NCBI GenBank assembly: GCA_005524015.1 | Contig: SULG01000005.1 | Location: 1 to 64,000 of the forward strand | DNA: 64,000 nucleotides | Source of the DNA: Candidatus Jettenia ecosi | Lineage (GTDB): Bacteria; Planctomycetota; Brocadiia; Brocadiales; Brocadiaceae | Reading direction: 5' to 3' | Shown here: positions 1 to 64,000 of the stretch, in pieces | Layout: the number at the start of each line of letters is the position of its first letter | Numbering within the stretch: position 1 is the first letter of the stretch | Position numbers and translations under genes: made by a program | The notes under the pieces: model-generated | Seen by the model: the letters and a program-made list of their open reading frames with translations, nothing else | Told to the model about the DNA's origin: nothing | The model's database searches: none

Positions 1-562
1 GAAGTTGGTAGCCCCTGAGATAGATAGCAATGGCCTTCAGGGTTGTTCCGTGCTGTACCGGGGCTGCTACCTCTTGGGGAAATGGCGCCTTATGGATTCG
101 ACCACACCGGGGACAGCTTTTCACTTCAGCCCTGTGCTCAGTGACTTCGACTTTGATAGGCGGTATATCAAAAACCTGACGGCGTCTGTAAGCCTGAGCG
201 GTTTGTTCTCTCAAACGGTATCCGCAATCGCACTTTTTATCAACCTTGTGCCAGAGAACATAATCGGGATTTTCAACTATTTTCAGTGTTTGACCGGGAT
301 GGCCTTTCTGACCTCTCGGTTTGCGGTTGCTCTTTGGTCGCACATTCTTGTATCTGTTGAATACATCGCTGCTCGGTGGTTTGCTACTGTTGCTGCTATT
401 TTGGGCTACCTTGTTCTCGAGTTCTTTGATACGATACTTCAAACACTCAAGAGTTGCTCTTAATTCCTCAACCGTAGTGCTTAATTCGCAGAGAACTTTT
501 ACGACCGCTTCCGGGCCAGAATTATATATTTCCAATGCTTCTTGTGGTGTTAAGGCTTTCAT
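1..562 (-). CDS. tnpC: IS66 family transposase (TnpC), N-terminal part
   Basis: Reading the minus strand from the ATG at 560-562 gives an open frame that runs off the left edge of the window. The product begins MKALTPQEALEIY, then has a leucine-zipper-like helix (about residues 30-55), the serine-rich NSSNSSKPPSSD stretch and the basic RKPRGQKGHPG segment. A CxC...CPRCG zinc-binding pair follows. This order is typical of IS66 TnpC before its DDE catalytic domain, which would lie outside the window. About 187 codons are visible. It marks an insertion sequence at the window edge; the terminal inverted repeat was not identified. Codons on the opposite strand here are only a shadow of this gene. 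Confidence 0.88.
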   Translation of the reverse strand, partial: MKALTPQEALEIYNSGPEAVVKVLCELSTTVEELRATLECLKYRIKELENKVAQNSSNSSKPPSSDVFNRYKNVRPKSNRKPRGQKGHPGQTLKIVENPDYVLWHKVDKKCDCGYRLREQTAQAYRRRQVFDIPPIKVEVTEHRAEVKSCPRCGRIHKAPFPQEVAAPVQHGTTLKAIAIYLRGYQL

Positions 563-696
563 ACTTAAACCTTAAAGAAAGAGGTTTTGTAAATCCAGAA
601 AAAAATAAAAATTTCTATCACTTATTGCATCATTTATCAAAAAGTACCTGAATAGTTACGGAATTTTGTATAATTATCCATTTATCCTCTATTACG

Positions 697-727
697 TTCT
701 CCGCGACTTCTGCGTTCTCTGCGGTGG
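697..727. repeat. dispersed 'CTGCGTTCTCTGCGGTG' repeat copy
   Basis: The otherwise gene-free stretch between the IS66 gene and the transporter contains a short element reading CTTCTGCGTTCTCTGCGGTG. A related inverted copy lies at about 30399-30425 behind the ASKHA gene, and a cousin (CCTCTGTGTACTCTGTGG) is at about 31346. These belong to the short ACACAGAG-type repeats scattered between genes of this genome. No function is claimed. Confidence 0.5.
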
Positions 728-793
728 GCTGAACTGTTATCTTCGCCCATAACGACGCAATCGCTTCGTTCTACAACTTGGAAATTTTTTATT

Positions 794-2079
794 ATGGACT
801 TAACTATGGAACCTTCTCATACACCAAAAACCCTGGGATACCTTGACGTACTTCGCAGACCTGCATTTGCACTCTATTTTAGCGGCGCATTGGTCGACAC
901 CTTCGGCAATAGCATCTTTTTAATGACCGTCTTATGGTCCATTTTCAAACTTACCGGCTCTCCTGTATCACTGAGTGGAATAATTGCGGTGTCCATAGCG
1001 CCCACGATTATATTTGCCCCGCTCGCCGGAACCATAGTAGATCGGTGGGATCGCAGGCGTATCGCCCTGGCGCTTATTTTGCTGAATGCCGCTATAATCT
1101 TATGTGGCGTGCTTTTTTGCAAAATGAATCTTCTCGGTATAACTTTACTATTCACGCTATGCATTCTGATCTCGATTAGCAATGTCTTTTTTAATCTGTC
1201 AGTGGTTAGCCTGCTGCCAGAAATCGTTCCTGAAGAGGGACTTGTTGCAGCCAATGCCCTTGTGGGCTCTTCGGTACAAACGGGAAGGATTATTGGGAGT
1301 GGCCTGGCAGGGGTTATCCTGGAATACTTTTCCATTGAAAGGGTACTCCTCATAGATGCATCCACATATATTTTTGGCGCCCTCTGCCTTTTCTTTATGC
1401 TCCGATTTCCCCTTGTATCATCCAAAAAAACAGCTGTGAGAGCAAAGGTAGAGCCATGGAAGGATTTTACTGCCTGTATACGTTATATAAAAGTAACTCC
1501 CATGATATTCGGTATTTCAGTAATTTTTCTGCTTCCACAGATGACAGAATATCTTCTCTCTGTTTTACAAGTTCCCTATGTGTCAGAAGTATTAAAACAA
1601 GGTCCTTCGGCCCTTGGTATGATCGATGCTGTATTTGGAACAGGGGCAATTGTTGGATCACTCATTCTTATCACTTTGATACGTTTTTGGGGAGAAAATA
1701 TTTTTTTCTGGATTGGGCCGGTTGGAATGGGAACAGGCTATCTTCTCTTTGCCCTTGCAGGGGGATTATTTGAGGCAATTCCGGCGAGCTTTCTTGTTGG
1801 CTTGTCTGGTTCGATGACCCAATCTTTTACATAACTTCCATTCAGCGGCAGGTAAATAACAATTTTCTGGGAAGATTTCTGAGCTTCCTGGACTGGTCAA
1901 ATGCTATCCTTACCTTATCATTAGTAATGGGTATTGGTTTATTAATAAAATTTTACAATACCAGAGCAAGTTTTGTAGTAATGTCTATCTTATTATTTGT
2001 GGGGGTAGGACTTGGAATAAGGGTAGCTACACGTATGAGAACCCTTCCTCTAACGAGTGATCAAATAGAAGCAAGTTAA
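794..2079 (+). pseudogene. MFS transporter (MFS_3/enterobactin-exporter type), frameshifted
   Basis: The first frame (794-1834) gives a membrane protein starting MDLTMEPSHTPKTLGYLDVL, with about ten hydrophobic helices and the cytoplasmic loop DRWDRRRIAL typical of MFS efflux proteins between helices 2 and 3. It stops after a nonsense tail (MTQSFT). In the -1 frame the sequence continues at once as DDPIFYITSIQRQV, NNNFLGRF and two more hydrophobic helices, ending at the TAA at 2077-2079. The LGRF piece matches the conserved loop of this family. Adding one base near 1812 would restore one protein of about 428 residues. It is either a pseudogene or a sequencing error; the rest of the frame is undamaged, so the change would be recent. 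Confidence 0.8.
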
Positions 2080-2189
2080 CAACATTAGGTAGTTGCACTC
2101 ATAACTACGTAAATACGAGACTTATTTGATTTTAAATATTCAAAATAAATAATGCCAAGTCACGTTGTTACAAATTCAAATGAAATAGT

Positions 2190-2840
2190 TTATCTATCTT
2201 TTTGCCGTACAAGATTATCTACCTTTTCTGCCATTTCTTTCATAGTTTTTTCTAGGAGAAATCGATACTGCTCCATTTCTTCTTCACTGATATTCGATGG
2301 AATATGAATGGATTCTCCATACAACATGAGCGCACGGGAGAATGGTTTTGGAATACGAAATTTGTCCCAACTGGGGAGTTCCCAATAGCTGGATAATCCC
2401 ACAACGGTTGGGATAATAGGTAATTGGGTTTTTTTACTGAGATAAATACTTCCTGACTGGACAATAAAGCGCGGTCCTCGCGGTCCATCAGGTGTTATTG
2501 CTAAGGAACATCCTGATTTGGCCTTATTTACCATGGCCTTTACGGCCCTCATACCACCCCTTGTTGTCGAGCCTCGTATAACGCCAAAGCCAAGCCTCTG
2601 AATTACCTGTGCAATATATTCGCCATCGGAGTGTTGGCTAATGAGTACTTGTATGTTACTGCCCTTGCCTACATAAGCAGGGATAAGCAGCATGCAATGC
2701 CAGAAGGCATAGATAGCATGAAGATTTTTGGTTTTTTCGTTAAATCCTTTGGGATTATCATTGATGCGGATAGTAAAGGCCAATAATCTTATAAGCCAGG
2801 AACCAAAAATCCCTATAATTAAAAATTTTAACTTTTTCAT
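2190..2840 (-). CDS. DUF374 lysophospholipid acyltransferase family protein
   Basis: This 216-residue protein begins with a hydrophobic anchor (residues about 5-25) and then has the DUF374 signature: AFWHCMLL, SQHSDGEYIAQVIQRLG, GVIRGSTTRGG and ITPDGPRGPR. The family is related to the LpxL/PlsC acyltransferases and is thought to transfer acyl chains in lipid A or glycerolipid assembly at the inner face of the membrane. The HSD...RG...TPDGPRGP motifs correspond to the catalytic and substrate-binding blocks, and length is normal. It stands alone between the broken transporter and a pair of inverted repeats. The exact acceptor lipid cannot be read from the sequence. Confidence 0.85.
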   Translation of the reverse strand: MKKLKFLIIGIFGSWLIRLLAFTIRINDNPKGFNEKTKNLHAIYAFWHCMLLIPAYVGKGSNIQVLISQHSDGEYIAQVIQRLGFGVIRGSTTRGGMRAVKAMVNKAKSGCSLAITPDGPRGPRFIVQSGSIYLSKKTQLPIIPTVVGLSSYWELPSWDKFRIPKPFSRALMLYGESIHIPSNISEEEMEQYRFLLEKTMKEMAEKVDNLVRQKDR

Positions 2841-2851
2841 TTTATAAGTTA

Positions 2852-3063
2852 GGACGCGGATTTACACAGATATACACAGACTTATTCTCTCTAAGATTAG
2901 CAAAAACTTTCTCATCTAATACCATGCCACTATGATGTTTCATACGAGATCGTACTATGATATCTCATAAACAAAGTCATGGTTGGAGCGGCTGGTTCAA
3001 TCTTGCAGATTGAACCAGTATTATTGTTTTTAATATCCTGATAATCTGTGTTTATCCGCGTCC
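2852..3063. repeat. inverted pair of 'GGACGCGGAT..ACACAGAT' elements
   Basis: GGACGCGGATTTACACAGAT at 2852-2871 is matched in inverted orientation by ATCTGTGTTTATCCGCGTCC at 3044-3063, with one mismatch. The intervening 172 bases hold no gene. Pairs like this are dispersed intergenic repeats in several bacterial phyla; here they separate two genes on the same strand. Confidence 0.6.
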
Positions 3064-3081
3064 CAAATAAAAATAGTGAAT

Positions 3082-4653
3082 TTAGCTTTCAACCATGGAC
3101 AGGTACAAAACGCATTTGTTACAGCTAATATTGTCATTCTCGCAGAAATCCTTAAATATCTGATATAATCCTTGCTGTCGTCTGATAGAGTTTATAATTT
3201 TCTTCGATGCCTTTGACTGTCCTAAGATACGGTTTTCCATGAACCGTATTACGCTTGTCATGGGAAGTGGTGGATAATTTCTGTACAAAAGATGCAGTAC
3301 TTTCTCTAGTCTGACATCGTTATGTTTTCTGGCATAGATAAGCAGGATAGGGATGATGACATTCATGAAGATGTTGGAAGTTCTCTCCTTCCCGAGTAAT
3401 TTTTGCGGATTCTTAAGCCTTATGCCGCCTATGGTGTAATGGTACGACCAATAGGGGTCGTGAATGTTGAGAAAAAGGGACTGAGTAGTATTGATTAATG
3501 TATTGATATGTTCTCTTGTGTAATCTTCTTTTGTTTGAAATATCCATAAGATGCGGTGGAAGATACCGTTTGGTGCACATTCAGAAAGGATATTGGCAAT
3601 AGCTGCAATCCTTCTTTCCGGAAAGTTTGCAGGTCTTATCTTTGCATAAGACCAATCGTCTTTTATCATAGAGGCTTTATTAATTTTTGCTTGAATCACC
3701 TTCCATGCGTCTTCGAGATCGTTTATATATTTTGTTGTCTCATCATTATATAATTTCTCTGAATTTCTTTGGTGAGGCAGCAAACCTGCTACGCCTAGTA
3801 ATAAAGATTGGGTATGGAGCTTCTTCGTTTGGATAGGGATGTCCTCGGGAATTAAGGAGTGAAAATCTTCCAGGGATACGAGAGAGGCTAATCTTAGGAA
3901 TGGTTCTTTATTTTCCTTATATCCCAGTGATTCCATAATTGCTTCATAGATTGTTTGCTCAAAGGGTTTTTTCTTTAACCACTCCTCATACCTTTTTGCC
4001 TTTTGAAGGATACGTTCATCTCCGGCATAATCAAGAAAATGACCTACCCATTGTTCATCTATCTTCTGATTTTCTATTTCTCTATGGCAGTGCCCGGTGT
4101 GTACCTTTCTACCTTTTAGATAAGATTCAACATCAACTACATCGATTATATCATCGAGCTCTGCATCTAAGTATTGGGACAGGGTCAATTGCGTAACTAT
4201 TTGTCCCAAAGAATTTTTAATGTATTTCCCTTCATTATCATTCCACATTGTGACATGTAAACATATACTATCATAGGTTTCTTGTTTATCATGTTGATGT
4301 TTCATCCAATCAGATGCAAATACATGAATTTCAATGTTACCCTTTACAAGTCCCTTACCTTCAAGAAGAATTTCCGCATGTTTGAAATCTGGTCCTCCCT
4401 CGGAATTCCACCACCCTGGTGATAAAACTTCCAGGCGTAGGCCATCGTCGGTATAGAGTTTATCTTTTTTAAAATGCTGTCCAAACCAGATACATCGAAC
4501 CAATTCCTCCTTGATAAGTTTTTCCGTACCCTCGAGAACTAATAAGGATGAATGGTTATTTATATCTACATTTACGTTGTTGTGCAATGAGCTGATAAGT
4601 TGTCGATAGGTATATGAAAAACAATTTGTAGGATATTTATTGAGGTTAAGCAT
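3082..4653 (-). CDS. DUF2851 family protein
   Basis: A 523-residue protein with the hallmark DUF2851 core: QHFKKDKLYTDDGLRLEVL, SPGWWNSEGGPDFKHAEI, then GNIEIHVFASDW and YDSICLHVTMWND. These occur in the first third, and the rest is helical with a cysteine cluster near the C-terminus (CENDNISCNKCVLYL). The fold resembles a restriction-endonuclease-like core with acidic and lysine residues, but no activity has been established for the family that I know of. The C-terminal CxxC pattern could bind a metal. Its length fits the family. It is followed by era on the same strand after a 160-base gap with no obvious terminator. Confidence 0.8.
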   Translation of the reverse strand: MLNLNKYPTNCFSYTYRQLISSLHNNVNVDINNHSSLLVLEGTEKLIKEELVRCIWFGQHFKKDKLYTDDGLRLEVLSPGWWNSEGGPDFKHAEILLEGKGLVKGNIEIHVFASDWMKHQHDKQETYDSICLHVTMWNDNEGKYIKNSLGQIVTQLTLSQYLDAELDDIIDVVDVESYLKGRKVHTGHCHREIENQKIDEQWVGHFLDYAGDERILQKAKRYEEWLKKKPFEQTIYEAIMESLGYKENKEPFLRLASLVSLEDFHSLIPEDIPIQTKKLHTQSLLLGVAGLLPHQRNSEKLYNDETTKYINDLEDAWKVIQAKINKASMIKDDWSYAKIRPANFPERRIAAIANILSECAPNGIFHRILWIFQTKEDYTREHINTLINTTQSLFLNIHDPYWSYHYTIGGIRLKNPQKLLGKERTSNIFMNVIIPILLIYARKHNDVRLEKVLHLLYRNYPPLPMTSVIRFMENRILGQSKASKKIINSIRRQQGLYQIFKDFCENDNISCNKCVLYLSMVES

Positions 4654-4812
4654 AAATACTTGTGTATGACTTATAGTAACGCATGAGTTACATGAGTTAT
4701 TGAATAGCCATGAGTAAGGATTTTGGCAGGATACAGAAACTTTAAAATTCTTTTATACCTGAATTTTATCCGGTAAATTTTACCTAAAAACGAGAGTCTT
4801 TATTTAACCTTG

Positions 4813-5712
4813 TTATTTGTATCCTAACTTCTGAAGCTTGCTTTTATCTTTCCGCCATTTTCCCATAACTTTGACTTGGAGCTCAAGATATACTTTTCTG
4901 TCTATTTGCTTTTCTATCTCTTCTCTGGCAATAACGCCAACATGCTTAATAGCCTTACCGTTTTCCCCGATAATAATTCCCTTTTGAGAGTTTCGCTCCA
5001 CATAAATAATAGCTCTGATAAAGTCCTTGCCTGCTTCCCGTTCCTTAAATTCTTCAATTTCCACAGTTGTAGAGTATGGGATTTCTTCACCGTAAAATTC
5101 GAAGATTTTTTCCCTGACGATTTCAGAAGCAAGAAATCTTTCGTTGTAATCGGTCATATAGTCCTCTGGATAGAAAGGCTCTCCTTCGGGTAGATATTTT
5201 ACAATAAGGGAGAGCATGAGATCTATATTGACTCTTTTTAGGGCTGAGATAGGCGCGATTTCTGCAAATTTTAATTGGGCATCATATGCCGAGATAATAG
5301 GGATAAGATTATCTTTTTCTACCAGGTCTACTTTGTTTATAGCTAGAATAACGGGAGTACCTACATGGGATAGTTTTTTGAGAACTTCCTTATCTTCATC
5401 GGTAGGCGGCTTCCATGGTTCTACCATTAACAAAATTACATCTGCATCTTCTATCGCACCGTAAGCTGCTTTTACCATATACTTTTGCAATTCATATCGC
5501 GGTTCAATAATACCTGGTGTATCATAAAAGATAATCTGATAATCTTCCTTGGTTAATACACCCATGATCTTTGTTCTCGTTGTTTGTGGTTTCGGAGTAA
5601 CGATAGATAATTTACATCCCAAAAGGTCGTTAATAAGAGTTGATTTGCCTACATTGGGTTTGCCTATAATAGCCACATAGCCTGACTTGAAATTTTTTTT
5701 ATTTAATTCCAT
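4813..5712 (-). CDS. era: GTPase Era
   Basis: Era binds the 3' end of 16S rRNA and assists 30S ribosome assembly. The 299-residue protein shows the G1 loop GKPNVGKS (residues 17-24), switch threonines in PQTTRTK, G3 DTPG (64-67), G4 NKVD (126-129) and a SAL G5. A C-terminal KH RNA-binding domain follows with GIIIGENGKAIKHVG. Length and domain order are standard for Era and distinguish it from Der or MnmE. It is transcribed away from the ferredoxin-membrane gene that begins 150 bases to the right. Confidence 0.97.
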   Translation of the reverse strand: MELNKKNFKSGYVAIIGKPNVGKSTLINDLLGCKLSIVTPKPQTTRTKIMGVLTKEDYQIIFYDTPGIIEPRYELQKYMVKAAYGAIEDADVILLMVEPWKPPTDEDKEVLKKLSHVGTPVILAINKVDLVEKDNLIPIISAYDAQLKFAEIAPISALKRVNIDLMLSLIVKYLPEGEPFYPEDYMTDYNERFLASEIVREKIFEFYGEEIPYSTTVEIEEFKEREAGKDFIRAIIYVERNSQKGIIIGENGKAIKHVGVIAREEIEKQIDRKVYLELQVKVMGKWRKDKSKLQKLGYK

Positions 5713-5866
5713 ACCATATCTGCGCCAAAATTGCTTGCATACATAGGTTAATTTTTATTAATATAATATTTTGCACATTAACTGCTGCTGCATAGCATTC
5801 TAAACTTTCGATTGCTGTGAATCAAGTACTTTAGTGATACCTAAACAAAAATATGGAGGATGTTAC

Positions 5867-7189
5867 TTGGAAGAAGTGAAACAACAATATTCTACGTCTG
5901 TGCTAGTTCATGACCTCTCTATGGAGATTAAAAAGTCAAATACCAAAAAGGCTGTTAAAAATAAAAAGAAAAAGTTGAATTCTCAAAGAGTTCGATGGTA
6001 TACACAACTAGCATTTCTTATTGTAGTATGTATTATTGGCTGGCAGTTTTATACCTTTGTTAGCTATTGTGAGTCAGGTGGAAAGGGATTCTACATGCCG
6101 AGGCCGCCGGGGGTAGAGTCCTTTTTGCCAATTAGTGCGCTTATGGGCACAAAATACTTTTTTGGGACAGGGAGGATTAGTTCCATTCATCCAGCAGGAT
6201 TTGTTATTTTTGGGACACTACTTTTAACAGCCCTGTTTTTCCGGAGAGGCTTCTGTGGTTGGATTTGCCCTATCGGCACTATTTCTGAATGGGAATGGCG
6301 ATTGGGGGATTGGTTTTTAAAAAAACTTCCGCAACGAGTTTCTCATATAGTGCGGAATGTGCCCACAAGATTTACAGCGGGCTTGAGCCTTATTTTCGTA
6401 CCCATTATTGCCTTGCTGATTTTAGAAGTGTTGACCATGGAATCTTTCAAATTACCTATTTTCAGGCATCTCATTCCTGCCTATGTTCTGGCGATAGTAT
6501 TGCCATTTGCCGTACCCAGAAGATTCTGGCCAGATAAAGTTAATGATAGAATTGCACGGGCATGGAAATACGCAATTCTTGCCTTCTTTATCCAGGTCAT
6601 TATTATCAAAATGCCTATTGCGCAATTGGAAATGATGTACACGCGTGTGCCTTTTATTCGTGTAGCGGACGTTAAAATGCTGAAATTTTTCACGAATATG
6701 TCTGGCATGGCGTTATCGGTTATACTGGCAATGCTGGTCATTTCACTTGTTAACAAAAACTTTTGGTGCCGTTTTTTCTGCCCTTACGGCGCTTTGTTAG
6801 GTATTATTGCTTATGCGAGTCCTTTCAGAGTTGCGCGAGATGCGAAAAAGTGTATTGACTGTGGTAAATGTACCAAAGCATGTCCGTCACATATTATCGT
6901 AGAAAAAAAGAGGCATGTCCTGACTCATGAATGTGTAGCGTGTTATGATTGTGTTAATGCTTGTCCGGTAAATGGAGCATTAGATATGAAACTCATGAGA
7001 GACCGAAAAAAAATTCATTATGGACTTTATGCCCTTATGTTAATCGGGTTTTACGTTGCTTTAACAAATGTAGCCCGTATTACTGGACACTGGTATACCA
7101 AGATTTCAGATGCAGAATATATACTCAGGATATCAGAACTTGATCAGCCAAAATATCTTCACAAAACGGGTCAATTTGAGACAGAATAA
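5867..7189 (+). CDS. NosR/NapH-like 4Fe-4S membrane protein
   Basis: A polytopic membrane protein with two CxxxCP ferredoxin-type loops (FCGWICPIG and FWCRFFCPYG) and a dicluster 4Fe-4S domain near the C-terminus (CIDCGKCTKACP and CVACYDCVNACP). This is the architecture of the NapH/NosR/RdxA membrane electron-transfer proteins, which pass quinol electrons to periplasmic acceptors. I place the start at the TTG at 5867 because GGAGGA lies six bases before it; an in-frame GTG at 5834 has no such site. Helices are visible near residues 45-65, 110-130, 180-200, 215-235, 285-305 and 390-410. The c-type cytochromes that follow are plausible electron partners. The specific pathway is not visible. Confidence 0.85.
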   Translation: MEEVKQQYSTSVLVHDLSMEIKKSNTKKAVKNKKKKLNSQRVRWYTQLAFLIVVCIIGWQFYTFVSYCESGGKGFYMPRPPGVESFLPISALMGTKYFFGTGRISSIHPAGFVIFGTLLLTALFFRRGFCGWICPIGTISEWEWRLGDWFLKKLPQRVSHIVRNVPTRFTAGLSLIFVPIIALLILEVLTMESFKLPIFRHLIPAYVLAIVLPFAVPRRFWPDKVNDRIARAWKYAILAFFIQVIIIKMPIAQLEMMYTRVPFIRVADVKMLKFFTNMSGMALSVILAMLVISLVNKNFWCRFFCPYGALLGIIAYASPFRVARDAKKCIDCGKCTKACPSHIIVEKKRHVLTHECVACYDCVNACPVNGALDMKLMRDRKKIHYGLYALMLIGFYVALTNVARITGHWYTKISDAEYILRISELDQPKYLHKTGQFETE

Positions 7190-7357
7190 CAAACCTTCCA
7201 GCTAAATTAAATATTTGACATATACTAAAATATTTTTATAATAACCATTTTATTATTTTGCATAATTGATTTTGGTATATATCTCTATTTGTGTGGTTAA
7301 TTTAAGCCATTTTTTTATAAATTACATAGTTTGCTTTAAACTGGTAGTGTTAAACTA

Positions 7358-7386
7358 TTGACATGAAACATGTTGGTTCTTTTACT
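7358..7386 (+). promoter_or_regulatory. putative sigma-70 promoter
   Basis: TTGACA at 7358-7363 and TTTACT at 7381-7386 are separated by 17 bases. This would place a transcript start about 95 bases before the cytochrome gene at 7490. The -35 is perfect and the -10 matches four of six bases. Confidence 0.5.
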
Positions 7387-7489
7387 TATTTTGGTACGAC
7401 ATGTGCTACTTGGGATAAAAATTGAAGCTATTATGAATGCTTTGATTTCGTAAGAGATTGATTTTATTCTTTGACGGAGGTAAAGGACA

Positions 7490-8029
7490 TTGGTTAGAAA
7501 AGGTTTTTTAGCGGCATTGATAATTGTTATTGGTACTTGTGGTATGGCGATTTGCGCGTTTGCTGAAGAATCGCCTGCTAAAAGCGATAAGGAAAAGAGC
7601 GAATTAGCCAGGATTATGGGTGAAATAGATAAAAGTTACAAGGCTGTAGAACAAATATCAGGATATTATAAATATACGAATAATGATTGGAATCTTATCG
7701 CTGAAGCAAGCGTTAATATTGTACAGCAAACAAAAATAATCATTAGTAAGTTTTCCCGGCCTGATGATAAAAAGTATCAGGACCTTAATAAGACAATGCT
7801 AGCAGAGGCTGAAAAAATGCTTGAAGTTGTAAAGAATAAGGATGAACAAGGTTCCTTAGAGGATTCTCAATGGCAGGTCCGGCGGTTAAGGCAAACGTGC
7901 GCATTATGTCATAAGCATCTGGGGATTCATATTTATCCGCAATTATATCCAGGCAAGAAGAATGAGTTACAACCCGGGCAGGAAGAGATTCCTGCGCCAA
8001 AGGAGCCGAGTGTTCCAAAAGATTGGTAA
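7490..8029 (+). CDS. secreted monohaem c-type cytochrome, class II-like
   Basis: The 179-residue protein has a signal peptide (residues 1 to about 25, cleaved near AFA|EE) and one haem motif, CALCH, at residues 137-141. The segment before it is helical. A haem site near the end of a helical protein is the pattern of class II cytochromes (cytochrome c'/c-556 fold). The TTG start is supported by GGAGG nine bases upstream. The tail after the haem is rich in Pro, Glu and Lys (GQEEIPAPKEPSVPKDW). It would act in the periplasm or anammoxosome lumen. Its partner is unknown; the NosR-like protein 300 bases upstream is a candidate donor. Confidence 0.75.
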   Translation: MVRKGFLAALIIVIGTCGMAICAFAEESPAKSDKEKSELARIMGEIDKSYKAVEQISGYYKYTNNDWNLIAEASVNIVQQTKIIISKFSRPDDKKYQDLNKTMLAEAEKMLEVVKNKDEQGSLEDSQWQVRRLRQTCALCHKHLGIHIYPQLYPGKKNELQPGQEEIPAPKEPSVPKDW

Positions 8030-8753
8030 CAGATATTTGGGGAAAACTTCAGATTTATTGATCAAATTTATTAAAAAGGAAAATGGATTTTTGAAATTCT
8101 TTCAATAGTTGTGCAAACAAAATTTTTGCTTGACTCATCTTGTGTTCAATGATATATTGTCAAAAATTTTGTTTTTAAAATTAGTCCAAAAGTATTGTTT
8201 CAAAAATCCCGCATGGCAATCCTTTGATGTTGTAGTAGGGCTAATTCAGGGAAAATCATTACAATTACGAGTTAGCTTCTAACTACTTTGTTCTTCGCAT
8301 TTATGTGCTTCTTTGTGATTCTAGACTAGTGAGGGTTTATCAAAATAATCAAATAATCTTGTAGCGCAGAAGTCTATTTCCACCTTAATACCTAAATCTG
8401 TAGAAATTTCATAGCAGATAGGTTAAACAAAATAGTCGCAGTACCTGTTTCATTATACTTGATTATTGAGGATCCTTGAATATAACAAATTAGCTTGATT
8501 ATTTAGATTGTTTGCGGAGTGCTAAGTTGTTCTATACTGCTCAATGCTATTCCATATATTTTTGGTATGAAGGGAGGTGAAGTGGAAGGTCTGAAGACGG
8601 GGGCTTATAACTAAATTTTAGAGATGCTAACTGAAGAATAGGTACCCTATCTACAGTTTAAATAGTCTTGTTCCAAAAAAATAGTTATAGAAAAGTTTAA
8701 TATATTGTAGAAATAGTGCTAAGCATATAAGTTATTTTAAAAGGAAAGTGAGG
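8030..8753. other. 0.7 kb gene-free stretch between two cytochrome genes
   Basis: No reading frame of credible composition is present on either strand. The stretch is AT-rich. It contains a near-consensus promoter at 8130-8158 and a short purine-rich segment (8575-8612) with two Shine-Dalgarno-like sites, AGGGAGG and GGAAGG. One tiny frame (8568 to about 8615) follows a weak start and is not convincing. A long untranslated leader or small RNA is possible. Confidence 0.5.
8130..8158 (+). promoter_or_regulatory. strong sigma-70 promoter in gene-free region
   Basis: TTGACT at 8130-8135 and TATATT at 8153-8158 are separated by exactly 17 bases. Both hexamers match the consensus at five of six positions. 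The next gene starts about 590 bases downstream, so the transcript would carry a long leader or be a separate RNA. Confidence 0.6.
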
Positions 8754-9170
8754 ATGGGAAAAATGAGGCTAAAAAAAAGTATTTTTGCCGGGACAGTTGC
8801 TTTATTCGTTACTGCAATGGCATCAGTTAGTTATGGACAGACCCAGAGCGAATTATGCAAAAAGATGTGGGATAACTTTCAGGGAATGAGGGCAATGACA
8901 GGACTTTCAGCGGCAGATGATGCTCAGTTTGCAAAATTTACTGAACATGCAAAGTCAATCTCTTCAGACTCAAAGATTTCTTTGGACAGTATTTCACCAG
9001 ATAAGAATTACAAAGTTTTAAATGAAGAAGCTATCTATCATGCAAATGAGATTGAAAAAGCAGCATCTAGTAAGGATTTAGAAGAAATCCAGGTACAGTT
9101 TAGAAGGCTTACCATTGCTTGCAGGAATTGCCATAAGATTTATAAATCAGAACTAAAGCTCGTTCCGTAA
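8754..9170 (+). CDS. secreted monohaem cytochrome, class II (c'-like)
   Basis: A protein of about 138 residues with a signal peptide ending near VSYG|QTQ and a C-terminal haem motif, CRNCH, roughly eleven residues before the end. The compact helical body of about 108 mature residues and the terminal CxxCH fit the four-helix cytochrome c'/c-556 family. I start at the ATG at 8754; a GTG at 8748 and an ATG at 8763 are alternatives. It is followed 46 bases later by a class I cytochrome, so the two are probably cotranscribed. It shares its layout with the 7490 gene but little sequence. Confidence 0.78.
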   Translation: MGKMRLKKSIFAGTVALFVTAMASVSYGQTQSELCKKMWDNFQGMRAMTGLSAADDAQFAKFTEHAKSISSDSKISLDSISPDKNYKVLNEEAIYHANEIEKAASSKDLEEIQVQFRRLTIACRNCHKIYKSELKLVP

Positions 9171-9216
9171 TATCTTAAGTGTTTACTAATAATCATACAA
9201 TGAGAGGAGTTGAATT

Positions 9217-9597
9217 ATGAAAATGTTTCGCCTATCGTATATCGTACCCATCGTTGCAGGATTGGGTTTATCTTTAGCTAGTTCCACCTGGGCCTTAACA
9301 GAGCACAAGGCTGGTGATACTACGAAGAGCCCATATACGATTTTCGCAGGTTTGGGCTTTGCGGTTCAAGAGAGCTGTTATTACTGCCACGGAAACGGTG
9401 GTAAGGGGACTGCTAAAGGACATGAATACGGCGTGCCTGATTTTACTGATGCTGGCTTCCAGTCTGCCTGGACTGATGAAGCTCTCGTAAAGCATATCAA
9501 TCAGGGGAAGGGAAAATGCCCTGGTTACCAGGGAAAGATGTCACCTGAAATGATTGAAAAGATGGCAATGGTTGTAAGAAATTTTGCAACAAAATAA
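9217..9597 (+). CDS. secreted class I c-type cytochrome
   Basis: The 126-residue protein has a signal peptide ending near TWA|LTE. It has an N-terminal haem motif CYYCH (residues 54-58) followed by GNGGKGTAKGH, and a C-terminal GKMSPEM in which Met108 is the likely sixth haem ligand. This is the normal class I cytochrome c fold, about 100 residues when mature. It lies directly behind the class II cytochrome and is followed by a hairpin terminator. It would shuttle single electrons in the periplasm or anammoxosome. Confidence 0.88.
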   Translation: MKMFRLSYIVPIVAGLGLSLASSTWALTEHKAGDTTKSPYTIFAGLGFAVQESCYYCHGNGGKGTAKGHEYGVPDFTDAGFQSAWTDEALVKHINQGKGKCPGYQGKMSPEMIEKMAMVVRNFATK

Positions 9598-9646
9598 TTT
9601 GCTGAAAATATATTGGTAATTCAATATCCATAGCGGCAAAAAATAA

Positions 9647-9690
9647 GGGGGTATGTAAAATGCACGTTTTACATGCCCTCTTCGTTTTGT
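9647..9690. terminator. bidirectional intrinsic terminator
   Basis: GGGGGTATGTAAAA (9647-9660) pairs with TTTTACATGCCCTC (9667-9680) around a six-base loop, followed by a T-rich run. It lies between the rightward cytochrome operon and the leftward isochorismatase-like operon, so it can serve both. Confidence 0.8.
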
Positions 9691-9733
9691 ATTTTAGTAT
9701 TTTTATGTATACCTTTTTTTGTTATTGAGAAAA

Positions 9734-10273
9734 TTATACTATCTTTGCATGGAAAATACGCTTCATTTGTTGCAAAACGAATTGGTGCTCGCTTTGGGTA
9801 AGCGCCGCAACGCAATCTTGAGGTATCACAATCTTATAGCCTCTCATATAAGCCTCTGCCGCTGTGTATAAAACACAAATATTCGTTACAACACCAGTAA
9901 TCATTACCCCGGTTATCCCCAATTTCTTTAGTAATGTATCCAGCGATGTTTTATAGAAACAAGAATAGCTTGTTTTTGCTATCATATAATCTTCTTTCTG
10001 AGGCTCAAGCTGCCAAATGACTTGTGCTCCCTCCGTTCCTTTCACGGCATGCCTTGGCCATAATTGAAATTCCCGGTCATTATTTTTGTGTGCATCACAA
10101 CAGTAAATTATAGGGACCCGTTTCTTTCTCGCCTTTTTTATCTCCGCCCTAATAGGATCAATTATCATTCTTGATTTGGGTACTTCAAGAGGGGCATGTT
10201 CATTGACGAAATCATTCAACATATCGGCTATGATAATAGCATATGATTCTTCAGGTCTGTTTAATGCGCCCAT
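9734..10273 (-). CDS. isochorismatase-family cysteine hydrolase (nicotinamidase-like)
   Basis: The 179-residue protein carries the family's catalytic set: the Asp in IIADMLNDFV near the N-terminus, a central Lys in MIAKTSYSCF, and the nucleophile Cys in GVVTNICVLYTA. The WPRHAVKGTEGA segment, which often helps bind metal in nicotinamidases, is also present. The likely reaction is amide or vinyl-ether hydrolysis; nicotinamide deamidation is one option but not proven. It is last in a four-gene minus-strand operon, 12 bases after the MBL-fold gene. Confidence 0.85.
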   Translation of the reverse strand: MGALNRPEESYAIIIADMLNDFVNEHAPLEVPKSRMIIDPIRAEIKKARKKRVPIIYCCDAHKNNDREFQLWPRHAVKGTEGAQVIWQLEPQKEDYMIAKTSYSCFYKTSLDTLLKKLGITGVMITGVVTNICVLYTAAEAYMRGYKIVIPQDCVAALTQSEHQFVLQQMKRIFHAKIV

Positions 10274-10285
10274 ATTTCATCCCTA

Positions 10286-11053
10286 TTAAAGAGTAAATTT
10301 ATCAAAATCTTCTGCGAAGGCAATTTTGCCATTATAAATTTTTTTTAGTTCTTTTAACAAATTTTTATTTTCTTTTATGGTTCTATCACAGGTTGGATAA
10401 AGGTGGGTAAGTATTAATCTATCGCATTGTGATTCATGCGCAATCTGGGCACACAATCGGGGCGTGAGGTGACCTTGAATCTTTTGGTCATCAGGAAAAG
10501 AGCATTCAAGAACCAGGGTATTAACTCTTTTGGCTAAACGAAGAATGCCATCGCAATAATCAGTATCTCCGGAATACACCATTGCTTTACCATGAGGTGA
10601 CTCTATCCGGAAGCCAATACTTTGCATTGAATGTTGTAAGGGCTCCGCAATGATCTTCCATTCATCATAGACCAGCTCCCCTTTATCGATCTCCTCAAGA
10701 TATATCTGAAAATCTTTTGGTTTTATCGTTTCCCCAAAGGCCGATAATAATTTCTCATAAAATGCCTTTAAACCGATTGGACCTGTAATATAAAGAGGTT
10801 GGGTTCTTACAGGTTGATTATACCGCATAGTAAAGAGAATAGATGCAAGGTCTAATGAGTGGTCCAGGTGAAAATGGGTATAATATAGGTGATTGATATC
10901 CAAATAGGTAACATCAATGAGGAATAGTTGACGCAGAGAGCCAGGGCCTGTATCAAAAATGAGGTGTTTATCTTTTATCTTGAGATGTATACAAGGATAT
11001 GCCCTTGTTTTAGAAGGCATTCCTGTGCCAGAACCAATAATTGTTAATTCCAT
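10286..11053 (-). CDS. MBL-fold metallohydrolase, RNase Z-like
   Basis: A 255-residue beta-lactamase-fold enzyme. It shows the metal-binding motif THFHLDHSLD (HxHxDH), a later Asp in YSGDTDYC, and a C-terminal His in LTHLYP. The opening LTIIGSGTGMPSKTRAYP is typical of the RNase Z/ElaC and phosphodiesterase branch. The long exosite arm of true tRNase Z is not evident, so it could instead be a cyclic phosphodiesterase. Its start overlaps the end of the upstream phosphodiesterase-like gene by ten bases, which implies translational coupling. Confidence 0.8.
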   Translation of the reverse strand: MELTIIGSGTGMPSKTRAYPCIHLKIKDKHLIFDTGPGSLRQLFLIDVTYLDINHLYYTHFHLDHSLDLASILFTMRYNQPVRTQPLYITGPIGLKAFYEKLLSAFGETIKPKDFQIYLEEIDKGELVYDEWKIIAEPLQHSMQSIGFRIESPHGKAMVYSGDTDYCDGILRLAKRVNTLVLECSFPDDQKIQGHLTPRLCAQIAHESQCDRLILTHLYPTCDRTIKENKNLLKELKKIYNGKIAFAEDFDKFTL

Positions 11054-12384
11054 TTTATAAAATTGATACCGTCCATATCGCCTGGTATTGGGATATCCAG
11101 TGATGCTAAAATAGTTGCGGTAACATCAATAATCTCCAACGAGTGCTTGATAACATTTTTTTTATTAATATATACAAAGGCATCATCATACGTATGCATA
11201 CCGCGAAAAATACCTTTGTCGAATAGTGTTGTATGATACATGGCGCCTTTTAAATCGTAGCCTTGTCTGGGCTTGATGACAAGATCGGGCGCTTTATCAA
11301 AGTATATTCCATGATAAATCTCTTCCCGTTTATAGACCCTGTCTATGATAGGTATATTTGTAGTGGGATCTCTTATCTCTGTAAGTTTGGACATAAGCAT
11401 CTTTCTCAATTGCTCATAATGATAGCCGGCCTCTATACATCCATTGGGCTCTCTGCCTCTTAAATTGATATAAAGTCTTCCCGGATCCAGACAATAAGCC
11501 ATCGAACCTTCTCCTATATTGTGGAGAGATTTAGGAGGAATTATTTTAAAATGTAAATATCCCTCTTCTTGTAACCAGTAATTTATATATACCTCTCGTT
11601 TTAATTCACAAAATCCGTGGTCTGATAAAATTATGAGGGTCGTATCGCCATCAATGTTTTCCATAACCTTACCAAGAAAGATATCAATTGTCTTGTAATA
11701 ATCCAAAAATAAGGAACTGTATTTTGTATTATTTCTTATAGCAGACTCCCAGAAAAAGTGGTGCAATCTATCTGTCTCGGTAAAAATTGCAACAAAAAGA
11801 CTAAAAGCCTCACTCTTCATGAAGTGAAGGATTGCCTGTATTCTTTTTTCTAATGTCAGGTATAAGTCCCGAATTAACTGATCTTCAGATTCATTGATGA
11901 GTTGTGTATCAACATCAATTTTGTACCTCATTTCTTTTAAAACTGGGACAATTGAATTTGGGAACGTTGCACGTGCAAGATCTACAGCTACAAAACCAGC
12001 AATAAGTATGCCATATATCTCTGATACCGGATATGTCGATGGTATATTAATGAGAACAGATCGCATGTTGTGCTTGCGAAGGATGTTCCAAATTGGTTCA
12101 CTCTTTATGTGACGGGAGTTTGGATAATACACATCATACGTATGGGGAATCCTATCTACAAAGCCAAAAATCCCATGTTTAGCCGGATTCATACCTGTCA
12201 TAAAAGATGTCCATGCCACAGAGGATACAGGAGGGTGTGTAGATTTTATTTCCCGTAATGAGCCGGTAGAGATCAAGCTGGATAAATTTGGACATACACC
12301 TTGTTGTATTAATTTACAGATGAGGCTATAAGGGGTGCCGTCCAATCCGATTACAATTGTTTTTTTCCTTGCATGATTATTCAT
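11044..12384 (-). CDS. alkaline-phosphatase-superfamily phosphodiesterase
   Basis: The 446-residue protein matches type I phosphodiesterase/nucleotide pyrophosphatase enzymes. IVIGLDGTPYS supplies the first metal Asp; PPVSSVAWTSFMTGMNP carries the Ser/Thr nucleophile region and is followed by KHGIFGFVDR. IILSDHGFCE has the second Asp-His pair, and a late GMHTYDD has another His. The family hydrolyses phosphodiester or phosphonate bonds; several members act on lipid head groups. There is no signal peptide. It sits between the flavin oxidoreductase (12 bases upstream) and the MBL-fold gene (overlapping). The substrate is unknown. Confidence 0.82.
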   Translation of the reverse strand: MNNHARKKTIVIGLDGTPYSLICKLIQQGVCPNLSSLISTGSLREIKSTHPPVSSVAWTSFMTGMNPAKHGIFGFVDRIPHTYDVYYPNSRHIKSEPIWNILRKHNMRSVLINIPSTYPVSEIYGILIAGFVAVDLARATFPNSIVPVLKEMRYKIDVDTQLINESEDQLIRDLYLTLEKRIQAILHFMKSEAFSLFVAIFTETDRLHHFFWESAIRNNTKYSSLFLDYYKTIDIFLGKVMENIDGDTTLIILSDHGFCELKREVYINYWLQEEGYLHFKIIPPKSLHNIGEGSMAYCLDPGRLYINLRGREPNGCIEAGYHYEQLRKMLMSKLTEIRDPTTNIPIIDRVYKREEIYHGIYFDKAPDLVIKPRQGYDLKGAMYHTTLFDKGIFRGMHTYDDAFVYINKKNVIKHSLEIIDVTATILASLDIPIPGDMDGINFIKWN

Positions 12385-12396
12385 CTGGAATATCTG

Positions 12397-14322
12397 TTAT
12401 AATTTCATTCCAATCTCTACCCCTTCTGCAACAGCTTCAAGTGCAGTACGGCCTCCTATGGCATCACCAATGGTATACACTTCTTGCATAGAGTCTTGAA
12501 GAGATGTTGCAAGGGTGTTATTGGGTTGGTGGAGTGTGGGAATGATAATAGTATCAAAACCTTCGAGTTTTTGATCTGATTCCCTTCGACGGCTGATGAT
12601 TATGTAGTTCTGCCCAACCTCAGTTACCTTTGTATTCAGATATAGCTGAGCGCCCATCTTTTTAAGACGTTCGCCAATATGATAGCGGGGATGTGCGACT
12701 AATTCCAATCCAAGAACGCGCCTCATTTCTATAAGGGTAATCTTTTTACCCTGGGATGCAAGGAAGTCTGCAAGCTCACAACCTTCAGGTCCTCCTCCAA
12801 CAATTGCAATAGTATTCCCCAATGAATGGGCTGTTGAAAAGGCCTGTTTGACATTGAGTACGCCATTATTTTTTGTGCCATTGATTTCTACAGGAATGTT
12901 ACTGGCTCCATGAGCGAGGACGACTGCATCAGCCGCAAATTGCCTAATAGACATCTCAGTAGCTTCTCTATTGAGGTGTACCGCCGTATCTGTTTTTTTC
13001 ACCTGATTTATTAAATAATCGAGAAACTTCCTCATAGGGTCTTTCTTGGGCGCCATAGAGGCGTAATGAAAACTTCCTCCCAGTTGCGATTCTTTTTCCC
13101 ATAACGTAACATTGTGTCCGCGGACAGATAATAGGTGCGCAGCAGATAACCCAGCTGGTCCGCCACCAACAATCAAGATCTTTTTGGGATGTGCAGTTTT
13201 TTGTAAATGAGAGACACCTTCTCTTCCGAGATAAGGATTAACAGTACATATAAGCCTTTTATCAGAAATACTCTCAATGCATCGGTTACAACTCAGACAA
13301 GTCCTTATATCAGCCATCTGGCCTTCTCTCACCTTATTAGGAAAGTGTGGGTCCGCAATAAGGACACGGCCGAATACAATAAGGTCAGCCTTATTTTCTT
13401 GTAGCGTATTTTCAGCCATAGCAGGGTCTATGATCCTGCCGACTGCCAGCACGGGTATCTTTACAACAGACTTAATGCTTTCTGCAAGATGAATAAAGCA
13501 TCCTTCTTCCAGATAGTAGCACGGTATGTTATAGAAAGCGGATGCATAATTACATGCAGAAACATGAATAGCGCTAGCGCCTGCCTTTTCTAATATCTTT
13601 GCAATCTCTTTGCTTTCCTCTAATTTGAGTCCTGCATCGGTATATTCATCCGCACTAATACGGCAGATGACAGGATAATCTCTGGGGACGCATTTTCTGA
13701 TACTTTCAACGATTTCCTTTGCAAAACGTGAACGGCGATGTGTGTCTCCTCCATAATCATCAGTTCGTATATTGGATTCAGGAGAAAGGAACTGGTTAAC
13801 CAGATAGCCATGCGCCATATGGATTTCAACACCATCGAACCCGGCCTTAACGGCGCGGGCAGCAGCCTCAGCAAATTTATTGACCATGGATCTGACCTCA
13901 TCGACAGATAATTCCCTGGGCATTTGTTTCGTTAAAGGACTGGGAATAGCGGAAGGGGCCACAGGCTCTAAATTAGTAAAATAAGGTAAAGCCTCCTTTC
14001 CTGCATGACTCAATTGTATAACAATCTTTCCATCTATAGCATGTATAGAATCCGTCAGCCTTTTTGATCCCGGAATGAATTTATCATCATGTATGCACAG
14101 CATGCCGTCATTAACCCTGCCGGCTGGTTCTACAGTGGTGTTTTCCAGGGTAATATAACCTATCCCTCCCAATATACGCTCTTTGTAATAAGCGATAATC
14201 TCTTCTGTTACAAAACCTTCTTTATCGCACAAATGAGTTTCCATAGGCGACATTACCATGCGGTTCTTTATAGCAAGAGAACCAATCTTAAAAGGACTAA
14301 AGAGTTTTGGAAATGTAGTCAT
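12397..14322 (-). CDS. FadH-like NADH:flavin oxidoreductase (OYE-FeS-FAD/NAD)
   Basis: A protein of about 641 residues with three parts, as in 2,4-dienoyl-CoA reductase and trimethylamine dehydrogenase. First is an N-terminal OYE-type FMN barrel (PFKIGSLAIKNRMVMSPM; HMAHGYLVNQFLSP). Second is a 4Fe-4S site, CLSCNRCIE plus a later Cys in LICTVNP. Third are two Rossmann motifs, VGGGPAGLSA and IVGGGPEGCEL. I choose the ATG at 14322 because AGGAGG lies ten bases before it; the ATG seven codons upstream contains that site. It reduces enones or enoyl-CoA-type substrates with NAD(P)H. It heads a four-gene operon. Confidence 0.88.
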   Translation of the reverse strand: MTTFPKLFSPFKIGSLAIKNRMVMSPMETHLCDKEGFVTEEIIAYYKERILGGIGYITLENTTVEPAGRVNDGMLCIHDDKFIPGSKRLTDSIHAIDGKIVIQLSHAGKEALPYFTNLEPVAPSAIPSPLTKQMPRELSVDEVRSMVNKFAEAAARAVKAGFDGVEIHMAHGYLVNQFLSPESNIRTDDYGGDTHRRSRFAKEIVESIRKCVPRDYPVICRISADEYTDAGLKLEESKEIAKILEKAGASAIHVSACNYASAFYNIPCYYLEEGCFIHLAESIKSVVKIPVLAVGRIIDPAMAENTLQENKADLIVFGRVLIADPHFPNKVREGQMADIRTCLSCNRCIESISDKRLICTVNPYLGREGVSHLQKTAHPKKILIVGGGPAGLSAAHLLSVRGHNVTLWEKESQLGGSFHYASMAPKKDPMRKFLDYLINQVKKTDTAVHLNREATEMSIRQFAADAVVLAHGASNIPVEINGTKNNGVLNVKQAFSTAHSLGNTIAIVGGGPEGCELADFLASQGKKITLIEMRRVLGLELVAHPRYHIGERLKKMGAQLYLNTKVTEVGQNYIIISRRRESDQKLEGFDTIIIPTLHQPNNTLATSLQDSMQEVYTIGDAIGGRTALEAVAEGVEIGMKL

Positions 14323-14354
14323 TGATTTGAAAGACCTCCTCATTCAAATGTATA

Positions 14355-14480
14355 AGGGTTTACCACGGAAAGACACAGAATGTTACAGAAAATGATAAAA
14401 ATTTTGAATAAAGGAATTATTAAAATTTATTAGTTTTTCTATGCTTCGATGGTATTCCATGAAATTCTGTGGTGAATACT
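14355..14480. repeat. inverted 'CCACGGAAAGACACAGAA' element
   Basis: TACCACGGAAAGACACAGAA near 14361-14380 is answered by an inverted, partly diverged copy, ATTCTGTGGTGAATAC, near 14463-14478. The space between holds no gene. It is another member of the ACACAGA-type intergenic repeats. Confidence 0.4.
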
Positions 14481-14492
14481 ACGAGTATTAAC

Positions 14493-15614
14493 CTATGCTT
14501 TTTGAAGTATGATGTTTTGTTGTTTTCTTTTTACCAAATTATAAAGGGTATCGCGTTCTGCGGGAACACGACCGGCTTCTTTAATTAACGTAGTAATCTC
14601 ACGAACAGATAATGCCTCCGGGGTCTCAGCGCCGGCAGCATGGGTAATTTTTTCTTCTTGTATCGTTCCATCAATATCATCCACTCCAAAGCTCAGAGAT
14701 ATCTGGGATAGTTTAATTCCCAGCATGATCCAATACGCTTTTATATGATCAAAATTATCCAGCATTAACCGGCTGATTGAGATGACCTTCAAGTCCAGCA
14801 TTGCTGTGGTACTGAAATGACTGGATAATTCAGTATTTTTGGGATGAAACGCTAGTGGAATAAAAGCCATAAAGCCGCCTGTCTCATCCTGAAGCTCTCG
14901 TAACTTCATAAGATGATTAACCCTCTCCTCGGGCGTTTCAATGTGACCATAAAGCATAGTCGCATTGCTCTGTAATCCCAAATTATGGGCCTCACGCATT
15001 ACCTGTAGCCAGCCTTCGCCACTGAGTTTTTCCGGACACAGCTGCTCGCGTACCTTTGAAGAAAATACCTCAGCGCCACCTCCCGGTAAGGAACCAAGTC
15101 CTGCCTCTTTGAGTATTTTCAACGTTTGATGCACGGAGAGTTTTGCCAGTCGGGATAAATGTTCTATCTCTACAGCGGTAAATGCCTTGATGTGTACTTC
15201 AGGACATCTTTCATGAATTTCGTGAATCATCTTTCTGTAGAAGTCGAAGGGGAGGTCTGGGTGTAATCCGCCTACAATATGTAATTCTGTTGCGCCTTCC
15301 TCTGTAGCAGCTACAGCCTTTTCCAGAATTTCTTCCGTATCCATGACATATGAGCCTGCTTCTTCTTTATCTCGGCTGAATGCGCAGAACTTGCACCGAT
15401 TCTCACAAATATTGGAATAGTTAATGTGGCGATTGATAATGTAATATGCCACATTACCATTTTTCCGTTCACGGATACTATTTGCTGTATGGCCAATAGG
15501 GAGAATATCATTGGACCTGAAAAGCCGCACTCCATCATCAAAACTGAGCCGTTCACCACCTTCCGCCTTTTTGAGGATGTCATATATTGATGATTGTTTC
15601 AGTAGTTTTTCCAT
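14493..15614 (-). CDS. mqnE: aminofutalosine synthase MqnE (radical SAM)
   Basis: MqnE joins SAM to 3-(1-carboxyvinyloxy)benzoate in the futalosine route to menaquinone. The protein has the radical SAM cluster motif CENRCKFCAFSRDKEEAG, the family block ELHIVGGLHPDLPFDFY, LPGGGAEVF, and the C-terminal VDDIDGTIQEEKITHAAGAETP and EAGRVPAERDTLYN typical of MqnE rather than CofG or MqnC. I start at the ATG at 15614 (MEKLLKQSSI), 373 residues; the open frame runs 32 codons further upstream without resembling the family. Menaquinone is the quinone expected in anammox bacteria. Neighbouring mqn genes are not in the window. Confidence 0.9.
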   Translation of the reverse strand: MEKLLKQSSIYDILKKAEGGERLSFDDGVRLFRSNDILPIGHTANSIRERKNGNVAYYIINRHINYSNICENRCKFCAFSRDKEEAGSYVMDTEEILEKAVAATEEGATELHIVGGLHPDLPFDFYRKMIHEIHERCPEVHIKAFTAVEIEHLSRLAKLSVHQTLKILKEAGLGSLPGGGAEVFSSKVREQLCPEKLSGEGWLQVMREAHNLGLQSNATMLYGHIETPEERVNHLMKLRELQDETGGFMAFIPLAFHPKNTELSSHFSTTAMLDLKVISISRLMLDNFDHIKAYWIMLGIKLSQISLSFGVDDIDGTIQEEKITHAAGAETPEALSVREITTLIKEAGRVPAERDTLYNLVKRKQQNIILQKA

Positions 15615-15920
15615 CTTGTGTAGGATAATAAATGCAAAACAACTCCATAATGCTGATTCAATTGTCCCCGATTGAAATGAAACGTTCGGTATGGTTACCA
15701 CGGTGAGCACAGCTCAAATTTCCTGGCTGAGTTCACACGTATGGTTTAATCGAGGGTAATTGAACCTGCGAAGCTACTGCCAAAGGCAGCAAAAACCTCT
15801 ATAATTGGAACTTTATGAAAATATCAGAATCCGGGTTTAAAATCAAGGAATATGTCTTGTCACCTGGATATTATAAATTATGAGAGAATACAGAAAAATC
15901 TGTGTCTTTTCGTTATAGAT

Positions 15921-16727
15921 TTAAGATTTTTTGTCTTTTACCTTTATCTTATTCCAGACAGCATCCATTTCCTCTAAGGTACATGTTTCAATATCTTTTC
16001 CCATAGAAGCAAGTTCTGCTTCAACTTTTTTAAAGCGATCAACAAATTTATAGATTGTCTTGTGGAGTACATTTTCCGTATCGAGCTTCAAAAAACGGGA
16101 GAGATTTACCATGGAAAACAGGAGGTCTCCCACCTCCTCTTCTATATGTTCCGGTTTTTTTTCACGGATTGCCTCTTTGACCTCCGCAAGTTCTTCATCC
16201 ACCTTGGCGATTACATCGTTGATATTTGTCCAATCAAAACCTACTTTTGCAACTTTCTTTTGTACCTTCTGAGCCTTTTGAAGCGCCGGGAGATATTTCG
16301 GCAAGCCGTCTACAACAGATTTTCTTTCTTCATATCCTTTCTCCTTTTTTTTGATCTCCTCCCATTGATGAATTACCTCTTCCGGAGTGGTTGCTGTGGC
16401 ATCTCCAAAGACGTGCGGATGGCGACGTGTCATCTTATCAAGACACAGTGTCATTACACCGCCTATATCAAACTGTCCTTTTTCTTTGGCAATTTGACAA
16501 TGGAAGATAATATGAAAAAAGAGATCAGCAAGTTCTTCCTTGAGTTTAGACGGGTCTCCAGAATCTATTGCATCTATTACCTCATATGCCTCTTCTATTA
16601 AATGTGGCTTTAGAGACATGTGGCTCTGTTCTTTATCCCATGGACATCCATCTTTGCTGCGTAATTTCTGCGTCAGCTCAATCAAATCTTGTAATAAGGA
16701 AATGGGTTTAACTTCAGGTGTGTTCAT
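15921..16727 (-). CDS. mazG: nucleoside triphosphate pyrophosphohydrolase MazG
   Basis: MazG hydrolyses (d)NTPs to monophosphates and pyrophosphate as house-cleaning. The 268-residue product has two MazG folds in tandem. The first has GCPWDKEQSH, EEAYEVIDAI and EELADLFFHI (EExxE...ExxD metal site). The second has VDEELAEVKEAI and EEEVGDLLFSMVNL. I use the ATG at 16727 (MNTPEVKPIS) because the 95 codons upstream are not MazG-like and overlap the divergent hemB promoter region. It ends with a Lys-rich KVKDKKS tail. Confidence 0.93.
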   Translation of the reverse strand: MNTPEVKPISLLQDLIELTQKLRSKDGCPWDKEQSHMSLKPHLIEEAYEVIDAIDSGDPSKLKEELADLFFHIIFHCQIAKEKGQFDIGGVMTLCLDKMTRRHPHVFGDATATTPEEVIHQWEEIKKKEKGYEERKSVVDGLPKYLPALQKAQKVQKKVAKVGFDWTNINDVIAKVDEELAEVKEAIREKKPEHIEEEVGDLLFSMVNLSRFLKLDTENVLHKTIYKFVDRFKKVEAELASMGKDIETCTLEEMDAVWNKIKVKDKKS

Positions 16728-16923
16728 TGATACTATACCTGTATATAAAATTTTTCGTAATAACTCTCTGTGGTGTACCTTCTCACGAATGTAATACCGG
16801 ATTTTAGCAATTATTTTTATTGAAGTCAAACATCCAGATGATAATATATTAACGTATTTTAAAACCTGTTCCTGATGAGGTTCGGGAACATGATTTTCCA
16901 AACATTTTATAAGAGAAAATATT

Positions 16924-17916
16924 ATGGGATTCCCAGAACGACGTTTACGCAGATTGCGCAGCAATGAAAATATAAGGCGGCTGGTACGAGAAACACAGAT
17001 ATCGATAGACAACTTGATTATGCCCCTTTTTGTCCGCCCCGGAAAAGGTATTAAACAGCCGATACCTTCTATGCCAGGAAATTTTCAGATGTCTGCTGAC
17101 AAGCTGGTTGAAGAGGTGAAAATTTTGGAGGGACTTGGCATTCCCGGCATTATCCTATTCGGGATCCCCGAGAAAAAAGATGAAATGGGTTCCGATGCCT
17201 ATGCAGATGAAGGTATTATTCAGAAAGCAATTATTGCTCTTAAGAGAGAAGTAAAAAATATCCTTGTGATTACCGACGTTTGCATGTGTGAATATACTAA
17301 TCACGGCCACTGTGGTTTCGTTAGAACGGATGACAGGACAGGTCATTTTGAAGTAGACAACGATATGACTCTGGAACTGCTGGTAAAAGAATCAGTTTCC
17401 CATGCGAAGGCAGGCGCAGATATTATAGCTCCGAGTGATATGATGGATGGCCGTGTAGGTGCGATTCGACAGGGACTCGACGGGAATGGTTTTGAGCACA
17501 TTCCCGTTATGGCATATTCTGCCAAATATGCATCAGGTTTCTACGGCCCCTTCCGGGAGGCCGCTGAGTCTACACCCGGATTTGGCGACCGCTCTTCATA
17601 TCAGATGGACCCTCACAACGCCGCTGAGGCGCTTCGTGAGGTGTCGCTGGATATAGAAGAGGGAGCCGATATTGTAATGGTAAAGCCGGCGTTGGCCTAT
17701 CTTGATATTATCCGTATAATAAAAGATAAATTCAATTATCCTGTTGCAGCTTACAATGTGAGCGGTGAATTTTCTGTTGTGAAGGCTGCAGCGGAGAAGG
17801 GCTGGATCGATGAAAAACGTGTAGCGTTGGAAATTTTGACAAGCATCAAACGCGCCGGCGCTGATATCATCTTAACGTACTGGGCAAAAGATGCTGCTCA
17901 ATGGTTGAGAAAATAA
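16924..17916 (+). CDS. hemB: delta-aminolevulinic acid dehydratase (porphobilinogen synthase)
   Basis: HemB condenses two 5-aminolevulinates to porphobilinogen in haem and corrinoid synthesis. The 330-residue protein shows the zinc site [14 protein letters not shown], the catalytic lysines in MAYSAKYAS and [11 protein letters not shown], and the C-terminal [14 protein letters not shown]. All three zinc cysteines are present, so it is the zinc-dependent type. Its 3' end overlaps the start of the GGDEF sensor gene by 16 bases. Supply of haem and B12 would serve the cytochromes and corrinoid proteins encoded nearby. Confidence 0.97.
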
Positions 17917-20243
17917 ATTTTTTCGAAATGGAAGTAGCTAAAGTATTGACAAAGGATAAAGTGAAAAGAAAAGTCTTACAAGTATTACTCCCTATTATTA
18001 TCGGCCTGAGCGCTATAACAGGAACGCTTTTTACATGGCATATAGTGTTAAGACATGAGAATTCTCAAATTGAGCAACTTACTGAGTCGCAATTACTTAT
18101 TGTAAAAAATGAGTTGTTAGCTCGTATTGATTATAAAATGTCATCACTCCTGCGTATGGCTAAACGCTGGGAGATACAGGGTGGCACACCAAAAGAGGCG
18201 TGGGAGTCGGATGCGCTGTTTTATCTTAAACATCTCAAGGGTTTTCAGTCCATTGAATGGATAGACCGTTCGTCAATGGTACGATGGATTGTGCCGCCTG
18301 GAGGAAATGAGGTTGTTCCAGACCTTAACCTTTTACATGAGAAGAAGAGAAGTATTGCGCTTGAGAAGGCTTGTGCTACAGGAGAAATTACGATAACGCC
18401 TGCTATAGATTTTGCTCAGGGTGGGAAGGGATTTCTGGGTTATGTGCCGGTATTTAAGGGCAGGAATTTTGATGGGTTTATTGTGGGTGTGTTTCGTTTC
18501 AAAACGCTCTTTGATGCCGAATTAAAGAATATTACCCCTGGCTATTCACTTGCAATTTTTGATGGTAATGAAGAAATATACAGACGAGAAGTGTACAACA
18601 ACTTGCGTGAAATGAAATGGGGCCGGGAAGTAAGCGTTAACCTTTATGGAATTACCTGGCTTGTGCGTGTTTGGCCCGGATCGGAGCGATTTGCGCAAAT
18701 ACGCTCTTATATTCCGGAATACTTTTTAATTTCCGGCATTTTTATAAGCATTTTGCTTGCCATGCTCGTTTATTTTGCCCAGACAGCTCAAATGCGCGCA
18801 CAGGGAATCAATTTGGTTAACCGTGAATTGATGCATGAAATAACTGAGCATAAGTGTGTGAATGATGAGCTTACGGAACGAATGCGCCTGGCAGCCTTCA
18901 TTGCTGATGTAGGTATTGTTGTTACACAAGGTAAAACCTTACAGAATGTGTTACAAGGTTGTGCTACATCTATGGTTAAACATCTGGATGCAGCGTTTGC
19001 TCGTATCTGGACCCTTAATAAAGAGGATGCAAATCTGGAATTACAGGCTAGTGCAGGGATGTATGCCCATATTGACGGAGCCCATAGCCGTGTGCCTGTT
19101 GGTAAGTTTAAAATCGGACTTGTTGCCAAAAACCGCAAGCCATATTTGACGAATGCTATCATCGGCGATTCTCATATCCATGATCAGGAATGGGCGAAGC
19201 AGGAAGGAATAGTTGCTTTCGCTGGCTATCCGCTCATTATTGAAGGTAATGTTGTAGGAGTCATGGCGATGTTCAGTAAAAAACAGCTTAAGGTATCGGC
19301 ATTAGAATCATTAGGCTCCGTAGCGGACACTATTGCTCTCGGTATACAGCAAAAGCATACCGAGAAATTGCTGCGGGAGAGTGAAGAGCGGTTCCGTACC
19401 GTAGTGCAAACAGCAACAGATGCAATCATTTTAGCGGATAGCAGTGGGAATATTATATCCTGGAACAAAGGAGCTCAGAGTATCTTTGGCTATTCAGAAG
19501 AAAAAGTATTTGGCAAGCCATTAACTCCCCTGATGCCCGAACGGTACCGGGATGCTCATATCATGGGAGTAGAGCGTATGCACTTAACGGGCAAAAAAAA
19601 GATTATTGGTAAAACCATTGAGGTACACGGACTGAGGAAAGATGGCGGTGAATTTCCCATGGAGCTTTCCATCAGCGATTGGAAGACGGGAAAGGGAACA
19701 TTTTATACAGCAATTATCCGTGATAGTACTGTGCGTAAGCGAATGGAGGAAGAACTCCGTGTCTTATCGCTTGTTGATGAGCTTACCGGCCTTAATAACC
19801 GTCGTGGATTTTTAACCCTTGCCGGACAACAGTTAAAAACTGCTAACAGGATTAAAAGAGGAATGTGGCTGATTTTTATCGATTTAGATGGACTGAAAAG
19901 GATTAATGATACGCTGGGTCATCAGGAAGGAGACTTTGCATTGATTGATGTAGCAAATATACTGAAAGAGACCTTTCGTGAATCGGACATTATTGCCCGT
20001 ATTGGTGGGGATGAGTTTGTGGTTCTCATGATGGAAAATACCGATACTGGCGGTAATATTGTTCATAACCGTTTGCAGGAAAAAATCGATCTGCACAATA
20101 AAAAAGGGAATCGTTCCTTTACGATATCGATTAGTATGGGTATAACTTACTATAATCCTGAACGTCCGTGCTCTATTGATGAATTGCTTGTGCAAGCAGA
20201 TAAGCGAATGTATGAGCAGAAACGGGGAAAGCAAAAAGGATAA
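17901..20243 (+). CDS. membrane sensor diguanylate cyclase (CHASE-like, GAF, PAS, GGDEF)
   Basis: A 780-residue protein with a transmembrane helix (about 27-50), an extracytoplasmic sensor region of about 220 residues resembling CHASE domains, and a second helix (about 274-296). A GAF domain (about 340-490), a PAS domain (about 495-615, [15 protein letters not shown]) and a GGDEF domain follow. GGDEF is intact at residues 702-706 and is preceded by RESD at the right distance for an inhibitory I-site. It should make c-di-GMP. The ATG at 17901 overlaps hemB; an in-frame ATG at 17928 is an alternative. The c-di-GMP-I riboswitch at 57.5 kb is a possible downstream reader. Confidence 0.88.
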
Positions 20244-20247
20244 AGAA

Positions 20248-20296
20248 AACCAATATATTCGGGTAAAATAAAAGTATTGGTTCTCTTTTGTTTTTG
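20248..20296 (+). terminator. putative intrinsic terminator
   Basis: AACCAATA (20248-20255) pairs with TATTGGTT (20275-20282), followed by a T-rich tract at 20283-20295. It lies just after the diguanylate cyclase gene and before the small gene at 20314. Confidence 0.6.
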
Positions 20297-20313
20297 GAGG
20301 AATGAGGAACGTT

Positions 20314-20769
20314 ATGAAAGAAAAAAGAAGGCCGGATAGATCGGATTTAGAGGCCATGCGAAATCAACTCCTTGATTTTGCATGTGCTAAGCATGATTTT
20401 AAGCTGGAATCAGAGGATTTTCCCTTTGATGGAAATTGGAACGGGGTATTTTTGATAAAGTTCAGAGATAATCTGAAAGAAGACAGGCTGTATTGTGAGG
20501 CGCCACTTGGCGAGCATTTTATTAGGTTCGGGCTGGATTTGGAGATTGATGAACAAGTTTGGCATCGGGAGCATGAGAATATTTTACGGAAGGCATCGGG
20601 GTACGATATTGCGATTTACCCGTCTCTCCCAAAGGAAAACAAGCAGAGGCATTGCCGATTATCTGCAAGGGCATGGACTCCTAATTTTAGTCAACGTATT
20701 TTTGGTTTGACCCTTTCTAATCTTATGGATGGTAAAAAGGCTGTTTTGTCAATGCTCTCAAAGGATTAA
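20314..20769 (+). CDS. hypothetical protein, 151 residues
   Basis: I do not recognise this family. The protein is soluble, without signal peptide or membrane helix. It has aromatic, acidic segments (EDFPFDGNWNGVFLIKFRDN) and a basic C-terminal part (RLSARAWTPNFSQRIFGLTLSNLMDG). I prefer the ATG at 20314, which has GAGG six bases before it, over the ATG at 20302. It stands between the sensor cyclase and the carbonyl-branch cluster and shares their strand. No cysteine motif or nucleotide-binding loop is visible. Confidence 0.6.
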   Translation: MKEKRRPDRSDLEAMRNQLLDFACAKHDFKLESEDFPFDGNWNGVFLIKFRDNLKEDRLYCEAPLGEHFIRFGLDLEIDEQVWHREHENILRKASGYDIAIYPSLPKENKQRHCRLSARAWTPNFSQRIFGLTLSNLMDGKKAVLSMLSKD

Positions 20770-20957
20770 TTGTGAAAGTGCATAAAAGAAAAATAGACAG
20801 AATAATGAATAGTTATTTTTGAAATTTTCTTGGTTATTATTTAGTTATTTGCTAAACTTTATACATAATATTATTAGTAAATAATAATGATTACATAATA
20901 CAAATAGATGGCATGGTATTCATTAAAATATTGATTTGAGCGAAAAGGGTAATTGAT

Positions 20958-21734
20958 ATGAAAATAGCGGTCTCAGGCAAGGGAGGTGTTGGAAAAACAA
21001 CCTTCGTGGCTGCATTGGCAAAGGTTTTTACAGAATGTGGGAAAAGGGTTATAGCAATAGATGCAGACCCGGTGTCAAATTTAGCAGCAACTCTGGGGAT
21101 TAAAAATGTAACTGAAATAGTACCGATCAGTCAGATGAAGGACTTGATAAAGGAGCGCACAGGCGCTACTTCTGAAGAATACGGAAAGTTCTTCCAGTTA
21201 AATCCAGCAGTTTCCGATTTGCCTGATAAATTTTCGCTGGAACAAGATGGTATAAAGCTCATGGTGCTGGGGGCTGTGAAGAGAGGCGGAGGTGGTTGTG
21301 CATGTCCGGAAAGCGCCTTCCTAAGGACATTACTGAGTCATTTAATCTTGCAACGGGATGAGATTGTGATTGTGGACATGGAGGCTGGAGTTGAACATCT
21401 TGGTCGTGCCACGGTAAGGGCAGTAAATGCCTTAATTATAATAGTAGAACCTGGTTCGAAGAGTATACAAACAGCTTTTCAAGTCAAAAAATTAGCAGAT
21501 GATATAGGTCTTAATTCGATTTATGCAGTGGGGAATAAAGTAGCATCGAATGAGCATAAAGCTTTGATTGAAAAAGGATTGAACGGTGTGCCTGTCCTGG
21601 GATTTATTTCCTATAGCGACAGGATTGTCGAATCGGATATTGAGGGACGAGCGGTTTTCAACGAAAATAAGCAGTTGCTATCGGAAGTTAAGCAAATAAA
21701 AGATAAGCTGGAAGATTGTATAAAAGGTGGGTAG
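20958..21734 (+). CDS. cooC: CODH nickel-insertion ATPase CooC
   Basis: The 258-residue SIMIBI ATPase opens with a deviant Walker A, SGKGGVGKTT, has the switch Asp in AIDADPVSNLA, and carries the CxC pair in GGGCACPESAF. That pair lets the CooC dimer bind a metal ion. It drives nickel insertion into the CODH C-cluster. It lies directly upstream of acsA, its natural client. A second relative occurs at 30486, so this cluster has two maturation ATPases. Confidence 0.92.
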   Translation: MKIAVSGKGGVGKTTFVAALAKVFTECGKRVIAIDADPVSNLAATLGIKNVTEIVPISQMKDLIKERTGATSEEYGKFFQLNPAVSDLPDKFSLEQDGIKLMVLGAVKRGGGGCACPESAFLRTLLSHLILQRDEIVIVDMEAGVEHLGRATVRAVNALIIIVEPGSKSIQTAFQVKKLADDIGLNSIYAVGNKVASNEHKALIEKGLNGVPVLGFISYSDRIVESDIEGRAVFNENKQLLSEVKQIKDKLEDCIKGG

Positions 21735-21897
21735 AGTTTGTATTTTCCCTTGATTTTATAATGTATTTACCATTATAATGTATCATTCCATTTATCATTA
21801 AGAAATGGAGAAATGGAATGAATATTCAGTATAGCCGCATAAGCTAACTTGGAGTTGTACTGGGTATTCATAAAAAATAATAACGGAGGATTTTTGT

Positions 21898-23862
21898 ATG
21901 GAAGAAAAACAAAAAACAGTGGATCAGGTAATGCTTGATCGGATGAAAGAAATTAAAGTAGAAACCATGTATGACAGATACCAGGCCCAGCTTCCTCAGT
22001 GTGGATATGGTAGCCTTGCATTGTGTTGCCGTCATTGTAACTATGGACCATGCAATATCGATCCTTTTGGGAATGGACCAAAGAAAGGTGTTTGTGGAGC
22101 TGATGCTAATACCTTTGCAGCCCGGCATTATCTTCGTATGAATGGCGCTGGCACTGCCTGCCACTCTGACCATGCGCGTGCCGCAGCTCACCTTTTAGTT
22201 GCTACCGCAAGGGGTGAAGCGCCAGGTTACCGTATTAAAGATGTGGATAAACTTATGATGGTTGCTGAGTGTTTTGGCGTGAAGACAAAGGACCGCAAGA
22301 TAAATGAAATCGCTGAAGAGGTTGGCGAGATGGCATTAATGGAGTTTGGAAAACCTTATGGCACTTTGTTGTTCCTTAAAAGGGCGCCGGAAGCTCGTCA
22401 AAAGATATGGGAAAAATTAGGCATCGCGCCCAGAGCAATTGACCGTGAGGTTACTGAGAGTTTGCACCGGACAGGGATGGGCGGTGATCAGGACTACCGG
22501 AACCTTACCAAGCAGTCCATGCGCGTGGCGTTAGCGGATGGGTGGGGTGGTTGTATGATAGCAACCGAACTGCAGGATATTATGTTCGGCACGCCGAAGC
22601 CTGTACAGGGAAAATCAAACTTAGGTGTTATGAAAAAAGACCATATAAATATCGTTGTTCACGGGCATGAACCTCAGCTTGCCGAAGCCATTGTCCTTGC
22701 TTCGGGTGATCCGGATGTCATAAAAGCGGTACATGCAACGGGGGCAAAAGGTCTTGTGATTGCCGGTCTGTGTTGTACTGCGAATGAGCTTCTCATTCGG
22801 CATGGAATTCCTATGGCCGGTCATATGACCATACAAGAAGGAGCTATCGCAACCGGTGCGGTTGAGTTGATGGTTGTTGATATACAATGCGTGATGCAAG
22901 CTTTGGTTGAAACAGCAAAGCATTTCCATACAAAAATTGTTACGACCTTATCAAAGGCAAAGATCGATGGCGCGGAACATGTAGAGTTTACTGATGAGCA
23001 TGCCATCGAAGCAGCAAAGAAGATTGTTATGATGGCTATTGATAACTATAAAAACCGCGATAATAATAAGGTGTTTATTCCAGGTGGTGCCGAGCCGAGC
23101 GTTATTGCCGGTTTTAGCCATGAGACGATTAAATATATGTTAGGCGGCAGGTTCCGTGCAAGTTACCGTCCTTTGAACGATAATATCATAAACGGAAGGA
23201 TCCGCGGTGTTGTGGGAATTGCCGGTTGCACAAGTCCCAGGGCAGGCGCATGTGACCAGAATTACGTAAATCTGGTAAAGGAACTCATAGCCAACAACAT
23301 ATTAGTAGTGGCGACCGGTTGTGCTGCGGGGCAATGCGCTTCCGGTGGACTGATGATTCCTGAATTAAAAGATGAATGCGGTAAAGGGCTCCGGGAAGTT
23401 TGTGAAGCGGTAGGTATACCACCTGTCCTTCATTCTGGCGCCTGTGTCGATAATAGCCGTATTTTGATAGCATGTTCTGAAATGGCAAAAGAAGGCGGTT
23501 TAGGAAACGATATTAGCGATTTACCGGTTGCCGGTGCATGTTTGGAATGGATGAGCGAAAAGGCAATTGCTATTGGTCAGTATTTTGTAGCATCTGGTAT
23601 TTATATCGTCTTTGGTATGAATTCGCCGGTAGCCGGCGCGCCCGATATGCAAAGGTTATTAACCAAAGAGATGGAAGATCTGGTTGGCGCACGATGGGAT
23701 TTTGAGCGTGATCTGAAGAAGATAGGTAAAATGATGATGGATCATATAGAGAAAAAGAGAGATGCGCTGGGCATAAATACAGCAAAAGAGAGAAAACTCT
23801 ATGATATGGCAGAGCGAAGAGCATTGGAAAGGGAGTGTAAACCTGTTCCTGGACATCATTAA
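21898..23862 (+). CDS. acsA: anaerobic CO dehydrogenase catalytic subunit (CooS/AcsA)
   Basis: The 654-residue protein reduces CO2 to CO at a Ni-Fe-S C-cluster. The N-terminus carries the B/D-cluster cysteines (CRHCNYGPCNIDPFG and GVCGADANTFAAR). Later blocks include VIAGLCCTANELL, GIAGCTSPRAGACDQNYV, VVATGCAAGQCASGG and HSGACVDNSRI, which hold C-cluster ligands. Length and motifs match the bacterial acetogen-type enzyme. A good Shine-Dalgarno (GGAGG) precedes the ATG. It is followed 26 bases later by acsB, with which it forms the CODH/ACS complex. Confidence 0.97.
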   Translation: MEEKQKTVDQVMLDRMKEIKVETMYDRYQAQLPQCGYGSLALCCRHCNYGPCNIDPFGNGPKKGVCGADANTFAARHYLRMNGAGTACHSDHARAAAHLLVATARGEAPGYRIKDVDKLMMVAECFGVKTKDRKINEIAEEVGEMALMEFGKPYGTLLFLKRAPEARQKIWEKLGIAPRAIDREVTESLHRTGMGGDQDYRNLTKQSMRVALADGWGGCMIATELQDIMFGTPKPVQGKSNLGVMKKDHINIVVHGHEPQLAEAIVLASGDPDVIKAVHATGAKGLVIAGLCCTANELLIRHGIPMAGHMTIQEGAIATGAVELMVVDIQCVMQALVETAKHFHTKIVTTLSKAKIDGAEHVEFTDEHAIEAAKKIVMMAIDNYKNRDNNKVFIPGGAEPSVIAGFSHETIKYMLGGRFRASYRPLNDNIINGRIRGVVGIAGCTSPRAGACDQNYVNLVKELIANNILVVATGCAAGQCASGGLMIPELKDECGKGLREVCEAVGIPPVLHSGACVDNSRILIACSEMAKEGGLGNDISDLPVAGACLEWMSEKAIAIGQYFVASGIYIVFGMNSPVAGAPDMQRLLTKEMEDLVGARWDFERDLKKIGKMMMDHIEKKRDALGINTAKERKLYDMAERRALERECKPVPGHH

Positions 23863-23888
23863 GAAAAAGATTTAAAGGGGTATTTTTT

Positions 23889-26072
23889 ATGTCAAAAATC
23901 ATCTGTTCCGCCGCTATTCGCGGTGCATACCAAATTGTAGATAAAGCTGATAAAAAGCTCACTGAAGCAATTGCACAAAAGGGGGCTGGTTGTAAAGTGG
24001 AATTTCCCAATACAGCCTATTATTTGCCTATCATTTATTCCATGACGGGTATTCCGGTAAAAACCTTAGAGGATTGTGTGCATGTGATAGGTTTAGCAAG
24101 GAGTATGTTGCCTCCATTGCCTGCTGAAAAACACTGGGTTCCATACCTGGGTCACACCTTAGATGCGGGTATGGCAACACTTTTTGCAGAAGAAGTTTAT
24201 GAGGCCTGTAAATATTTAATCGGGCCTCATCCGGTAGACGGGATATGGTTAGGGGCAGCAGATGATGTTATTATGCGTGAACGGGGTATTGAATTTGTGG
24301 ACGGCACAGCGCCCGGATTTGCTGCTATAGTAGGGTGTGCTCCTGATGCAGATACAGCCGTCAAGATTGCAAGAGAGCTTCAGCAAAAGAATCTCTATGT
24401 GTTTATACAATCTGATAATCTTGGTGTGTCTTTTGCTGAACAGCTAGCTGAAAAAGGCGTTCAGATGGGATGGGATACTCGCCTTGTGCCTTTCGGAAAA
24501 GAGACTTCTGCTGCAGTATATGCCTTAGGTTTTGCCAATAGGGCAGCTCTTTCATTTGGTAATGTCCCGTCGGGGGATTTTAAAAGGAATCTTCTGTATA
24601 ATAAGAACCGTATCTTTGCTTTTGTCCTTGCATTGGGCACTAAAGTTACTGATGAACAATATGCAAATGCTGCCGGTGCCATTAACTATGGCTTTCCAAC
24701 GATTACTAATATCGATATTCCTGAAATATTACCTACCGGTGTCTGTACCTATGAGCATGTGGTTTCCAGAGTGCCTGTTGATAAGATTGTTGATAAATGT
24801 GTTGAGGTGCGTGGCTTAAAGATATCAATTCATAAGTTGGATATCCCTGTTCCATACGGCCCTGCCTTTGAGGGTGAACGCATACGGAAAGAGGATATGC
24901 AAATTGAGATTGGCGGTCCTGGCGTGCCTGCTTTTGAATATGTGTGCACCAAAGAAATCGATGAGGTTGAGGATGGCAAGGTACAGGTTGTAGGTCCTGA
25001 TTTGGATGAGATTCCCGCCGGCCCCGGTGTGTCTTTGGGTATTATGGTTGAGGTGTCTGGTCGAAAAATGCAGCCAGACTTTGAACCTATTTTTGAACGG
25101 CAGATGCATCGATTCCTCGGTGAGGCTCAGGGTTTATTCCATATGGGCCAGAGGGATATTATTCGTCACCGTATCAGTAAGGAAGCCTTTAAAGCAGGTT
25201 TTCGGATCAAGCACATAGGGGATATCATTCATGCTAAATTCCATGGTGAGTTTGGCGCCATCCTGGATAAGGTGCAGGTGACTTTGTATACGAAAAAAGA
25301 AGATGTGGAAAGACTCCTGAAAGATGTGTGCGCCGCATACACAGAACGCGATGCGCGGTTAAAAGGTATGACCGATGATTCGGTTAGTATGTTTTATAGC
25401 TGTACACTCTGCCAGAGTTTTGCGCCTACTCACATTTGTGTTGTTACCCCGGAACGTTCTGGTTTGTGTGGTTCTGTTAGCTGGTTGGACGGAAAGGCTG
25501 GGTATGAGGTTAATCCTACCGGTCCAAACCAACCAATAGAAAGAGGAAAAACTGTTGACGAAAGACTGGGGCAGTGGGAAGGCACCAATTCGTTTATATT
25601 CAACGGTTCGAACAGATCGCTAGAGAAGGTAAGTTTGTACAGCATTATGATAGACCCGATGACGAGTTGTGGATGTTTTGAATGTATTTCTGCTATGTTA
25701 CCGATGACCAATGGAATCATGGTGGTAGATCGTGATTTTGTTGAAATGACCCCTTGTGGTATGAAATTTTCCACGCTTGCCGGAACAGTTGGTGGTGGAT
25801 TGCAAACCCCTGGTTTTATGGGGCATAGCAAGTTTTATTTGGGTAGCAGAAAATTTATTTCTGCGGACGGAGGCCTTGCGCGTGTTGTTTGGATGCCTAA
25901 AGCCTTGAAGGAAGAGTTAGCAGAAACTCTTATTAAGACGGCAGAAGAACTGGGTCTTGAAGATTTTCTCAATAAAATAGCCGATGAGACCGTTGCACAG
26001 ACTGAGGAAGAGGTTTTAAATTACATGCAAAAGGTTAATCACCCCGCATTAGTTCTGGCGCCGATGTTCTAA
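23889..26072 (+). CDS. acsB: acetyl-CoA synthase, CODH/ACS beta subunit
   Basis: The 727-residue enzyme joins CO from AcsA, a methyl group from the corrinoid protein and CoA. The A-cluster ligands are visible in SCTLCQSFAPTHICVVTPER, GLCGSVSWLDGKAG and DPMTSCGCFECI. The N-terminal region contains the gas-channel domain shared with acetogens, so this is the long bacterial form and not the shorter archaeal CdhC. Its position behind acsA is the usual one. Confidence 0.97.
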   Translation: MSKIICSAAIRGAYQIVDKADKKLTEAIAQKGAGCKVEFPNTAYYLPIIYSMTGIPVKTLEDCVHVIGLARSMLPPLPAEKHWVPYLGHTLDAGMATLFAEEVYEACKYLIGPHPVDGIWLGAADDVIMRERGIEFVDGTAPGFAAIVGCAPDADTAVKIARELQQKNLYVFIQSDNLGVSFAEQLAEKGVQMGWDTRLVPFGKETSAAVYALGFANRAALSFGNVPSGDFKRNLLYNKNRIFAFVLALGTKVTDEQYANAAGAINYGFPTITNIDIPEILPTGVCTYEHVVSRVPVDKIVDKCVEVRGLKISIHKLDIPVPYGPAFEGERIRKEDMQIEIGGPGVPAFEYVCTKEIDEVEDGKVQVVGPDLDEIPAGPGVSLGIMVEVSGRKMQPDFEPIFERQMHRFLGEAQGLFHMGQRDIIRHRISKEAFKAGFRIKHIGDIIHAKFHGEFGAILDKVQVTLYTKKEDVERLLKDVCAAYTERDARLKGMTDDSVSMFYSCTLCQSFAPTHICVVTPERSGLCGSVSWLDGKAGYEVNPTGPNQPIERGKTVDERLGQWEGTNSFIFNGSNRSLEKVSLYSIMIDPMTSCGCFECISAMLPMTNGIMVVDRDFVEMTPCGMKFSTLAGTVGGGLQTPGFMGHSKFYLGSRKFISADGGLARVVWMPKALKEELAETLIKTAEELGLEDFLNKIADETVAQTEEEVLNYMQKVNHPALVLAPMF

Positions 26073-26174
26073 AAATTTATCTTAAACAATATTAATGATA
26101 ACCAGCTTTATAGTATCTTGATAAATTGAGTATTGTGCTGGTAATATTTTTGTTTTTACCTGTGGAGTTTATTC

Positions 26175-26789
26175 ATGATTTTTACTATGCCATTATTAGG
26201 AAATAAAGATGAAGATGCCGGAGAAGAAAAGGAAAAGCAACGAGGCGGAGATTTTGTTTCAAAATTATTAAAAACCCGCACTGTTATGGTAACGGATGAG
26301 GTGAGTAAGAAAATGGCGCAACAGATCATGACGCAACTCTTACTTCTTGAAGCGGAAAGTAATGATGATATCAAAATGTTCATCAATTCCCCCGGCGGCG
26401 ATGCGGATGCTGGTTTTGCAATTTACGATATGATGCGGTTTGTCAAACCAAGGATAAACGCTATCTGTACAGGAGTTGTTGCTAGCGCTGCTGTGATTAT
26501 CCTTCTTGGATCAAGAAAAGAAAACCGGTTTAGCTTGCCCAGCGCGCGTATTCTGATTCATCAGCCTTCTACCGGTATTCATGGAACTGCTTCTGATATT
26601 CAAATTGAAGCGACTGAAATACTCAAATGCCGGGAAAAGATTAATCGGTTAATTTCAGTAGAAACGGGGCAATCCGTGGAAAAGGTAGAGACAGATACTA
26701 AGAGGAATTTTTGGATGTCTGCAGAAGAGGCTCTCAAGTATGGGTTGGTCAGTAAAATCATACAGAAGAGTGATGATTTAAAAGTATAA
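26175..26789 (+). CDS. ClpP-family protease subunit with Asn in the triad
   Basis: The 204-residue protein has the ClpP fold: NSPGGDADAGFAIYD, then CTGVVASAAVIILLG with nucleophile Ser104, ILIHQP with His129, and NFWMSAEEALKYGLV near the end. Spacing to the third triad position is exact (25 and 49 residues, as in E. coli ClpP 97-122-171), but residue 178 is Asn, not Asp. The N-terminus also differs from the usual ClpP, with an acidic/Lys-rich leader (GNKDEDAGEEKEKQRGG). It sits inside the acs cluster, between acsB and a strong terminator. It may need a partner ClpP to be active. Confidence 0.85.
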   Translation: MIFTMPLLGNKDEDAGEEKEKQRGGDFVSKLLKTRTVMVTDEVSKKMAQQIMTQLLLLEAESNDDIKMFINSPGGDADAGFAIYDMMRFVKPRINAICTGVVASAAVIILLGSRKENRFSLPSARILIHQPSTGIHGTASDIQIEATEILKCREKINRLISVETGQSVEKVETDTKRNFWMSAEEALKYGLVSKIIQKSDDLKV

Positions 26790-26834
26790 TGTATGATAAC
26801 TGCCCCAATACCCATGGAAGATTTGTTATTGTAT

Positions 26835-26886
26835 AACCACCCTTTATCCTCTTCGTTCAAAGAGGATAAATGGGTGGTTTTTTGTT
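26835..26886 (+). terminator. strong intrinsic terminator within the acs cluster
   Basis: AACCACCCTTTATCCTCTT (26835-26853) pairs with AAGAGGATAAATGGGTGGTT (26860-26879), almost perfectly, and a T-rich run follows. It separates the cooC-acsA-acsB-clpP block from acsC onward, so acsC needs its own promoter or read-through. Confidence 0.85.
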
Positions 26887-26988
26887 TGATAAGAGAAAGA
26901 CGGAATACAGAGACCATAGTGAAACGATAAAGATTTTTTCTGTGGTCAGGTTTTGGCAATAGTTATTTATGCGAAAGGATAGTAAAGA

Positions 26989-28329
26989 ATGGCACTAACT
27001 GGATTAGACATTTACAAATTACTTCCCAAAACAAATTGTAAAAAGTGTGGAAGACCCACATGTCTGGCATTTGCTATGCAACTAGCGCAAAAAAAGGCAA
27101 ACCTGTCGGATTGTCCTGATGTGAGTGAAGAGGCTAAACGAGTTTTGGGAGCTGCCTCCGCGCCTCCAATTAAACTTGTAACTGTCGGTACAGGTGCCAG
27201 GAAAGTGGAGATCGGTGAAGAAAATGTATTATTCAGGCATGAGGAAAAATTTTATCATCCTACAGGCGTAGCGGTTACTCTTCATGACGATCTGGATGAT
27301 GCTGCTTTTGATAATCGTTTAAAGAAAATCAACAATCTAAAAATGTCCCGTGTTGGCACAGAGATAGAGATCGATCTTGTGGCAATTATCAACAAGAGTG
27401 CTAGCGCAGAAAAATTTGCCGATGCGGCAAAGAAAGTAAGCGGTGGCTCTCATTTGAATATTATTTTGAGCAGTACCTCCGTTGATAATATGAAAGCGGC
27501 TCTGGCAAACTGCGCTGAGAAGAGACCCCTGATCCACGGTGCAAATGCAGACAATTGTGAATCTATGGCTGCGTTAGCGAAGGAAAAGAATTGCCCTATG
27601 ACGGTAACTGCTCCAACGCTTGAAGAGCTTGCCGATCTGGCTGAACGGGTAAAGAAGGTTGGCGTTGAGGAGATTGTACTAGATGTTAGCGGTGACAAAC
27701 CGAAAGAGATACTTCAGAAACTAACCAGGATAAGAAGGGCTGCGTTAAAGAAAAATTTCCGCGCTCTTGGGTTTCCTATGATTACCTTTGCCTGTGATGA
27801 TGATGCATTTCAGGAAATTTCAATGGCTAGTACCTATCTGGTAAAGTACGCCGGTATTGTTGTGGTCAATACTTGTGAGCCCTGGGGAATTATGCCGTTA
27901 CTTACTGTCAGGGCAAATATATTTACTGATCCACAAAAACCAATTCAGGTTGAACCAAAATTATATGCCGTGGGGGATGCCAAAGAAGATTCTCCGGTCT
28001 TATTCACAACAAATTTCTCGCTTACGTATTATACGGTTGAAGGTGAGGTTGAGGGAAGTCGCATTCCTGCGTTCATATTATCCGTAGATACCGGTGGTAC
28101 CTCAGTATTGACGGCATATTCTGGTGATAAACTGAATGATAAAGTTGTTGCCAAGGCTATGGCAGATGCTCAGGTGGAGACGAAAGTAAAGCACAGAAAA
28201 CTTATCATTCCAGGGCTAGTAGCTGTGATGTCTGGAAAATTGCAAGAAACTCTCGGTTGGGAGATAATGGTTGGGCCGCGGGAGGCATCAGGGCTCGCCT
28301 CGTATCTAAAAACTGTGTGGAAGCCTTAA
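26989..28329 (+). CDS. acsC: corrinoid/iron-sulfur protein large subunit
   Basis: The 446-residue protein carries the N-terminal 4Fe-4S motif LPKTNCKKCGRPTCLAFA with a later Cys in LSDCPD, used to reactivate the cobalt. A TIM-barrel and a C-terminal B12-binding domain follow (IPGLVAVMSGKLQETLGWEIMVGP region). It forms the CFeSP heterodimer with AcsD and carries the methyl group from AcsE to AcsB. Length matches the acetogen gamma subunit. Confidence 0.95.
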   Translation: MALTGLDIYKLLPKTNCKKCGRPTCLAFAMQLAQKKANLSDCPDVSEEAKRVLGAASAPPIKLVTVGTGARKVEIGEENVLFRHEEKFYHPTGVAVTLHDDLDDAAFDNRLKKINNLKMSRVGTEIEIDLVAIINKSASAEKFADAAKKVSGGSHLNIILSSTSVDNMKAALANCAEKRPLIHGANADNCESMAALAKEKNCPMTVTAPTLEELADLAERVKKVGVEEIVLDVSGDKPKEILQKLTRIRRAALKKNFRALGFPMITFACDDDAFQEISMASTYLVKYAGIVVVNTCEPWGIMPLLTVRANIFTDPQKPIQVEPKLYAVGDAKEDSPVLFTTNFSLTYYTVEGEVEGSRIPAFILSVDTGGTSVLTAYSGDKLNDKVVAKAMADAQVETKVKHRKLIIPGLVAVMSGKLQETLGWEIMVGPREASGLASYLKTVWKP

Positions 28330-28461
28330 AAATATATTTTTATAAAATATTGATATTGGATACAGATTGTGTAGATTTTACTAAGAGGAAAGAAATTGCC
28401 GGTGTTTATCAGTGAAAGCTGTTATCCCCATTTAAAATTTTATCTATGTTAAAGAATACTA

Positions 28462-30390
28462 TTGAAAAATTCACAGTATAAAATAAATTTTCTTCCCAGT
28501 GAAGTTACGGTAGATATTGAAGAAGGGAAAACCATTCTTGACGCATCATACAAGGGCGATTTGTTTATCAATGCCCTCTGTGGCGGTGATGGCACCTGCG
28601 GTAAATGTAAGGTAATCCTGAAAAGTGGCAAGGTGGATAGTATGCCAACCACTCATATTTCTGCATCGGAGACAAAGCAAGGATATGTCCTTGCTTGTAG
28701 GACAAAAGTAGTTGATGACCTGGAGGTTTTAATACCTGAGGAATCAAGGCTTGATAAAAGTCAAATCCTTGTGAGTGATTATCCGCAATTTCCGGGTTCA
28801 CTTGCATCGGTCAGTCTGGGAGCAGAACAATTTAAGAAAAATCCTCTGGTGAGCAAGCTGTATCTGGAGTTATCCCATCCCAGCCTGGATGATAGTATGG
28901 CAGATTATGAAAGACTCTGTCAGGATATTATGGTTAAGACAGACATCCCGTTAGAGAATCTGACAACGAATTTCACCGTCCTGAAACATTTGCCTGCTAT
29001 TTTGAGGAATAGTAAATGGAAAGTTACAGTTACCCTTGGATATCGGGGCTCTTCTGTTGAGGTTCTTGAGGTACAGGCAGGGGATGTGAGTGCAAATAAC
29101 TACGGTGTTGCTGTAGACGTTGGCACAACTACCGTGGTAGCTCATCTTCTTGATCTTTGCCGCACAGAGACTATTGATATTGAAGCTACCTATAATTCTC
29201 AAATCAAGTATGGCGATGACTACATCCAGAGAATTATCCATGCTGAGCAGCATAATGCAATGGACATTATGCAAGAGGTTCTCATAGAAGATATAAATCA
29301 TCTGATATCCACGCTCGTTAAAAGGAATAAGTTAAGTATTCATGATATCGGCGCTGTTGTTTGTGCTGGAAATACGGTAATGACTCACTTCCTGGTAGGT
29401 TTAGACCCCACGAATATCAGAAAAGAACCCTATCTGCCGTCCGTCAGTTTTATACCTCCTCTCCGGGCTGCTGAAGTAGGTATAAAAACTAATAATCAGG
29501 GTTTACTGTATACACTGCCCTGTGTTGGGGCATATGTGGGTGGTGATATTACATCCGGTGTTCTTGCTATACGGTTAGATAAAGCTGAGGCGTTGTCGCT
29601 CCTTATTGATATAGGTACCAATGGCGAAATTGTACTGGGTAATAAAGATTGGATGGTATGCTGTTCAGCGTCGGCGGGGCCTTCCTTTGAGGGTAGTGGT
29701 ATTTCATGTGGTATGCGGGCAGCGAAAGGCGCTATAGAAAAGATAAACATAACAAAGAATTTTGATGTTAACTACAAGACAATTGGTGATACTCCTCCGA
29801 GTGGGATATGCGGCTCAGGATTGCTGGATTGTTTGGCAACTCTTGTAAGAAGCGGTGTTATTGACAGGACGGGAAATTTCCAGAAGGGGATAGATACAGA
29901 CCGGTTAAGAAAAACAGATAATGGATATGAGTTTATCCTGGCAGATAAAAGCGAAACTACCACAAAAAAGGATATAGTCATTACACAGGCCGATATTCAA
30001 AATCTTATACGGTCTAAGGCTGCTATCTATTCAGCGATTTCCACATTAATTGAATCTATGGGTATGGATATAAACAATATCGAGCAGCTATACCTTGCCG
30101 GGGGGTTTGGTAACTATTTGGATGTGCGAAGCGCAATCACCATTGGAATGTTGCCTGATATCTCTATCTCGAAAGTTCAGTTTGTTGGAAATACTTCTGT
30201 AATTGGCGCTAAAATGTCTCTTTTCTCCAAAGATGCTTATGAAGTATCGAGGGCGATTGCATCAAAGATGACGTATTTCGATCTTATGAATAACAATAAA
30301 TATATGGAAGAATATATATCAGCAAACTTTTTACCTCATACCGATATTGAAAAATTTCCATCAGTAGCGGAGGAATTGAAAGTTCCGTAA
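28462..30390 (+). CDS. ASKHA-domain corrinoid reductive activator with 2Fe-2S domain
   Basis: The 642-residue protein starts with a plant-type 2Fe-2S ferredoxin domain (CGGDGTCGKCKVIL, another Cys in LACRTK), then a linker and a C-terminal ASKHA ATPase domain (DVGTTTVVAHLLD, LIDIGTNGEIVLG, LAGGFGNYLD). This is the AcsV/RACo family, which returns inactive Co(II) corrinoid protein to Co(I) at ATP cost. The start is a TTG at 28462; no strong ribosome site is visible. It lies between acsC and the second CooC, as in acetogen clusters. Confidence 0.9.
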   Translation: MKNSQYKINFLPSEVTVDIEEGKTILDASYKGDLFINALCGGDGTCGKCKVILKSGKVDSMPTTHISASETKQGYVLACRTKVVDDLEVLIPEESRLDKSQILVSDYPQFPGSLASVSLGAEQFKKNPLVSKLYLELSHPSLDDSMADYERLCQDIMVKTDIPLENLTTNFTVLKHLPAILRNSKWKVTVTLGYRGSSVEVLEVQAGDVSANNYGVAVDVGTTTVVAHLLDLCRTETIDIEATYNSQIKYGDDYIQRIIHAEQHNAMDIMQEVLIEDINHLISTLVKRNKLSIHDIGAVVCAGNTVMTHFLVGLDPTNIRKEPYLPSVSFIPPLRAAEVGIKTNNQGLLYTLPCVGAYVGGDITSGVLAIRLDKAEALSLLIDIGTNGEIVLGNKDWMVCCSASAGPSFEGSGISCGMRAAKGAIEKINITKNFDVNYKTIGDTPPSGICGSGLLDCLATLVRSGVIDRTGNFQKGIDTDRLRKTDNGYEFILADKSETTTKKDIVITQADIQNLIRSKAAIYSAISTLIESMGMDINNIEQLYLAGGFGNYLDVRSAITIGMLPDISISKVQFVGNTSVIGAKMSLFSKDAYEVSRAIASKMTYFDLMNNNKYMEEYISANFLPHTDIEKFPSVAEELKVP

Positions 30391-30485
30391 CAGGTATTCA
30401 CCGCAGAAGTTGTAGAGAGCGTGGAGTTGGGTGAAAGTCGAAAACTTGATAAATAGATTTTAGATAATACTTATGAGGTTTGTAT

Positions 30486-31268
30486 ATGGCGTTTAATATT
30501 GCAGTCGCTGGGAAAGGCGGAACGGGAAAATCAACCCTTTCTGCTCTTATTATCCGATATATTACCGAGGAGATTGGTAAGCCTGTATCTGCTGTCGATG
30601 CCGATCCTAACGCCTCACTAGGTTCGTTGCTCGGATTGCATGTACAGAGTACCGTTGCTGATCTCCGTGAGGATATTGTAGAAAAGAAGGTTGATTTTTC
30701 GGGAATGTCCAAAGACAGATACATTGAGTATGCTATTGAGGAATCTATTGTTGAAAAGGACAAATTCGATCTCTTGACCATGGGTAGGCCCGAAGGTCCG
30801 AAGTGTTATTGTTATGTGAACAATCTTCTGCGGAAATATCTTGATAAAGTAGGAACAACCTATCCTTTTATTGTGACAGATAATGAAGCTGGTATGGAGC
30901 ATCTCTCCCGCAGGACTACGAATAATGTAGATTTCCTGATGATTGTAAGTGAGCCAACGATTGTTGGTGCATTGACCATGCAGCGGATCCTTAAATTAGC
31001 CGATTCACTTTCAATTACGATCAGACAAAAGTTCTGTATACTGAACCGGGTGCCGAAAAATGGCATTCATGAGAATCTTCAGCAGAAGTTAGATAGTTTG
31101 GGGATTGAGATATCTGCGATATTCCCGTTCGATCAGGAGGTGTATGACACTGCAGCGTGCGGGGCGCCCATATTTGAGATTTCCCGTGAGAATGAATTAT
31201 ACCGAAAACTGGGTGAGTTTTTACAAAAACACCTGCCGGCGAGTATGCTTCAGAAAACGGTGTCCTGA
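30486..31268 (+). CDS. second CooC-type ATPase of the acs cluster
   Basis: The 260-residue protein is a SIMIBI ATPase with AGKGGTGKST, VDADPNASLG and the CxC pair in GPKCYCYVNNLLR. It is a diverged paralogue of the CooC at 20958 (CAC there, CYC here; Thr-Gly instead of Val-Gly in the P-loop). I prefer the ATG at 30486, with GAGG seven bases upstream, to the ATG at 30480. The likely role is metal insertion into ACS (AcsF-like) or CODH. Confidence 0.85.
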   Translation: MAFNIAVAGKGGTGKSTLSALIIRYITEEIGKPVSAVDADPNASLGSLLGLHVQSTVADLREDIVEKKVDFSGMSKDRYIEYAIEESIVEKDKFDLLTMGRPEGPKCYCYVNNLLRKYLDKVGTTYPFIVTDNEAGMEHLSRRTTNNVDFLMIVSEPTIVGALTMQRILKLADSLSITIRQKFCILNRVPKNGIHENLQQKLDSLGIEISAIFPFDQEVYDTAACGAPIFEISRENELYRKLGEFLQKHLPASMLQKTVS

Positions 31269-31391
31269 TCTCATATAATACTGTTCCATGCTTAAATTTC
31301 AAAATTTTACTGAGGATTGGATTTCAAAGGTTATTAAAGTTTTTCCTCTGTGTACTCTGTGGTTACGTTTTTGATAGATAGTAGGAGATAA

Positions 31392-32354
31392 ATGATGGAA
31401 ATACCAAATGTAGCGGACAAGTGGACAAGTGGTGTCAATGAGGTTACTATTGGCGCTACAAAGGATAAAGGAGGGAGCCGGCAAAAGACGATCACTGTTG
31501 GCGGCTCAAAATGTATTCCTTTTATGGATTTTGAGGGGAATCCTGGCCATAAGCCGGTAATTGCTATGGATGTGTATGATATACCGCCTGATGACTGGAC
31601 TGAGACCTTAACCAGGCCTTTTGCCGACGTCATCAACGATCCGGCACAATGGGCAAAAAAATGTGTAGAGCAATATGGGGCTGATCTGATCTGCCTTAAG
31701 CTTGATGGAATCCATCCTGACAAAGGTAACAAAAGTGCAGAGGATGCGGTAAAAACAGTAAAATCTATCCTTGCTGCAGTAGGTGTTCCGCTCATTATCT
31801 GGGGGTGTGAGCATGATGAGAAAGATAACGAGGTAATGCCTAAAGTGAGCCAGGCCGCCAGGGGAGAAAATTGTCTGTTAGGCATTGTATCACAGGATAA
31901 CTATAAGACACTTACCGCTACATGCCTGGCAGACGGACACAGCATTATTACCATGGCGCCTGTAGATATCAACATTGGAAAACAGATCAATATTCTCGTG
32001 TCAGAGATGGATTTTCCGCTCAACCGAATAGTAATGTTCCAATCAACTGGCGCTCTGGGTTATGGTTTGGAGTATTCCTATTCTATTCAGGAACGTGAAC
32101 GATTGGCCGCTCTTACGGGCGATAAAATGATGTCTATGCCGGTAATTTGCGATGTTGGTCATGAGGCATGGCGGTCAAAAGAGGCTAAATCTAACGATAA
32201 CGATGTTCCCCAGTGGGGTCCGCGGGAAGAAAGAGGTCCGATGTGGGAAACCATTACTGCCACCAGCCTTTTGCAATCTGGCGTTGATATCATTCGTATG
32301 AATCATCCCAGATCTGTTGCAGCAGTAAAAAAATGTATTGATCGTTTATACTAA
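31392..32354 (+). CDS. acsD: corrinoid/iron-sulfur protein small subunit
   Basis: The 320-residue TIM-barrel protein pairs with AcsC. Recognisable blocks are VGGSKCIPFMDFEGNPGHKP, AMDVYDIPPDDW, LICLKLDGIHPD, IIWGCEHDEKDNEVMP and FQSTGALGYGLEY. The last third (VICDVGHEAWRSKEAK) also matches the family. It precedes acsE by 154 bases. Confidence 0.95.
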   Translation: MMEIPNVADKWTSGVNEVTIGATKDKGGSRQKTITVGGSKCIPFMDFEGNPGHKPVIAMDVYDIPPDDWTETLTRPFADVINDPAQWAKKCVEQYGADLICLKLDGIHPDKGNKSAEDAVKTVKSILAAVGVPLIIWGCEHDEKDNEVMPKVSQAARGENCLLGIVSQDNYKTLTATCLADGHSIITMAPVDINIGKQINILVSEMDFPLNRIVMFQSTGALGYGLEYSYSIQERERLAALTGDKMMSMPVICDVGHEAWRSKEAKSNDNDVPQWGPREERGPMWETITATSLLQSGVDIIRMNHPRSVAAVKKCIDRLY

Positions 32355-32384
32355 AAAAAGCGTAATAGTTCAGCGCAAAGATGT

Positions 32385-32440
32385 TTTGAGTTTCGTGTTT
32401 CCGGTGTAACAGGAAATAAGAAACATGAAACATGAGATTC
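32385..32440. repeat. palindromic GTTTC/GAAAC element between acsD and acsE
   Basis: GTTTCGTGTTTCC at about 32390-32402 is answered by GGAAATAAGAAACATGAAAC just downstream. The arms form an imperfect hairpin without a following T run. It looks like another small intergenic palindrome, not a terminator. Confidence 0.4.
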
Positions 32441-32508
32441 TCGTAATAGAAGACTTTGCGGTGAAGTTAAGGTGTGACATTTTATGAAAGAGAAAGGGTA
32501 AACATACG

Positions 32509-33294
32509 ATGATTTCTATAGGGGAACGTATCAACGGTATGTTTAAAGATGTACGTGAAGCTATAAAAAATAAGGACCCAAAGGCTGTGCAGGAACTTGC
32601 GATAAAGCAGACAGAGGCCGGGGCTAGTTTTTTGGACGTGAATGTGGGTACTGCTACGGCTGATCCGGCTGGAGCGATGAAATGGTTAATTGAGGTTATT
32701 CAGGATACAGTAAAGACGCCCATTGCGATCGACAGTCAAAAATTTGATATCATAAAGGCTGGTTTATCGGTGATTAAAAATGAGGTCTTAATCAATTCCT
32801 CAAAGGGCGACCCTGAAGAATTAGATAAATACATGCCTTTGGCTAAGGAATACAATGCATCACTGATATGTCTAACGATGGATAAATGTGGTATTCCCCA
32901 GGATGTTGAACGGCGTATGGAGATTGCCATGAAGATTGTGGAAAAGGCGGTAGAGCATGAGTATGAACTATCAAAGGTATACATAGACCCTGTACTTTTC
33001 CCTATTAATGTCGATCAGAAACAGCCTGCACTCATGTTTGACATCTTCAACCAGATCAAAATGATCTCTGATCCGCCGCCACACCGGAATGTAGGGCTCA
33101 GTAACTTCTCTCAGGGAACAAAGGAAAAAAGACTTTTAGCCCGTATATTTTTAACCATGGGAATCTCATATGGACTGGACGCTGCTGTCATGGATGTGCT
33201 TGATAAGGATTTAATGGATGCTGCAATAACAGCAGAGATTATTATGAATCAACATGTTTACAGTGATTCCTATCTTACGGCATGTAGAAAGTAA
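32509..33294 (+). CDS. acsE: methyltetrahydrofolate:corrinoid/iron-sulfur protein methyltransferase
   Basis: AcsE moves the methyl group from methyl-tetrahydrofolate to the cobalt of AcsC/AcsD. The 261-residue pterin-binding TIM barrel shows GERINGMFKDV, GASFLDVNVGTAT, PIAIDSQKFD, INSSKGDPEE and VGLSNFSQGTKE, all family blocks. It is the last gene before the terminator at 33390 and links the methyl and carbonyl branches. Confidence 0.95.
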   Translation: MISIGERINGMFKDVREAIKNKDPKAVQELAIKQTEAGASFLDVNVGTATADPAGAMKWLIEVIQDTVKTPIAIDSQKFDIIKAGLSVIKNEVLINSSKGDPEELDKYMPLAKEYNASLICLTMDKCGIPQDVERRMEIAMKIVEKAVEHEYELSKVYIDPVLFPINVDQKQPALMFDIFNQIKMISDPPPHRNVGLSNFSQGTKEKRLLARIFLTMGISYGLDAAVMDVLDKDLMDAAITAEIIMNQHVYSDSYLTACRK

Positions 33295-33389
33295 ATTGGA
33301 TTAACATTGAGAGAATTCAGGCTTACACGGCACATTTTTTTCTGCAATTATCTTTCTTCTGTAACTTACTATTTCAGCTATTTATATAA

Positions 33390-33415
33390 GGCACGTTAAA
33401 ATCGTGCCTTTTTTT
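33390..33415 (+). terminator. intrinsic terminator touching the next start codon
   Basis: GGCACG (33390-33395) and CGTGCC (33403-33408) form a stem, followed by seven T residues at 33409-33415. The next base begins the ATG of the thioesterase gene. It ends the acs operon. Confidence 0.85.
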
Positions 33416-33811
33416 ATGAAAATTCACGAAATCAAAACACGCGTTCGTTATCAGGAAACTGACCAGATGGGTATTGTCTATTATGCCAATTTTCTTGTTT
33501 ATTTTGAAATGGGAAGAACAGAATTTTTGAGAAATCTTGGATTGCCATATTCAGAATTGGAGCGGGAGCATATCTACTTCCCTGTTACTGAGGCTCATTG
33601 CCGGTTTCGAGCGCCTGCCCATTACGATGATATCCTGATCATTCAGACTTTCGTTTCAGAACTAAAACATGCCACCGTAGAATTTAAACATAAAATTATC
33701 CGCGAAGGCGATAATAAACTTATCGCCGAAGGTTTTACAAAACTAGCCTGCCTCAATGCCAGCCGCAAGCCTACCGCCATTCCTGAAAAGCTAAAGAAAC
33801 TCTTGCAATGA
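33416..33811 (+). CDS. acyl-CoA thioesterase, YbgC/4-hydroxybenzoyl-CoA type
   Basis: The 131-residue hotdog-fold protein has TRVRYQETDQMGIVYYANFL with the catalytic Asp, followed by FEMGRTEFLRNLGLPYSELE, the usual YbgC signature. It hydrolyses acyl-CoA thioesters. I use the ATG at 33416, since a GTG at 33404 lies within the terminator stem. There is no room for a Shine-Dalgarno site outside the hairpin, so translation may be leaderless or depend on another start. Confidence 0.9.
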   Translation: MKIHEIKTRVRYQETDQMGIVYYANFLVYFEMGRTEFLRNLGLPYSELEREHIYFPVTEAHCRFRAPAHYDDILIIQTFVSELKHATVEFKHKIIREGDNKLIAEGFTKLACLNASRKPTAIPEKLKKLLQ

Positions 33812-34435
33812 GAGACGTAAACATTTGATAACGGTAACCCTATATTATAGTATAAAGAATCATTTTGTTAAAGCGTATTCTACTCAGCACAGGCCTGTTT
33901 TGATTATCAATATTTATAATCAACCCGAATCTCGTCCTCATCATCATCTCATCGCATCCAGGATGCAGGCAGTCTTGTTTTTTTTGTTTCTCACCATAGG
34001 TGTGCTTGCATCCCAGTATTTTTCGTTGTGCAACAATCAATATCTGCCAGTTCAAATCCTCATCCTATCACAGTTCAGTGTTTCAACCATCTCACATACT
34101 TCTCGATGCTCCTTTGCGAGCCAACTTTTCTATAAAAGGTAGTTATTCCGTAATTATCCAAAATCGGTAGAAGATATTCCCTTTACCCTGCTGTCCGATA
34201 AGCCCTCTATCTTACAAGGTGAATATCCTCCTCTTTCTCTCTGATTTTTTAAAAAATTCTACCTACTGCTGATAAGGGAAAATTAAGAGGACCATAATCA
34301 GCCAAAAGGTAAAAGACAGTTCCCTCATAATAGGGTAATCCCGAAGTAATCAACTTCTTTGGAGATTATTCATATATTACTGTGAATACCAGGAATATTA
34401 AAAACTTAGAACACTAACTTTAATTGGGAAGAACT
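33812..34435. other. gene-free stretch, 0.6 kb
   Basis: I see no convincing gene, RNA or repeat in this stretch. Short open frames here have poor composition and no ribosome sites. Confidence 0.5.
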
Positions 34436-35452
34436 ATGAGAACTTATCCAACAAAAACGATAAAAACTATTACTCTCTTAGGTATCTTGATTTTATTTAT
34501 TATAAGTAATCCTTCTGTGCACGAAGAAACTCTTGCCCGCGAGAATAAGGCTCACACTGGTCTGATAAAGGAGCCCCTGTGTAATCTAAAACCACGGACT
34601 ATCCAATATTTAGAAATTCCAAAATGCACTCAAAATGATGAAATACTTACTTATTCAGCATTTGTCCTTTCTTATAACGAAGAGCATGAACAGGCAAGTT
34701 GGGTTGCTTATGAATTAACGAGAGAAGAGACCTATGCCATGTATGAGAGGTCTGATAAGTTTATCCCCGATCTTAGGGTTAAAAGGCATACGGCAGATTG
34801 TAGGGATTACAAAGGGCTTGGTTATGATAAAGGTCATTTAGCGCCCGCTGGTGATATGGCATGGTCGTCAGTAACAATGCGGGAATCATTTTACTATAGT
34901 AATATTAGTCCGCAAGAGCCTGGTTTTAACAGAGGGATTTGGAAAAAATTAGAAGAGCTGGTCAGGCAATGGGCAAGGGATAATCGGTCAATATATATTG
35001 TTACTGGTCCCGTTTTGAAAAAAGGTTTACCTACCATTGGTAAAAATAAAGTTTCCGTGCCGAAATATTTTTATAAGATAATTTTAGATTATAGAGAGCC
35101 TGATATTAAGGGTATCGGTTTTGTTATTCCGAATATGAGATCAAATGAATCATTACAAAAATACGCTTTAACGATTGATAACATTGAAAAGTTAACAGGA
35201 ATTGATTTTTTTCATCTTCTTCCTGATGAGCAGGAAGAGCTTATCGAATCAACGTTAAATCTCAAGAATTGGAGATTCGATACATCAGATATTGTAGGGA
35301 AATCAAGTACGGCGGTGATGCAATGCAAAAGCGTAACCAGGTCTGGTAAGAGATGTAAGAATAAGACGAAGAATCCTGATGGGTACTGTTATTTACATGA
35401 AAATCAAACTCATACAAGCCGAAAAACGGAAATGTACGATACCATGAATTAA
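34436..35452 (+). CDS. secreted DNA/RNA non-specific endonuclease with C-terminal zinc module
   Basis: The 338-residue protein has an N-terminal hydrophobic segment (signal or anchor, about residues 8-25). Its NUC1-type ββα-metal nuclease domain has the catalytic YDKGHLAPAGD (a DRGH variant with Lys in place of Arg), SNISPQEPGFNRGIW with the metal Asn, and IYIVTGPVL. Near the C-terminus is a small Cys/His module, CKSVTRSGKRCKNKT plus GYCYLHE, as found in short zinc-binding tails of other nucleases. I use the ATG at 34436 with GGGAAG upstream. It lies beside the distal end of the CRISPR array on the opposite strand; no functional link is shown. Confidence 0.85.
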   Translation: MRTYPTKTIKTITLLGILILFIISNPSVHEETLARENKAHTGLIKEPLCNLKPRTIQYLEIPKCTQNDEILTYSAFVLSYNEEHEQASWVAYELTREETYAMYERSDKFIPDLRVKRHTADCRDYKGLGYDKGHLAPAGDMAWSSVTMRESFYYSNISPQEPGFNRGIWKKLEELVRQWARDNRSIYIVTGPVLKKGLPTIGKNKVSVPKYFYKIILDYREPDIKGIGFVIPNMRSNESLQKYALTIDNIEKLTGIDFFHLLPDEQEELIESTLNLKNWRFDTSDIVGKSSTAVMQCKSVTRSGKRCKNKTKNPDGYCYLHENQTHTSRKTEMYDTMN

Positions 35453-35642
35453 AGTCTTGCGGAAACGATAACGGGTCTTTTTGATTTCTCTTTATTCCTT
35501 AGGATATTCTTCAGCAAATTTAGCAAGGGAAATTTTTCCTCAGTTTAATTCTGAACTTTTCAGACAGAATTTTCATTCACAAATTTTCAAAAAATAAATA
35601 CTGTTGGTTATAGTATCTCCACGTGCAATGGTACCTCCAGTT

Positions 35643-38600
35643 GTTTCAATTCCTTATAGGTTCAATGAAAGTAAGACTATCTTATAGGCTCTATACTGGT
35701 AGCAACGTTTCAATTCCTTATAGGTTCAATGAAAGATGAAGCGACAGGACAAGAAGTAGAAAGAGGACAGGTTTCAATTCCTTATAGGTTCAATGAAAGC
35801 ATGATGATGTTCGATACCTAAAGAGAGGAAAGGCGAGTTTCAATTCCTTATAGGTTCAATGAAAGACTGAGCTTTTGAATACTTGTTCCTATGGTTTTCC
35901 GTTTCAATTCCTTATAGGTTCAATGAAAGGATCCATTTAGCGGTTTCATTAATTCCATCGGTCAAGTTTCAATTCCTTATAGGTTCAATGAAAGTCGATC
36001 GGTAAACCTTGATGCTATCGATATTACCCGTTTCAATTCCTTATAGGTTCAATGAAAGGCTTAATAGAGCTCTCTGGACACTTACGGAAAAAAGTTTCAA
36101 TTCCTTATAGGTTCAATGAAAGAAGATATCACTTTATATTATTTCTCTCCAAAGTCGGTTTCAATTCCTTATAGGTTCAATGAAAGTTTATACCTATCGT
36201 AAAATGCTTTCCATTAAGAATGTTTCAATTCCTTATAGGTTCAATGAAAGTCAACGGGAATGGCTAGTATCCATCGTTGCAAATAGGTTTCAATTCCTTA
36301 TAGGTTCAATGAAAGAAGCCAGGTGGACGTTTAAAGATAGGCCAGTCTTCAGTTTCAATTCCTTATAGGTTCAATGAAAGGATGCACTTGGCTAACTCCA
36401 ACGCATCTTCTTTGCGTGTTTCAATTCCTTATAGGTTCAATGAAAGGAGAAGAGAAGCGCAGAAGAAGACTCCCGTACAATCTTGTTTCAATTCCTTATA
36501 GGTTCAATGAAAGGAGAATTATGCCGATTATTAACCGTGGCGAATCTCGGTTTCAATTCCTTATAGGTTCAATGAAAGATTAATTCAAGTAGCATCTTAA
36601 AGAGGAAAATAATAGTTTCAATTCCTTATAGGTTCAATGAAAGTGTACGAGGGGGAACAAAGAGTGCAGCTTTGATGGTTTCAATTCCTTATAGGTTCAA
36701 TGAAAGGAGGACAGATCTACCACACCTGCCGCCACCTGTTCGTTTCAATTCCTTATAGGTTCAATGAAAGAATGCTCAGCAATGGGCAATAGGCTTGATA
36801 GGCTAGTTTCAATTCCTTATAGGTTCAATGAAAGGCAAGGTCGTTAAGTATATCCTGATACTCAATATCAGTTTCAATTCCTTATAGGTTCAATGAAAGC
36901 CTTTTACATCAACCGATTCTTACCCCGTCCCCAGTCGTTTCAATTCCTTATAGGTTCAATGAAAGTATACTTCATACTTAATTCTCTGCATCTTTTATTA
37001 GTTTCAATTCCTTATAGGTTCAATGAAAGGAAAATCTGGCACAGACACCAAGCTTCGTTCGAGGTTTCAATTCCTTATAGGTTCAATGAAAGATAATAGG
37101 TTTATACCGAGCACCTTTTTTAATTTCCGTTTCAATTCCTTATAGGTTCAATGAAAGTCTAGAACAACGTTTTTCCTATGAGTAGCTTGACCAGGTTTCA
37201 ATTCCTTATAGGTTCAATGAAAGGGATGTAAGAATAAAAGACGGCTCTCAGATATTTAAGTTTCAATTCCTTATAGGTTCAATGAAAGATCTTGCATTGT
37301 CTTATTACTTCGTTGGTATCAAGAGTTTCAATTCCTTATAGGTTCAATGAAAGTCTGCGGGTGTACCGCAGAGACCTGGCTTATCTCGTTTCAATTCCTT
37401 ATAGGTTCAATGAAAGGTTCAGCCTGCTTACCTTCCGTTTGTTCTTTGGCCCGTTTCAATTCCTTATAGGTTCAATGAAAGCAAGAATATTAGGCAGAAG
37501 ATCAGTTGGTTTTGATCGTTTCAATTCCTTATAGGTTCAATGAAAGATTAAGGGATGTACGTCATTAACCACCTTACCTGAGTTTCAATTCCTTATAGGT
37601 TCAATGAAAGTGGAAAGAGTTTATGAAGGGAATCTGGAAAATTCAGTTTCAATTCCTTATAGGTTCAATGAAAGGTAAAATCCTTTTTATAGATATATCC
37701 CTGAACCCAGTTTCAATTCCTTATAGGTTCAATGAAAGTCCTTTTGATAGATGTGTCTTTAATTTTCCCTTCTTGTTTCAATTCCTTATAGGTTCAATGA
37801 AAGTAGTGATTGTCTTGTGAGAGAATGAATTACTCATTTGTTTCAATTCCTTATAGGTTCAATGAAAGAACCAGCTCTGAGTATTTTATCTCTGATATTT
37901 GTCAGTTTCAATTCCTTATAGGTTCAATGAAAGGCGGTCGTAATCGCCTCCCAGGGCACGTATCTTCGCAGTTTCAATTCCTTATAGGTTCAATGAAAGG
38001 TCCCTGAGTCATGATACTCTGGTTCATATAGATACGTTTCAATTCCTTATAGGTTCAATGAAAGGCTGATGGGACATGAGCAGTACATTGCCCGTCAGAG
38101 TTTCAATTCCTTATAGGTTCAATGAAAGCATGGAGAAGTTTTGCCCGTTCTGTGTTCTGCTCTCGTTTCAATTCCTTATAGGTTCAATGAAAGCTTGAAC
38201 GGGGTCAGCTGGTAGCAATAAAGGGAAAATCGTTTCAATTCCTTATAGGTTCAATGAAAGATGCAGCCGACAAGAACAATTACCGTATCCAGTGCAGTTT
38301 CAATTCCTTATAGGTTCAATGAAAGTCTTGTCCGTCCACAAAGCTGGCACTTCAAGGATTATGTTTCAATTCCTTATAGGTTCAATGAAAGTACGTTTAC
38401 CGGCATACGTGACGATTGTATGCAGATGTTTCAATTCCTTATAGGTTCAATGAAAGGAAATCATGGACATGATAAATAAAAACAGGAAGATTGTTTCAAT
38501 TCCTTATAGGTTCAATGAAAGCCCGCAAGCAAACGCTTTGTAAGGGTTTATTTCTGCGTTTCAATTCCTTATAGGTTCAATGAAAGAAAATAGAAACAAA

Positions 38601-41366
38601 AAAAGCTGGCTAATATTTCTATGTTTCAATTCCTTATAGGTTCAATGAAAGATACAACATTTTTTCCTGAATGCTTCCCTCAAACACGTTTCAATTCCTT
38701 ATAGGTTCAATGAAAGCAAGAAGAGGGAACAATAAGGTTTCAATTCCTTATAGGTTCAATGAAAGGAAAAAAGATCACGGAATTGCAGATGCAATCCTTA
38801 TGTTTCAATTCCTTATAGGTTCAATGAAAGCCGGACGACTACAATACCTTTGACAATCAGTATGCGTTTCAATTCCTTATAGGTTCAATGAAAGTTGGCA
38901 ACCCTTGGTCCTTCCTGGCAATATGTTTCAGTTTCAATTCCTTATAGGTTCAATGAAAGACCACTTCCGTACGCACCAAACTGTTCCAGATACGCCGTTT
39001 CAATTCCTTATAGGTTCAATGAAAGGTTATGATACGAAGGAAAAAGAAAGATGTTTTAAGTTTCAATTCCTTATAGGTTCAATGAAAGGGCTCGGGCAGC
39101 CAGAACCGTATCCAGTACTCCTTTGAGTTTCAATTCCTTATAGGTTCAATGAAAGATGTGCGCCACCATATGAGGAGGGCGATCTGACGAGTTTCAATTC
39201 CTTATAGGTTCAATGAAAGCGGTTACGCACTACCATACCGATCTTCACCTGGTAGGTTTCAATTCCTTATAGGTTCAATGAAAGCAAAAGGAGGGAGAAA
39301 TGATTGTTGGGATAGTTTTGTTTCAATTCCTTATAGGTTCAATGAAAGGAAAATTACATGCGCTTGATATGAACGTGGTACTCAGTTTCAATTCCTTATA
39401 GGTTCAATGAAAGCAGGCTATCCGGAACGTGAAGGATCAATTGAAAAAGTTTCAATTCCTTATAGGTTCAATGAAAGGAGGGGTGAAGTTAAAGAGAGCC
39501 CATCCACCGTTCTGTTTCAATTCCTTATAGGTTCAATGAAAGTATTCGCCATCTTCGCTGATCAATTCGCAGAAACGGGTTTCAATTCCTTATAGGTTCA
39601 ATGAAAGCCGCCTGCCGGACATAATCCATGCCGAAACAATCTACCGTTTCAATTCCTTATAGGTTCAATGAAAGTTGTGTATATGACCCCTTATGTCTTC
39701 TATTTCAACGTTTCAATTCCTTATAGGTTCAATGAAAGTTAACCAGGTAACATAACTTTGAATCATGCTTGTAAGTTTCAATTCCTTATAGGTTCAATGA
39801 AAGTATGTTGAAGGGATTGTTTTTGTAAATAGTGAGATGTTTCAATTCCTTATAGGTTCAATGAAAGTGGAGTTGATCCTCTCGGACAGTTTCCTCTTCC
39901 TTCAAGTTTCAATTCCTTATAGGTTCAATGAAAGGTTCCTTTTATTTGAGCATGAGAGTACCCCAAAAAGTTTCAATTCCTTATAGGTTCAATGAAAGCG
40001 TGTCGGAACAAGTATATTATCAGGATATGTCATGGTTTCAATTCCTTATAGGTTCAATGAAAGCTTTTTTAAAGCGGGTTAATAGCAATACCTGCGATGT
40101 TTCAATTCCTTATAGGTTCAATGAAAGTTTTTGCAAAAGGCTCTGATGTGTTTGCTATGATTAGTTTCAATTCCTTATAGGTTCAATGAAAGGAGCCAAA
40201 GACGATTATCCTTTCTGCAGATGCCGTGTTTCAATTCCTTATAGGTTCAATGAAAGATTGAATGCTTGCCTCATATATGGCCTTGATAATAGTTTCAATT
40301 CCTTATAGGTTCAATGAAAGGTGCTCTTATTTCCTGTCGTATCTGGGTTTCTCTTGCGTTTCAATTCCTTATAGGTTCAATGAAAGACTATAGCCAATAG
40401 ACCAAGCAGGTCATTAGCCTGTTTCAATTCCTTATAGGTTCAATGAAAGTCGAACGCAAATCCCTTGCAGATGCTTACGGAACCATGTTTCAATTCCTTA
40501 TAGGTTCAATGAAAGAGGAGGCAAAGAAGGATATGCAACGGTAGCAACACGTTTCAATTCCTTATAGGTTCAATGAAAGGTTAATGGCGATATAGGGTTT
40601 GTAAGAAATATTTCCAAGTTTCAATTCCTTATAGGTTCAATGAAAGAAGAACCAAGGATTTGAATCGAAATCCTCTGCCTTGATGTTTCAATTCCTTATA
40701 GGTTCAATGAAAGGTATTCTGAGATTGTTGAAATTGTCGAGGTTGATGTGTTTCAATTCCTTATAGGTTCAATGAAAGACTTACAAAAGATACCTATGTT
40801 GTGACAAACAACCCTGTTTCAATTCCTTATAGGTTCAATGAAAGGGTTGAAGTGGCGGCAAGGGAAATAGCTATAACGGGTTTCAATTCCTTATAGGTTC
40901 AATGAAAGGACAAAGCGAGCAAGGTATAACATTCGGCCAGACCACCGTTTCAATTCCTTATAGGTTCAATGAAAGACAATGGGCTCCAGCGTTTCAGTCG
41001 CTCTTGGATACAGTTTCAATTCCTTATAGGTTCAATGAAAGACGATTCAATCTTGCAGGCAATCTCAAAACTGAAAGAGTTTCAATTCCTTATAGGTTCA
41101 ATGAAAGTTTGGTCATTAACGATAAATTACTTTTTGCCACATGTTTCAATTCCTTATAGGTTCAATGAAAGGCAGCAAAAATAGAAGGACCAACAGGAAA
41201 CCTTAGTGGTTTCAATTCCTTATAGGTTCAATGAAAGCATAGATGGCGAGAGGGCAATACGATTCAATATTAGGTTTCAATTCCTTATAGGTTCAATGAA
41301 AGGGAGCCAGTGCGGTAACATGAGAGGATTTCCAAAAGTTTCAATTCCTTATAGGTTCAATGAAAG
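35643..41366 (-). CRISPR. type I-B CRISPR array, 89 repeats
   Basis: A 29-base repeat recurs every 63-67 bases. On the plus strand it starts GTTTCAATTCC and ends GTTCAATGAAAG. I counted 89 repeats by hand, all identical as far as I can see, and 88 spacers of 34-38 bases, except one of only 20 bases at 38717-38736. On the minus strand the repeat ends in ATTGAAAC, the usual 8-base 5' handle of type I-B crRNAs, so transcription most likely runs leftward. The newest spacers would then lie at the right end, next to cas2. Open frames that repeat IPYRFNE or FLIGSMK are repeat translations, not genes. Confidence 0.98.
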
Positions 41367-41691
41367 CCCTTTTATGGGTACAGGAACTATGGGGGGTTTC
41401 GGCTCGTTTGGATATGAGAAATTATCATTTTTTTCGTCGACCTCCAGTTATGTATAAATACCCATAGGTTGACAGGATATATTTAAGTCACCTTCTGATA
41501 ATACTATAGTCTTCTTTTTAACTTCCGAAACAGATCATCCAAGATGTTTTTGTAGCTATTTTCCCTGTGGTTGACAGACTTTACTTCTGTATTTAACCAT
41601 ACATAGACAAAAATTTCTACATATGATAAAAATATTTGTTCTCTTTTTATTCGTGCTCATTCGTGGCTAAAATATTACTCTGTTCTGAAGA
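41367..41691 (-). promoter_or_regulatory. probable CRISPR leader
   Basis: This AT-rich gene-free stretch lies between cas2 and the first (rightmost) repeat and is the expected leader if the array is read leftward. A loosely repeat-like GTTTCGG...GAGAAA at about 41396-41421 is too diverged to count as a repeat. A dispersed ATTCGTG...CATTCGTGGCTAA element lies at 41648-41671, near cas2. Confidence 0.6.
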
Positions 41692-41958
41692 TTAAAGTAC
41701 ATTGTCCACAGATCTTTTTTCAGAACCAACAATCTCCTTGTCCAGCCATTTTTCATTTCTTGACTTAAATAAAATGAGCGAGTCCTCATCGTCCTCGTTC
41801 ATTATCTTTTTGGCTCTTACTTTCAACTCTTCCAACTTGCCTTCGGTAATCTCTCCTTCAAATACAGAATTTTGGATATGGTGAAGATAACTCCTGCACA
41901 GCTTCAACATCTTTCCACACCTCTTTTGATCTACATCGTAAACAGCGATCACGTACAT
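41692..41958 (-). CDS. cas2: CRISPR-associated endonuclease Cas2
   Basis: The 88-residue ferredoxin-fold protein starts MYVIAVYDVDQKRCGKML, with the conserved Asp after the first strand (VYDV), and continues YLHHIQNSVFEGEIT. It bridges two Cas1 dimers during spacer integration. It is the last gene of the cas operon, adjacent to the leader. Its length is normal. Confidence 0.96.
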   Translation of the reverse strand: MYVIAVYDVDQKRCGKMLKLCRSYLHHIQNSVFEGEITEGKLEELKVRAKKIMNEDDEDSLILFKSRNEKWLDKEIVGSEKRSVDNVL

Positions 41959-41978
41959 TGTATTAACCTCGTATTAAG

Positions 41979-42057
41979 AAGAAGTCAGAATCCAGAATTC
42001 AGAAGTCAAAAACCTATCTCATACTCCTGACTTCTGAATTCTGGATTCTGACTTCTT
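41979..42057. repeat. 30-bp perfect inverted repeat between cas1 and cas2
   Basis: The arm at 41979-42008 (centre CAGAATCCAGAATTCAGAAG) is perfectly complementary to 42028-42057, with a 19-base loop. RNA from the cas operon would form a long hairpin just before cas2. A diverged copy lies between cas4 and the SEC-C gene at 44115-44190. Confidence 0.9.
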
Positions 42058-42064
42058 AGGGAAC

Positions 42065-43057
42065 TCACCACCAGATTTTAAACCCCTCATACTCCTGCTC
42101 ACCAATAATATGTTTAACCAGCTTATAACATTCCAATCGTATTAAATACCGGTAAGAGACCTGTCTCTCAAGTTTCTTATGGGTTATCACGGTTTTCAGC
42201 CTTTCATCATACTCCTTGATTACGATCTTTCTTCCCTTCTCATTAAGGTAACAGAGATTTACTTCCGTCATAAAGTCCTTCCCGGTAATTTGCTGTCTAT
42301 TGAGTAGGGTAAATATCGTTCTGTCACTAAAAATAGGTTTAAATATTTCAGCCAAGTCCAAACTTAGCGAAAATCTGCGGTCTCCTGGCTCGTGAAGATA
42401 AGAAATAAGCGGACTCAACTGGGTATGGTATATTTCACCAAGGCATGTTGTATAGACCATTGAGTTCAGATATGAAATAAGCGCATTGATCATATTGTCG
42501 GGCGGCTGTTTCACCCTGCGTTCAAATTCTATTTCCTGGTCAATAATCATAGGCCATGCCTTATAATAGGTATTCCTGATATTCCCCTCAAGTCCCATCA
42601 ACTCTTCAACTGATTCTACTTTATCGATCTGCGCCTTGAATCCTTCAATCGTGTTAATATATTCGTCTAATCCCTTGCCCCTGTTACTGTAATATCTCAG
42701 GTTCTTCAGGATATTAAAACCGGCTGCATCTACAAATGCCCTTGCAAGCGCAATTCTCTTTTGACGGCTTGTATAATGATTCACCTGCTTTACCAGGAGG
42801 TGTCCCGAGTTTAAATATTCCCGGGGATAATAACTGCCCGAATAGAATCCATAATAGTTAAAGACATGTACCGGTATACCCTTCTGTGCCAGATAATTAA
42901 AGAGCTTTGTATTGAAGTCAATCTCCCCAAAGGCGTAAAGGGCTTCTGTATTCTCAATAGGAATAATGGACTTCGAACCATCTTCCTTTTCAAAGAAGAT
43001 CGTATTCTCCTGTCGTTTCAGGCGGCCGTTGTTAAAGATATAATAATTCTGTTTCAT
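42065..43057 (-). CDS. cas1: CRISPR-associated endonuclease Cas1 (type I-B)
   Basis: The 330-residue integrase has the beta-rich N-terminus (YYIFNNGRLKRQENTIFFEKEDG) and the catalytic block. The block has the Glu in LMGLEGNIRNTYY, the His in SYLHEPGDRRFSLSLDLAE and the acidic residue in the same segment. The motif pattern is that of I-B Cas1. It is intact, in line with an adaptation module still able to add spacers. It precedes cas2 and is separated from it by the 30-bp inverted repeat. Confidence 0.97.
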   Translation of the reverse strand: MKQNYYIFNNGRLKRQENTIFFEKEDGSKSIIPIENTEALYAFGEIDFNTKLFNYLAQKGIPVHVFNYYGFYSGSYYPREYLNSGHLLVKQVNHYTSRQKRIALARAFVDAAGFNILKNLRYYSNRGKGLDEYINTIEGFKAQIDKVESVEELMGLEGNIRNTYYKAWPMIIDQEIEFERRVKQPPDNMINALISYLNSMVYTTCLGEIYHTQLSPLISYLHEPGDRRFSLSLDLAEIFKPIFSDRTIFTLLNRQQITGKDFMTEVNLCYLNEKGRKIVIKEYDERLKTVITHKKLERQVSYRYLIRLECYKLVKHIIGEQEYEGFKIWW

Positions 43058-43063
43058 AATTAT

Positions 43064-43100
43064 TTAGCCACGAATGAACACGAATGGGCACGAATAAAAA
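43064..43100. repeat. 37-bp inverted repeat, left copy framing the GxxExxY gene
   Basis: The element begins TTAGCCACGAATGAACACG and ends GGGCACGAATAAAAA. It is identical, in opposite orientation, to 43536-43572. Partial copies lie at 41648-41671 and 45165-45195, so four copies punctuate the downstream half of the cas operon. Confidence 0.9.
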
Positions 43101-43168
43101 ATAAAGAGATTAATAACTTTTCTTTATTGATTACTATAGTATTTTATTGGTAATCATCCGTGGCAGCT

Positions 43169-43552
43169 TTAAAGAACCAATCTTTCGTACTCCAGTTTTT
43201 CTTTTCCAAAATTTAGAATAATTGCTAAAGGTAATCCAGTTGCTTTTAAATAATTAAGAGTTTGAGCCTTATGTGCATCTATTATCTTTTCTACAGATTT
43301 GAGTTCCAAAATAATCTTTTCTTCAACCAAAATATCGGCGTAATATTCTCCCACTTTTTCTCCCACAAAATATACAGTTACCGGACATTGTTGCGTAGCC
43401 GCGATTCTCTCATATTTAAATAATACTATCAATGCATTCTCATACACCTTTTCCAGGAAGCCATAACCCAATTTGCTATGCACTTGCATAGCAAGTCCAA
43501 TTATTTTGTAGGATAGATCTTTATAGAGAATATCTTTTTTATTCGTGCCCAT
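43169..43552 (-). CDS. GxxExxY family protein
   Basis: The 127-residue protein shows the family signature in GLAMQVHSKLGYGFLEKVYENAL (GxxExxY) and a nuclease-like core: YYADILVEEKIILELKSVEKI, with an Asp, Glu and ELK resembling the PD-(D/E)XK fold. QTLNYLKATG and ILNFGKEKLEY close it. The biological role of the family is unknown to me. The ATG and first codons (MGTNKK) lie inside the right-hand repeat copy, so the repeat supplies the translation start. It is cargo between cas4 and cas1. Confidence 0.88.
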   Translation of the reverse strand: MGTNKKDILYKDLSYKIIGLAMQVHSKLGYGFLEKVYENALIVLFKYERIAATQQCPVTVYFVGEKVGEYYADILVEEKIILELKSVEKIIDAHKAQTLNYLKATGLPLAIILNFGKEKLEYERLVL

Positions 43553-43572
43553 TCGTGTTCATTCGTGGCTAA
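43536..43572. repeat. 37-bp inverted repeat, right copy framing the GxxExxY gene
   Basis: This is the exact reverse complement of 43064-43100. It contains the GxxExxY start codon at 43550-43552 and lies between that gene and cas4. Confidence 0.9.
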
Positions 43573-43573
43573 C

Positions 43574-44083
43574 TCAAACCCAACAAATATCCCCATAACT
43601 ACAACTCTTACACATCCTCATCCGTTCTACTGCCGGCGGTAGTTCAGTGTTTATAATCTCCTGTATTTCCTTTAAAATCGATTGAATCCTCTCCTCATCC
43701 TCCGGTTCTAAGAATACATCCAGGGTCTTTCTCAGTTTCGGATAATTTAGCTTGCCGGTAATACCATCGGCGCCCTTTTGTTTTAGATACCAGATGTAAT
43801 ACTTCAATTGCCAGATATGAGGTTCTTCCACCTTATCAGATTTCTTCACCTCATGAATAACCCTGTCGTTCCCGATGAAATCGATCTTAATGGTATTATC
43901 AATATCGATCTCCTTCTTCTCCCGTTCATACGACGTCTCATGAATCAACTTTCCGAGGTAGACGGCATCGCTGTTCTGTTCCATCTGTATATCATGGGAA
44001 AAGTACCAGAGCTTTTTCTTGCAAAGAAAGAAGTAATTGATCTGGGTACCGGTGAAGCGGATATTATGCAGAGAGCTATTCAT
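43574..44083 (-). CDS. cas4: CRISPR-associated exonuclease Cas4
   Basis: The 169-residue RecB-like nuclease has the N-terminal Cys in NYFFLCKKKLWYF and the GKLIHE His motif. Its acidic residues are in IKIDFIGNDRVIHEVKKS, and a C-terminal iron-sulfur triad is in MRMCKSCSYGDICWV. It selects PAM-bearing prespacers and sets spacer orientation with Cas1-Cas2. All four cluster cysteines are present. It is separated from cas1 by the GxxExxY cassette. Confidence 0.95.
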   Translation of the reverse strand: MNSSLHNIRFTGTQINYFFLCKKKLWYFSHDIQMEQNSDAVYLGKLIHETSYEREKKEIDIDNTIKIDFIGNDRVIHEVKKSDKVEEPHIWQLKYYIWYLKQKGADGITGKLNYPKLRKTLDVFLEPEDEERIQSILKEIQEIINTELPPAVERMRMCKSCSYGDICWV

Positions 44084-44114
44084 AACTTTGCACCTGTTAC
44101 AATTTTTTTCTGAA

Positions 44115-44190
44115 TGAATACAGGAGTCAGAATCCAGAATAAAGTCATTTTTTCCCCTTCTGGCTCCTGAATTCTGACTTTTGTATTCTG
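44115..44190. repeat. imperfect palindrome related to the cas1/cas2 hairpin
   Basis: Arms GAATACAGGAGTCAGAATCC and CTGAATTCTGACTTTTGTATTC face each other between cas4 and the SEC-C gene. The AGTCAGAATCCAGAAT core is shared with the 41979-42057 element. Confidence 0.7.
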
Positions 44191-44197
44191 CCTTCCA

Positions 44198-45094
44198 TCA
44201 TTTTTCTTTATTCATACAACATTTCTTATATTTCTTCCCGCTGCCGCATGGGCAGGGTTCATTACGGCCGATTTTCTTCTTTTCAGGGGCAAAAGGCTCT
44301 AAAAATTCCTCGTCCTCTTCCAGGTATTCTAATTCCTCCTCCTCTTCTTCCCTTCTCCACCGCTCTTGCCGTTTCTTTATCTCGTCTTCATCATAAAAAG
44401 ATAACCAATCTTTTGTGTAATGGTAGAGATTTTTTTCATTTGTGGAAAAAACCTCTTTGACATCTTTCTCGCTGAATGCAACGATTTCAAATTCATCCTC
44501 TTCTGCTTTTTTCTCTTCCTCACAAAAAGCAAGAAGTGACTCTTTATATTCGCTTCGTACAAAATCGAGGAGCACATTTCCTGCGCATTCTCTTGCATCG
44601 ATATCCTCTTCCGTATCGATTAATACGGAGTGAATAAGAGGAAAAATATCATCTTCAATCTCTGGATGGTTAATAGTAATAGCTGCCAATCCCATTACTA
44701 CTGAATCCTTAACCCTCCAATCATTCGTCTTATCCTTTACAATCTTTTTCAATTCATCTATTGCTGGTATTCCTAATTTGCCAAATATCGATGGGAGTAC
44801 TGTAGTAATCCAATCAACATCATGCGCTTCTGCTTGCCGTAAAGCCCGTATCAGGGGTAAAACAGCCTCTTTTGTATCGATTGCACCGAGGATAAATACA
44901 GCATGAATCACGGCCCACCATTCCGGTATGCTGTTTGTCCAGCAGGACTCGTTTGATACGATCTCCTTGAGTGGCTTTATCATCCGTTCACCACGTCTGA
45001 CAAATTCATCCACAGCCTTTCGTGGCAACTGGTCTGCTTCAGTAAAAAGAAGTTTTACGAGCGACTCGTCATTCAGTGTTTGGTAATTTATCAT
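44198..45094 (-). CDS. HEAT-like repeat protein with C-terminal SEC-C zinc motif
   Basis: The 298-residue protein has helical repeats resembling DUF1186/HEAT (about residues 1-200; AVIHAVFILGAIDTKEAVLPL, VKDSVVMGLAAITINHPEIED). A highly acidic stretch follows (EEEEELEYLEEDEEFLE), and a terminal SEC-C motif GRNEPCPCGSGKKYKKCC binds one zinc. It is inserted between cas3 and cas4 and is not a usual cas gene. Its role is unknown; the acidic and SEC-C ends suggest protein or ribosome contacts. Confidence 0.85.
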   Translation of the reverse strand: MINYQTLNDESLVKLLFTEADQLPRKAVDEFVRRGERMIKPLKEIVSNESCWTNSIPEWWAVIHAVFILGAIDTKEAVLPLIRALRQAEAHDVDWITTVLPSIFGKLGIPAIDELKKIVKDKTNDWRVKDSVVMGLAAITINHPEIEDDIFPLIHSVLIDTEEDIDARECAGNVLLDFVRSEYKESLLAFCEEEKKAEEDEFEIVAFSEKDVKEVFSTNEKNLYHYTKDWLSFYDEDEIKKRQERWRREEEEEELEYLEEDEEFLEPFAPEKKKIGRNEPCPCGSGKKYKKCCMNKEK

Positions 45095-45161
45095 ACAAAT
45101 CCTTCCTTAGATTAATAAATTTTATTTTTAATAGTGAGAGACAGGATAAACACGATATTTT

Positions 45162-45199
45162 AGTTAGCCACGAATGAACACGAATAGGCACGAATGGAT
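45162..45199. repeat. copy of the 'CCACGAATGAACACGAAT' repeat
   Basis: TTAGCCACGAATGAACACG followed by AATAGGCACGAATGG lies just upstream of the SEC-C gene. It is the fourth copy of the element in the cas region. Confidence 0.85.
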
Positions 45200-45372
45200 A
45201 TAGTAATGATTCTCGATTTAATTTTGGTACATACATCATTCTTATCCCATTCATCCTATCTATCCCTGTTAATTTTATCCTCGTACCTGCAGGTAATCAT
45301 ATCCAATTTCCAAAGTTTTCATGTATTACCTTGCATATATTTGAAATCTTTAAAAAAGACCTTATTATCTAT

Positions 45373-47655
45373 TTACAAAATATTTTCTATTTGCCCTGTT
45401 AAGTCTAACCCTTTTTTATTAGAATAGCTACGATCTATAATCCATTCATCAATCTCCCTGTTATACCGAAGAACTCTTTTTTTTAATATAGCAAATTTCT
45501 GCGATAATCGAATTGGTACAAGAAGTTGACTTGCTTCTAAATATCTTTTTTCCTCTTTTAATTTTCTAAATTCTTCCTCTAGCTCATATGGCAATACCTC
45601 AATTTGGCCATCGGTACCTTCGATTACGTCTTCAATCCAATCTTTGTGGGTGCCAGCAATAATATTTTCATCAAATTTAGCTATCATTTGATTAGTAAGT
45701 CCTTTCTCATAATCATCCTTTGAATCTCTTTTATAACCATCACCGTATATTTTATTTACAATATCAGTTAGTTGTTGTTCAGTTAATAAACTAACTTGCC
45801 TTAATAGCCTTATTGTTTCTTGAGTAACCTCTTCATCATAGGGTAAGTATAGTGGATTTTCTCTCTTTTTGGCTGATGGTTCTTCAAATATAACAACTTG
45901 TGCTGGTTTATAACGAGATCCCTTACGATTAATTCTTCCAAGCCTTTGTCCTAAGGCATCAGCAGGTGCAGGTTCTATATATCCACAGTCATAATCTAAA
46001 TCTAAGGAAACTTCTACAGCCTGTGTTGCTACAAGAATTTTGGGAGGATTTTCACTTTGTATAACTGACTCAATTTCAAAACGATCTTCTGCGTTAAATC
46101 GTGCATGTAGCAACCTTGTATCGTTGAATTCTTTCCGCAGTATTTCAAAAACCTTCTGACTCGTTGCAACATGATTACACACTATTAAAGCTGTTTTGCC
46201 AGAATTTTTTATCTCAGTTATAATAGTTTCTATATTTAACAAGAGATTACCTGGTCTTATTTCAACATTATGCCTAATTTTATCCAGAACCTCTTTGTCA
46301 TCTTTGTATTCGGGAATAGGTGAAATGATATTCAAATCAGGGATACCAACTTCTTCTTTTAAAATATTTTCTAAAAACGAAGGTAAAGTAGCAGAAGCAA
46401 ATAATACCTTTGCTCCTATAGATTTTAACCATTTAATGGTAGCTAATGTAAGTCCTACAAGCAGGGGTTCAAATGCATGAATCTCATCAAATACAAAACA
46501 GGCATTCGGAAATTCTGCAAGCCCTAGTTCCCATCCTCTTCCTCGCAAGGCAACACGTAATATTTGATGAGGAGTTGTAACACGTATAGGATGATAAAGT
46601 TCTCTCGCCAAACCTGAAATGGTTTGTGCCATTTTTGCAGCATCTGTTGATGAATAATCATTTTCAAATAACCTAAAAAGATATGCTGCATTTTTGTGAT
46701 GCAAAACTCCCACAGTATGTTTACCATAAATTTTTTGCAATCTTTGATGCATAGCATTGATGCTTGCTGTATGCGGCAAGACATAAAATAAACGACCATT
46801 TTCGGCTTGGTTCTTTGCTGCCCATAACAGTATCGCTGCTGTCTTACCTGAACCTGTAGGTGCTTTTAAGATTGTATCCCCTTTTGTATCTGCACATCTT
46901 TGTTGAAAAGGTAATATATGCTGTCCTTTCAATTCGTGCTGATGAATTATTGCCTCATAGTCTTTCTGGATAGGAATTTTAGGTATATTAAATTGATGTG
47001 CTGATGCTATGTGATCGGCAGTTATTAGCAAACCACGTAAAAGGCTTGCATGGCGACGTTGGTCGATAGTCGTCTTATCCTTTTGCCCATTAGTTTGCCT
47101 TCTTAGCCAGTAATGTTTCAATACGCCGATATCTTTAAAGCAAAAGTCTAAATTATCAATATGCCATTTGTATGGCCCTTTATCATTTAGAGTATTTAAA
47201 AGATCAAAAAAATATTCTTTCTTATTTACTATTTCTGCAATCATTTCATCAAATACATTTGGTCTTATAAAAGGGAGTTCGTTATCAGGTAAACAGTCCT
47301 CAAATGTTGTTCCTTCGCTTTTCTGGGGAATACTTTTGTGATGTGTAACGATTGCCAATAATTCTTCCACTTTTAAATGCGGGGCAATCTTTGCTGCAAC
47401 GGCTGCGGACAAAATTTCATGTCTATGCCCCCACCGCGATTTGTTCCTCACCATTTCTTGGAAGCCAGTTGCAGCTTTTCCAATATCATGTAATAATCCT
47501 ATTTCAGAAACTGACATAGCTAATTTATTTCGTTCATCAAAAGGAAGAGGAAGTATATGACATATCAATTTGGCAACATCAGCAACATGCAAAGAATGCG
47601 ATATCAGCGTCTCTCCTGTATCTTTTGCCCAATAATTATGTAAATCGTTTTCTAT
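45373..47655 (-). CDS. cas3: CRISPR-associated nuclease-helicase Cas3 with AUA in place of the start codon
   Basis: Cas3 unwinds and degrades DNA marked by Cascade. From the first ordinary start (TTG, 47592) the frame has the HD motif LLHDIGKAATGFQ, Walker A APTGSGKTAAIL, DEIHAFEPLL, SATLP, VATQAVEVSLDLD and the arginine finger ALGQRLGRINRKG. However, the family N-terminus (HNYWAKDTGETLISHSL, with the first HD histidine) lies upstream in the same open frame. That frame begins two codons after the cas5 stop, at ATA GAA AAC (47653-47655), six bases after AGGG. I therefore extend the gene to the ATA, giving 760 residues. Either AUA is used or the original AUG has mutated. Confidence 0.9.
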   Translation of the reverse strand: MENDLHNYWAKDTGETLISHSLHVADVAKLICHILPLPFDERNKLAMSVSEIGLLHDIGKAATGFQEMVRNKSRWGHRHEILSAAVAAKIAPHLKVEELLAIVTHHKSIPQKSEGTTFEDCLPDNELPFIRPNVFDEMIAEIVNKKEYFFDLLNTLNDKGPYKWHIDNLDFCFKDIGVLKHYWLRRQTNGQKDKTTIDQRRHASLLRGLLITADHIASAHQFNIPKIPIQKDYEAIIHQHELKGQHILPFQQRCADTKGDTILKAPTGSGKTAAILLWAAKNQAENGRLFYVLPHTASINAMHQRLQKIYGKHTVGVLHHKNAAYLFRLFENDYSSTDAAKMAQTISGLARELYHPIRVTTPHQILRVALRGRGWELGLAEFPNACFVFDEIHAFEPLLVGLTLATIKWLKSIGAKVLFASATLPSFLENILKEEVGIPDLNIISPIPEYKDDKEVLDKIRHNVEIRPGNLLLNIETIITEIKNSGKTALIVCNHVATSQKVFEILRKEFNDTRLLHARFNAEDRFEIESVIQSENPPKILVATQAVEVSLDLDYDCGYIEPAPADALGQRLGRINRKGSRYKPAQVVIFEEPSAKKRENPLYLPYDEEVTQETIRLLRQVSLLTEQQLTDIVNKIYGDGYKRDSKDDYEKGLTNQMIAKFDENIIAGTHKDWIEDVIEGTDGQIEVLPYELEEEFRKLKEEKRYLEASQLLVPIRLSQKFAILKKRVLRYNREIDEWIIDRSYSNKKGLDLTGQIENIL

Positions 47656-47658
47656 TTT

Positions 47659-48375
47659 TTACCCTATAATGCTATGCATATAAATTACACAATCTTCACG
47701 ATTAGAGACCTTGAACAAACTGCTACGTTTTACAAGAGCAGGCTTACTTACAACCTGGTATCGATCAACACCTCCAACGTCTCTGAAATGACCAAGTTGG
47801 AAATTATTGAAGTAATTTGCAAGCGGAACAATAATACCACTTGTTCCCTCCTGTGGAAATGGCACAAGAGTATTTCGCACCATTCCTTGTTGTATTTCCT
47901 CAGCATCAACAATTTCGTATTGTTTACCGTTCGTAAGTGTTTCAATCCATGCAATATCCTGAGAACGCCCAAAGCATGGTATATTAAACGGTTCACTAAA
48001 GCGAGATTCAAAAAAATCTACATTCTCTAAATAAATATGTAGTTTCGGACGAATAAGAAATTCTCTTTGTGTTGGATTTGTCGTTCCTATATTTCGTTTG
48101 ATAATATTTTTTTCAGTATCAAGTGTATAGCTTTCTAGTTTTTCAAGATCAACGCCTTTTTTATCATACTTAAAAATAAAACCAATGCGTTTTACTTCTT
48201 CTGGTTCCAAATCTCTTCCAACCATATTTCCTAACATTCCCACAATTGTTGTGTATGGTGGAATATTCATCGTTGGCATTGATCCTTTGACTCCAGTATT
48301 AGAATAAAACAATGGCATCTTAAAAGTTGCAGTCCAGCCGCTAATACAAGCATAAATAAAATTATGCGTGGCCAT
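47659..48375 (-). CDS. cas5: type I-B Cascade subunit Cas5
   Basis: The 238-residue protein has the Cas5t N-terminus FIYACISGWTATFKMPLFY and the PPYTTIVGMLGNMVGRD block, the region that caps the crRNA 5' handle. The sequence is intact, one base downstream of cas7. Its stop TAA is in the same frame as the cas3 extension, so suppression of that stop would give a Cas5-Cas3 fusion. Confidence 0.93.
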   Translation of the reverse strand: MATHNFIYACISGWTATFKMPLFYSNTGVKGSMPTMNIPPYTTIVGMLGNMVGRDLEPEEVKRIGFIFKYDKKGVDLEKLESYTLDTEKNIIKRNIGTTNPTQREFLIRPKLHIYLENVDFFESRFSEPFNIPCFGRSQDIAWIETLTNGKQYEIVDAEEIQQGMVRNTLVPFPQEGTSGIIVPLANYFNNFQLGHFRDVGGVDRYQVVSKPALVKRSSLFKVSNREDCVIYMHSIIG

Positions 48376-48376
48376 C

Positions 48377-49855
48377 TTAATTCTCCAATTCGTTTACTTT
48401 AACAAGTAGAAGCTCAACGGCTTCAACTGGGCTAGTCAAACAAACTTCAGGCATATTGGATGTTTTAGTTGTAGTTGTTCCAGGTTTAACTTCTGGCTTT
48501 GTTGGTGTTGTATTAATTTTGTTACCAAATACATCATCCTGCCACTTTTGAGGATTTTTTATCCACTTTATAAGTTCGTTTTCACTTTCATTACTTAAAT
48601 AACCACTGCGAATACCGATATAGACAGGTGTGACAATTCGGTCAGCATAATCACAAATGGTTTGTTTTAAAGTATTAAGTTTGATACGCGTTCCACCCAT
48701 TACCTTGCTTTCAACTACTTCAAATATATCACCTGTTTTCTGCTCTCTCGGATTTGTCACCAATTCTTTCGCATCCTCAAAAAGATCGTTAAAGATCAAA
48801 TTTCCACAAGTTAATCCCGCGATAATCATAACCTTTGGCGAAACATCGGTCCCGAATTGTGCTTGCTTTGCACCCCCTCGTAAGACAGCAAGTGAACGAA
48901 GTATTTTTTCGGTTCTTTCAATCTTTTTGTTTTTATCTTTAATTTGATATATCGTTGCACTCTTATCATTTGTTAATACTCTCTCAACAACTTGTTTTTG
49001 TTCATATTCCTTTATCAGCCGATCTTCAAGTTCTTCTCTATCCCCTGCATTCCTAAATACTCCGATCCTGTGATATGCCAGTCCAAATATTCCTTGTAAA
49101 TGTGTATTATAAAAGCGCGTTGTATAGGGTAGTGGACTGGGAACTGCAAGAATAATTTTTCGGACAGCTAATTCGAGTTCTTTTTTTTCTTTTTCATCTG
49201 AAATTTCATTTGAAATTTCTCTTAATTTAGACTCCAACCTTTTTACTAAATCTTCACGGCTTATGTCTTGTTTTAATAATGACTTTGCTTCATTTATTTT
49301 GCCTCTACATTTTTCAGAAAGTTTACTTTTTTCTCCAGTAATATCATCCAGTATTTCTTGATACAAACTTATAGCAATGCTCTTTGGATAAACAAACCCC
49401 TTATCAATACCCTCCCAACCACTCTTTCTAACAGACATTAAAATTGATGACTGAAATGGTGAACTTCTTATTGTTGCCTTGATACCTTTAGAACCTTGCC
49501 CTTCCTTTGCGGCCATGTATCCGAAAATGTCATGCTCTGCGTACAAAACAGGGTCAATATTTAATCCTACTTTCTTCGTTGTATATTTTTCTTTGGATTC
49601 TGATTCTCCAGTATCAATTCCAGTGGTTTCAACTGGTGTCGTCGGATCACAAGGATATTCTTCTTTGTATGTTTCCCTGAGCCAGTGTCGCCATGCTTGC
49701 GCTGATACATATGGAATTTTGTTATTAAACTCCTGCATGGTTTTAGGAGTTGTGATATCATATCCCTCATGTTTTTCTGAAGTCGAGCCATTTAAAAATG
49801 CTCCTTCTGCCTTAATAAGAAATGTTCCAACAATATGTGTTAATTTTTTATCCAT
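48377..49855 (-). CDS. cas7: Cascade backbone Cas7 (Cst2/DevR family), unusually long
   Basis: Cas7 lines the crRNA in Cascade. The N-terminus HIVGTFLIKAEGAFLNGS and PYVSAQAWRHWLRET match Cst2/DevR. At 492 residues it is much longer than the 300-350 I expect. Extra charged helical stretches lie at about 165-235 (EKSKLSEKCRGKINEAKSLL to EISDEKEKKELE) and about 290-325. These may be inserted coiled coils like the one at the cas8 split. Conserved late blocks include AVLRGGAKQAQFGTDVSPK and RIVTPVYIGI. Confidence 0.9.
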   Translation of the reverse strand: MDKKLTHIVGTFLIKAEGAFLNGSTSEKHEGYDITTPKTMQEFNNKIPYVSAQAWRHWLRETYKEEYPCDPTTPVETTGIDTGESESKEKYTTKKVGLNIDPVLYAEHDIFGYMAAKEGQGSKGIKATIRSSPFQSSILMSVRKSGWEGIDKGFVYPKSIAISLYQEILDDITGEKSKLSEKCRGKINEAKSLLKQDISREDLVKRLESKLREISNEISDEKEKKELELAVRKIILAVPSPLPYTTRFYNTHLQGIFGLAYHRIGVFRNAGDREELEDRLIKEYEQKQVVERVLTNDKSATIYQIKDKNKKIERTEKILRSLAVLRGGAKQAQFGTDVSPKVMIIAGLTCGNLIFNDLFEDAKELVTNPREQKTGDIFEVVESKVMGGTRIKLNTLKQTICDYADRIVTPVYIGIRSGYLSNESENELIKWIKNPQKWQDDVFGNKINTTPTKPEVKPGTTTTKTSNMPEVCLTSPVEAVELLLVKVNELEN

Positions 49856-49867
49856 TGCCTTATCTCC

Positions 49868-51406
49868 TTATGTAATTTGACTACTTGTCTTATATTTTTC
49901 TCGATATAAATTAGTTAATTCAAGTCTCAATTGAAATAATACTTCCCAAACTTCATTATTACCATTTTCATCCCTGCAAAGGTCATCCCACTCTTCATTA
50001 CTGTAGCCATCTTTAATTTCGGCAAGCAATGCAAACCAATCTTCAATCGTGTGCGGTTTTACTTGGTCTTGCTTAAAAGCTGTTAAAATTCTTTTCTCAA
50101 ATCGCTCTTTCCCCTCTTTGCCAATGTAATAATCAAAGAAGTCATGGGCAAATGTTTTAATCTTAGGATATTTAGGATGAGCAACCATTGCAATATCACC
50201 TCCTATCATAGGGTGTTCTGCATCTTTTATATCATGATTTAAATAGAACCAGACAATTCTGGCACTAATTGAGTGTTTACTATCGGCTGGACGAAGTGGA
50301 TGTATATCACAAGGAAATAAAATAAGGTAGTCTTCTAAACTCAAGCTAACTTCTGACAACTTTATGATAATATTTTTAATTCGTCTGTAATCTTCAGAAG
50401 GATTTTCCTTTAATGTCTGCAAGTCCTTCTCTTTTATGATCTTTTTTGTCTCTCCAGCAATCCATTTTGCTACTGCAAGTGCTTCAGGTAAATATCCAAG
50501 GATTTTTACTGTATACAAATCGAAAAGTTCTATACTAGCTGGTGCTCGAATAAAACTTTTAGTTTTTTTTGATTCAACCTTATATGGGTAAAATGGGTGA
50601 TATTCTTTTTTTTCTTTAATACGCTGCAATAATTGAGATTCTTCCTTATTAAAGTTTTGTTCGTCTCTCAAATATCTTTCAATCTCGCCTTTCAGCTTAC
50701 CACGCCACGCTTCCCACAAAAATTGGATTGCATCGTTAGGAATCTCGATAATCTCAAGATACGGGTCTTGTCCTGTGTTTGAAAATCGCCAAAGATTAAG
50801 GCATATGTATTCTGGTAATTCTTCCAAGCTTTTTCGCTGTATTAAATCATTTATACGGCCTAGTAAAAGAAAGGTGATTGAGTTATAACCTCCGTCTTTT
50901 CCCCAAGTTTCCACTTTGTCTGTTAGTGCAGCTTTCTGCATCGTTTCTCTATAAACTTCCTCTACCATTGATTGAAACAAGGGAACGTCGTTGATAGCTA
51001 CATCATTTGTTTGAAAGCAAATTAACTTACCACCTAACATTGCCGTACCCATTGGCAATAACTGCACTGCCAACAAGCTTAATGCACTGAGCCTTAAAGA
51101 TCGGCTAGCGGAAGGGAGGGTTTGTACATCACTCATCGTTCCTGCTAAAGGGAACCACTCTTTTGCTATATTTTTACCGCTCATTTCCAGGAAGGATGTT
51201 GCTTTGAACTTGCCTGTTGCTTCACAAAATGCACCAGTTGAATATGTCCCATTCTTAATATCTTCAATCAATCCCTTAATGATAGTTACGTATTCATTTA
51301 ATCCCTTATCTTCTATTAGATTATCTGTTTTTTTGTCCAATCGTTTTTGTTGTTTCTCCAAATCTTTTTCTATATCTATATTTGTTTTTTCAATCTTTTT
51401 CTCCAA
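49868..51406 (-). CDS. cas8: Cas8b1/Cst1, C-terminal part of split gene
   Basis: Large Cascade subunit, responsible for PAM recognition and Cas3 recruitment. This 512-codon frame carries CEATGKFKATSFLEMSGKN, the LSLLAVQLLPMGTAMLGGK block and ICLNLWRFSNTGQDPYLEI, typical of Cst1. It starts with a coiled coil (KKIEKTNIDIEKDLEKQQKR). The first usable start is a TTG with no good ribosome site. The preceding frame ends 17 bases upstream in a different phase at AAAAAATAAAAAAT. One extra A, or a -1 shift, joins the two into about 648 residues. Confidence 0.88.
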   Translation of the reverse strand: MEKKIEKTNIDIEKDLEKQQKRLDKKTDNLIEDKGLNEYVTIIKGLIEDIKNGTYSTGAFCEATGKFKATSFLEMSGKNIAKEWFPLAGTMSDVQTLPSASRSLRLSALSLLAVQLLPMGTAMLGGKLICFQTNDVAINDVPLFQSMVEEVYRETMQKAALTDKVETWGKDGGYNSITFLLLGRINDLIQRKSLEELPEYICLNLWRFSNTGQDPYLEIIEIPNDAIQFLWEAWRGKLKGEIERYLRDEQNFNKEESQLLQRIKEKKEYHPFYPYKVESKKTKSFIRAPASIELFDLYTVKILGYLPEALAVAKWIAGETKKIIKEKDLQTLKENPSEDYRRIKNIIIKLSEVSLSLEDYLILFPCDIHPLRPADSKHSISARIVWFYLNHDIKDAEHPMIGGDIAMVAHPKYPKIKTFAHDFFDYYIGKEGKERFEKRILTAFKQDQVKPHTIEDWFALLAEIKDGYSNEEWDDLCRDENGNNEVWEVLFQLRLELTNLYREKYKTSSQIT

Positions 51407-51423
51407 TTTTTCAATTTTATTTT

Positions 51424-51813
51424 TTATTTTTTAATATCTTTTTCATTGCTCGTATTGACCAATGTCTCTTTTTCAGATTCAAGATCTTTTTCAGTTTCTG
51501 TGATCTGTGCCCTTTTTTGCTCGATCTTTTTTATTAGATCATCCAAGGTCTTTGTAGGATTAGTGCTTGTATTTGTTAATGGGCCATTGCTGCTAAATAT
51601 CATAGTATAGCAATTAAGTCTGCGATTAGTATTTGTCAACCAAGAGTACTCTTCGCCAGAACAATTCATTTTAGATTTGCAAACCTGTGCAATAATATCG
51701 GGAGTTAAATCACGAATTGTTTTTACCTGATATTTAAGTTCTTTAGCTCTCGCTATCATAACAGCAAGCCCCGTGTCCACCCACGGATTTCCTGTCCAAT
51801 TGAATAATGGCAT
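51424..51813 (-). CDS. cas8: Cas8b1/Cst1, N-terminal part of split gene
   Basis: This 129-residue frame begins MPLFNWTGNPWVDTGLAV, the conserved Cst1 start, with AAGGAG upstream. It ends in a charged coiled coil (DDLIKKIEQKRAQITETEKD and on) that continues without a break in the next frame. The zinc CXXC pairs seen in many Cst1 proteins are not evident; single cysteines occur in CKSKMNCSG. Together with 49868-51406 it forms one cas8. Confidence 0.88.
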   Translation of the reverse strand: MPLFNWTGNPWVDTGLAVMIARAKELKYQVKTIRDLTPDIIAQVCKSKMNCSGEEYSWLTNTNRRLNCYTMIFSSNGPLTNTSTNPTKTLDDLIKKIEQKRAQITETEKDLESEKETLVNTSNEKDIKK

Positions 51814-51825
51814 GGCTAACTCCTT

Positions 51826-51895
51826 ATAAAAGTGTTCAAGCAGTTTAGCCGTTCAAATCGTAACAACCGATTAAACTGTTCAAGTAGATGAATAA
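51826..51895. repeat. 9-nt 'GTTCAAGCA/GTTTAGCCG' repeat cluster
   Basis: GTTCAAGCAGTTTAGCCGTT and ACCGATTAAACTGTTCAAG are degenerate copies of the 9-base unit that is densest at 53175-53303. The cluster lies directly upstream of the cas8 start. Confidence 0.7.
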
Positions 51896-51956
51896 TGACA
51901 TAATGCCCCCTAATTTGAATTCCCTTATAAAAACCCCGAGGAAATTTTGATTGCTG

Positions 51957-52303
51957 TTAAAAAGGCTTTTCTTCTTCAATCTTAAGCGATGCAATCGGTT
52001 CAATAATCTCTTCATGAATATCATAATCTGCTATCTCTCTTATTTTTCTAGCTTCTATAACCATCCGATGATATTTAGGGTCAATCCTGCACGGCTTAGC
52101 AAAATAATATCCAAAAGCAGATTCTACCGCCGAGTGTTTTATGGCATTAATCCCTTCAGATTTCAAAAGTGCCTATGTAGCATAAAACATAGAGTAATAG
52201 ACTTTACTGGCATCTTCTGATGGGTAACCATATTCATTAACTCTTTAGCTACTTCAAGGGCATGTTCTGCCTTTGCTATAAGCCTTTTGACTTCCTCGCT
52301 CAT
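51957..52303 (-). pseudogene. HEPN-domain protein (HepT-like), broken
   Basis: The minus strand starts MSEEVKRLIAKAEHALEVA. After one frameshift it continues GYPSEDASKVYYSMFYAT, hits an in-frame TAG, and resumes ALLKSEGINAIKHSAVESAF to RKIREIADYDIHEEI. This is a whole HEPN domain of the kind paired with nucleotidyltransferases. One frameshift and one stop inactivate it. Its start overlaps the stop of the upstream nucleotidyltransferase remnant (ATGA), so the two were an operon. Confidence 0.8.
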
Positions 52304-52609
52304 ACAGAAATACCTTCTTTTTGAATGTGTTTATAAAAAGAAAAACCCCTGGCATCTGCCTCATCAAACTGTGATTTGCTGAAAACCTTAAGAGAGATTA
52401 TTGGTTTAAAGTCATAATCTCACATTACACTATAGGCGACATCCTCCAGTTTTTTCTCTTACGAGAACAATAACATCCAGGTCAGAGTCTTCTGTCTCCT
52501 CATCCCTTGCCCTTGAACCAAATACTATTATTTTTTCTATCTGAACCCGAATATCCTCTGTCAATTGCATCTTGAATTCCAAAATAATCTCTTTATCTTC
52601 TTCTTTCAT
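52300..52609 (-). pseudogene. minimal nucleotidyltransferase (MntA-like antitoxin), broken
   Basis: The minus strand from the ATG at 52609, preceded by GGAGG, gives MKEEDKEIILEFKMQLTEDI. It continues with VFGSRARDEETEDSDLDVIV, which contains GS followed by ten residues and DxD, the MntA motif. After LVRE the frame shifts to KLEDVAYSVM, meets a TGA, and resumes DYDFKPIISLKVFSKSQFD to EGISV. It is the antitoxin half of a type VII HepT-MntA pair, decayed like its partner. Confidence 0.82.
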
Positions 52610-52652
52610 GTTGCCTCCACTATGTAAAAATTATGTTTTGAAAAAATTCTAA

Positions 52653-52815
52653 AAAGCTCCGTTAGGAGCGGTATATTATTAGAACAAGGGTCTATACCCA
52701 TGGTAAGCTCCAGAGGAGCGGCATAGTAAGGCATGTATATATCGCTCCTCTGGAGCTTTATTCTCCTGTTTTGTATTCTAACTATTGGTATTTCACCCCT
52801 ACGGGGTTATTTCTC
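52653..52815. repeat. palindromic 'GCTCCAGAGGAGCG' elements in gene-free region
   Basis: AAGCTCCGTTAGGAGCGG (about 52654), AAGCTCCAGAGGAGCGGCAT (about 52720) and the inverted ATCGCTCCTCTGGAGCTT (about 52741) are related small palindromes. A separate CACCCCTACGGGGT hairpin lies at about 52795. Confidence 0.7.
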
Positions 52816-52889
52816 AAAAAAGAAAATTAAATAAATTTCTTCTGTTGATATTCCCTAAGTTATAAAGAAGCAAGATTTTGCGTCTCTAC

Positions 52890-52965
52890 TGTGGTTATAT
52901 GCGGAACATAAGGCAGAGATTGCTTCAGACAATACCCTCGCAATGACGGCGGGGTTGTCTTTCCT
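52890..52965. repeat. 'AGAGATTGC..CCTCGCAATGAC' dispersed repeat
   Basis: GCAGAGATTGCTTCAGAC followed by CCCTCGCAATGACGGCG resembles the CATTGCGAGG/GAAGCAATCTC element scattered in many bacterial genomes. The 52610-53077 stretch holds only repeats and no gene that I can see. Confidence 0.6.
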
Positions 52966-53077
52966 CTGTTGATGATATGTTCGGTTTCATCCTGAGAATA
53001 CTATAGTTACCTTTTATGTAAATATTCCATATGCAAAAACATAATTTTAATTACACAAAAAGGCATGTTTTATCAAG

Positions 53078-53149
53078 TTACCTTTCCTTTCTCAACTTTT
53101 TTATCCTGCTATCCACCCATGGATTCCCCGTCCAATTGAATAACGGCAT
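53078..53149 (-). pseudogene. remnant of a second cas8 5' end
   Basis: The minus strand from the ATG at 53149 reads MPLFNWTGNPWVD, identical to the first 13 residues of Cas8 at 51813. It then departs into SRIKKLRKER and stops at 53078. Over those 39 bases there are five differences, all at third codon positions and all silent. A Shine-Dalgarno-like GAAGGA precedes it. It is what remains of a cas8 homologue, not a recent copy. Confidence 0.85.
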
Positions 53150-53174
53150 GATTTTCCTTCACATTAAAATAAAG

Positions 53175-53303
53175 ATTAAGCCGTTTAATAAACCGTTCAA
53201 GCTGTTTAAGCCGTTCAAACCGAAAAAAGCAGTTCAAGCCGATTAAAACGTACAAACCGTTCAAGCTGAAAAAAGCAGTTTAAGCCGTTCAAGCGATTCA
53301 AGA
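53175..53303. repeat. 9-nt tandem/degenerate repeat (CCGTTTAAG / CCGTTCAAG)
   Basis: Units such as CCGTTCAAG, CTGTTTAAG, CCGTTCAAA, CAGTTCAAG and CAGTTTAAG follow one another with period nine and a few insertions. The array reaches the 3' end of the S23-like gene. Further copies lie at 51826-51895 and 53810-53880, and in frame inside cas6. Confidence 0.9.
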
Positions 53304-53762
53304 GAGTTTGGTTGCCTGGCCAGGGTTTGATTTAACTCTGTTCACAATTTCATCTACAATTTCTTTTATACTTTTTTGCCTTGGTAATTTGTATTTTGAC
53401 CCTTTGTATTGACTACCTTTTAAGTGCTCCATAAAGTTATTAATCATTATTGAAATACGTTTACATTGTTCAATAATAGGATTCAAATCTTTCAGAGAAA
53501 TATACCCCTGATCACCTGCTATATACAACTGGCATCGCACCTCACCACATGACCCCTTGGCTATCGATAAAAATTGGATGAGTTCCTGATTGCCGCCTCT
53601 TTCATAGCCTTCGGCTACGTTCGACATGATGGAAACGGATGCTCGCCTGATTTGGTCTCTGAGGCTGTAATCTTTTACAAAGGCACCCTCTTTGGTAATT
53701 TCATAAACTTTATTTGTTAATACCCTCGCTGCCTTCCAGATCTCAAGGTCTTCGAAGTGCAT
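53298..53762 (-). CDS. four helix bundle protein (23S rRNA intervening-sequence family)
   Basis: The 154-residue protein has the family start FEDLEIWKAARVLTNKVYEI and then YSLRDQIRRASVSIMSNVAEGYERG and FLSIAKGSCGEVRCQLYIA. These define the S23/IVP family of unknown function. It is inserted between cas6 and cas8. The 9-nt repeat runs up to its last codons, so the C-terminal tail (NPGQATKLS) may have been altered by repeat growth. Confidence 0.9.
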   Translation of the reverse strand: MHFEDLEIWKAARVLTNKVYEITKEGAFVKDYSLRDQIRRASVSIMSNVAEGYERGGNQELIQFLSIAKGSCGEVRCQLYIAGDQGYISLKDLNPIIEQCKRISIMINNFMEHLKGSQYKGSKYKLPRQKSIKEIVDEIVNRVKSNPGQATKLS

Positions 53763-53809
53763 AGGGAATCTCCTGTTAGAGGTTTTAAAGAAATAATGTA
53801 GAAATAGTT

Positions 53810-53880
53810 CAAACTGATTAAACCGTTAAAACAATTCAAACCTCGTTTAAACAGATCAAGCAGTTTAAGCCGTTCAAGTG
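53810..53880. repeat. 9-nt repeat cluster at the cas6 3' end
   Basis: Units AAACCGTTAAAACAATTC, CAGATCAAGCAGTTTAAG and CCGTTCAAGTGG fill the gap between cas6 and the S23-like gene. The last unit runs into the final cas6 codons. Confidence 0.75.
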
Positions 53881-54743
53881 GTTTGAACGGCTTCTACATA
53901 TCCACATCCCATACTATTATTTTGCCCAAAGCCACATTCCAGGCCGATCCTGATTAATGCTTTATGGCCGGTAACAATAAAGGGCTGCAAGGTGCCTTTT
54001 ATATTGATGGGTCTCACACTGCCGTCTAATCCGGTACTAAAAACAGTAAACTGTTTTATTGGTTTTCCAGCAATGGGATAGAAGGCAAACTTTAGGTGCT
54101 CGCCGTCGCTGCTAAAGGGTTTACCATAAAGCGTTTCGTATTTGTGTATGAGATTTTGTCTCAAAAATTCCTCGTAACCTTCATCTCCAGGATACAGAAA
54201 GACATCCTGTTGGCCTTGCGGCATAGGTTTTTTGATGAAAATAGGGGATTCCAAAGGACAGAGGTTTAAGCTGTTTAAACCGTTTAAATCGTTTAAGTGG
54301 TTTAGAGTATCCGGCAGTGTTTCTACCTGATAAACGTTGAACGTCTGTCTGCCAAGCCTCACCGCCTGCCCTTCAGTAAATATACCGTCTACCAGGTGTT
54401 GAATAAATAGATCGACGGGTGATGCTATTTGAAAGGAAAAAGTGAAATGATTGGATGGAGAAGCTTTAAATGAGAAACCACCATTTGAGTTATTGAAATT
54501 GTTTGCATGGTTTGCGTTGTCTGAACGGATAATCTTGATTGGACCATGGAATAGTATCCCCGAGAAGACAAAGAACTTGAACCTCTTGTCCTTTTTGTAA
54601 ACAAAGCCTTGTTCATGAAGCCATCGGGAATAGTCGGGGTTTGATGTGAAGAGAAATCCGTAGATTAACGCCTGTATCTGATGTTGATAGTTGAAGTCGA
54701 TAATGGCTGACCTATCTGCTGAAAGCGTTATCTTTATTCTCAT
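53874..54743 (-). CDS. cas6: CRISPR repeat endoribonuclease Cas6
   Basis: Cas6 cuts pre-crRNA within each repeat. The protein starts MRIKITLSADRSAIIDFNYQ, has a likely active-site His in the N-terminal third, and ends with the glycine-rich loop ECGFGQNNSMGCGYVEAV. At 289 residues it is longer than the usual 240-260. The excess sits in two low-complexity Asn-rich stretches: NANHANNFNNSNGG (about residue 80) and LNHLNDLNGLNSLNL (about residue 150). The second is coded by the 9-nt repeat read in frame. It heads the cas operon behind its own promoter. Confidence 0.92.
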   Translation of the reverse strand: MRIKITLSADRSAIIDFNYQHQIQALIYGFLFTSNPDYSRWLHEQGFVYKKDKRFKFFVFSGILFHGPIKIIRSDNANHANNFNNSNGGFSFKASPSNHFTFSFQIASPVDLFIQHLVDGIFTEGQAVRLGRQTFNVYQVETLPDTLNHLNDLNGLNSLNLCPLESPIFIKKPMPQGQQDVFLYPGDEGYEEFLRQNLIHKYETLYGKPFSSDGEHLKFAFYPIAGKPIKQFTVFSTGLDGSVRPINIKGTLQPFIVTGHKALIRIGLECGFGQNNSMGCGYVEAVQTT

Positions 54744-54780
54744 AGGTATCTGTTTTGAAATTCTTTTCTATTTTTTTGTC

Positions 54781-54808
54781 ACAATAGCAAATTGGAATAT
54801 AATGTCAA
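54781..54808 (-). promoter_or_regulatory. sigma-70 promoter for the cas operon
   Basis: On the minus strand TTGACA (54808-54803) and TATTGT (54786-54781) are 16 bases apart. The -10 would be about 40 bases before the cas6 ATG. Confidence 0.6.
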
Positions 54809-55010
54809 ATGTTTTTTAAATAAATTCGCAACACATTTTTCTATTTACGAAAGAAGATTAAATAGTATCGGCATTGTTTCAATATAAGATCTCTTTCCCG
54901 TTGCATATGCGCTTAATTGACAAAAAGGTTGCTAAAAAAGTACCTATTTTAGTAATATAGTAGCTTACGTACTATACGCAGGATTTTTCATTTTATTTGA
55001 AGGTAAACAA

Positions 55011-55283
55011 ATGTCAGACAATATTGAAAGGCATAAGGACCTCAGTAAGAGGGTTTTAATTCCGAACGAGCAGAAATCCCCGGAGCAACGGGCATCCGGG
55101 CAAATTCAGAGGGCGCCTGCGCAGCTCATACAGGCATTTTTTCTGGGCGCAATGGTAGGGTTTTCTGTTTTTGTAGTAATTTGGATTATTGCAGGTTTTT
55201 CAAAACTAGCGATTGTAGCGCCATTCGTGGGAGGTATTTTTGGTATAGTTGTTGAAATGATGAGGCAGAAAACTAAGGTGTAG
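55011..55283 (+). CDS. small membrane protein, two helices
   Basis: The 90-residue protein has a polar N-terminus (residues 1-37) and two hydrophobic helices (FFLGAMVGFSVFVVIWIIAG and LAIVAPFVGGIFGIVVEMM), then a basic end (RQKTKV). I do not recognise the family. It lies 88 bases before the GTPase gene on the same strand and is divergent from cas6, so it may anchor the GTPase pair to the membrane. Confidence 0.6.
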   Translation: MSDNIERHKDLSKRVLIPNEQKSPEQRASGQIQRAPAQLIQAFFLGAMVGFSVFVVIWIIAGFSKLAIVAPFVGGIFGIVVEMMRQKTKV

Positions 55284-55371
55284 TATGGGTATGGGGTTTT
55301 ATCATGAGATAGAATATATTCCAAAACTTCCCACAGTAATTATAAAATGATTTATGAGAGGTGAATGAGAT

Positions 55372-56445
55372 ATGAAGGTAACTATGGTAGGTATATCAGG
55401 TTCTGGCAAAACAGCATATATGTCAGCACTTTATGAAACGCTTGGAGATGCGGGTCAAAATGAGGCGGGTTTTTATATTGCCCCGCGTTCTGTACAGCAA
55501 TTTGATAAAGCCATATTGAGCGTTGGTGATTTTAGCAGATTTTCACTTGCCGATAAATTAAAATGGCCTGACGGTACACAGCAGACAACGGTATGGCCTT
55601 TTACTGTGTATCATAATTCAAGGCCGGTAACCTATTTTGATTGGATAGATTATCGCGGAGGTATTTTAACAGAAATTACGGATACAACGGATACTCAGGA
55701 GGCCCCGGATATGGTCAGATCAGAAATTACTGACCTGGCTTCTCATATTGAGCTCAGTAATGCTGTTATCCTGGTTGCAGATGCCTTTGTCCTGACGTAT
55801 TATCCGAATATTAAAGAAGCACGGCATCGGTCAGGAGCCCGCAGGATCCATGAGATATTCACAACCTATAGCAGAATTTATCCAAATAGGAATTTAATAT
55901 TTGTAATCATGTTAACAAAGGCAGATACGGTTGATGACAAGTGGAAAACTGACAATTATGCGCCGTTGATTGAACGGGGCCTGGAAGTATTTAATCAGAT
56001 GGTATCTTTACAGAAGCAGAATCCCTCCTGGGAGGGGTGTATTGTTCCTGTCTCTGCAGTAGGAGAGGGTAATGTTCATCGGTCTGTTACTCCTACAGAG
56101 GATATAAAACATCCTTTTAGGTCCGAAGATAAGATTGTGGGATTTCCACAACCGGTGAATGCAGAACATGTTTTGTTTTATTGTTTAGGGCAAACTTTAA
56201 AGCAGATGAGAGAGGAAGCCGGCAAGAGTATAAGGCAAAGAGAAAAAGAACTTTCAGAAATCCTGAAACAAGCAGGGCTGGTAAATAAAATCTGGTCTCT
56301 CATCATGCGTAAGCCTGATGCCGAGAGTATTGCCAGAGCTATTTTAGAAGAAAAAAATAAGGATTACGAGATTTTAAGCCAATTTGAGACACACATAGAG
56401 CCACTCTTGGGCAAAGCATTGGAGAGGGTAAGGCAGATCAAATGA
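55372..56445 (+). CDS. TRAFAC-type GTPase (double-GTPase/DO-GTPase2-like)
   Basis: The 357-residue protein has a P-loop GISGSGKT (residues 8-14), a G3-like DYRG (93-96) and a G4-like TKAD (182-185), all at GTPase spacing. The C-terminal 90 residues are helical and charged (LKQMREEAGKSIRQREKEL), a possible partner-binding arm. The pattern recalls the DO-GTPase families found in proposed bacterial conflict systems, but I assign this by motif memory only. The next gene begins in its stop codon (ATGA), showing translational coupling. Confidence 0.75.
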   Translation: MKVTMVGISGSGKTAYMSALYETLGDAGQNEAGFYIAPRSVQQFDKAILSVGDFSRFSLADKLKWPDGTQQTTVWPFTVYHNSRPVTYFDWIDYRGGILTEITDTTDTQEAPDMVRSEITDLASHIELSNAVILVADAFVLTYYPNIKEARHRSGARRIHEIFTTYSRIYPNRNLIFVIMLTKADTVDDKWKTDNYAPLIERGLEVFNQMVSLQKQNPSWEGCIVPVSAVGEGNVHRSVTPTEDIKHPFRSEDKIVGFPQPVNAEHVLFYCLGQTLKQMREEAGKSIRQREKELSEILKQAGLVNKIWSLIMRKPDAESIARAILEEKNKDYEILSQFETHIEPLLGKALERVRQIK

Positions 56446-57362
56446 AATACCAGGAACTTTTATATTCCCGTTCTTTATCGAAAGATTATCGATGGATGAT
56501 TGTCCCACCGGAAATTTCTCCGGATAGTCTTAAGCTATTAAACCAGCTTTACAATCTGTATGATAAGTACAAAAATGCTTTTTGCAAATCGCCGGTTTTG
56601 CCTCTTTACTGCTTAAACCATTTACAAACTACGTTTCTGGTGAGTTGCGGTTTATCAAACCATAAAGATAAAGATGGGCGAAACATTTACCATTTGCAGG
56701 GCATTAGCATTCCCCCTGAATACAGGAGGCATTTTTGGTTTATCCTTCCCTGGATATTGGCGAATTACGATGGTGAAAATTTGTTAAATATGTGGAGAAA
56801 AGTAGATTTTCCTGCTGCTGACGACATCGTGCGTCGTGCATCGGAGGATTGTTTTTTCAAACTCGACTTGTTGGATAAATCGCTTGCAGAATTAATTAAA
56901 ACATCAAAATTCACCCTTGAGAGATTTGAAGAACTATCCATAGGTGAGCCGATCTATATTCCGTTTGATAAAAATGGTTTAAAAGAACTAGCTCATGTAA
57001 TTGCATCTTCAGATTATGGCGGTGTAAATTTTGCTTTTGGAGCTACATTAGAAATGATCAGGGCTTTTGACTTTAAGATTATCGCAAAGTTAGGTGACAA
57101 TTCGAACATGAAGCTGAACCGGAGGGCGAGGATATCAGAATCTATCCCGTCTTTTATCCCTGATGAACAAGATAAAGACACCAGAGAGCTTGTTGATGAT
57201 CCTATAGACCGTTTTGATCCGAGAAAGAAAGATACTCTTAATAATCAAAGTAAAATATTAAGGAGAAATAATTCTTTTCACATATTTGATCAGTTTGTAC
57301 CTCGCTTCCTATCTATACTCAAGCTAGGAAAGAAACTAAAACGATCCAAGAAATCAGGTTAG
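56442..57362 (+). CDS. GTPase-coupled protein (GAP1-N-like?), function unknown
   Basis: The 306-residue protein starts MKYQELLYSRSLSKDYRWMI and has no obvious catalytic motif. The opening LLYSRS and the later FWFILPWILANYDGENL recall the N-terminal domain of GTPase-associated proteins that accompany DO-GTPases, but the match is weak. The last third is low-complexity and charged, ending in a basic tail (LGKKLKRSKKSG). The 4-base overlap with the GTPase gene makes a joint function likely. Confidence 0.5.
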   Translation: MKYQELLYSRSLSKDYRWMIVPPEISPDSLKLLNQLYNLYDKYKNAFCKSPVLPLYCLNHLQTTFLVSCGLSNHKDKDGRNIYHLQGISIPPEYRRHFWFILPWILANYDGENLLNMWRKVDFPAADDIVRRASEDCFFKLDLLDKSLAELIKTSKFTLERFEELSIGEPIYIPFDKNGLKELAHVIASSDYGGVNFAFGATLEMIRAFDFKIIAKLGDNSNMKLNRRARISESIPSFIPDEQDKDTRELVDDPIDRFDPRKKDTLNNQSKILRRNNSFHIFDQFVPRFLSILKLGKKLKRSKKSG

Positions 57363-57409
57363 TTTTTCGTCAATTCTTTTGTAACTTTTAAATAAAAATA
57401 TTATTTTAT

Positions 57410-57438
57410 TTGACATAAGACAATATACTTGTTATATA
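57410..57438 (+). promoter_or_regulatory. sigma-70 promoter for the riboswitch transcript
   Basis: TTGACA at 57410-57415 and TATATA at 57433-57438 are 17 bases apart. The expected start near 57445 is just before the riboswitch. Confidence 0.8.
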
Positions 57439-57456
57439 GGTAGCGTTTTAAAAATT

Positions 57457-57550
57457 AATACAGAGCGATAAAGGCAAACCCTGAGTGATCAGGGGACGCA
57501 AAGTAAAGGATCTTTCGTCATACTGGTAGAGACGCATCATGATGCTTCTC
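57457..57550 (+). promoter_or_regulatory. c-di-GMP-I (GEMM) riboswitch
   Basis: The sequence contains AAAGGCAAACC, a hairpin CCTGA-GTGA-TCAGG with a GNRA loop, then GGGACGCAAAG and a second element ending GGTAGAGACGC. This is the order and the conserved bases of the GEMM-I aptamer (compare the Vc2 pattern GGCAAACC...GGGACGCAAAG). A strong promoter lies just upstream and a terminator follows at 57615. Confidence 0.85.
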
Positions 57551-57614
57551 TCCTATGAATATTAAAGATAGCCCTACTACCGAACATGATAAATAAATTT
57601 AAAATAAACCAGAG

Positions 57615-57668
57615 AACCTTACCTTGAGAATAGTTAGTTGAATATTCCTGGGGTAAGGTTTTTTGTTT
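57615..57668 (+). terminator. riboswitch-associated intrinsic terminator
   Basis: AACCTTACC (57615-57623) pairs with GGTAAGGTT (57652-57660), followed by TTTTGTTTT. Sitting 65 bases after the aptamer, it is the likely expression platform for the gene at 57949. Confidence 0.8.
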
Positions 57669-57948
57669 TAAAGGAAAGAATCGAGGGAAGGCTTTCTGCT
57701 TAATTTTGAGTGATTACGATATATAAAGCGAACTGAATATAATACCTCCTCCCCCATGATGGGATGGGAATAAGGGAAAAGGAAACAAGCTCATTGTGTA
57801 TCCTTACCATAACCCTTTCCCATCAAGGGAGAGAAGAATTAATTTTTTAATCCGGCATATTATGAAGAACGAAAGTGGTTGTAAAATTCTATAAATCTCA
57901 TCTGATATTGAGCAATTATAGGTATTCTCATAGAAAAGGGGGGTCTTC

Positions 57949-59319
57949 ATGAGTTCTGTTAATGTAAAAAATATATCGTTAGAAGAAAAACGTGAGATTA
58001 CTCGTAAAATTTTGGAGAATCGCAAAGTTAAATCTCACGTAAAGACCAATGATAAACCTCAGGATTACCAGAACTATAGCTATGATATGTTTATCGGCAA
58101 TCCCGGACCTGAACTGACAGAAATAAAACATTTTAATGAATGGATAGAGAGCGCAACGAGGGATGGTGTATACACATTTGAATCGCCAAGGCTTGGGGCG
58201 CAAAAAACTGAAATTGAAATTGAGCGTGAAACGGGCGATAGGATGAGACTATTGAATTTTTCCAGCTATAACTATCTGGGATTTGGCTATCATCCTGATG
58301 TAATTGCAGCGGCAAAAGATGCTCTCGATACCTATGGCCTTGGTGCGGCTAGTTCACCCGTGATCAGTGGTACGTACGGTATTCATAAAAAGCTGGAAGA
58401 GGATCTCACACATTTTTTTGGATTAGAGGACCGGTCAATATCATTATTTCCCTCTGGCTACAGTGCGAACGTAGGTGTTATACAGGCTTACATGAAGCCT
58501 GGAAATCATATCGTAATGGATCAATCGGCTCATACATCAATTCTTGAAGGGGCGAAGATATCCGGGGCAAACTGTTCCTGTTTTCGACATAATGATAGTG
58601 AACATCTCGATCAAATTTTAAAAGAAATCTCTCCTGGAAAATCACGTGTTCTTGTCTGTGCAGAAAGTGTATATAGCGCCGATGGTGATTATGGTGACCT
58701 TAGCGATATAGTACGGGTGGCTAAAAATTATCAGGCAAGCATTCTCATTGATGAGGCTCATTCAGTTCTGATTGCCGGTGAAAATGGCAGAGGTATTAGT
58801 GAAGAGCAGGGTGTTTTAGAAGACATCGATCTTTATATTATTACTTTTAGTAAGGCATTTAGTGGGGTTGGCGGGGCGTTACTTGCGAAAAAAGAGATAG
58901 TTCGTTATGTTAATTGGTATGCAAAATGTCGCATGTTTTCCTGTGCTTTAGACCCTGCAGTAACCGGTGGTATGATTAAAGTACTTGAACTGGCATCAGG
59001 GCCTGAGGGCGAGAAGAGACGCAGATTACTACGGGAAAATGCGGCGTATTTTAGAAAAAAACTTGCAGGAAAAGTTGATATGAAAAATAGTAAAAGTTGG
59101 ATTGTTCCGGTGATTTATGGTTCAGAACGAAATACCTTAAAACTCAACGACTTTCTTCAGAGAGAAGGTTTTGATGGAAGCATCCTGCAATTTCCATCAG
59201 TACCAAAAAATGAAGCACGTATTCGTATATTTATTACCTCTGAACATACCAAATATCAATTGGATAGGGGTATAGACATCATCCTAAAAGCTGCCGGAAA
59301 ATTTGGGTTTTTATTATAA
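57949..59319 (+). CDS. PLP-dependent alpha-oxoamine synthase family (AONS/KBL/SPT-like)
   Basis: The 456-residue fold-type I enzyme has NFSSYNYLGFGYHPDV, GTYGIHKKLEEDLTHFFG, the cofactor Asp in LIDEAHSVLIAG (D268) and the Schiff-base lysine in TFSKAFSGVGG (Lys302). The family condenses an amino acid with an acyl-thioester. An N-terminal extension of about 60 residues before the core resembles the serine palmitoyltransferase-like members tied to polyketide or lipid assembly, not BioF. Its leader contains the c-di-GMP riboswitch. A B12-type radical SAM gene follows 200 bases later. Confidence 0.88.
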   Translation: MSSVNVKNISLEEKREITRKILENRKVKSHVKTNDKPQDYQNYSYDMFIGNPGPELTEIKHFNEWIESATRDGVYTFESPRLGAQKTEIEIERETGDRMRLLNFSSYNYLGFGYHPDVIAAAKDALDTYGLGAASSPVISGTYGIHKKLEEDLTHFFGLEDRSISLFPSGYSANVGVIQAYMKPGNHIVMDQSAHTSILEGAKISGANCSCFRHNDSEHLDQILKEISPGKSRVLVCAESVYSADGDYGDLSDIVRVAKNYQASILIDEAHSVLIAGENGRGISEEQGVLEDIDLYIITFSKAFSGVGGALLAKKEIVRYVNWYAKCRMFSCALDPAVTGGMIKVLELASGPEGEKRRRLLRENAAYFRKKLAGKVDMKNSKSWIVPVIYGSERNTLKLNDFLQREGFDGSILQFPSVPKNEARIRIFITSEHTKYQLDRGIDIILKAAGKFGFLL

Positions 59320-59516
59320 TAAGCTCAAAGTTACCTTTGTTCTCCTTTTGAAACATCTCCTTTAACCTCTTGATATTACTGGAAAATGCTCATCAACCTT
59401 CCTTTCGTTTCTTTTTGCATTTGACATCATGTTTATTTATGTTATAAAAGGTAAGGATTATAATTGGCTGTACAGGAGTATTTTTAATATTTATTGAGGT
59501 TATTCTGACAAACATA

Positions 59517-60995
59517 ATGAATATACTGTTGATATACCCCGAGTTCCCGGATACATTCTGGAGTTTCAAACATGCACTTAAGTTCATACGTAAAAAGGCC
59601 TCCTTCCCGCCACTAGGATTACTGACAGTTGCTGCAATGCTACCCCCTGAGTGGTCAAAACGTTTAGTTGATGTCAATGTGACAAGACTCAAGGATGAAG
59701 ATCTGTCATGGGCGGATTATGCATTTATCAGCAGCATGGTTATACAAAGAACCTCGGCTCAGCAGATCATTAGACGCTGCAAGGAAGCCAACCTTAAGGT
59801 AGTTGCCGGGGGACCTTTATTCACAAGTGAGCATGAGCAATTTGAGCATGTCGACCATTTCGTTCTTAACGAAGCAGAGCTAACCTTGCCGCCTTTTTTA
59901 GAAGATCTGAATAATAATTGTGCCAGGCGGATATATACCACGTCTCAGTTTGCTGATATTCGGGAGACCCCGTCACCTCTTTGGGAATTAGCCGATCTGA
60001 GGCAATATGCCTCGATGAGCATACAGTACTCCCGGGGTTGTCCATACCACTGCGAGTTCTGCAATGTGACATCATTGTTTGGAAAACGTCCACGTACCAA
60101 AACCGCTGAACAAATCATTACCGAGCTGGATAGTTTCTATAATATGGGGTGGCGCGGACCCGTATTCTTCGTAGATGATAACCTCATCGGGAGCAAAAAA
60201 AACCTCAAAGAAGAATTACTTCCTGCTTTAATTACATGGCAAAAAGAACATGTGCCGATACCGTTTAACACGGAAGCCTCTATCAATCTGGCTGATGATG
60301 ATGACTTGATGCGAATGATGTCTGAAGCAGGCTTTGATGCGGTTTTTGTTGGGATTGAGACGCCGGATACGGATGGCCTGGCAGAATGTAACAAAAAACA
60401 GAACAAAAACCGTAATTTGATTGAAGACGTGCGACGTATTCAGCGAGCCGGACTGCAGGTACAAGCAGGCTTTATCGTAGGTTTTGATAGTGATACGCCA
60501 TCCATCTTTCAGCGGCAAATTGATTTTATACAGAAAAGCGGGATTGTGTCAGCAATGATTGGGCTGCTTCAGGCCCCTGCAGGAACAAAACTATACGAAC
60601 GCCTAAAGCAAGAGGGGCGTTTACTCGGACAGATGTCGGGGGATAATGTAGACGGCACAACAAACATTATTCCTATCATGGACATGGATACATTTCAGGA
60701 AGGATATAAAAATATATTGAGATATATTTATTCCCCTGAAAACTATTATCAGCGCATAAAGACCTTTTTTCGTGAATATAAAATGCCAAAGGTTAAAGTC
60801 CAATTTGAATTTAGTCATATATTGGCATTATTTCGCGCTATCTACCACATTGGTATCATGGGTAATGAGCGTTCCCAATTTTGGAAACTCTTATTATGGA
60901 CGTCTTTTCATCGCCGGGAATTGTTATCGCTCTCTGTTACTCTTGCAATTTACGGTCATCATTTTCGCAAAATTAGTGAATTACACGTCCTTTAA
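59517..60995 (+). CDS. B12-binding-type radical SAM protein (DUF4070-like C-terminus)
   Basis: The 492-residue protein has a Rossmann-like N-terminal cobalamin-type domain (MNILLIYPEFPDTFWSF, VVAGGPLFTS), then the radical SAM motif CPYHCEFC (C175, C179, C182) and a barrel (FFVDDNLIG, FVGIETPD, AGFIVGFDSD). A helical C-terminal region of the DUF4070 type follows. The classical DxHxxG base-off motif is not seen. Enzymes of this group methylate or rearrange unreactive carbons in lipids and natural products; the substrate here is unknown. Confidence 0.88.
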   Translation: MNILLIYPEFPDTFWSFKHALKFIRKKASFPPLGLLTVAAMLPPEWSKRLVDVNVTRLKDEDLSWADYAFISSMVIQRTSAQQIIRRCKEANLKVVAGGPLFTSEHEQFEHVDHFVLNEAELTLPPFLEDLNNNCARRIYTTSQFADIRETPSPLWELADLRQYASMSIQYSRGCPYHCEFCNVTSLFGKRPRTKTAEQIITELDSFYNMGWRGPVFFVDDNLIGSKKNLKEELLPALITWQKEHVPIPFNTEASINLADDDDLMRMMSEAGFDAVFVGIETPDTDGLAECNKKQNKNRNLIEDVRRIQRAGLQVQAGFIVGFDSDTPSIFQRQIDFIQKSGIVSAMIGLLQAPAGTKLYERLKQEGRLLGQMSGDNVDGTTNIIPIMDMDTFQEGYKNILRYIYSPENYYQRIKTFFREYKMPKVKVQFEFSHILALFRAIYHIGIMGNERSQFWKLLLWTSFHRRELLSLSVTLAIYGHHFRKISELHVL

Positions 60996-61128
60996 TTTTG
61001 AAAGGGTCAGATTATAAAATATATTATTATTTAGTATTGTTTTAATGTGTAATATGTAGTAGTATAGTGAACATAGTTGACTTTTGGCTGTATTAGAAGA
61101 TTTGTATTATATGTTTTGATGTGATAAT

Positions 61129-61165
61129 AAGGCTACAATAGTTGCAACTATTGTAGCCTTTTTTT
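61129..61165. terminator. 32-bp perfect palindrome with T tract
   Basis: AAGGCTACAATAGTTG is followed immediately by its exact complement (61129-61160) and T residues. It ends the radical SAM transcript and lies only 44 bases before the cspA start. Confidence 0.85.
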
Positions 61166-61203
61166 ATTTTCTAACTTTTTTATGCTTAAAGGGGGTGATT
61201 TGA

Positions 61204-61404
61204 ATGGCAGCTGGAACAGTAAAATGGTTTAATGATAAAAAGGGTTTTGGTTTTATTACTCAGGATAACGGAACTGATGTATTTGTACATCAGACCGAAA
61301 TTCAAGGTAGTGGATTTAGAACTCTCGCCGAAGGAGATAAGGTCGACTTCGAGGTTATTAAAGACCAAAAGGGTTATAAGGCAGCAAAAGTTGTTAAATT
61401 ATAA
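61204..61404 (+). CDS. cold shock domain protein, CspA family
   Basis: The 66-residue OB-fold protein has the RNA-binding motifs [12 protein letters not shown] (RNP1) and DVFVHQ (RNP2). It binds single-stranded RNA as a chaperone. A GGGGGTG ribosome site precedes the ATG. A terminator hairpin follows at 61514. Confidence 0.96.
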
Positions 61405-61513
61405 ATGTATGTAAAAGCGTACTCTTATTTTAAAGTAGAAACAACTAAATAGTTATAGTATATAAAAGAATATAGAGTAATCGACTCAATATAATTATAA
61501 TAACAAAATAAGG

Positions 61514-61552
61514 AATCCCAGTATCGGTAAAAGGATATTGGGATTTTTTATT
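61514..61552 (+). terminator. intrinsic terminator after the cold shock gene
   Basis: AATCCCAGTATC (61514-61525) pairs with GATATTGGGATT (61534-61545) with one mismatch, followed by a T-rich run. Confidence 0.8.
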
Positions 61553-61689
61553 TGATTTTTTAACCAATTTTTTGTTCTCTGTTTTGGATTACTATAGAAG
61601 ACATACTACAAGCCAGGCTATTGCGGCAGGTTTGCGCTGACTGCCATACATAATTTGGATATAAAGAAGGGATGATGAAATAAAAATAT

Positions 61690-63477
61690 ATGAGCAAGAA
61701 TAAGAACCGGGATCAAATAGAAGATACCTATAAATGGGATGTGTCTGTTTTGTATGTATCGGATGATAGCTGGGAAGAAGACTACTGCAAGGTAGAAAAA
61801 GAATTTCCTCAGCTTCTCAAGTTCAAAGGCTCTCTTGCCGATCCCCATAAACTTGAGCAGTTTATGCAGTTTTATATTAACCATTCTATCATGAGAGAAA
61901 ATTTATATGTGTATGCAAATGTCCGCTTTTTTGAGAATACCCGAAACGCCATATATGAAGAGATGAAAGGGCGTATCGAACTGCTCGTCTCAAAGATTTC
62001 CGCACAAGCTGTTTTCATGAAAAAAGAGCTGTCCTCTTTATCACAGAATGATATCGATACCATGATTCGTGAAAATCCTCATCTGACGGGGTATCGCTTC
62101 TTTCTGGAAGGCTATGCCCGGTACAATCCTCACATCCTTTCTGAAGAAACGGAAACTGTTTTAGCGGAACTGAAAATTGCCCTGGATAAGTCTGATGATA
62201 TTTTTTCGGCTTATAATGATAACAATATTTCATTCGGGGAATTTGAACACGAGGGAGAAATAATCCGTCTTTCTCATGCAAAGTATGCGCAATTGCTGGA
62301 ATCGCCCGACCGGGATCTCCGGCAAAAAGCATTCGATTATTATTACCGGCCTTACCGGCAGAATATTGACGTCCTGGCAAATACCTATGCAGCACATGTA
62401 CTTGCAAATATTAAGCTGGCGAAGGTTCGGAACTATTCGTCTACGCTGGAGATGTCCCTGTTTCCCGATTACGTGCCAACCCCGGTATTCAGTAATCTCA
62501 TTGAGGTTGTAAAAGAGAATATTGATGCGATCAGTGAATTCAATGCCCTGAAACAGGAAGAGCTTGGAATTGAAAAACTACACTTCTATGATAATTATGT
62601 TCCCCTGGTTCATGAGGTTGATAAGAAATATTCCTATGAAGAAGCAATCGGTCTGGTTCGTACAGCGCTTGAACCCCTCGGCGCAGAATATCTCAGGAAG
62701 TACGATTCTACTGTCCATGCGCGGGTAATTGATGTATTTGAATCCCCCGGCAAGAGATCAGGGGCGTTCTCCTGGGGCAGTTATGCGAGCAGGGGATTAA
62801 TTTTTTTAAATTACACGGAAAAATTCTCTGACGTTTCAACAGTTACCCATGAATTCGGCCATTGCCTGCATCGGGACTACTCCATTGAAAATCAACCCTA
62901 TATCTATTATCAAAATCCAATCTTTTTGGCTGAGATAGCATCGACATTCAATGAAGCTTTGCTGTTTGATCATATGTCAAAGATTGCTAAATCCCGTGAA
63001 GAGAAGAAGTTTTTTCTGTACCACAACATGAAACGCATAGAGGCAACCTTCTACAGACAAACCATGTTCGCAAATTTCGAAAAAGATATTCATGAGATAG
63101 CCGAATCCGGCAAGGCGCTGATCGCAAAAAGCATAACCGGCGTATACCGGAAAAATCTTGAAACATATCTGGGTAAGAGCATAGTTATTGATGATCAGTT
63201 AAACTACGAGTGGGCGAGAATTCCTCATTTTTATCATGCATTTTATGTATACAAATATGCTACCAGTTTATCCGCGGCAATCGCTTTATCCGAACGTGTA
63301 ACCTCCGGTGAAAAAGGCGCTGTCGAAGATTATCTGACATTCCTGAAAGCAGGATCACACAAGGAACCGCTTGAAATTCTGAGAGATGCCGGGGTTGACC
63401 TTACCGGAAAAGAAGCGTATGAAATGACGGTTAACAAATTCAGGAAATTACTGGCAGAGTATAAGTCATTATCATGA
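61690..63477 (+). CDS. pepF: M3-family oligoendopeptidase F
   Basis: The 595-residue zinc peptidase has VTHEFGHCLHRDYS (HExxH) and the later metal Glu in IFLAEIASTFNEALL, both typical of M3 peptidases. The N-terminal helical cap (YKWDVSVLYVSDDSWEEDY) matches PepF. It cleaves short peptides in the cytoplasm. Its last codons overlap the next start (ATGA). Confidence 0.94.
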   Translation: MSKNKNRDQIEDTYKWDVSVLYVSDDSWEEDYCKVEKEFPQLLKFKGSLADPHKLEQFMQFYINHSIMRENLYVYANVRFFENTRNAIYEEMKGRIELLVSKISAQAVFMKKELSSLSQNDIDTMIRENPHLTGYRFFLEGYARYNPHILSEETETVLAELKIALDKSDDIFSAYNDNNISFGEFEHEGEIIRLSHAKYAQLLESPDRDLRQKAFDYYYRPYRQNIDVLANTYAAHVLANIKLAKVRNYSSTLEMSLFPDYVPTPVFSNLIEVVKENIDAISEFNALKQEELGIEKLHFYDNYVPLVHEVDKKYSYEEAIGLVRTALEPLGAEYLRKYDSTVHARVIDVFESPGKRSGAFSWGSYASRGLIFLNYTEKFSDVSTVTHEFGHCLHRDYSIENQPYIYYQNPIFLAEIASTFNEALLFDHMSKIAKSREEKKFFLYHNMKRIEATFYRQTMFANFEKDIHEIAESGKALIAKSITGVYRKNLETYLGKSIVIDDQLNYEWARIPHFYHAFYVYKYATSLSAAIALSERVTSGEKGAVEDYLTFLKAGSHKEPLEILRDAGVDLTGKEAYEMTVNKFRKLLAEYKSLS

Positions 63478-63746
63478 ATAATTGGTTTTTGTATATGATA
63501 CGATGTAAACAGGGAAGATTATACACAGGCATTACTACCGATGTAGAAAGAAGATTTGCAGAACATACAGAAAATAGCAAAAAAGGATCAAAATACTTAA
63601 GAGGAAAAGGCCCTTTAACGTTGATTATGAAAAAGGAGATTGGAAGTAGGGGTATGGCATTAAAGATTGAAGCAAAAGTAAAAAAACTGTCAAAAATTGA
63701 GAAGGAGATGTTCGTTAATGGTAAAATCAAAATAAAAGGAATTTGA
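63474..63746 (+). CDS. GIY-YIG nuclease family protein
   Basis: The 90-residue single-domain protein has WFLYMIRCKQGRLYTGITTDVERRFAEH, with the two Tyr strands and the Arg of the GIY-YIG core, then GPLTLIMKKEIGSRGMALKIEAKVK with the metal Glu. It resembles YhbQ/UPF0213. It overlaps pepF by four bases and the DUF3820 gene by four bases. Confidence 0.92.
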   Translation: MNNWFLYMIRCKQGRLYTGITTDVERRFAEHTENSKKGSKYLRGKGPLTLIMKKEIGSRGMALKIEAKVKKLSKIEKEMFVNGKIKIKGI

Positions 63747-63994
63747 AAAAATTACGGTTAGGCACTTATAAAATAAACGCTATGTTCCCCGATAAAGAGT
63801 ATCTTTTAAAACTTGTACAGACACGTATGCCGTTCGGCAAATATAAAGGAAGATTGTTGATTGATTTGCCGGAGGCGTATATTGTGTGGTTTGCCCAACA
63901 GGGATTCCCCAAAGGTGAATTAGGTAATATGCTTGAGTGTGTCTATGAAATCAAGTTGAATGGATTGGAATATTTATTGAAACCGCTGCGCTAA
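63743..63994 (+). CDS. DUF3820 family protein
   Basis: The 83-residue protein carries MPFGKYKGRLLIDLPEAYI and VWFAQQGFPKGELGNMLE, the DUF3820 signature, which is related to exonuclease-linked modules. The frame opens at a TTG (63743) overlapping the GIY-YIG gene; an ATG at 63782 (MFPDKEYLLK) is nearer the usual family start. Confidence 0.85.
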   Translation: MKKLRLGTYKINAMFPDKEYLLKLVQTRMPFGKYKGRLLIDLPEAYIVWFAQQGFPKGELGNMLECVYEIKLNGLEYLLKPLR

Positions 63995-64000
63995 TCAATG

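Follow-up and report, generated by a model that had tools for sequence, protein, structure and literature searches.

A type I-B cas3 gene of Candidatus Jettenia ecosi carries ATA at the position of the ancestral start codon

The window, a stretch of 64,000 nucleotides of the Candidatus Jettenia ecosi genome assembly (223 contigs; 3,864,554 bases), encodes a type I-B CRISPR-Cas system in which cas8b, cas7, cas5 and cas3 form an effector block, accompanied by cas1, cas2, cas4 and cas6 and by a CRISPR array (Table 1). The cas3 product combines within one protein an HD domain with the H...HD motif and the motifs of an SF2 helicase, as is characteristic of type I-B Cas3, and H20, H56-D57, TGSGKT, DEIH and QRLGRINR could be distinguished in the alignment with its homologues (A1). 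Profile comparison matched it to PADLOC Cas3b (PDLC01761; 1.7e-183), TIGR01587 (5.8e-68) and TIGR01596 (cas3_HD; 5.6e-19), as well as the Pfam domains Cas3_HD, DEAD and Cas3-like_C_2, while the neighbours typical of such a gene (cas5b, cas7b, cas8b, cas6, cas4-1-2 and the CRISPR array) adjoin it. A canonical start codon 5' of the HD histidine, a usual but non-defining property of these genes, is lacking, and the assignment of cas3 thus rests on its domains and neighbours.

Table 1. Features of the type I-B CRISPR-Cas locus in the window
Feature	Position	Strand	Remarks
CRISPR array	35643..41366	.	89 identical repeats GTTTCAATTCCTTATAGGTTCAATGAAAG, 88 spacers
cas2, cas1, cas4	41692..44083	-	intact; unrelated 127-aa ORF between cas1 and cas4
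cas3, type I-B, HD nuclease and SF2 helicase	45373..47655	-	760 codons from ATA
TTG, earliest in-frame ATG/GTG/TTG of cas3	47590..47592	-	without Shine-Dalgarno sequence; would remove E15 and H20
CTG, codon 17, candidate alternative cas3 start	47605..47607	-	keeps H20 and first helix (17-33), loses E15
AGGAGAG ahead of CTG 47607	47611..47617	-	duplex -7.4 kcal/mol; partly forced by conserved G-E residues
ATA at ancestral cas3 ATG position	47653..47655	-	from sequence; column 1 of alignment A1
cas5 stop TAA	47661-47659	-	one codon ahead of ATA, same frame
AGGG, weak Shine-Dalgarno-like	47662..47665	-	6 nt ahead of ATA; duplex -3.9 kcal/mol with ACCUCCUUU
cas5b	47659..48375	-	intact; PADLOC Cas5b 5.3e-54; alignment A2
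cas7b	48377..49855	-	TIGR02585 1.6e-29
cas8b, downstream part	49868..51406	-	-1 frame relative to upstream part; PADLOC Cas8b 1.6e-15, profile 135-385; 512 codons
A6 run, putative -1 junction of the two cas8b frames	51427..51432	-
cas8b, upstream part	51424..51813	-	129 aa; PADLOC Cas8b 9.3e-9, profile 6-89; ends at TAA 51426-51424
cas6	53874..54743	-	intact; TIGR01877 1.3e-22

The window is collinear with a contig of a congeneric genome (G002:C4), with approximately 95 % DNA identity outside the cas genes, 93 % in cas1, 87.5 % in the stretch comprising cas4 and a SEC-C gene and 85 % in the cas6 stretch. The region spanning cas3-cas5-cas7-cas8b (45220-51910), by contrast, has no match in this contig. 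On these alignments, the effector block cas8b-cas7-cas5-cas3 is a unit exchanged between the congeners, with cas1, cas4, cas6 and the flanks remaining collinear, since the congener holds a different I-B effector block between the same flanks (L079; G002:C4:220001-240000), the cas3 of which starts with GTG over the cas5 end.

Immediately after the cas5 stop codon, and in the same frame, follow AAA (47658-47656), ATA (47655-47653) and GAA AAC GAT TTA CAT AAT TAT TGG GCA AAA, after which the frame contains no stop until TAA at 45373-45375 (minus strand). The original prediction had described this opening of the cas3 frame with AGGG upstream of the ATA, and had further placed the conserved Cas3 N-terminus and the first HD histidine ahead of the first ATG, GTG or TTG. 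Both descriptions were confirmed on the sequence, as the TTG codon (47592-47590) lies 3' of the codon for H20 (47598-47596), the histidine of SHS. An ATG had also been expected in the place of the ATA, and this was borne out by alignment with MAFFT of the window Cas3 and seven homologues drawn from whole-genome collections (A1; eight sequences; homologues 32-63 % identical), of which four (L032-L035) share 57-63 % identity with it and three (L003, L004 and L046) are more distant. The ATG of all seven homologues occupies the same column (column 1) as the window ATA and none begins at the internal TTG, while E15 and H20, both encoded 5' of the TTG, are invariant in 8/8 sequences, and W-A-K and G-E, likewise situated between ATA and TTG, are conserved in the homologues. 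The segment from ATA to TTG is thus part of Cas3. The gene therefore displays two properties of natural AUA-started genes, namely that the codons separating the ATA from the next canonical start are conserved and that orthologues have ATG where the ATA stands.

Among the thirty other HD-containing Cas3 genes in the loci fetched, a canonical start is located 5' of the first histidine in every case (30/30), leaving the window cas3 as the sole exception. Comparison of approximately 1.2 Mb of the window genome with 0.8 Mb of the congener G002 showed that the canonical start had been lost in none of 143 orthologous gene pairs, with two flagged cases proving to be start-picking artefacts when the alignments were inspected; a wider habit of AUA starts was thus not seen in these gene pairs. 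Closer Cas3 homologues were not found in 392 genomes of the phylum beyond G001 and G009, a search of 176 genomes of the order of L032 yielded one additional homologue (34 %), and copies of the cas locus were not found in viral contigs. The type I-B operons of L032-L035, from metagenome-assembled genomes (MAGs) labelled Nitrospirae, Wallbacteria, Deltaproteobacteria and unclassified bacterium, resemble that of the window in their cas7-cas5-cas3 gene order, in their Cas3 proteins (58-63 % identical) and in having the cas3 start at the cas5 end. They differ in that their cas3 starts with a canonical ATG outside the cas5 frame and, in the genome of L033, in an uninterrupted cas8b (L037). Start-stop coupling of cas5 and cas3 is likely to be the ancestral arrangement, because in L003 as well as L032-L035 the cas3 ATG lies against or across the end of cas5, its frame differing from that of cas5.

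The candidate start codons were compared by the energy of pairing of the preceding sequence with the 16S rRNA tail, the 16S locus showing CCTCCTTT near its end. The AGGG ahead of the ATA is weak (-3.9 kcal/mol), on a par with the site of cas4 (-3.8) and better than those of cas1 (-1.5) and cas6, while the sites of cas7 and cas8b reach -8.2 and -7.7 kcal/mol, respectively. The AGGAGAG ahead of the CTG at 47607 reaches -7.4 kcal/mol. The internal TTG at 47592 was rejected as the true start, given its value of +0.5 kcal/mol and the absence of a Shine-Dalgarno sequence; as E15 and H20 would be lost with it, it cannot give a normal enzyme.

The explanation considered best, with a probability of roughly 0.55, is that the ancestral ATG has mutated to ATA and that Cas3 is still made from a weakly started, hypomorphic gene. 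A single transition would have turned the original ATG into ATA with the frame and motifs otherwise intact, and ribosomes ending at the cas5 UAA, aided by the AGGG, would use initiator tRNA to start at the AUA, perhaps reaching between a few and 30 per cent of the AUG rate and possibly supplemented by initiation at the CUG 16 codons downstream. Cas3 would then be scarce and interference weak. The frame of 760 codons without a stop and the intact HD and helicase motifs speak for such a weak start and argue against a long silence of cas3; against it stand the weak Shine-Dalgarno sequence of the ATA and the better one of the CTG. The output of Cas3 is, judging from the sequence, probably reduced or nil. 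Low-level AUA initiation was one of three readings offered in the original prediction and has emerged as the best supported of these, given the ancestral start column, the AGGG 6 nt upstream, the AUA starts known elsewhere and an ATT start of infC in the same assembly. The accompanying statement that each of the three would throttle Cas3 is fair as an inference.

Natural AUA starts have been described in other bacteria. For example, infC, ccpN and citZ of Staphylococcus aureus start at AUA, with AUA and AUU starts attaining approximately 10 % of the activity of AUG, and the ccpN AUA up to 30 % in rich medium (PMC13009471). These resemble cas3 in the use of AUA as start, there with an efficiency between roughly one tenth and one third that of AUG, but the ccpN and infC starts are conserved, regulatory and preceded by a strong Shine-Dalgarno sequence, whereas the homologues of cas3 have ATG and its Shine-Dalgarno sequence is weak. 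In Listeria monocytogenes, a natural ATG-to-ATA change in rsbW reduces expression without abolishing it (PMC13068326). The rsbW gene is a downstream operon gene that overlaps the end of its neighbour and was changed from ATG to ATA by a point mutation, as is proposed for the start of cas3; it differs in that expression was measured and ATG strains are available for comparison, whereas cas3 is known from the sequence of one genome. A literature search for non-canonical cas3 starts gave nothing relevant. The infC gene of this assembly (L168; G000:C62:14704-15192) apparently starts at ATT behind GGAGGAG, with no ATG, GTG or TTG in place. With infC apparently beginning at ATT, AUN initiation appears to be used in this organism, and infC would serve as the positive control. 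It shares with cas3 a putative AUN start outside ATG, GTG and TTG, of the E. coli type autoregulated by IF3, but is an old and widespread start with a strong Shine-Dalgarno sequence, unlike the ATA of cas3. Together with the break in cas8b, the cas3 ATA looks more like the mark of a fading immune system than a new regulatory trick.

Errors of 454 sequencing mainly affect the lengths of homopolymers. The start base is read from the single genome of the species, a 454 assembly of a mixed culture, and it is conceivable, if unlikely, that the ATA is a consensus substitution error or reflects a strain mixture in the enrichment, with ATG in the dominant cells. The MAG of strain J2 was assembled with Newbler from Roche 454 reads alone (53x) of a bioreactor metagenome (PMC6828613), which leaves room for such an artefact, but the loss of a start codon was absent from the 143 control gene pairs. 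A homopolymer error behind the ATA was rejected, as alteration of the G3, A6, A4 or T3 runs near the cas3 start places no ATG, GTG or TTG in frame, and the sole nearby ATG lies in the cas5 frame ahead of the blocking TAA; the ATA is thus real, a rare substitution error or the product of strain mixture. In coding alignments against the congener, A/T runs of seven and eight were one shorter in the window assembly in 1/67 and 2/22 cases, respectively, and homopolymer undercalls may thus occur in it, but rarely.

A start of Cas3 at the CTG codon behind the strong AGGAGAG would yield a protein 16 residues shorter that retains both the first HD histidine and the first helix in full. The pairing energy of this site lies within the range of those of cas7 and cas8b, the gap from GGAG to CTG is 5 nt, and the first helix in the AlphaFold2 model of Cas3 (residues 17-33; mean pLDDT 78) is kept. 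Such a start would, however, drop the conserved W-A-K and G-E, including the invariant E15, CTG itself is a weak start codon, and the Shine-Dalgarno-like string is the product of the conserved Gly-Glu codons, with sites of -6 or better found at approximately 5.5 % of the codon positions inside cas3. The string may therefore be accidental, though ribosomes would not discriminate. As the sole start of Cas3 the CTG is doubtful, while it is a possible rival or back-up start, one that, like the cas8b lesion, did not feature in the original prediction for cas3. The predicted N-terminal peptide of a CTG-started Cas3 is MISHSLHVADVAK preceded by Met.

Complete loss of Cas3, with interference dead and cas3 and cas8b being young pseudogenes beside a working adaptation module, is also improbable. 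It would account for two separate lesions in the effector block, the start of cas3 and a frameshift in cas8b, in a locus where the reading frames of cas1, cas2, cas4, cas6, cas5 and cas7 are all intact and where the effector genes form an exchangeable module. The putative junction of the two cas8b frames lies within a Lys/Glu-rich, coiled-coil-like linker, and the homologue in L037 is uninterrupted (696 codons) and has a similar linker. However, the break may stem from undercalling of an A7 run by 454 sequencing, seven A/T having been shortened to six in one of the control runs above, or be a genuine frameshift; if it is genuine, damage has affected two of the effector genes and spared those for adaptation. 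Furthermore, the 760-codon frame of cas3 is otherwise perfect, and AUA starts were not null where they have been measured (PMC13009471, PMC13068326). Self-targeting spacers, considered as a mark of dead interference, were rejected as such, as none was found in the approximately 1.6 Mb scanned of the 3.86 Mb genome (best matches 15-23 nt) and there is thus no sign there of tolerated self-targeting; among phage records, no spacer targets were found. Silencing of interference by a start-codon mutation, a further reading of the original prediction, is compatible with the data and strengthened by the cas8b lesion, but decay towards a hypomorph is preferred over a plain null.

It is quite improbable that the AUA is a selected throttle, sensitive to IF3 and coupled to cas5 termination, which would limit the amount of Cas3, with slippage on the A6 run perhaps doing likewise for Cas8b, such that adaptation continues while interference is low. 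Decay is favoured over an evolved throttle because cas8b is frameshifted and all homologues keep ATG, and the interference module is probably hypomorphic and fading rather than under evolved control. UAA is the least leaky stop codon. Read-through of the cas5 stop to a Cas5-Cas3 fusion, the remaining reading of the original prediction, would draw on the shared frame and the single codon between stop and ATA but is highly improbable, as no Cas3 homologue is fused, no suppressor tRNA was found in the 1.6 Mb scanned, and cas3 is out of the cas5 frame in L003 and L032-L035, so that no fusion is ancestral.

If the ATA is real, it has consequences for annotation, as automatic pipelines would likely misplace the Cas3 start or call the protein truncated, and any verdict on whether the system is active or dead would be reached on a false basis. 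The gene would further constitute a natural case of the dosage of immunity being altered by one base of a start codon, in a CRISPR locus where the adaptation genes and the 88-spacer array persist next to an exchanged effector block that now bears two soft lesions.

Several minor observations were made in the course of these comparisons. The Cas8b of a MAG labelled Wallbacteria (L037:895-2979) has a long Lys/Glu-rich, coiled-coil-like insert after its N-terminal part, as in the window, while the Cas8b homologues in L038-L040 could not accommodate an insert of this length. In the -1 frame of cas8b, an ATA overlaps the upstream stop (ATAA), probably by chance in A-rich DNA. The apparent ATT start of infC (L168) would be an instance, in a planctomycete of the anammox group, of the classical AUU start under IF3 control. 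Outside the CRISPR-Cas locus, a gene of 427 aa in the congener is frameshifted in the window (794-2078) near position 1822, which is not at a long homopolymer, and the ORF at 15921-17012 is open in the window and frameshifted in the congener at the place matching 16904.
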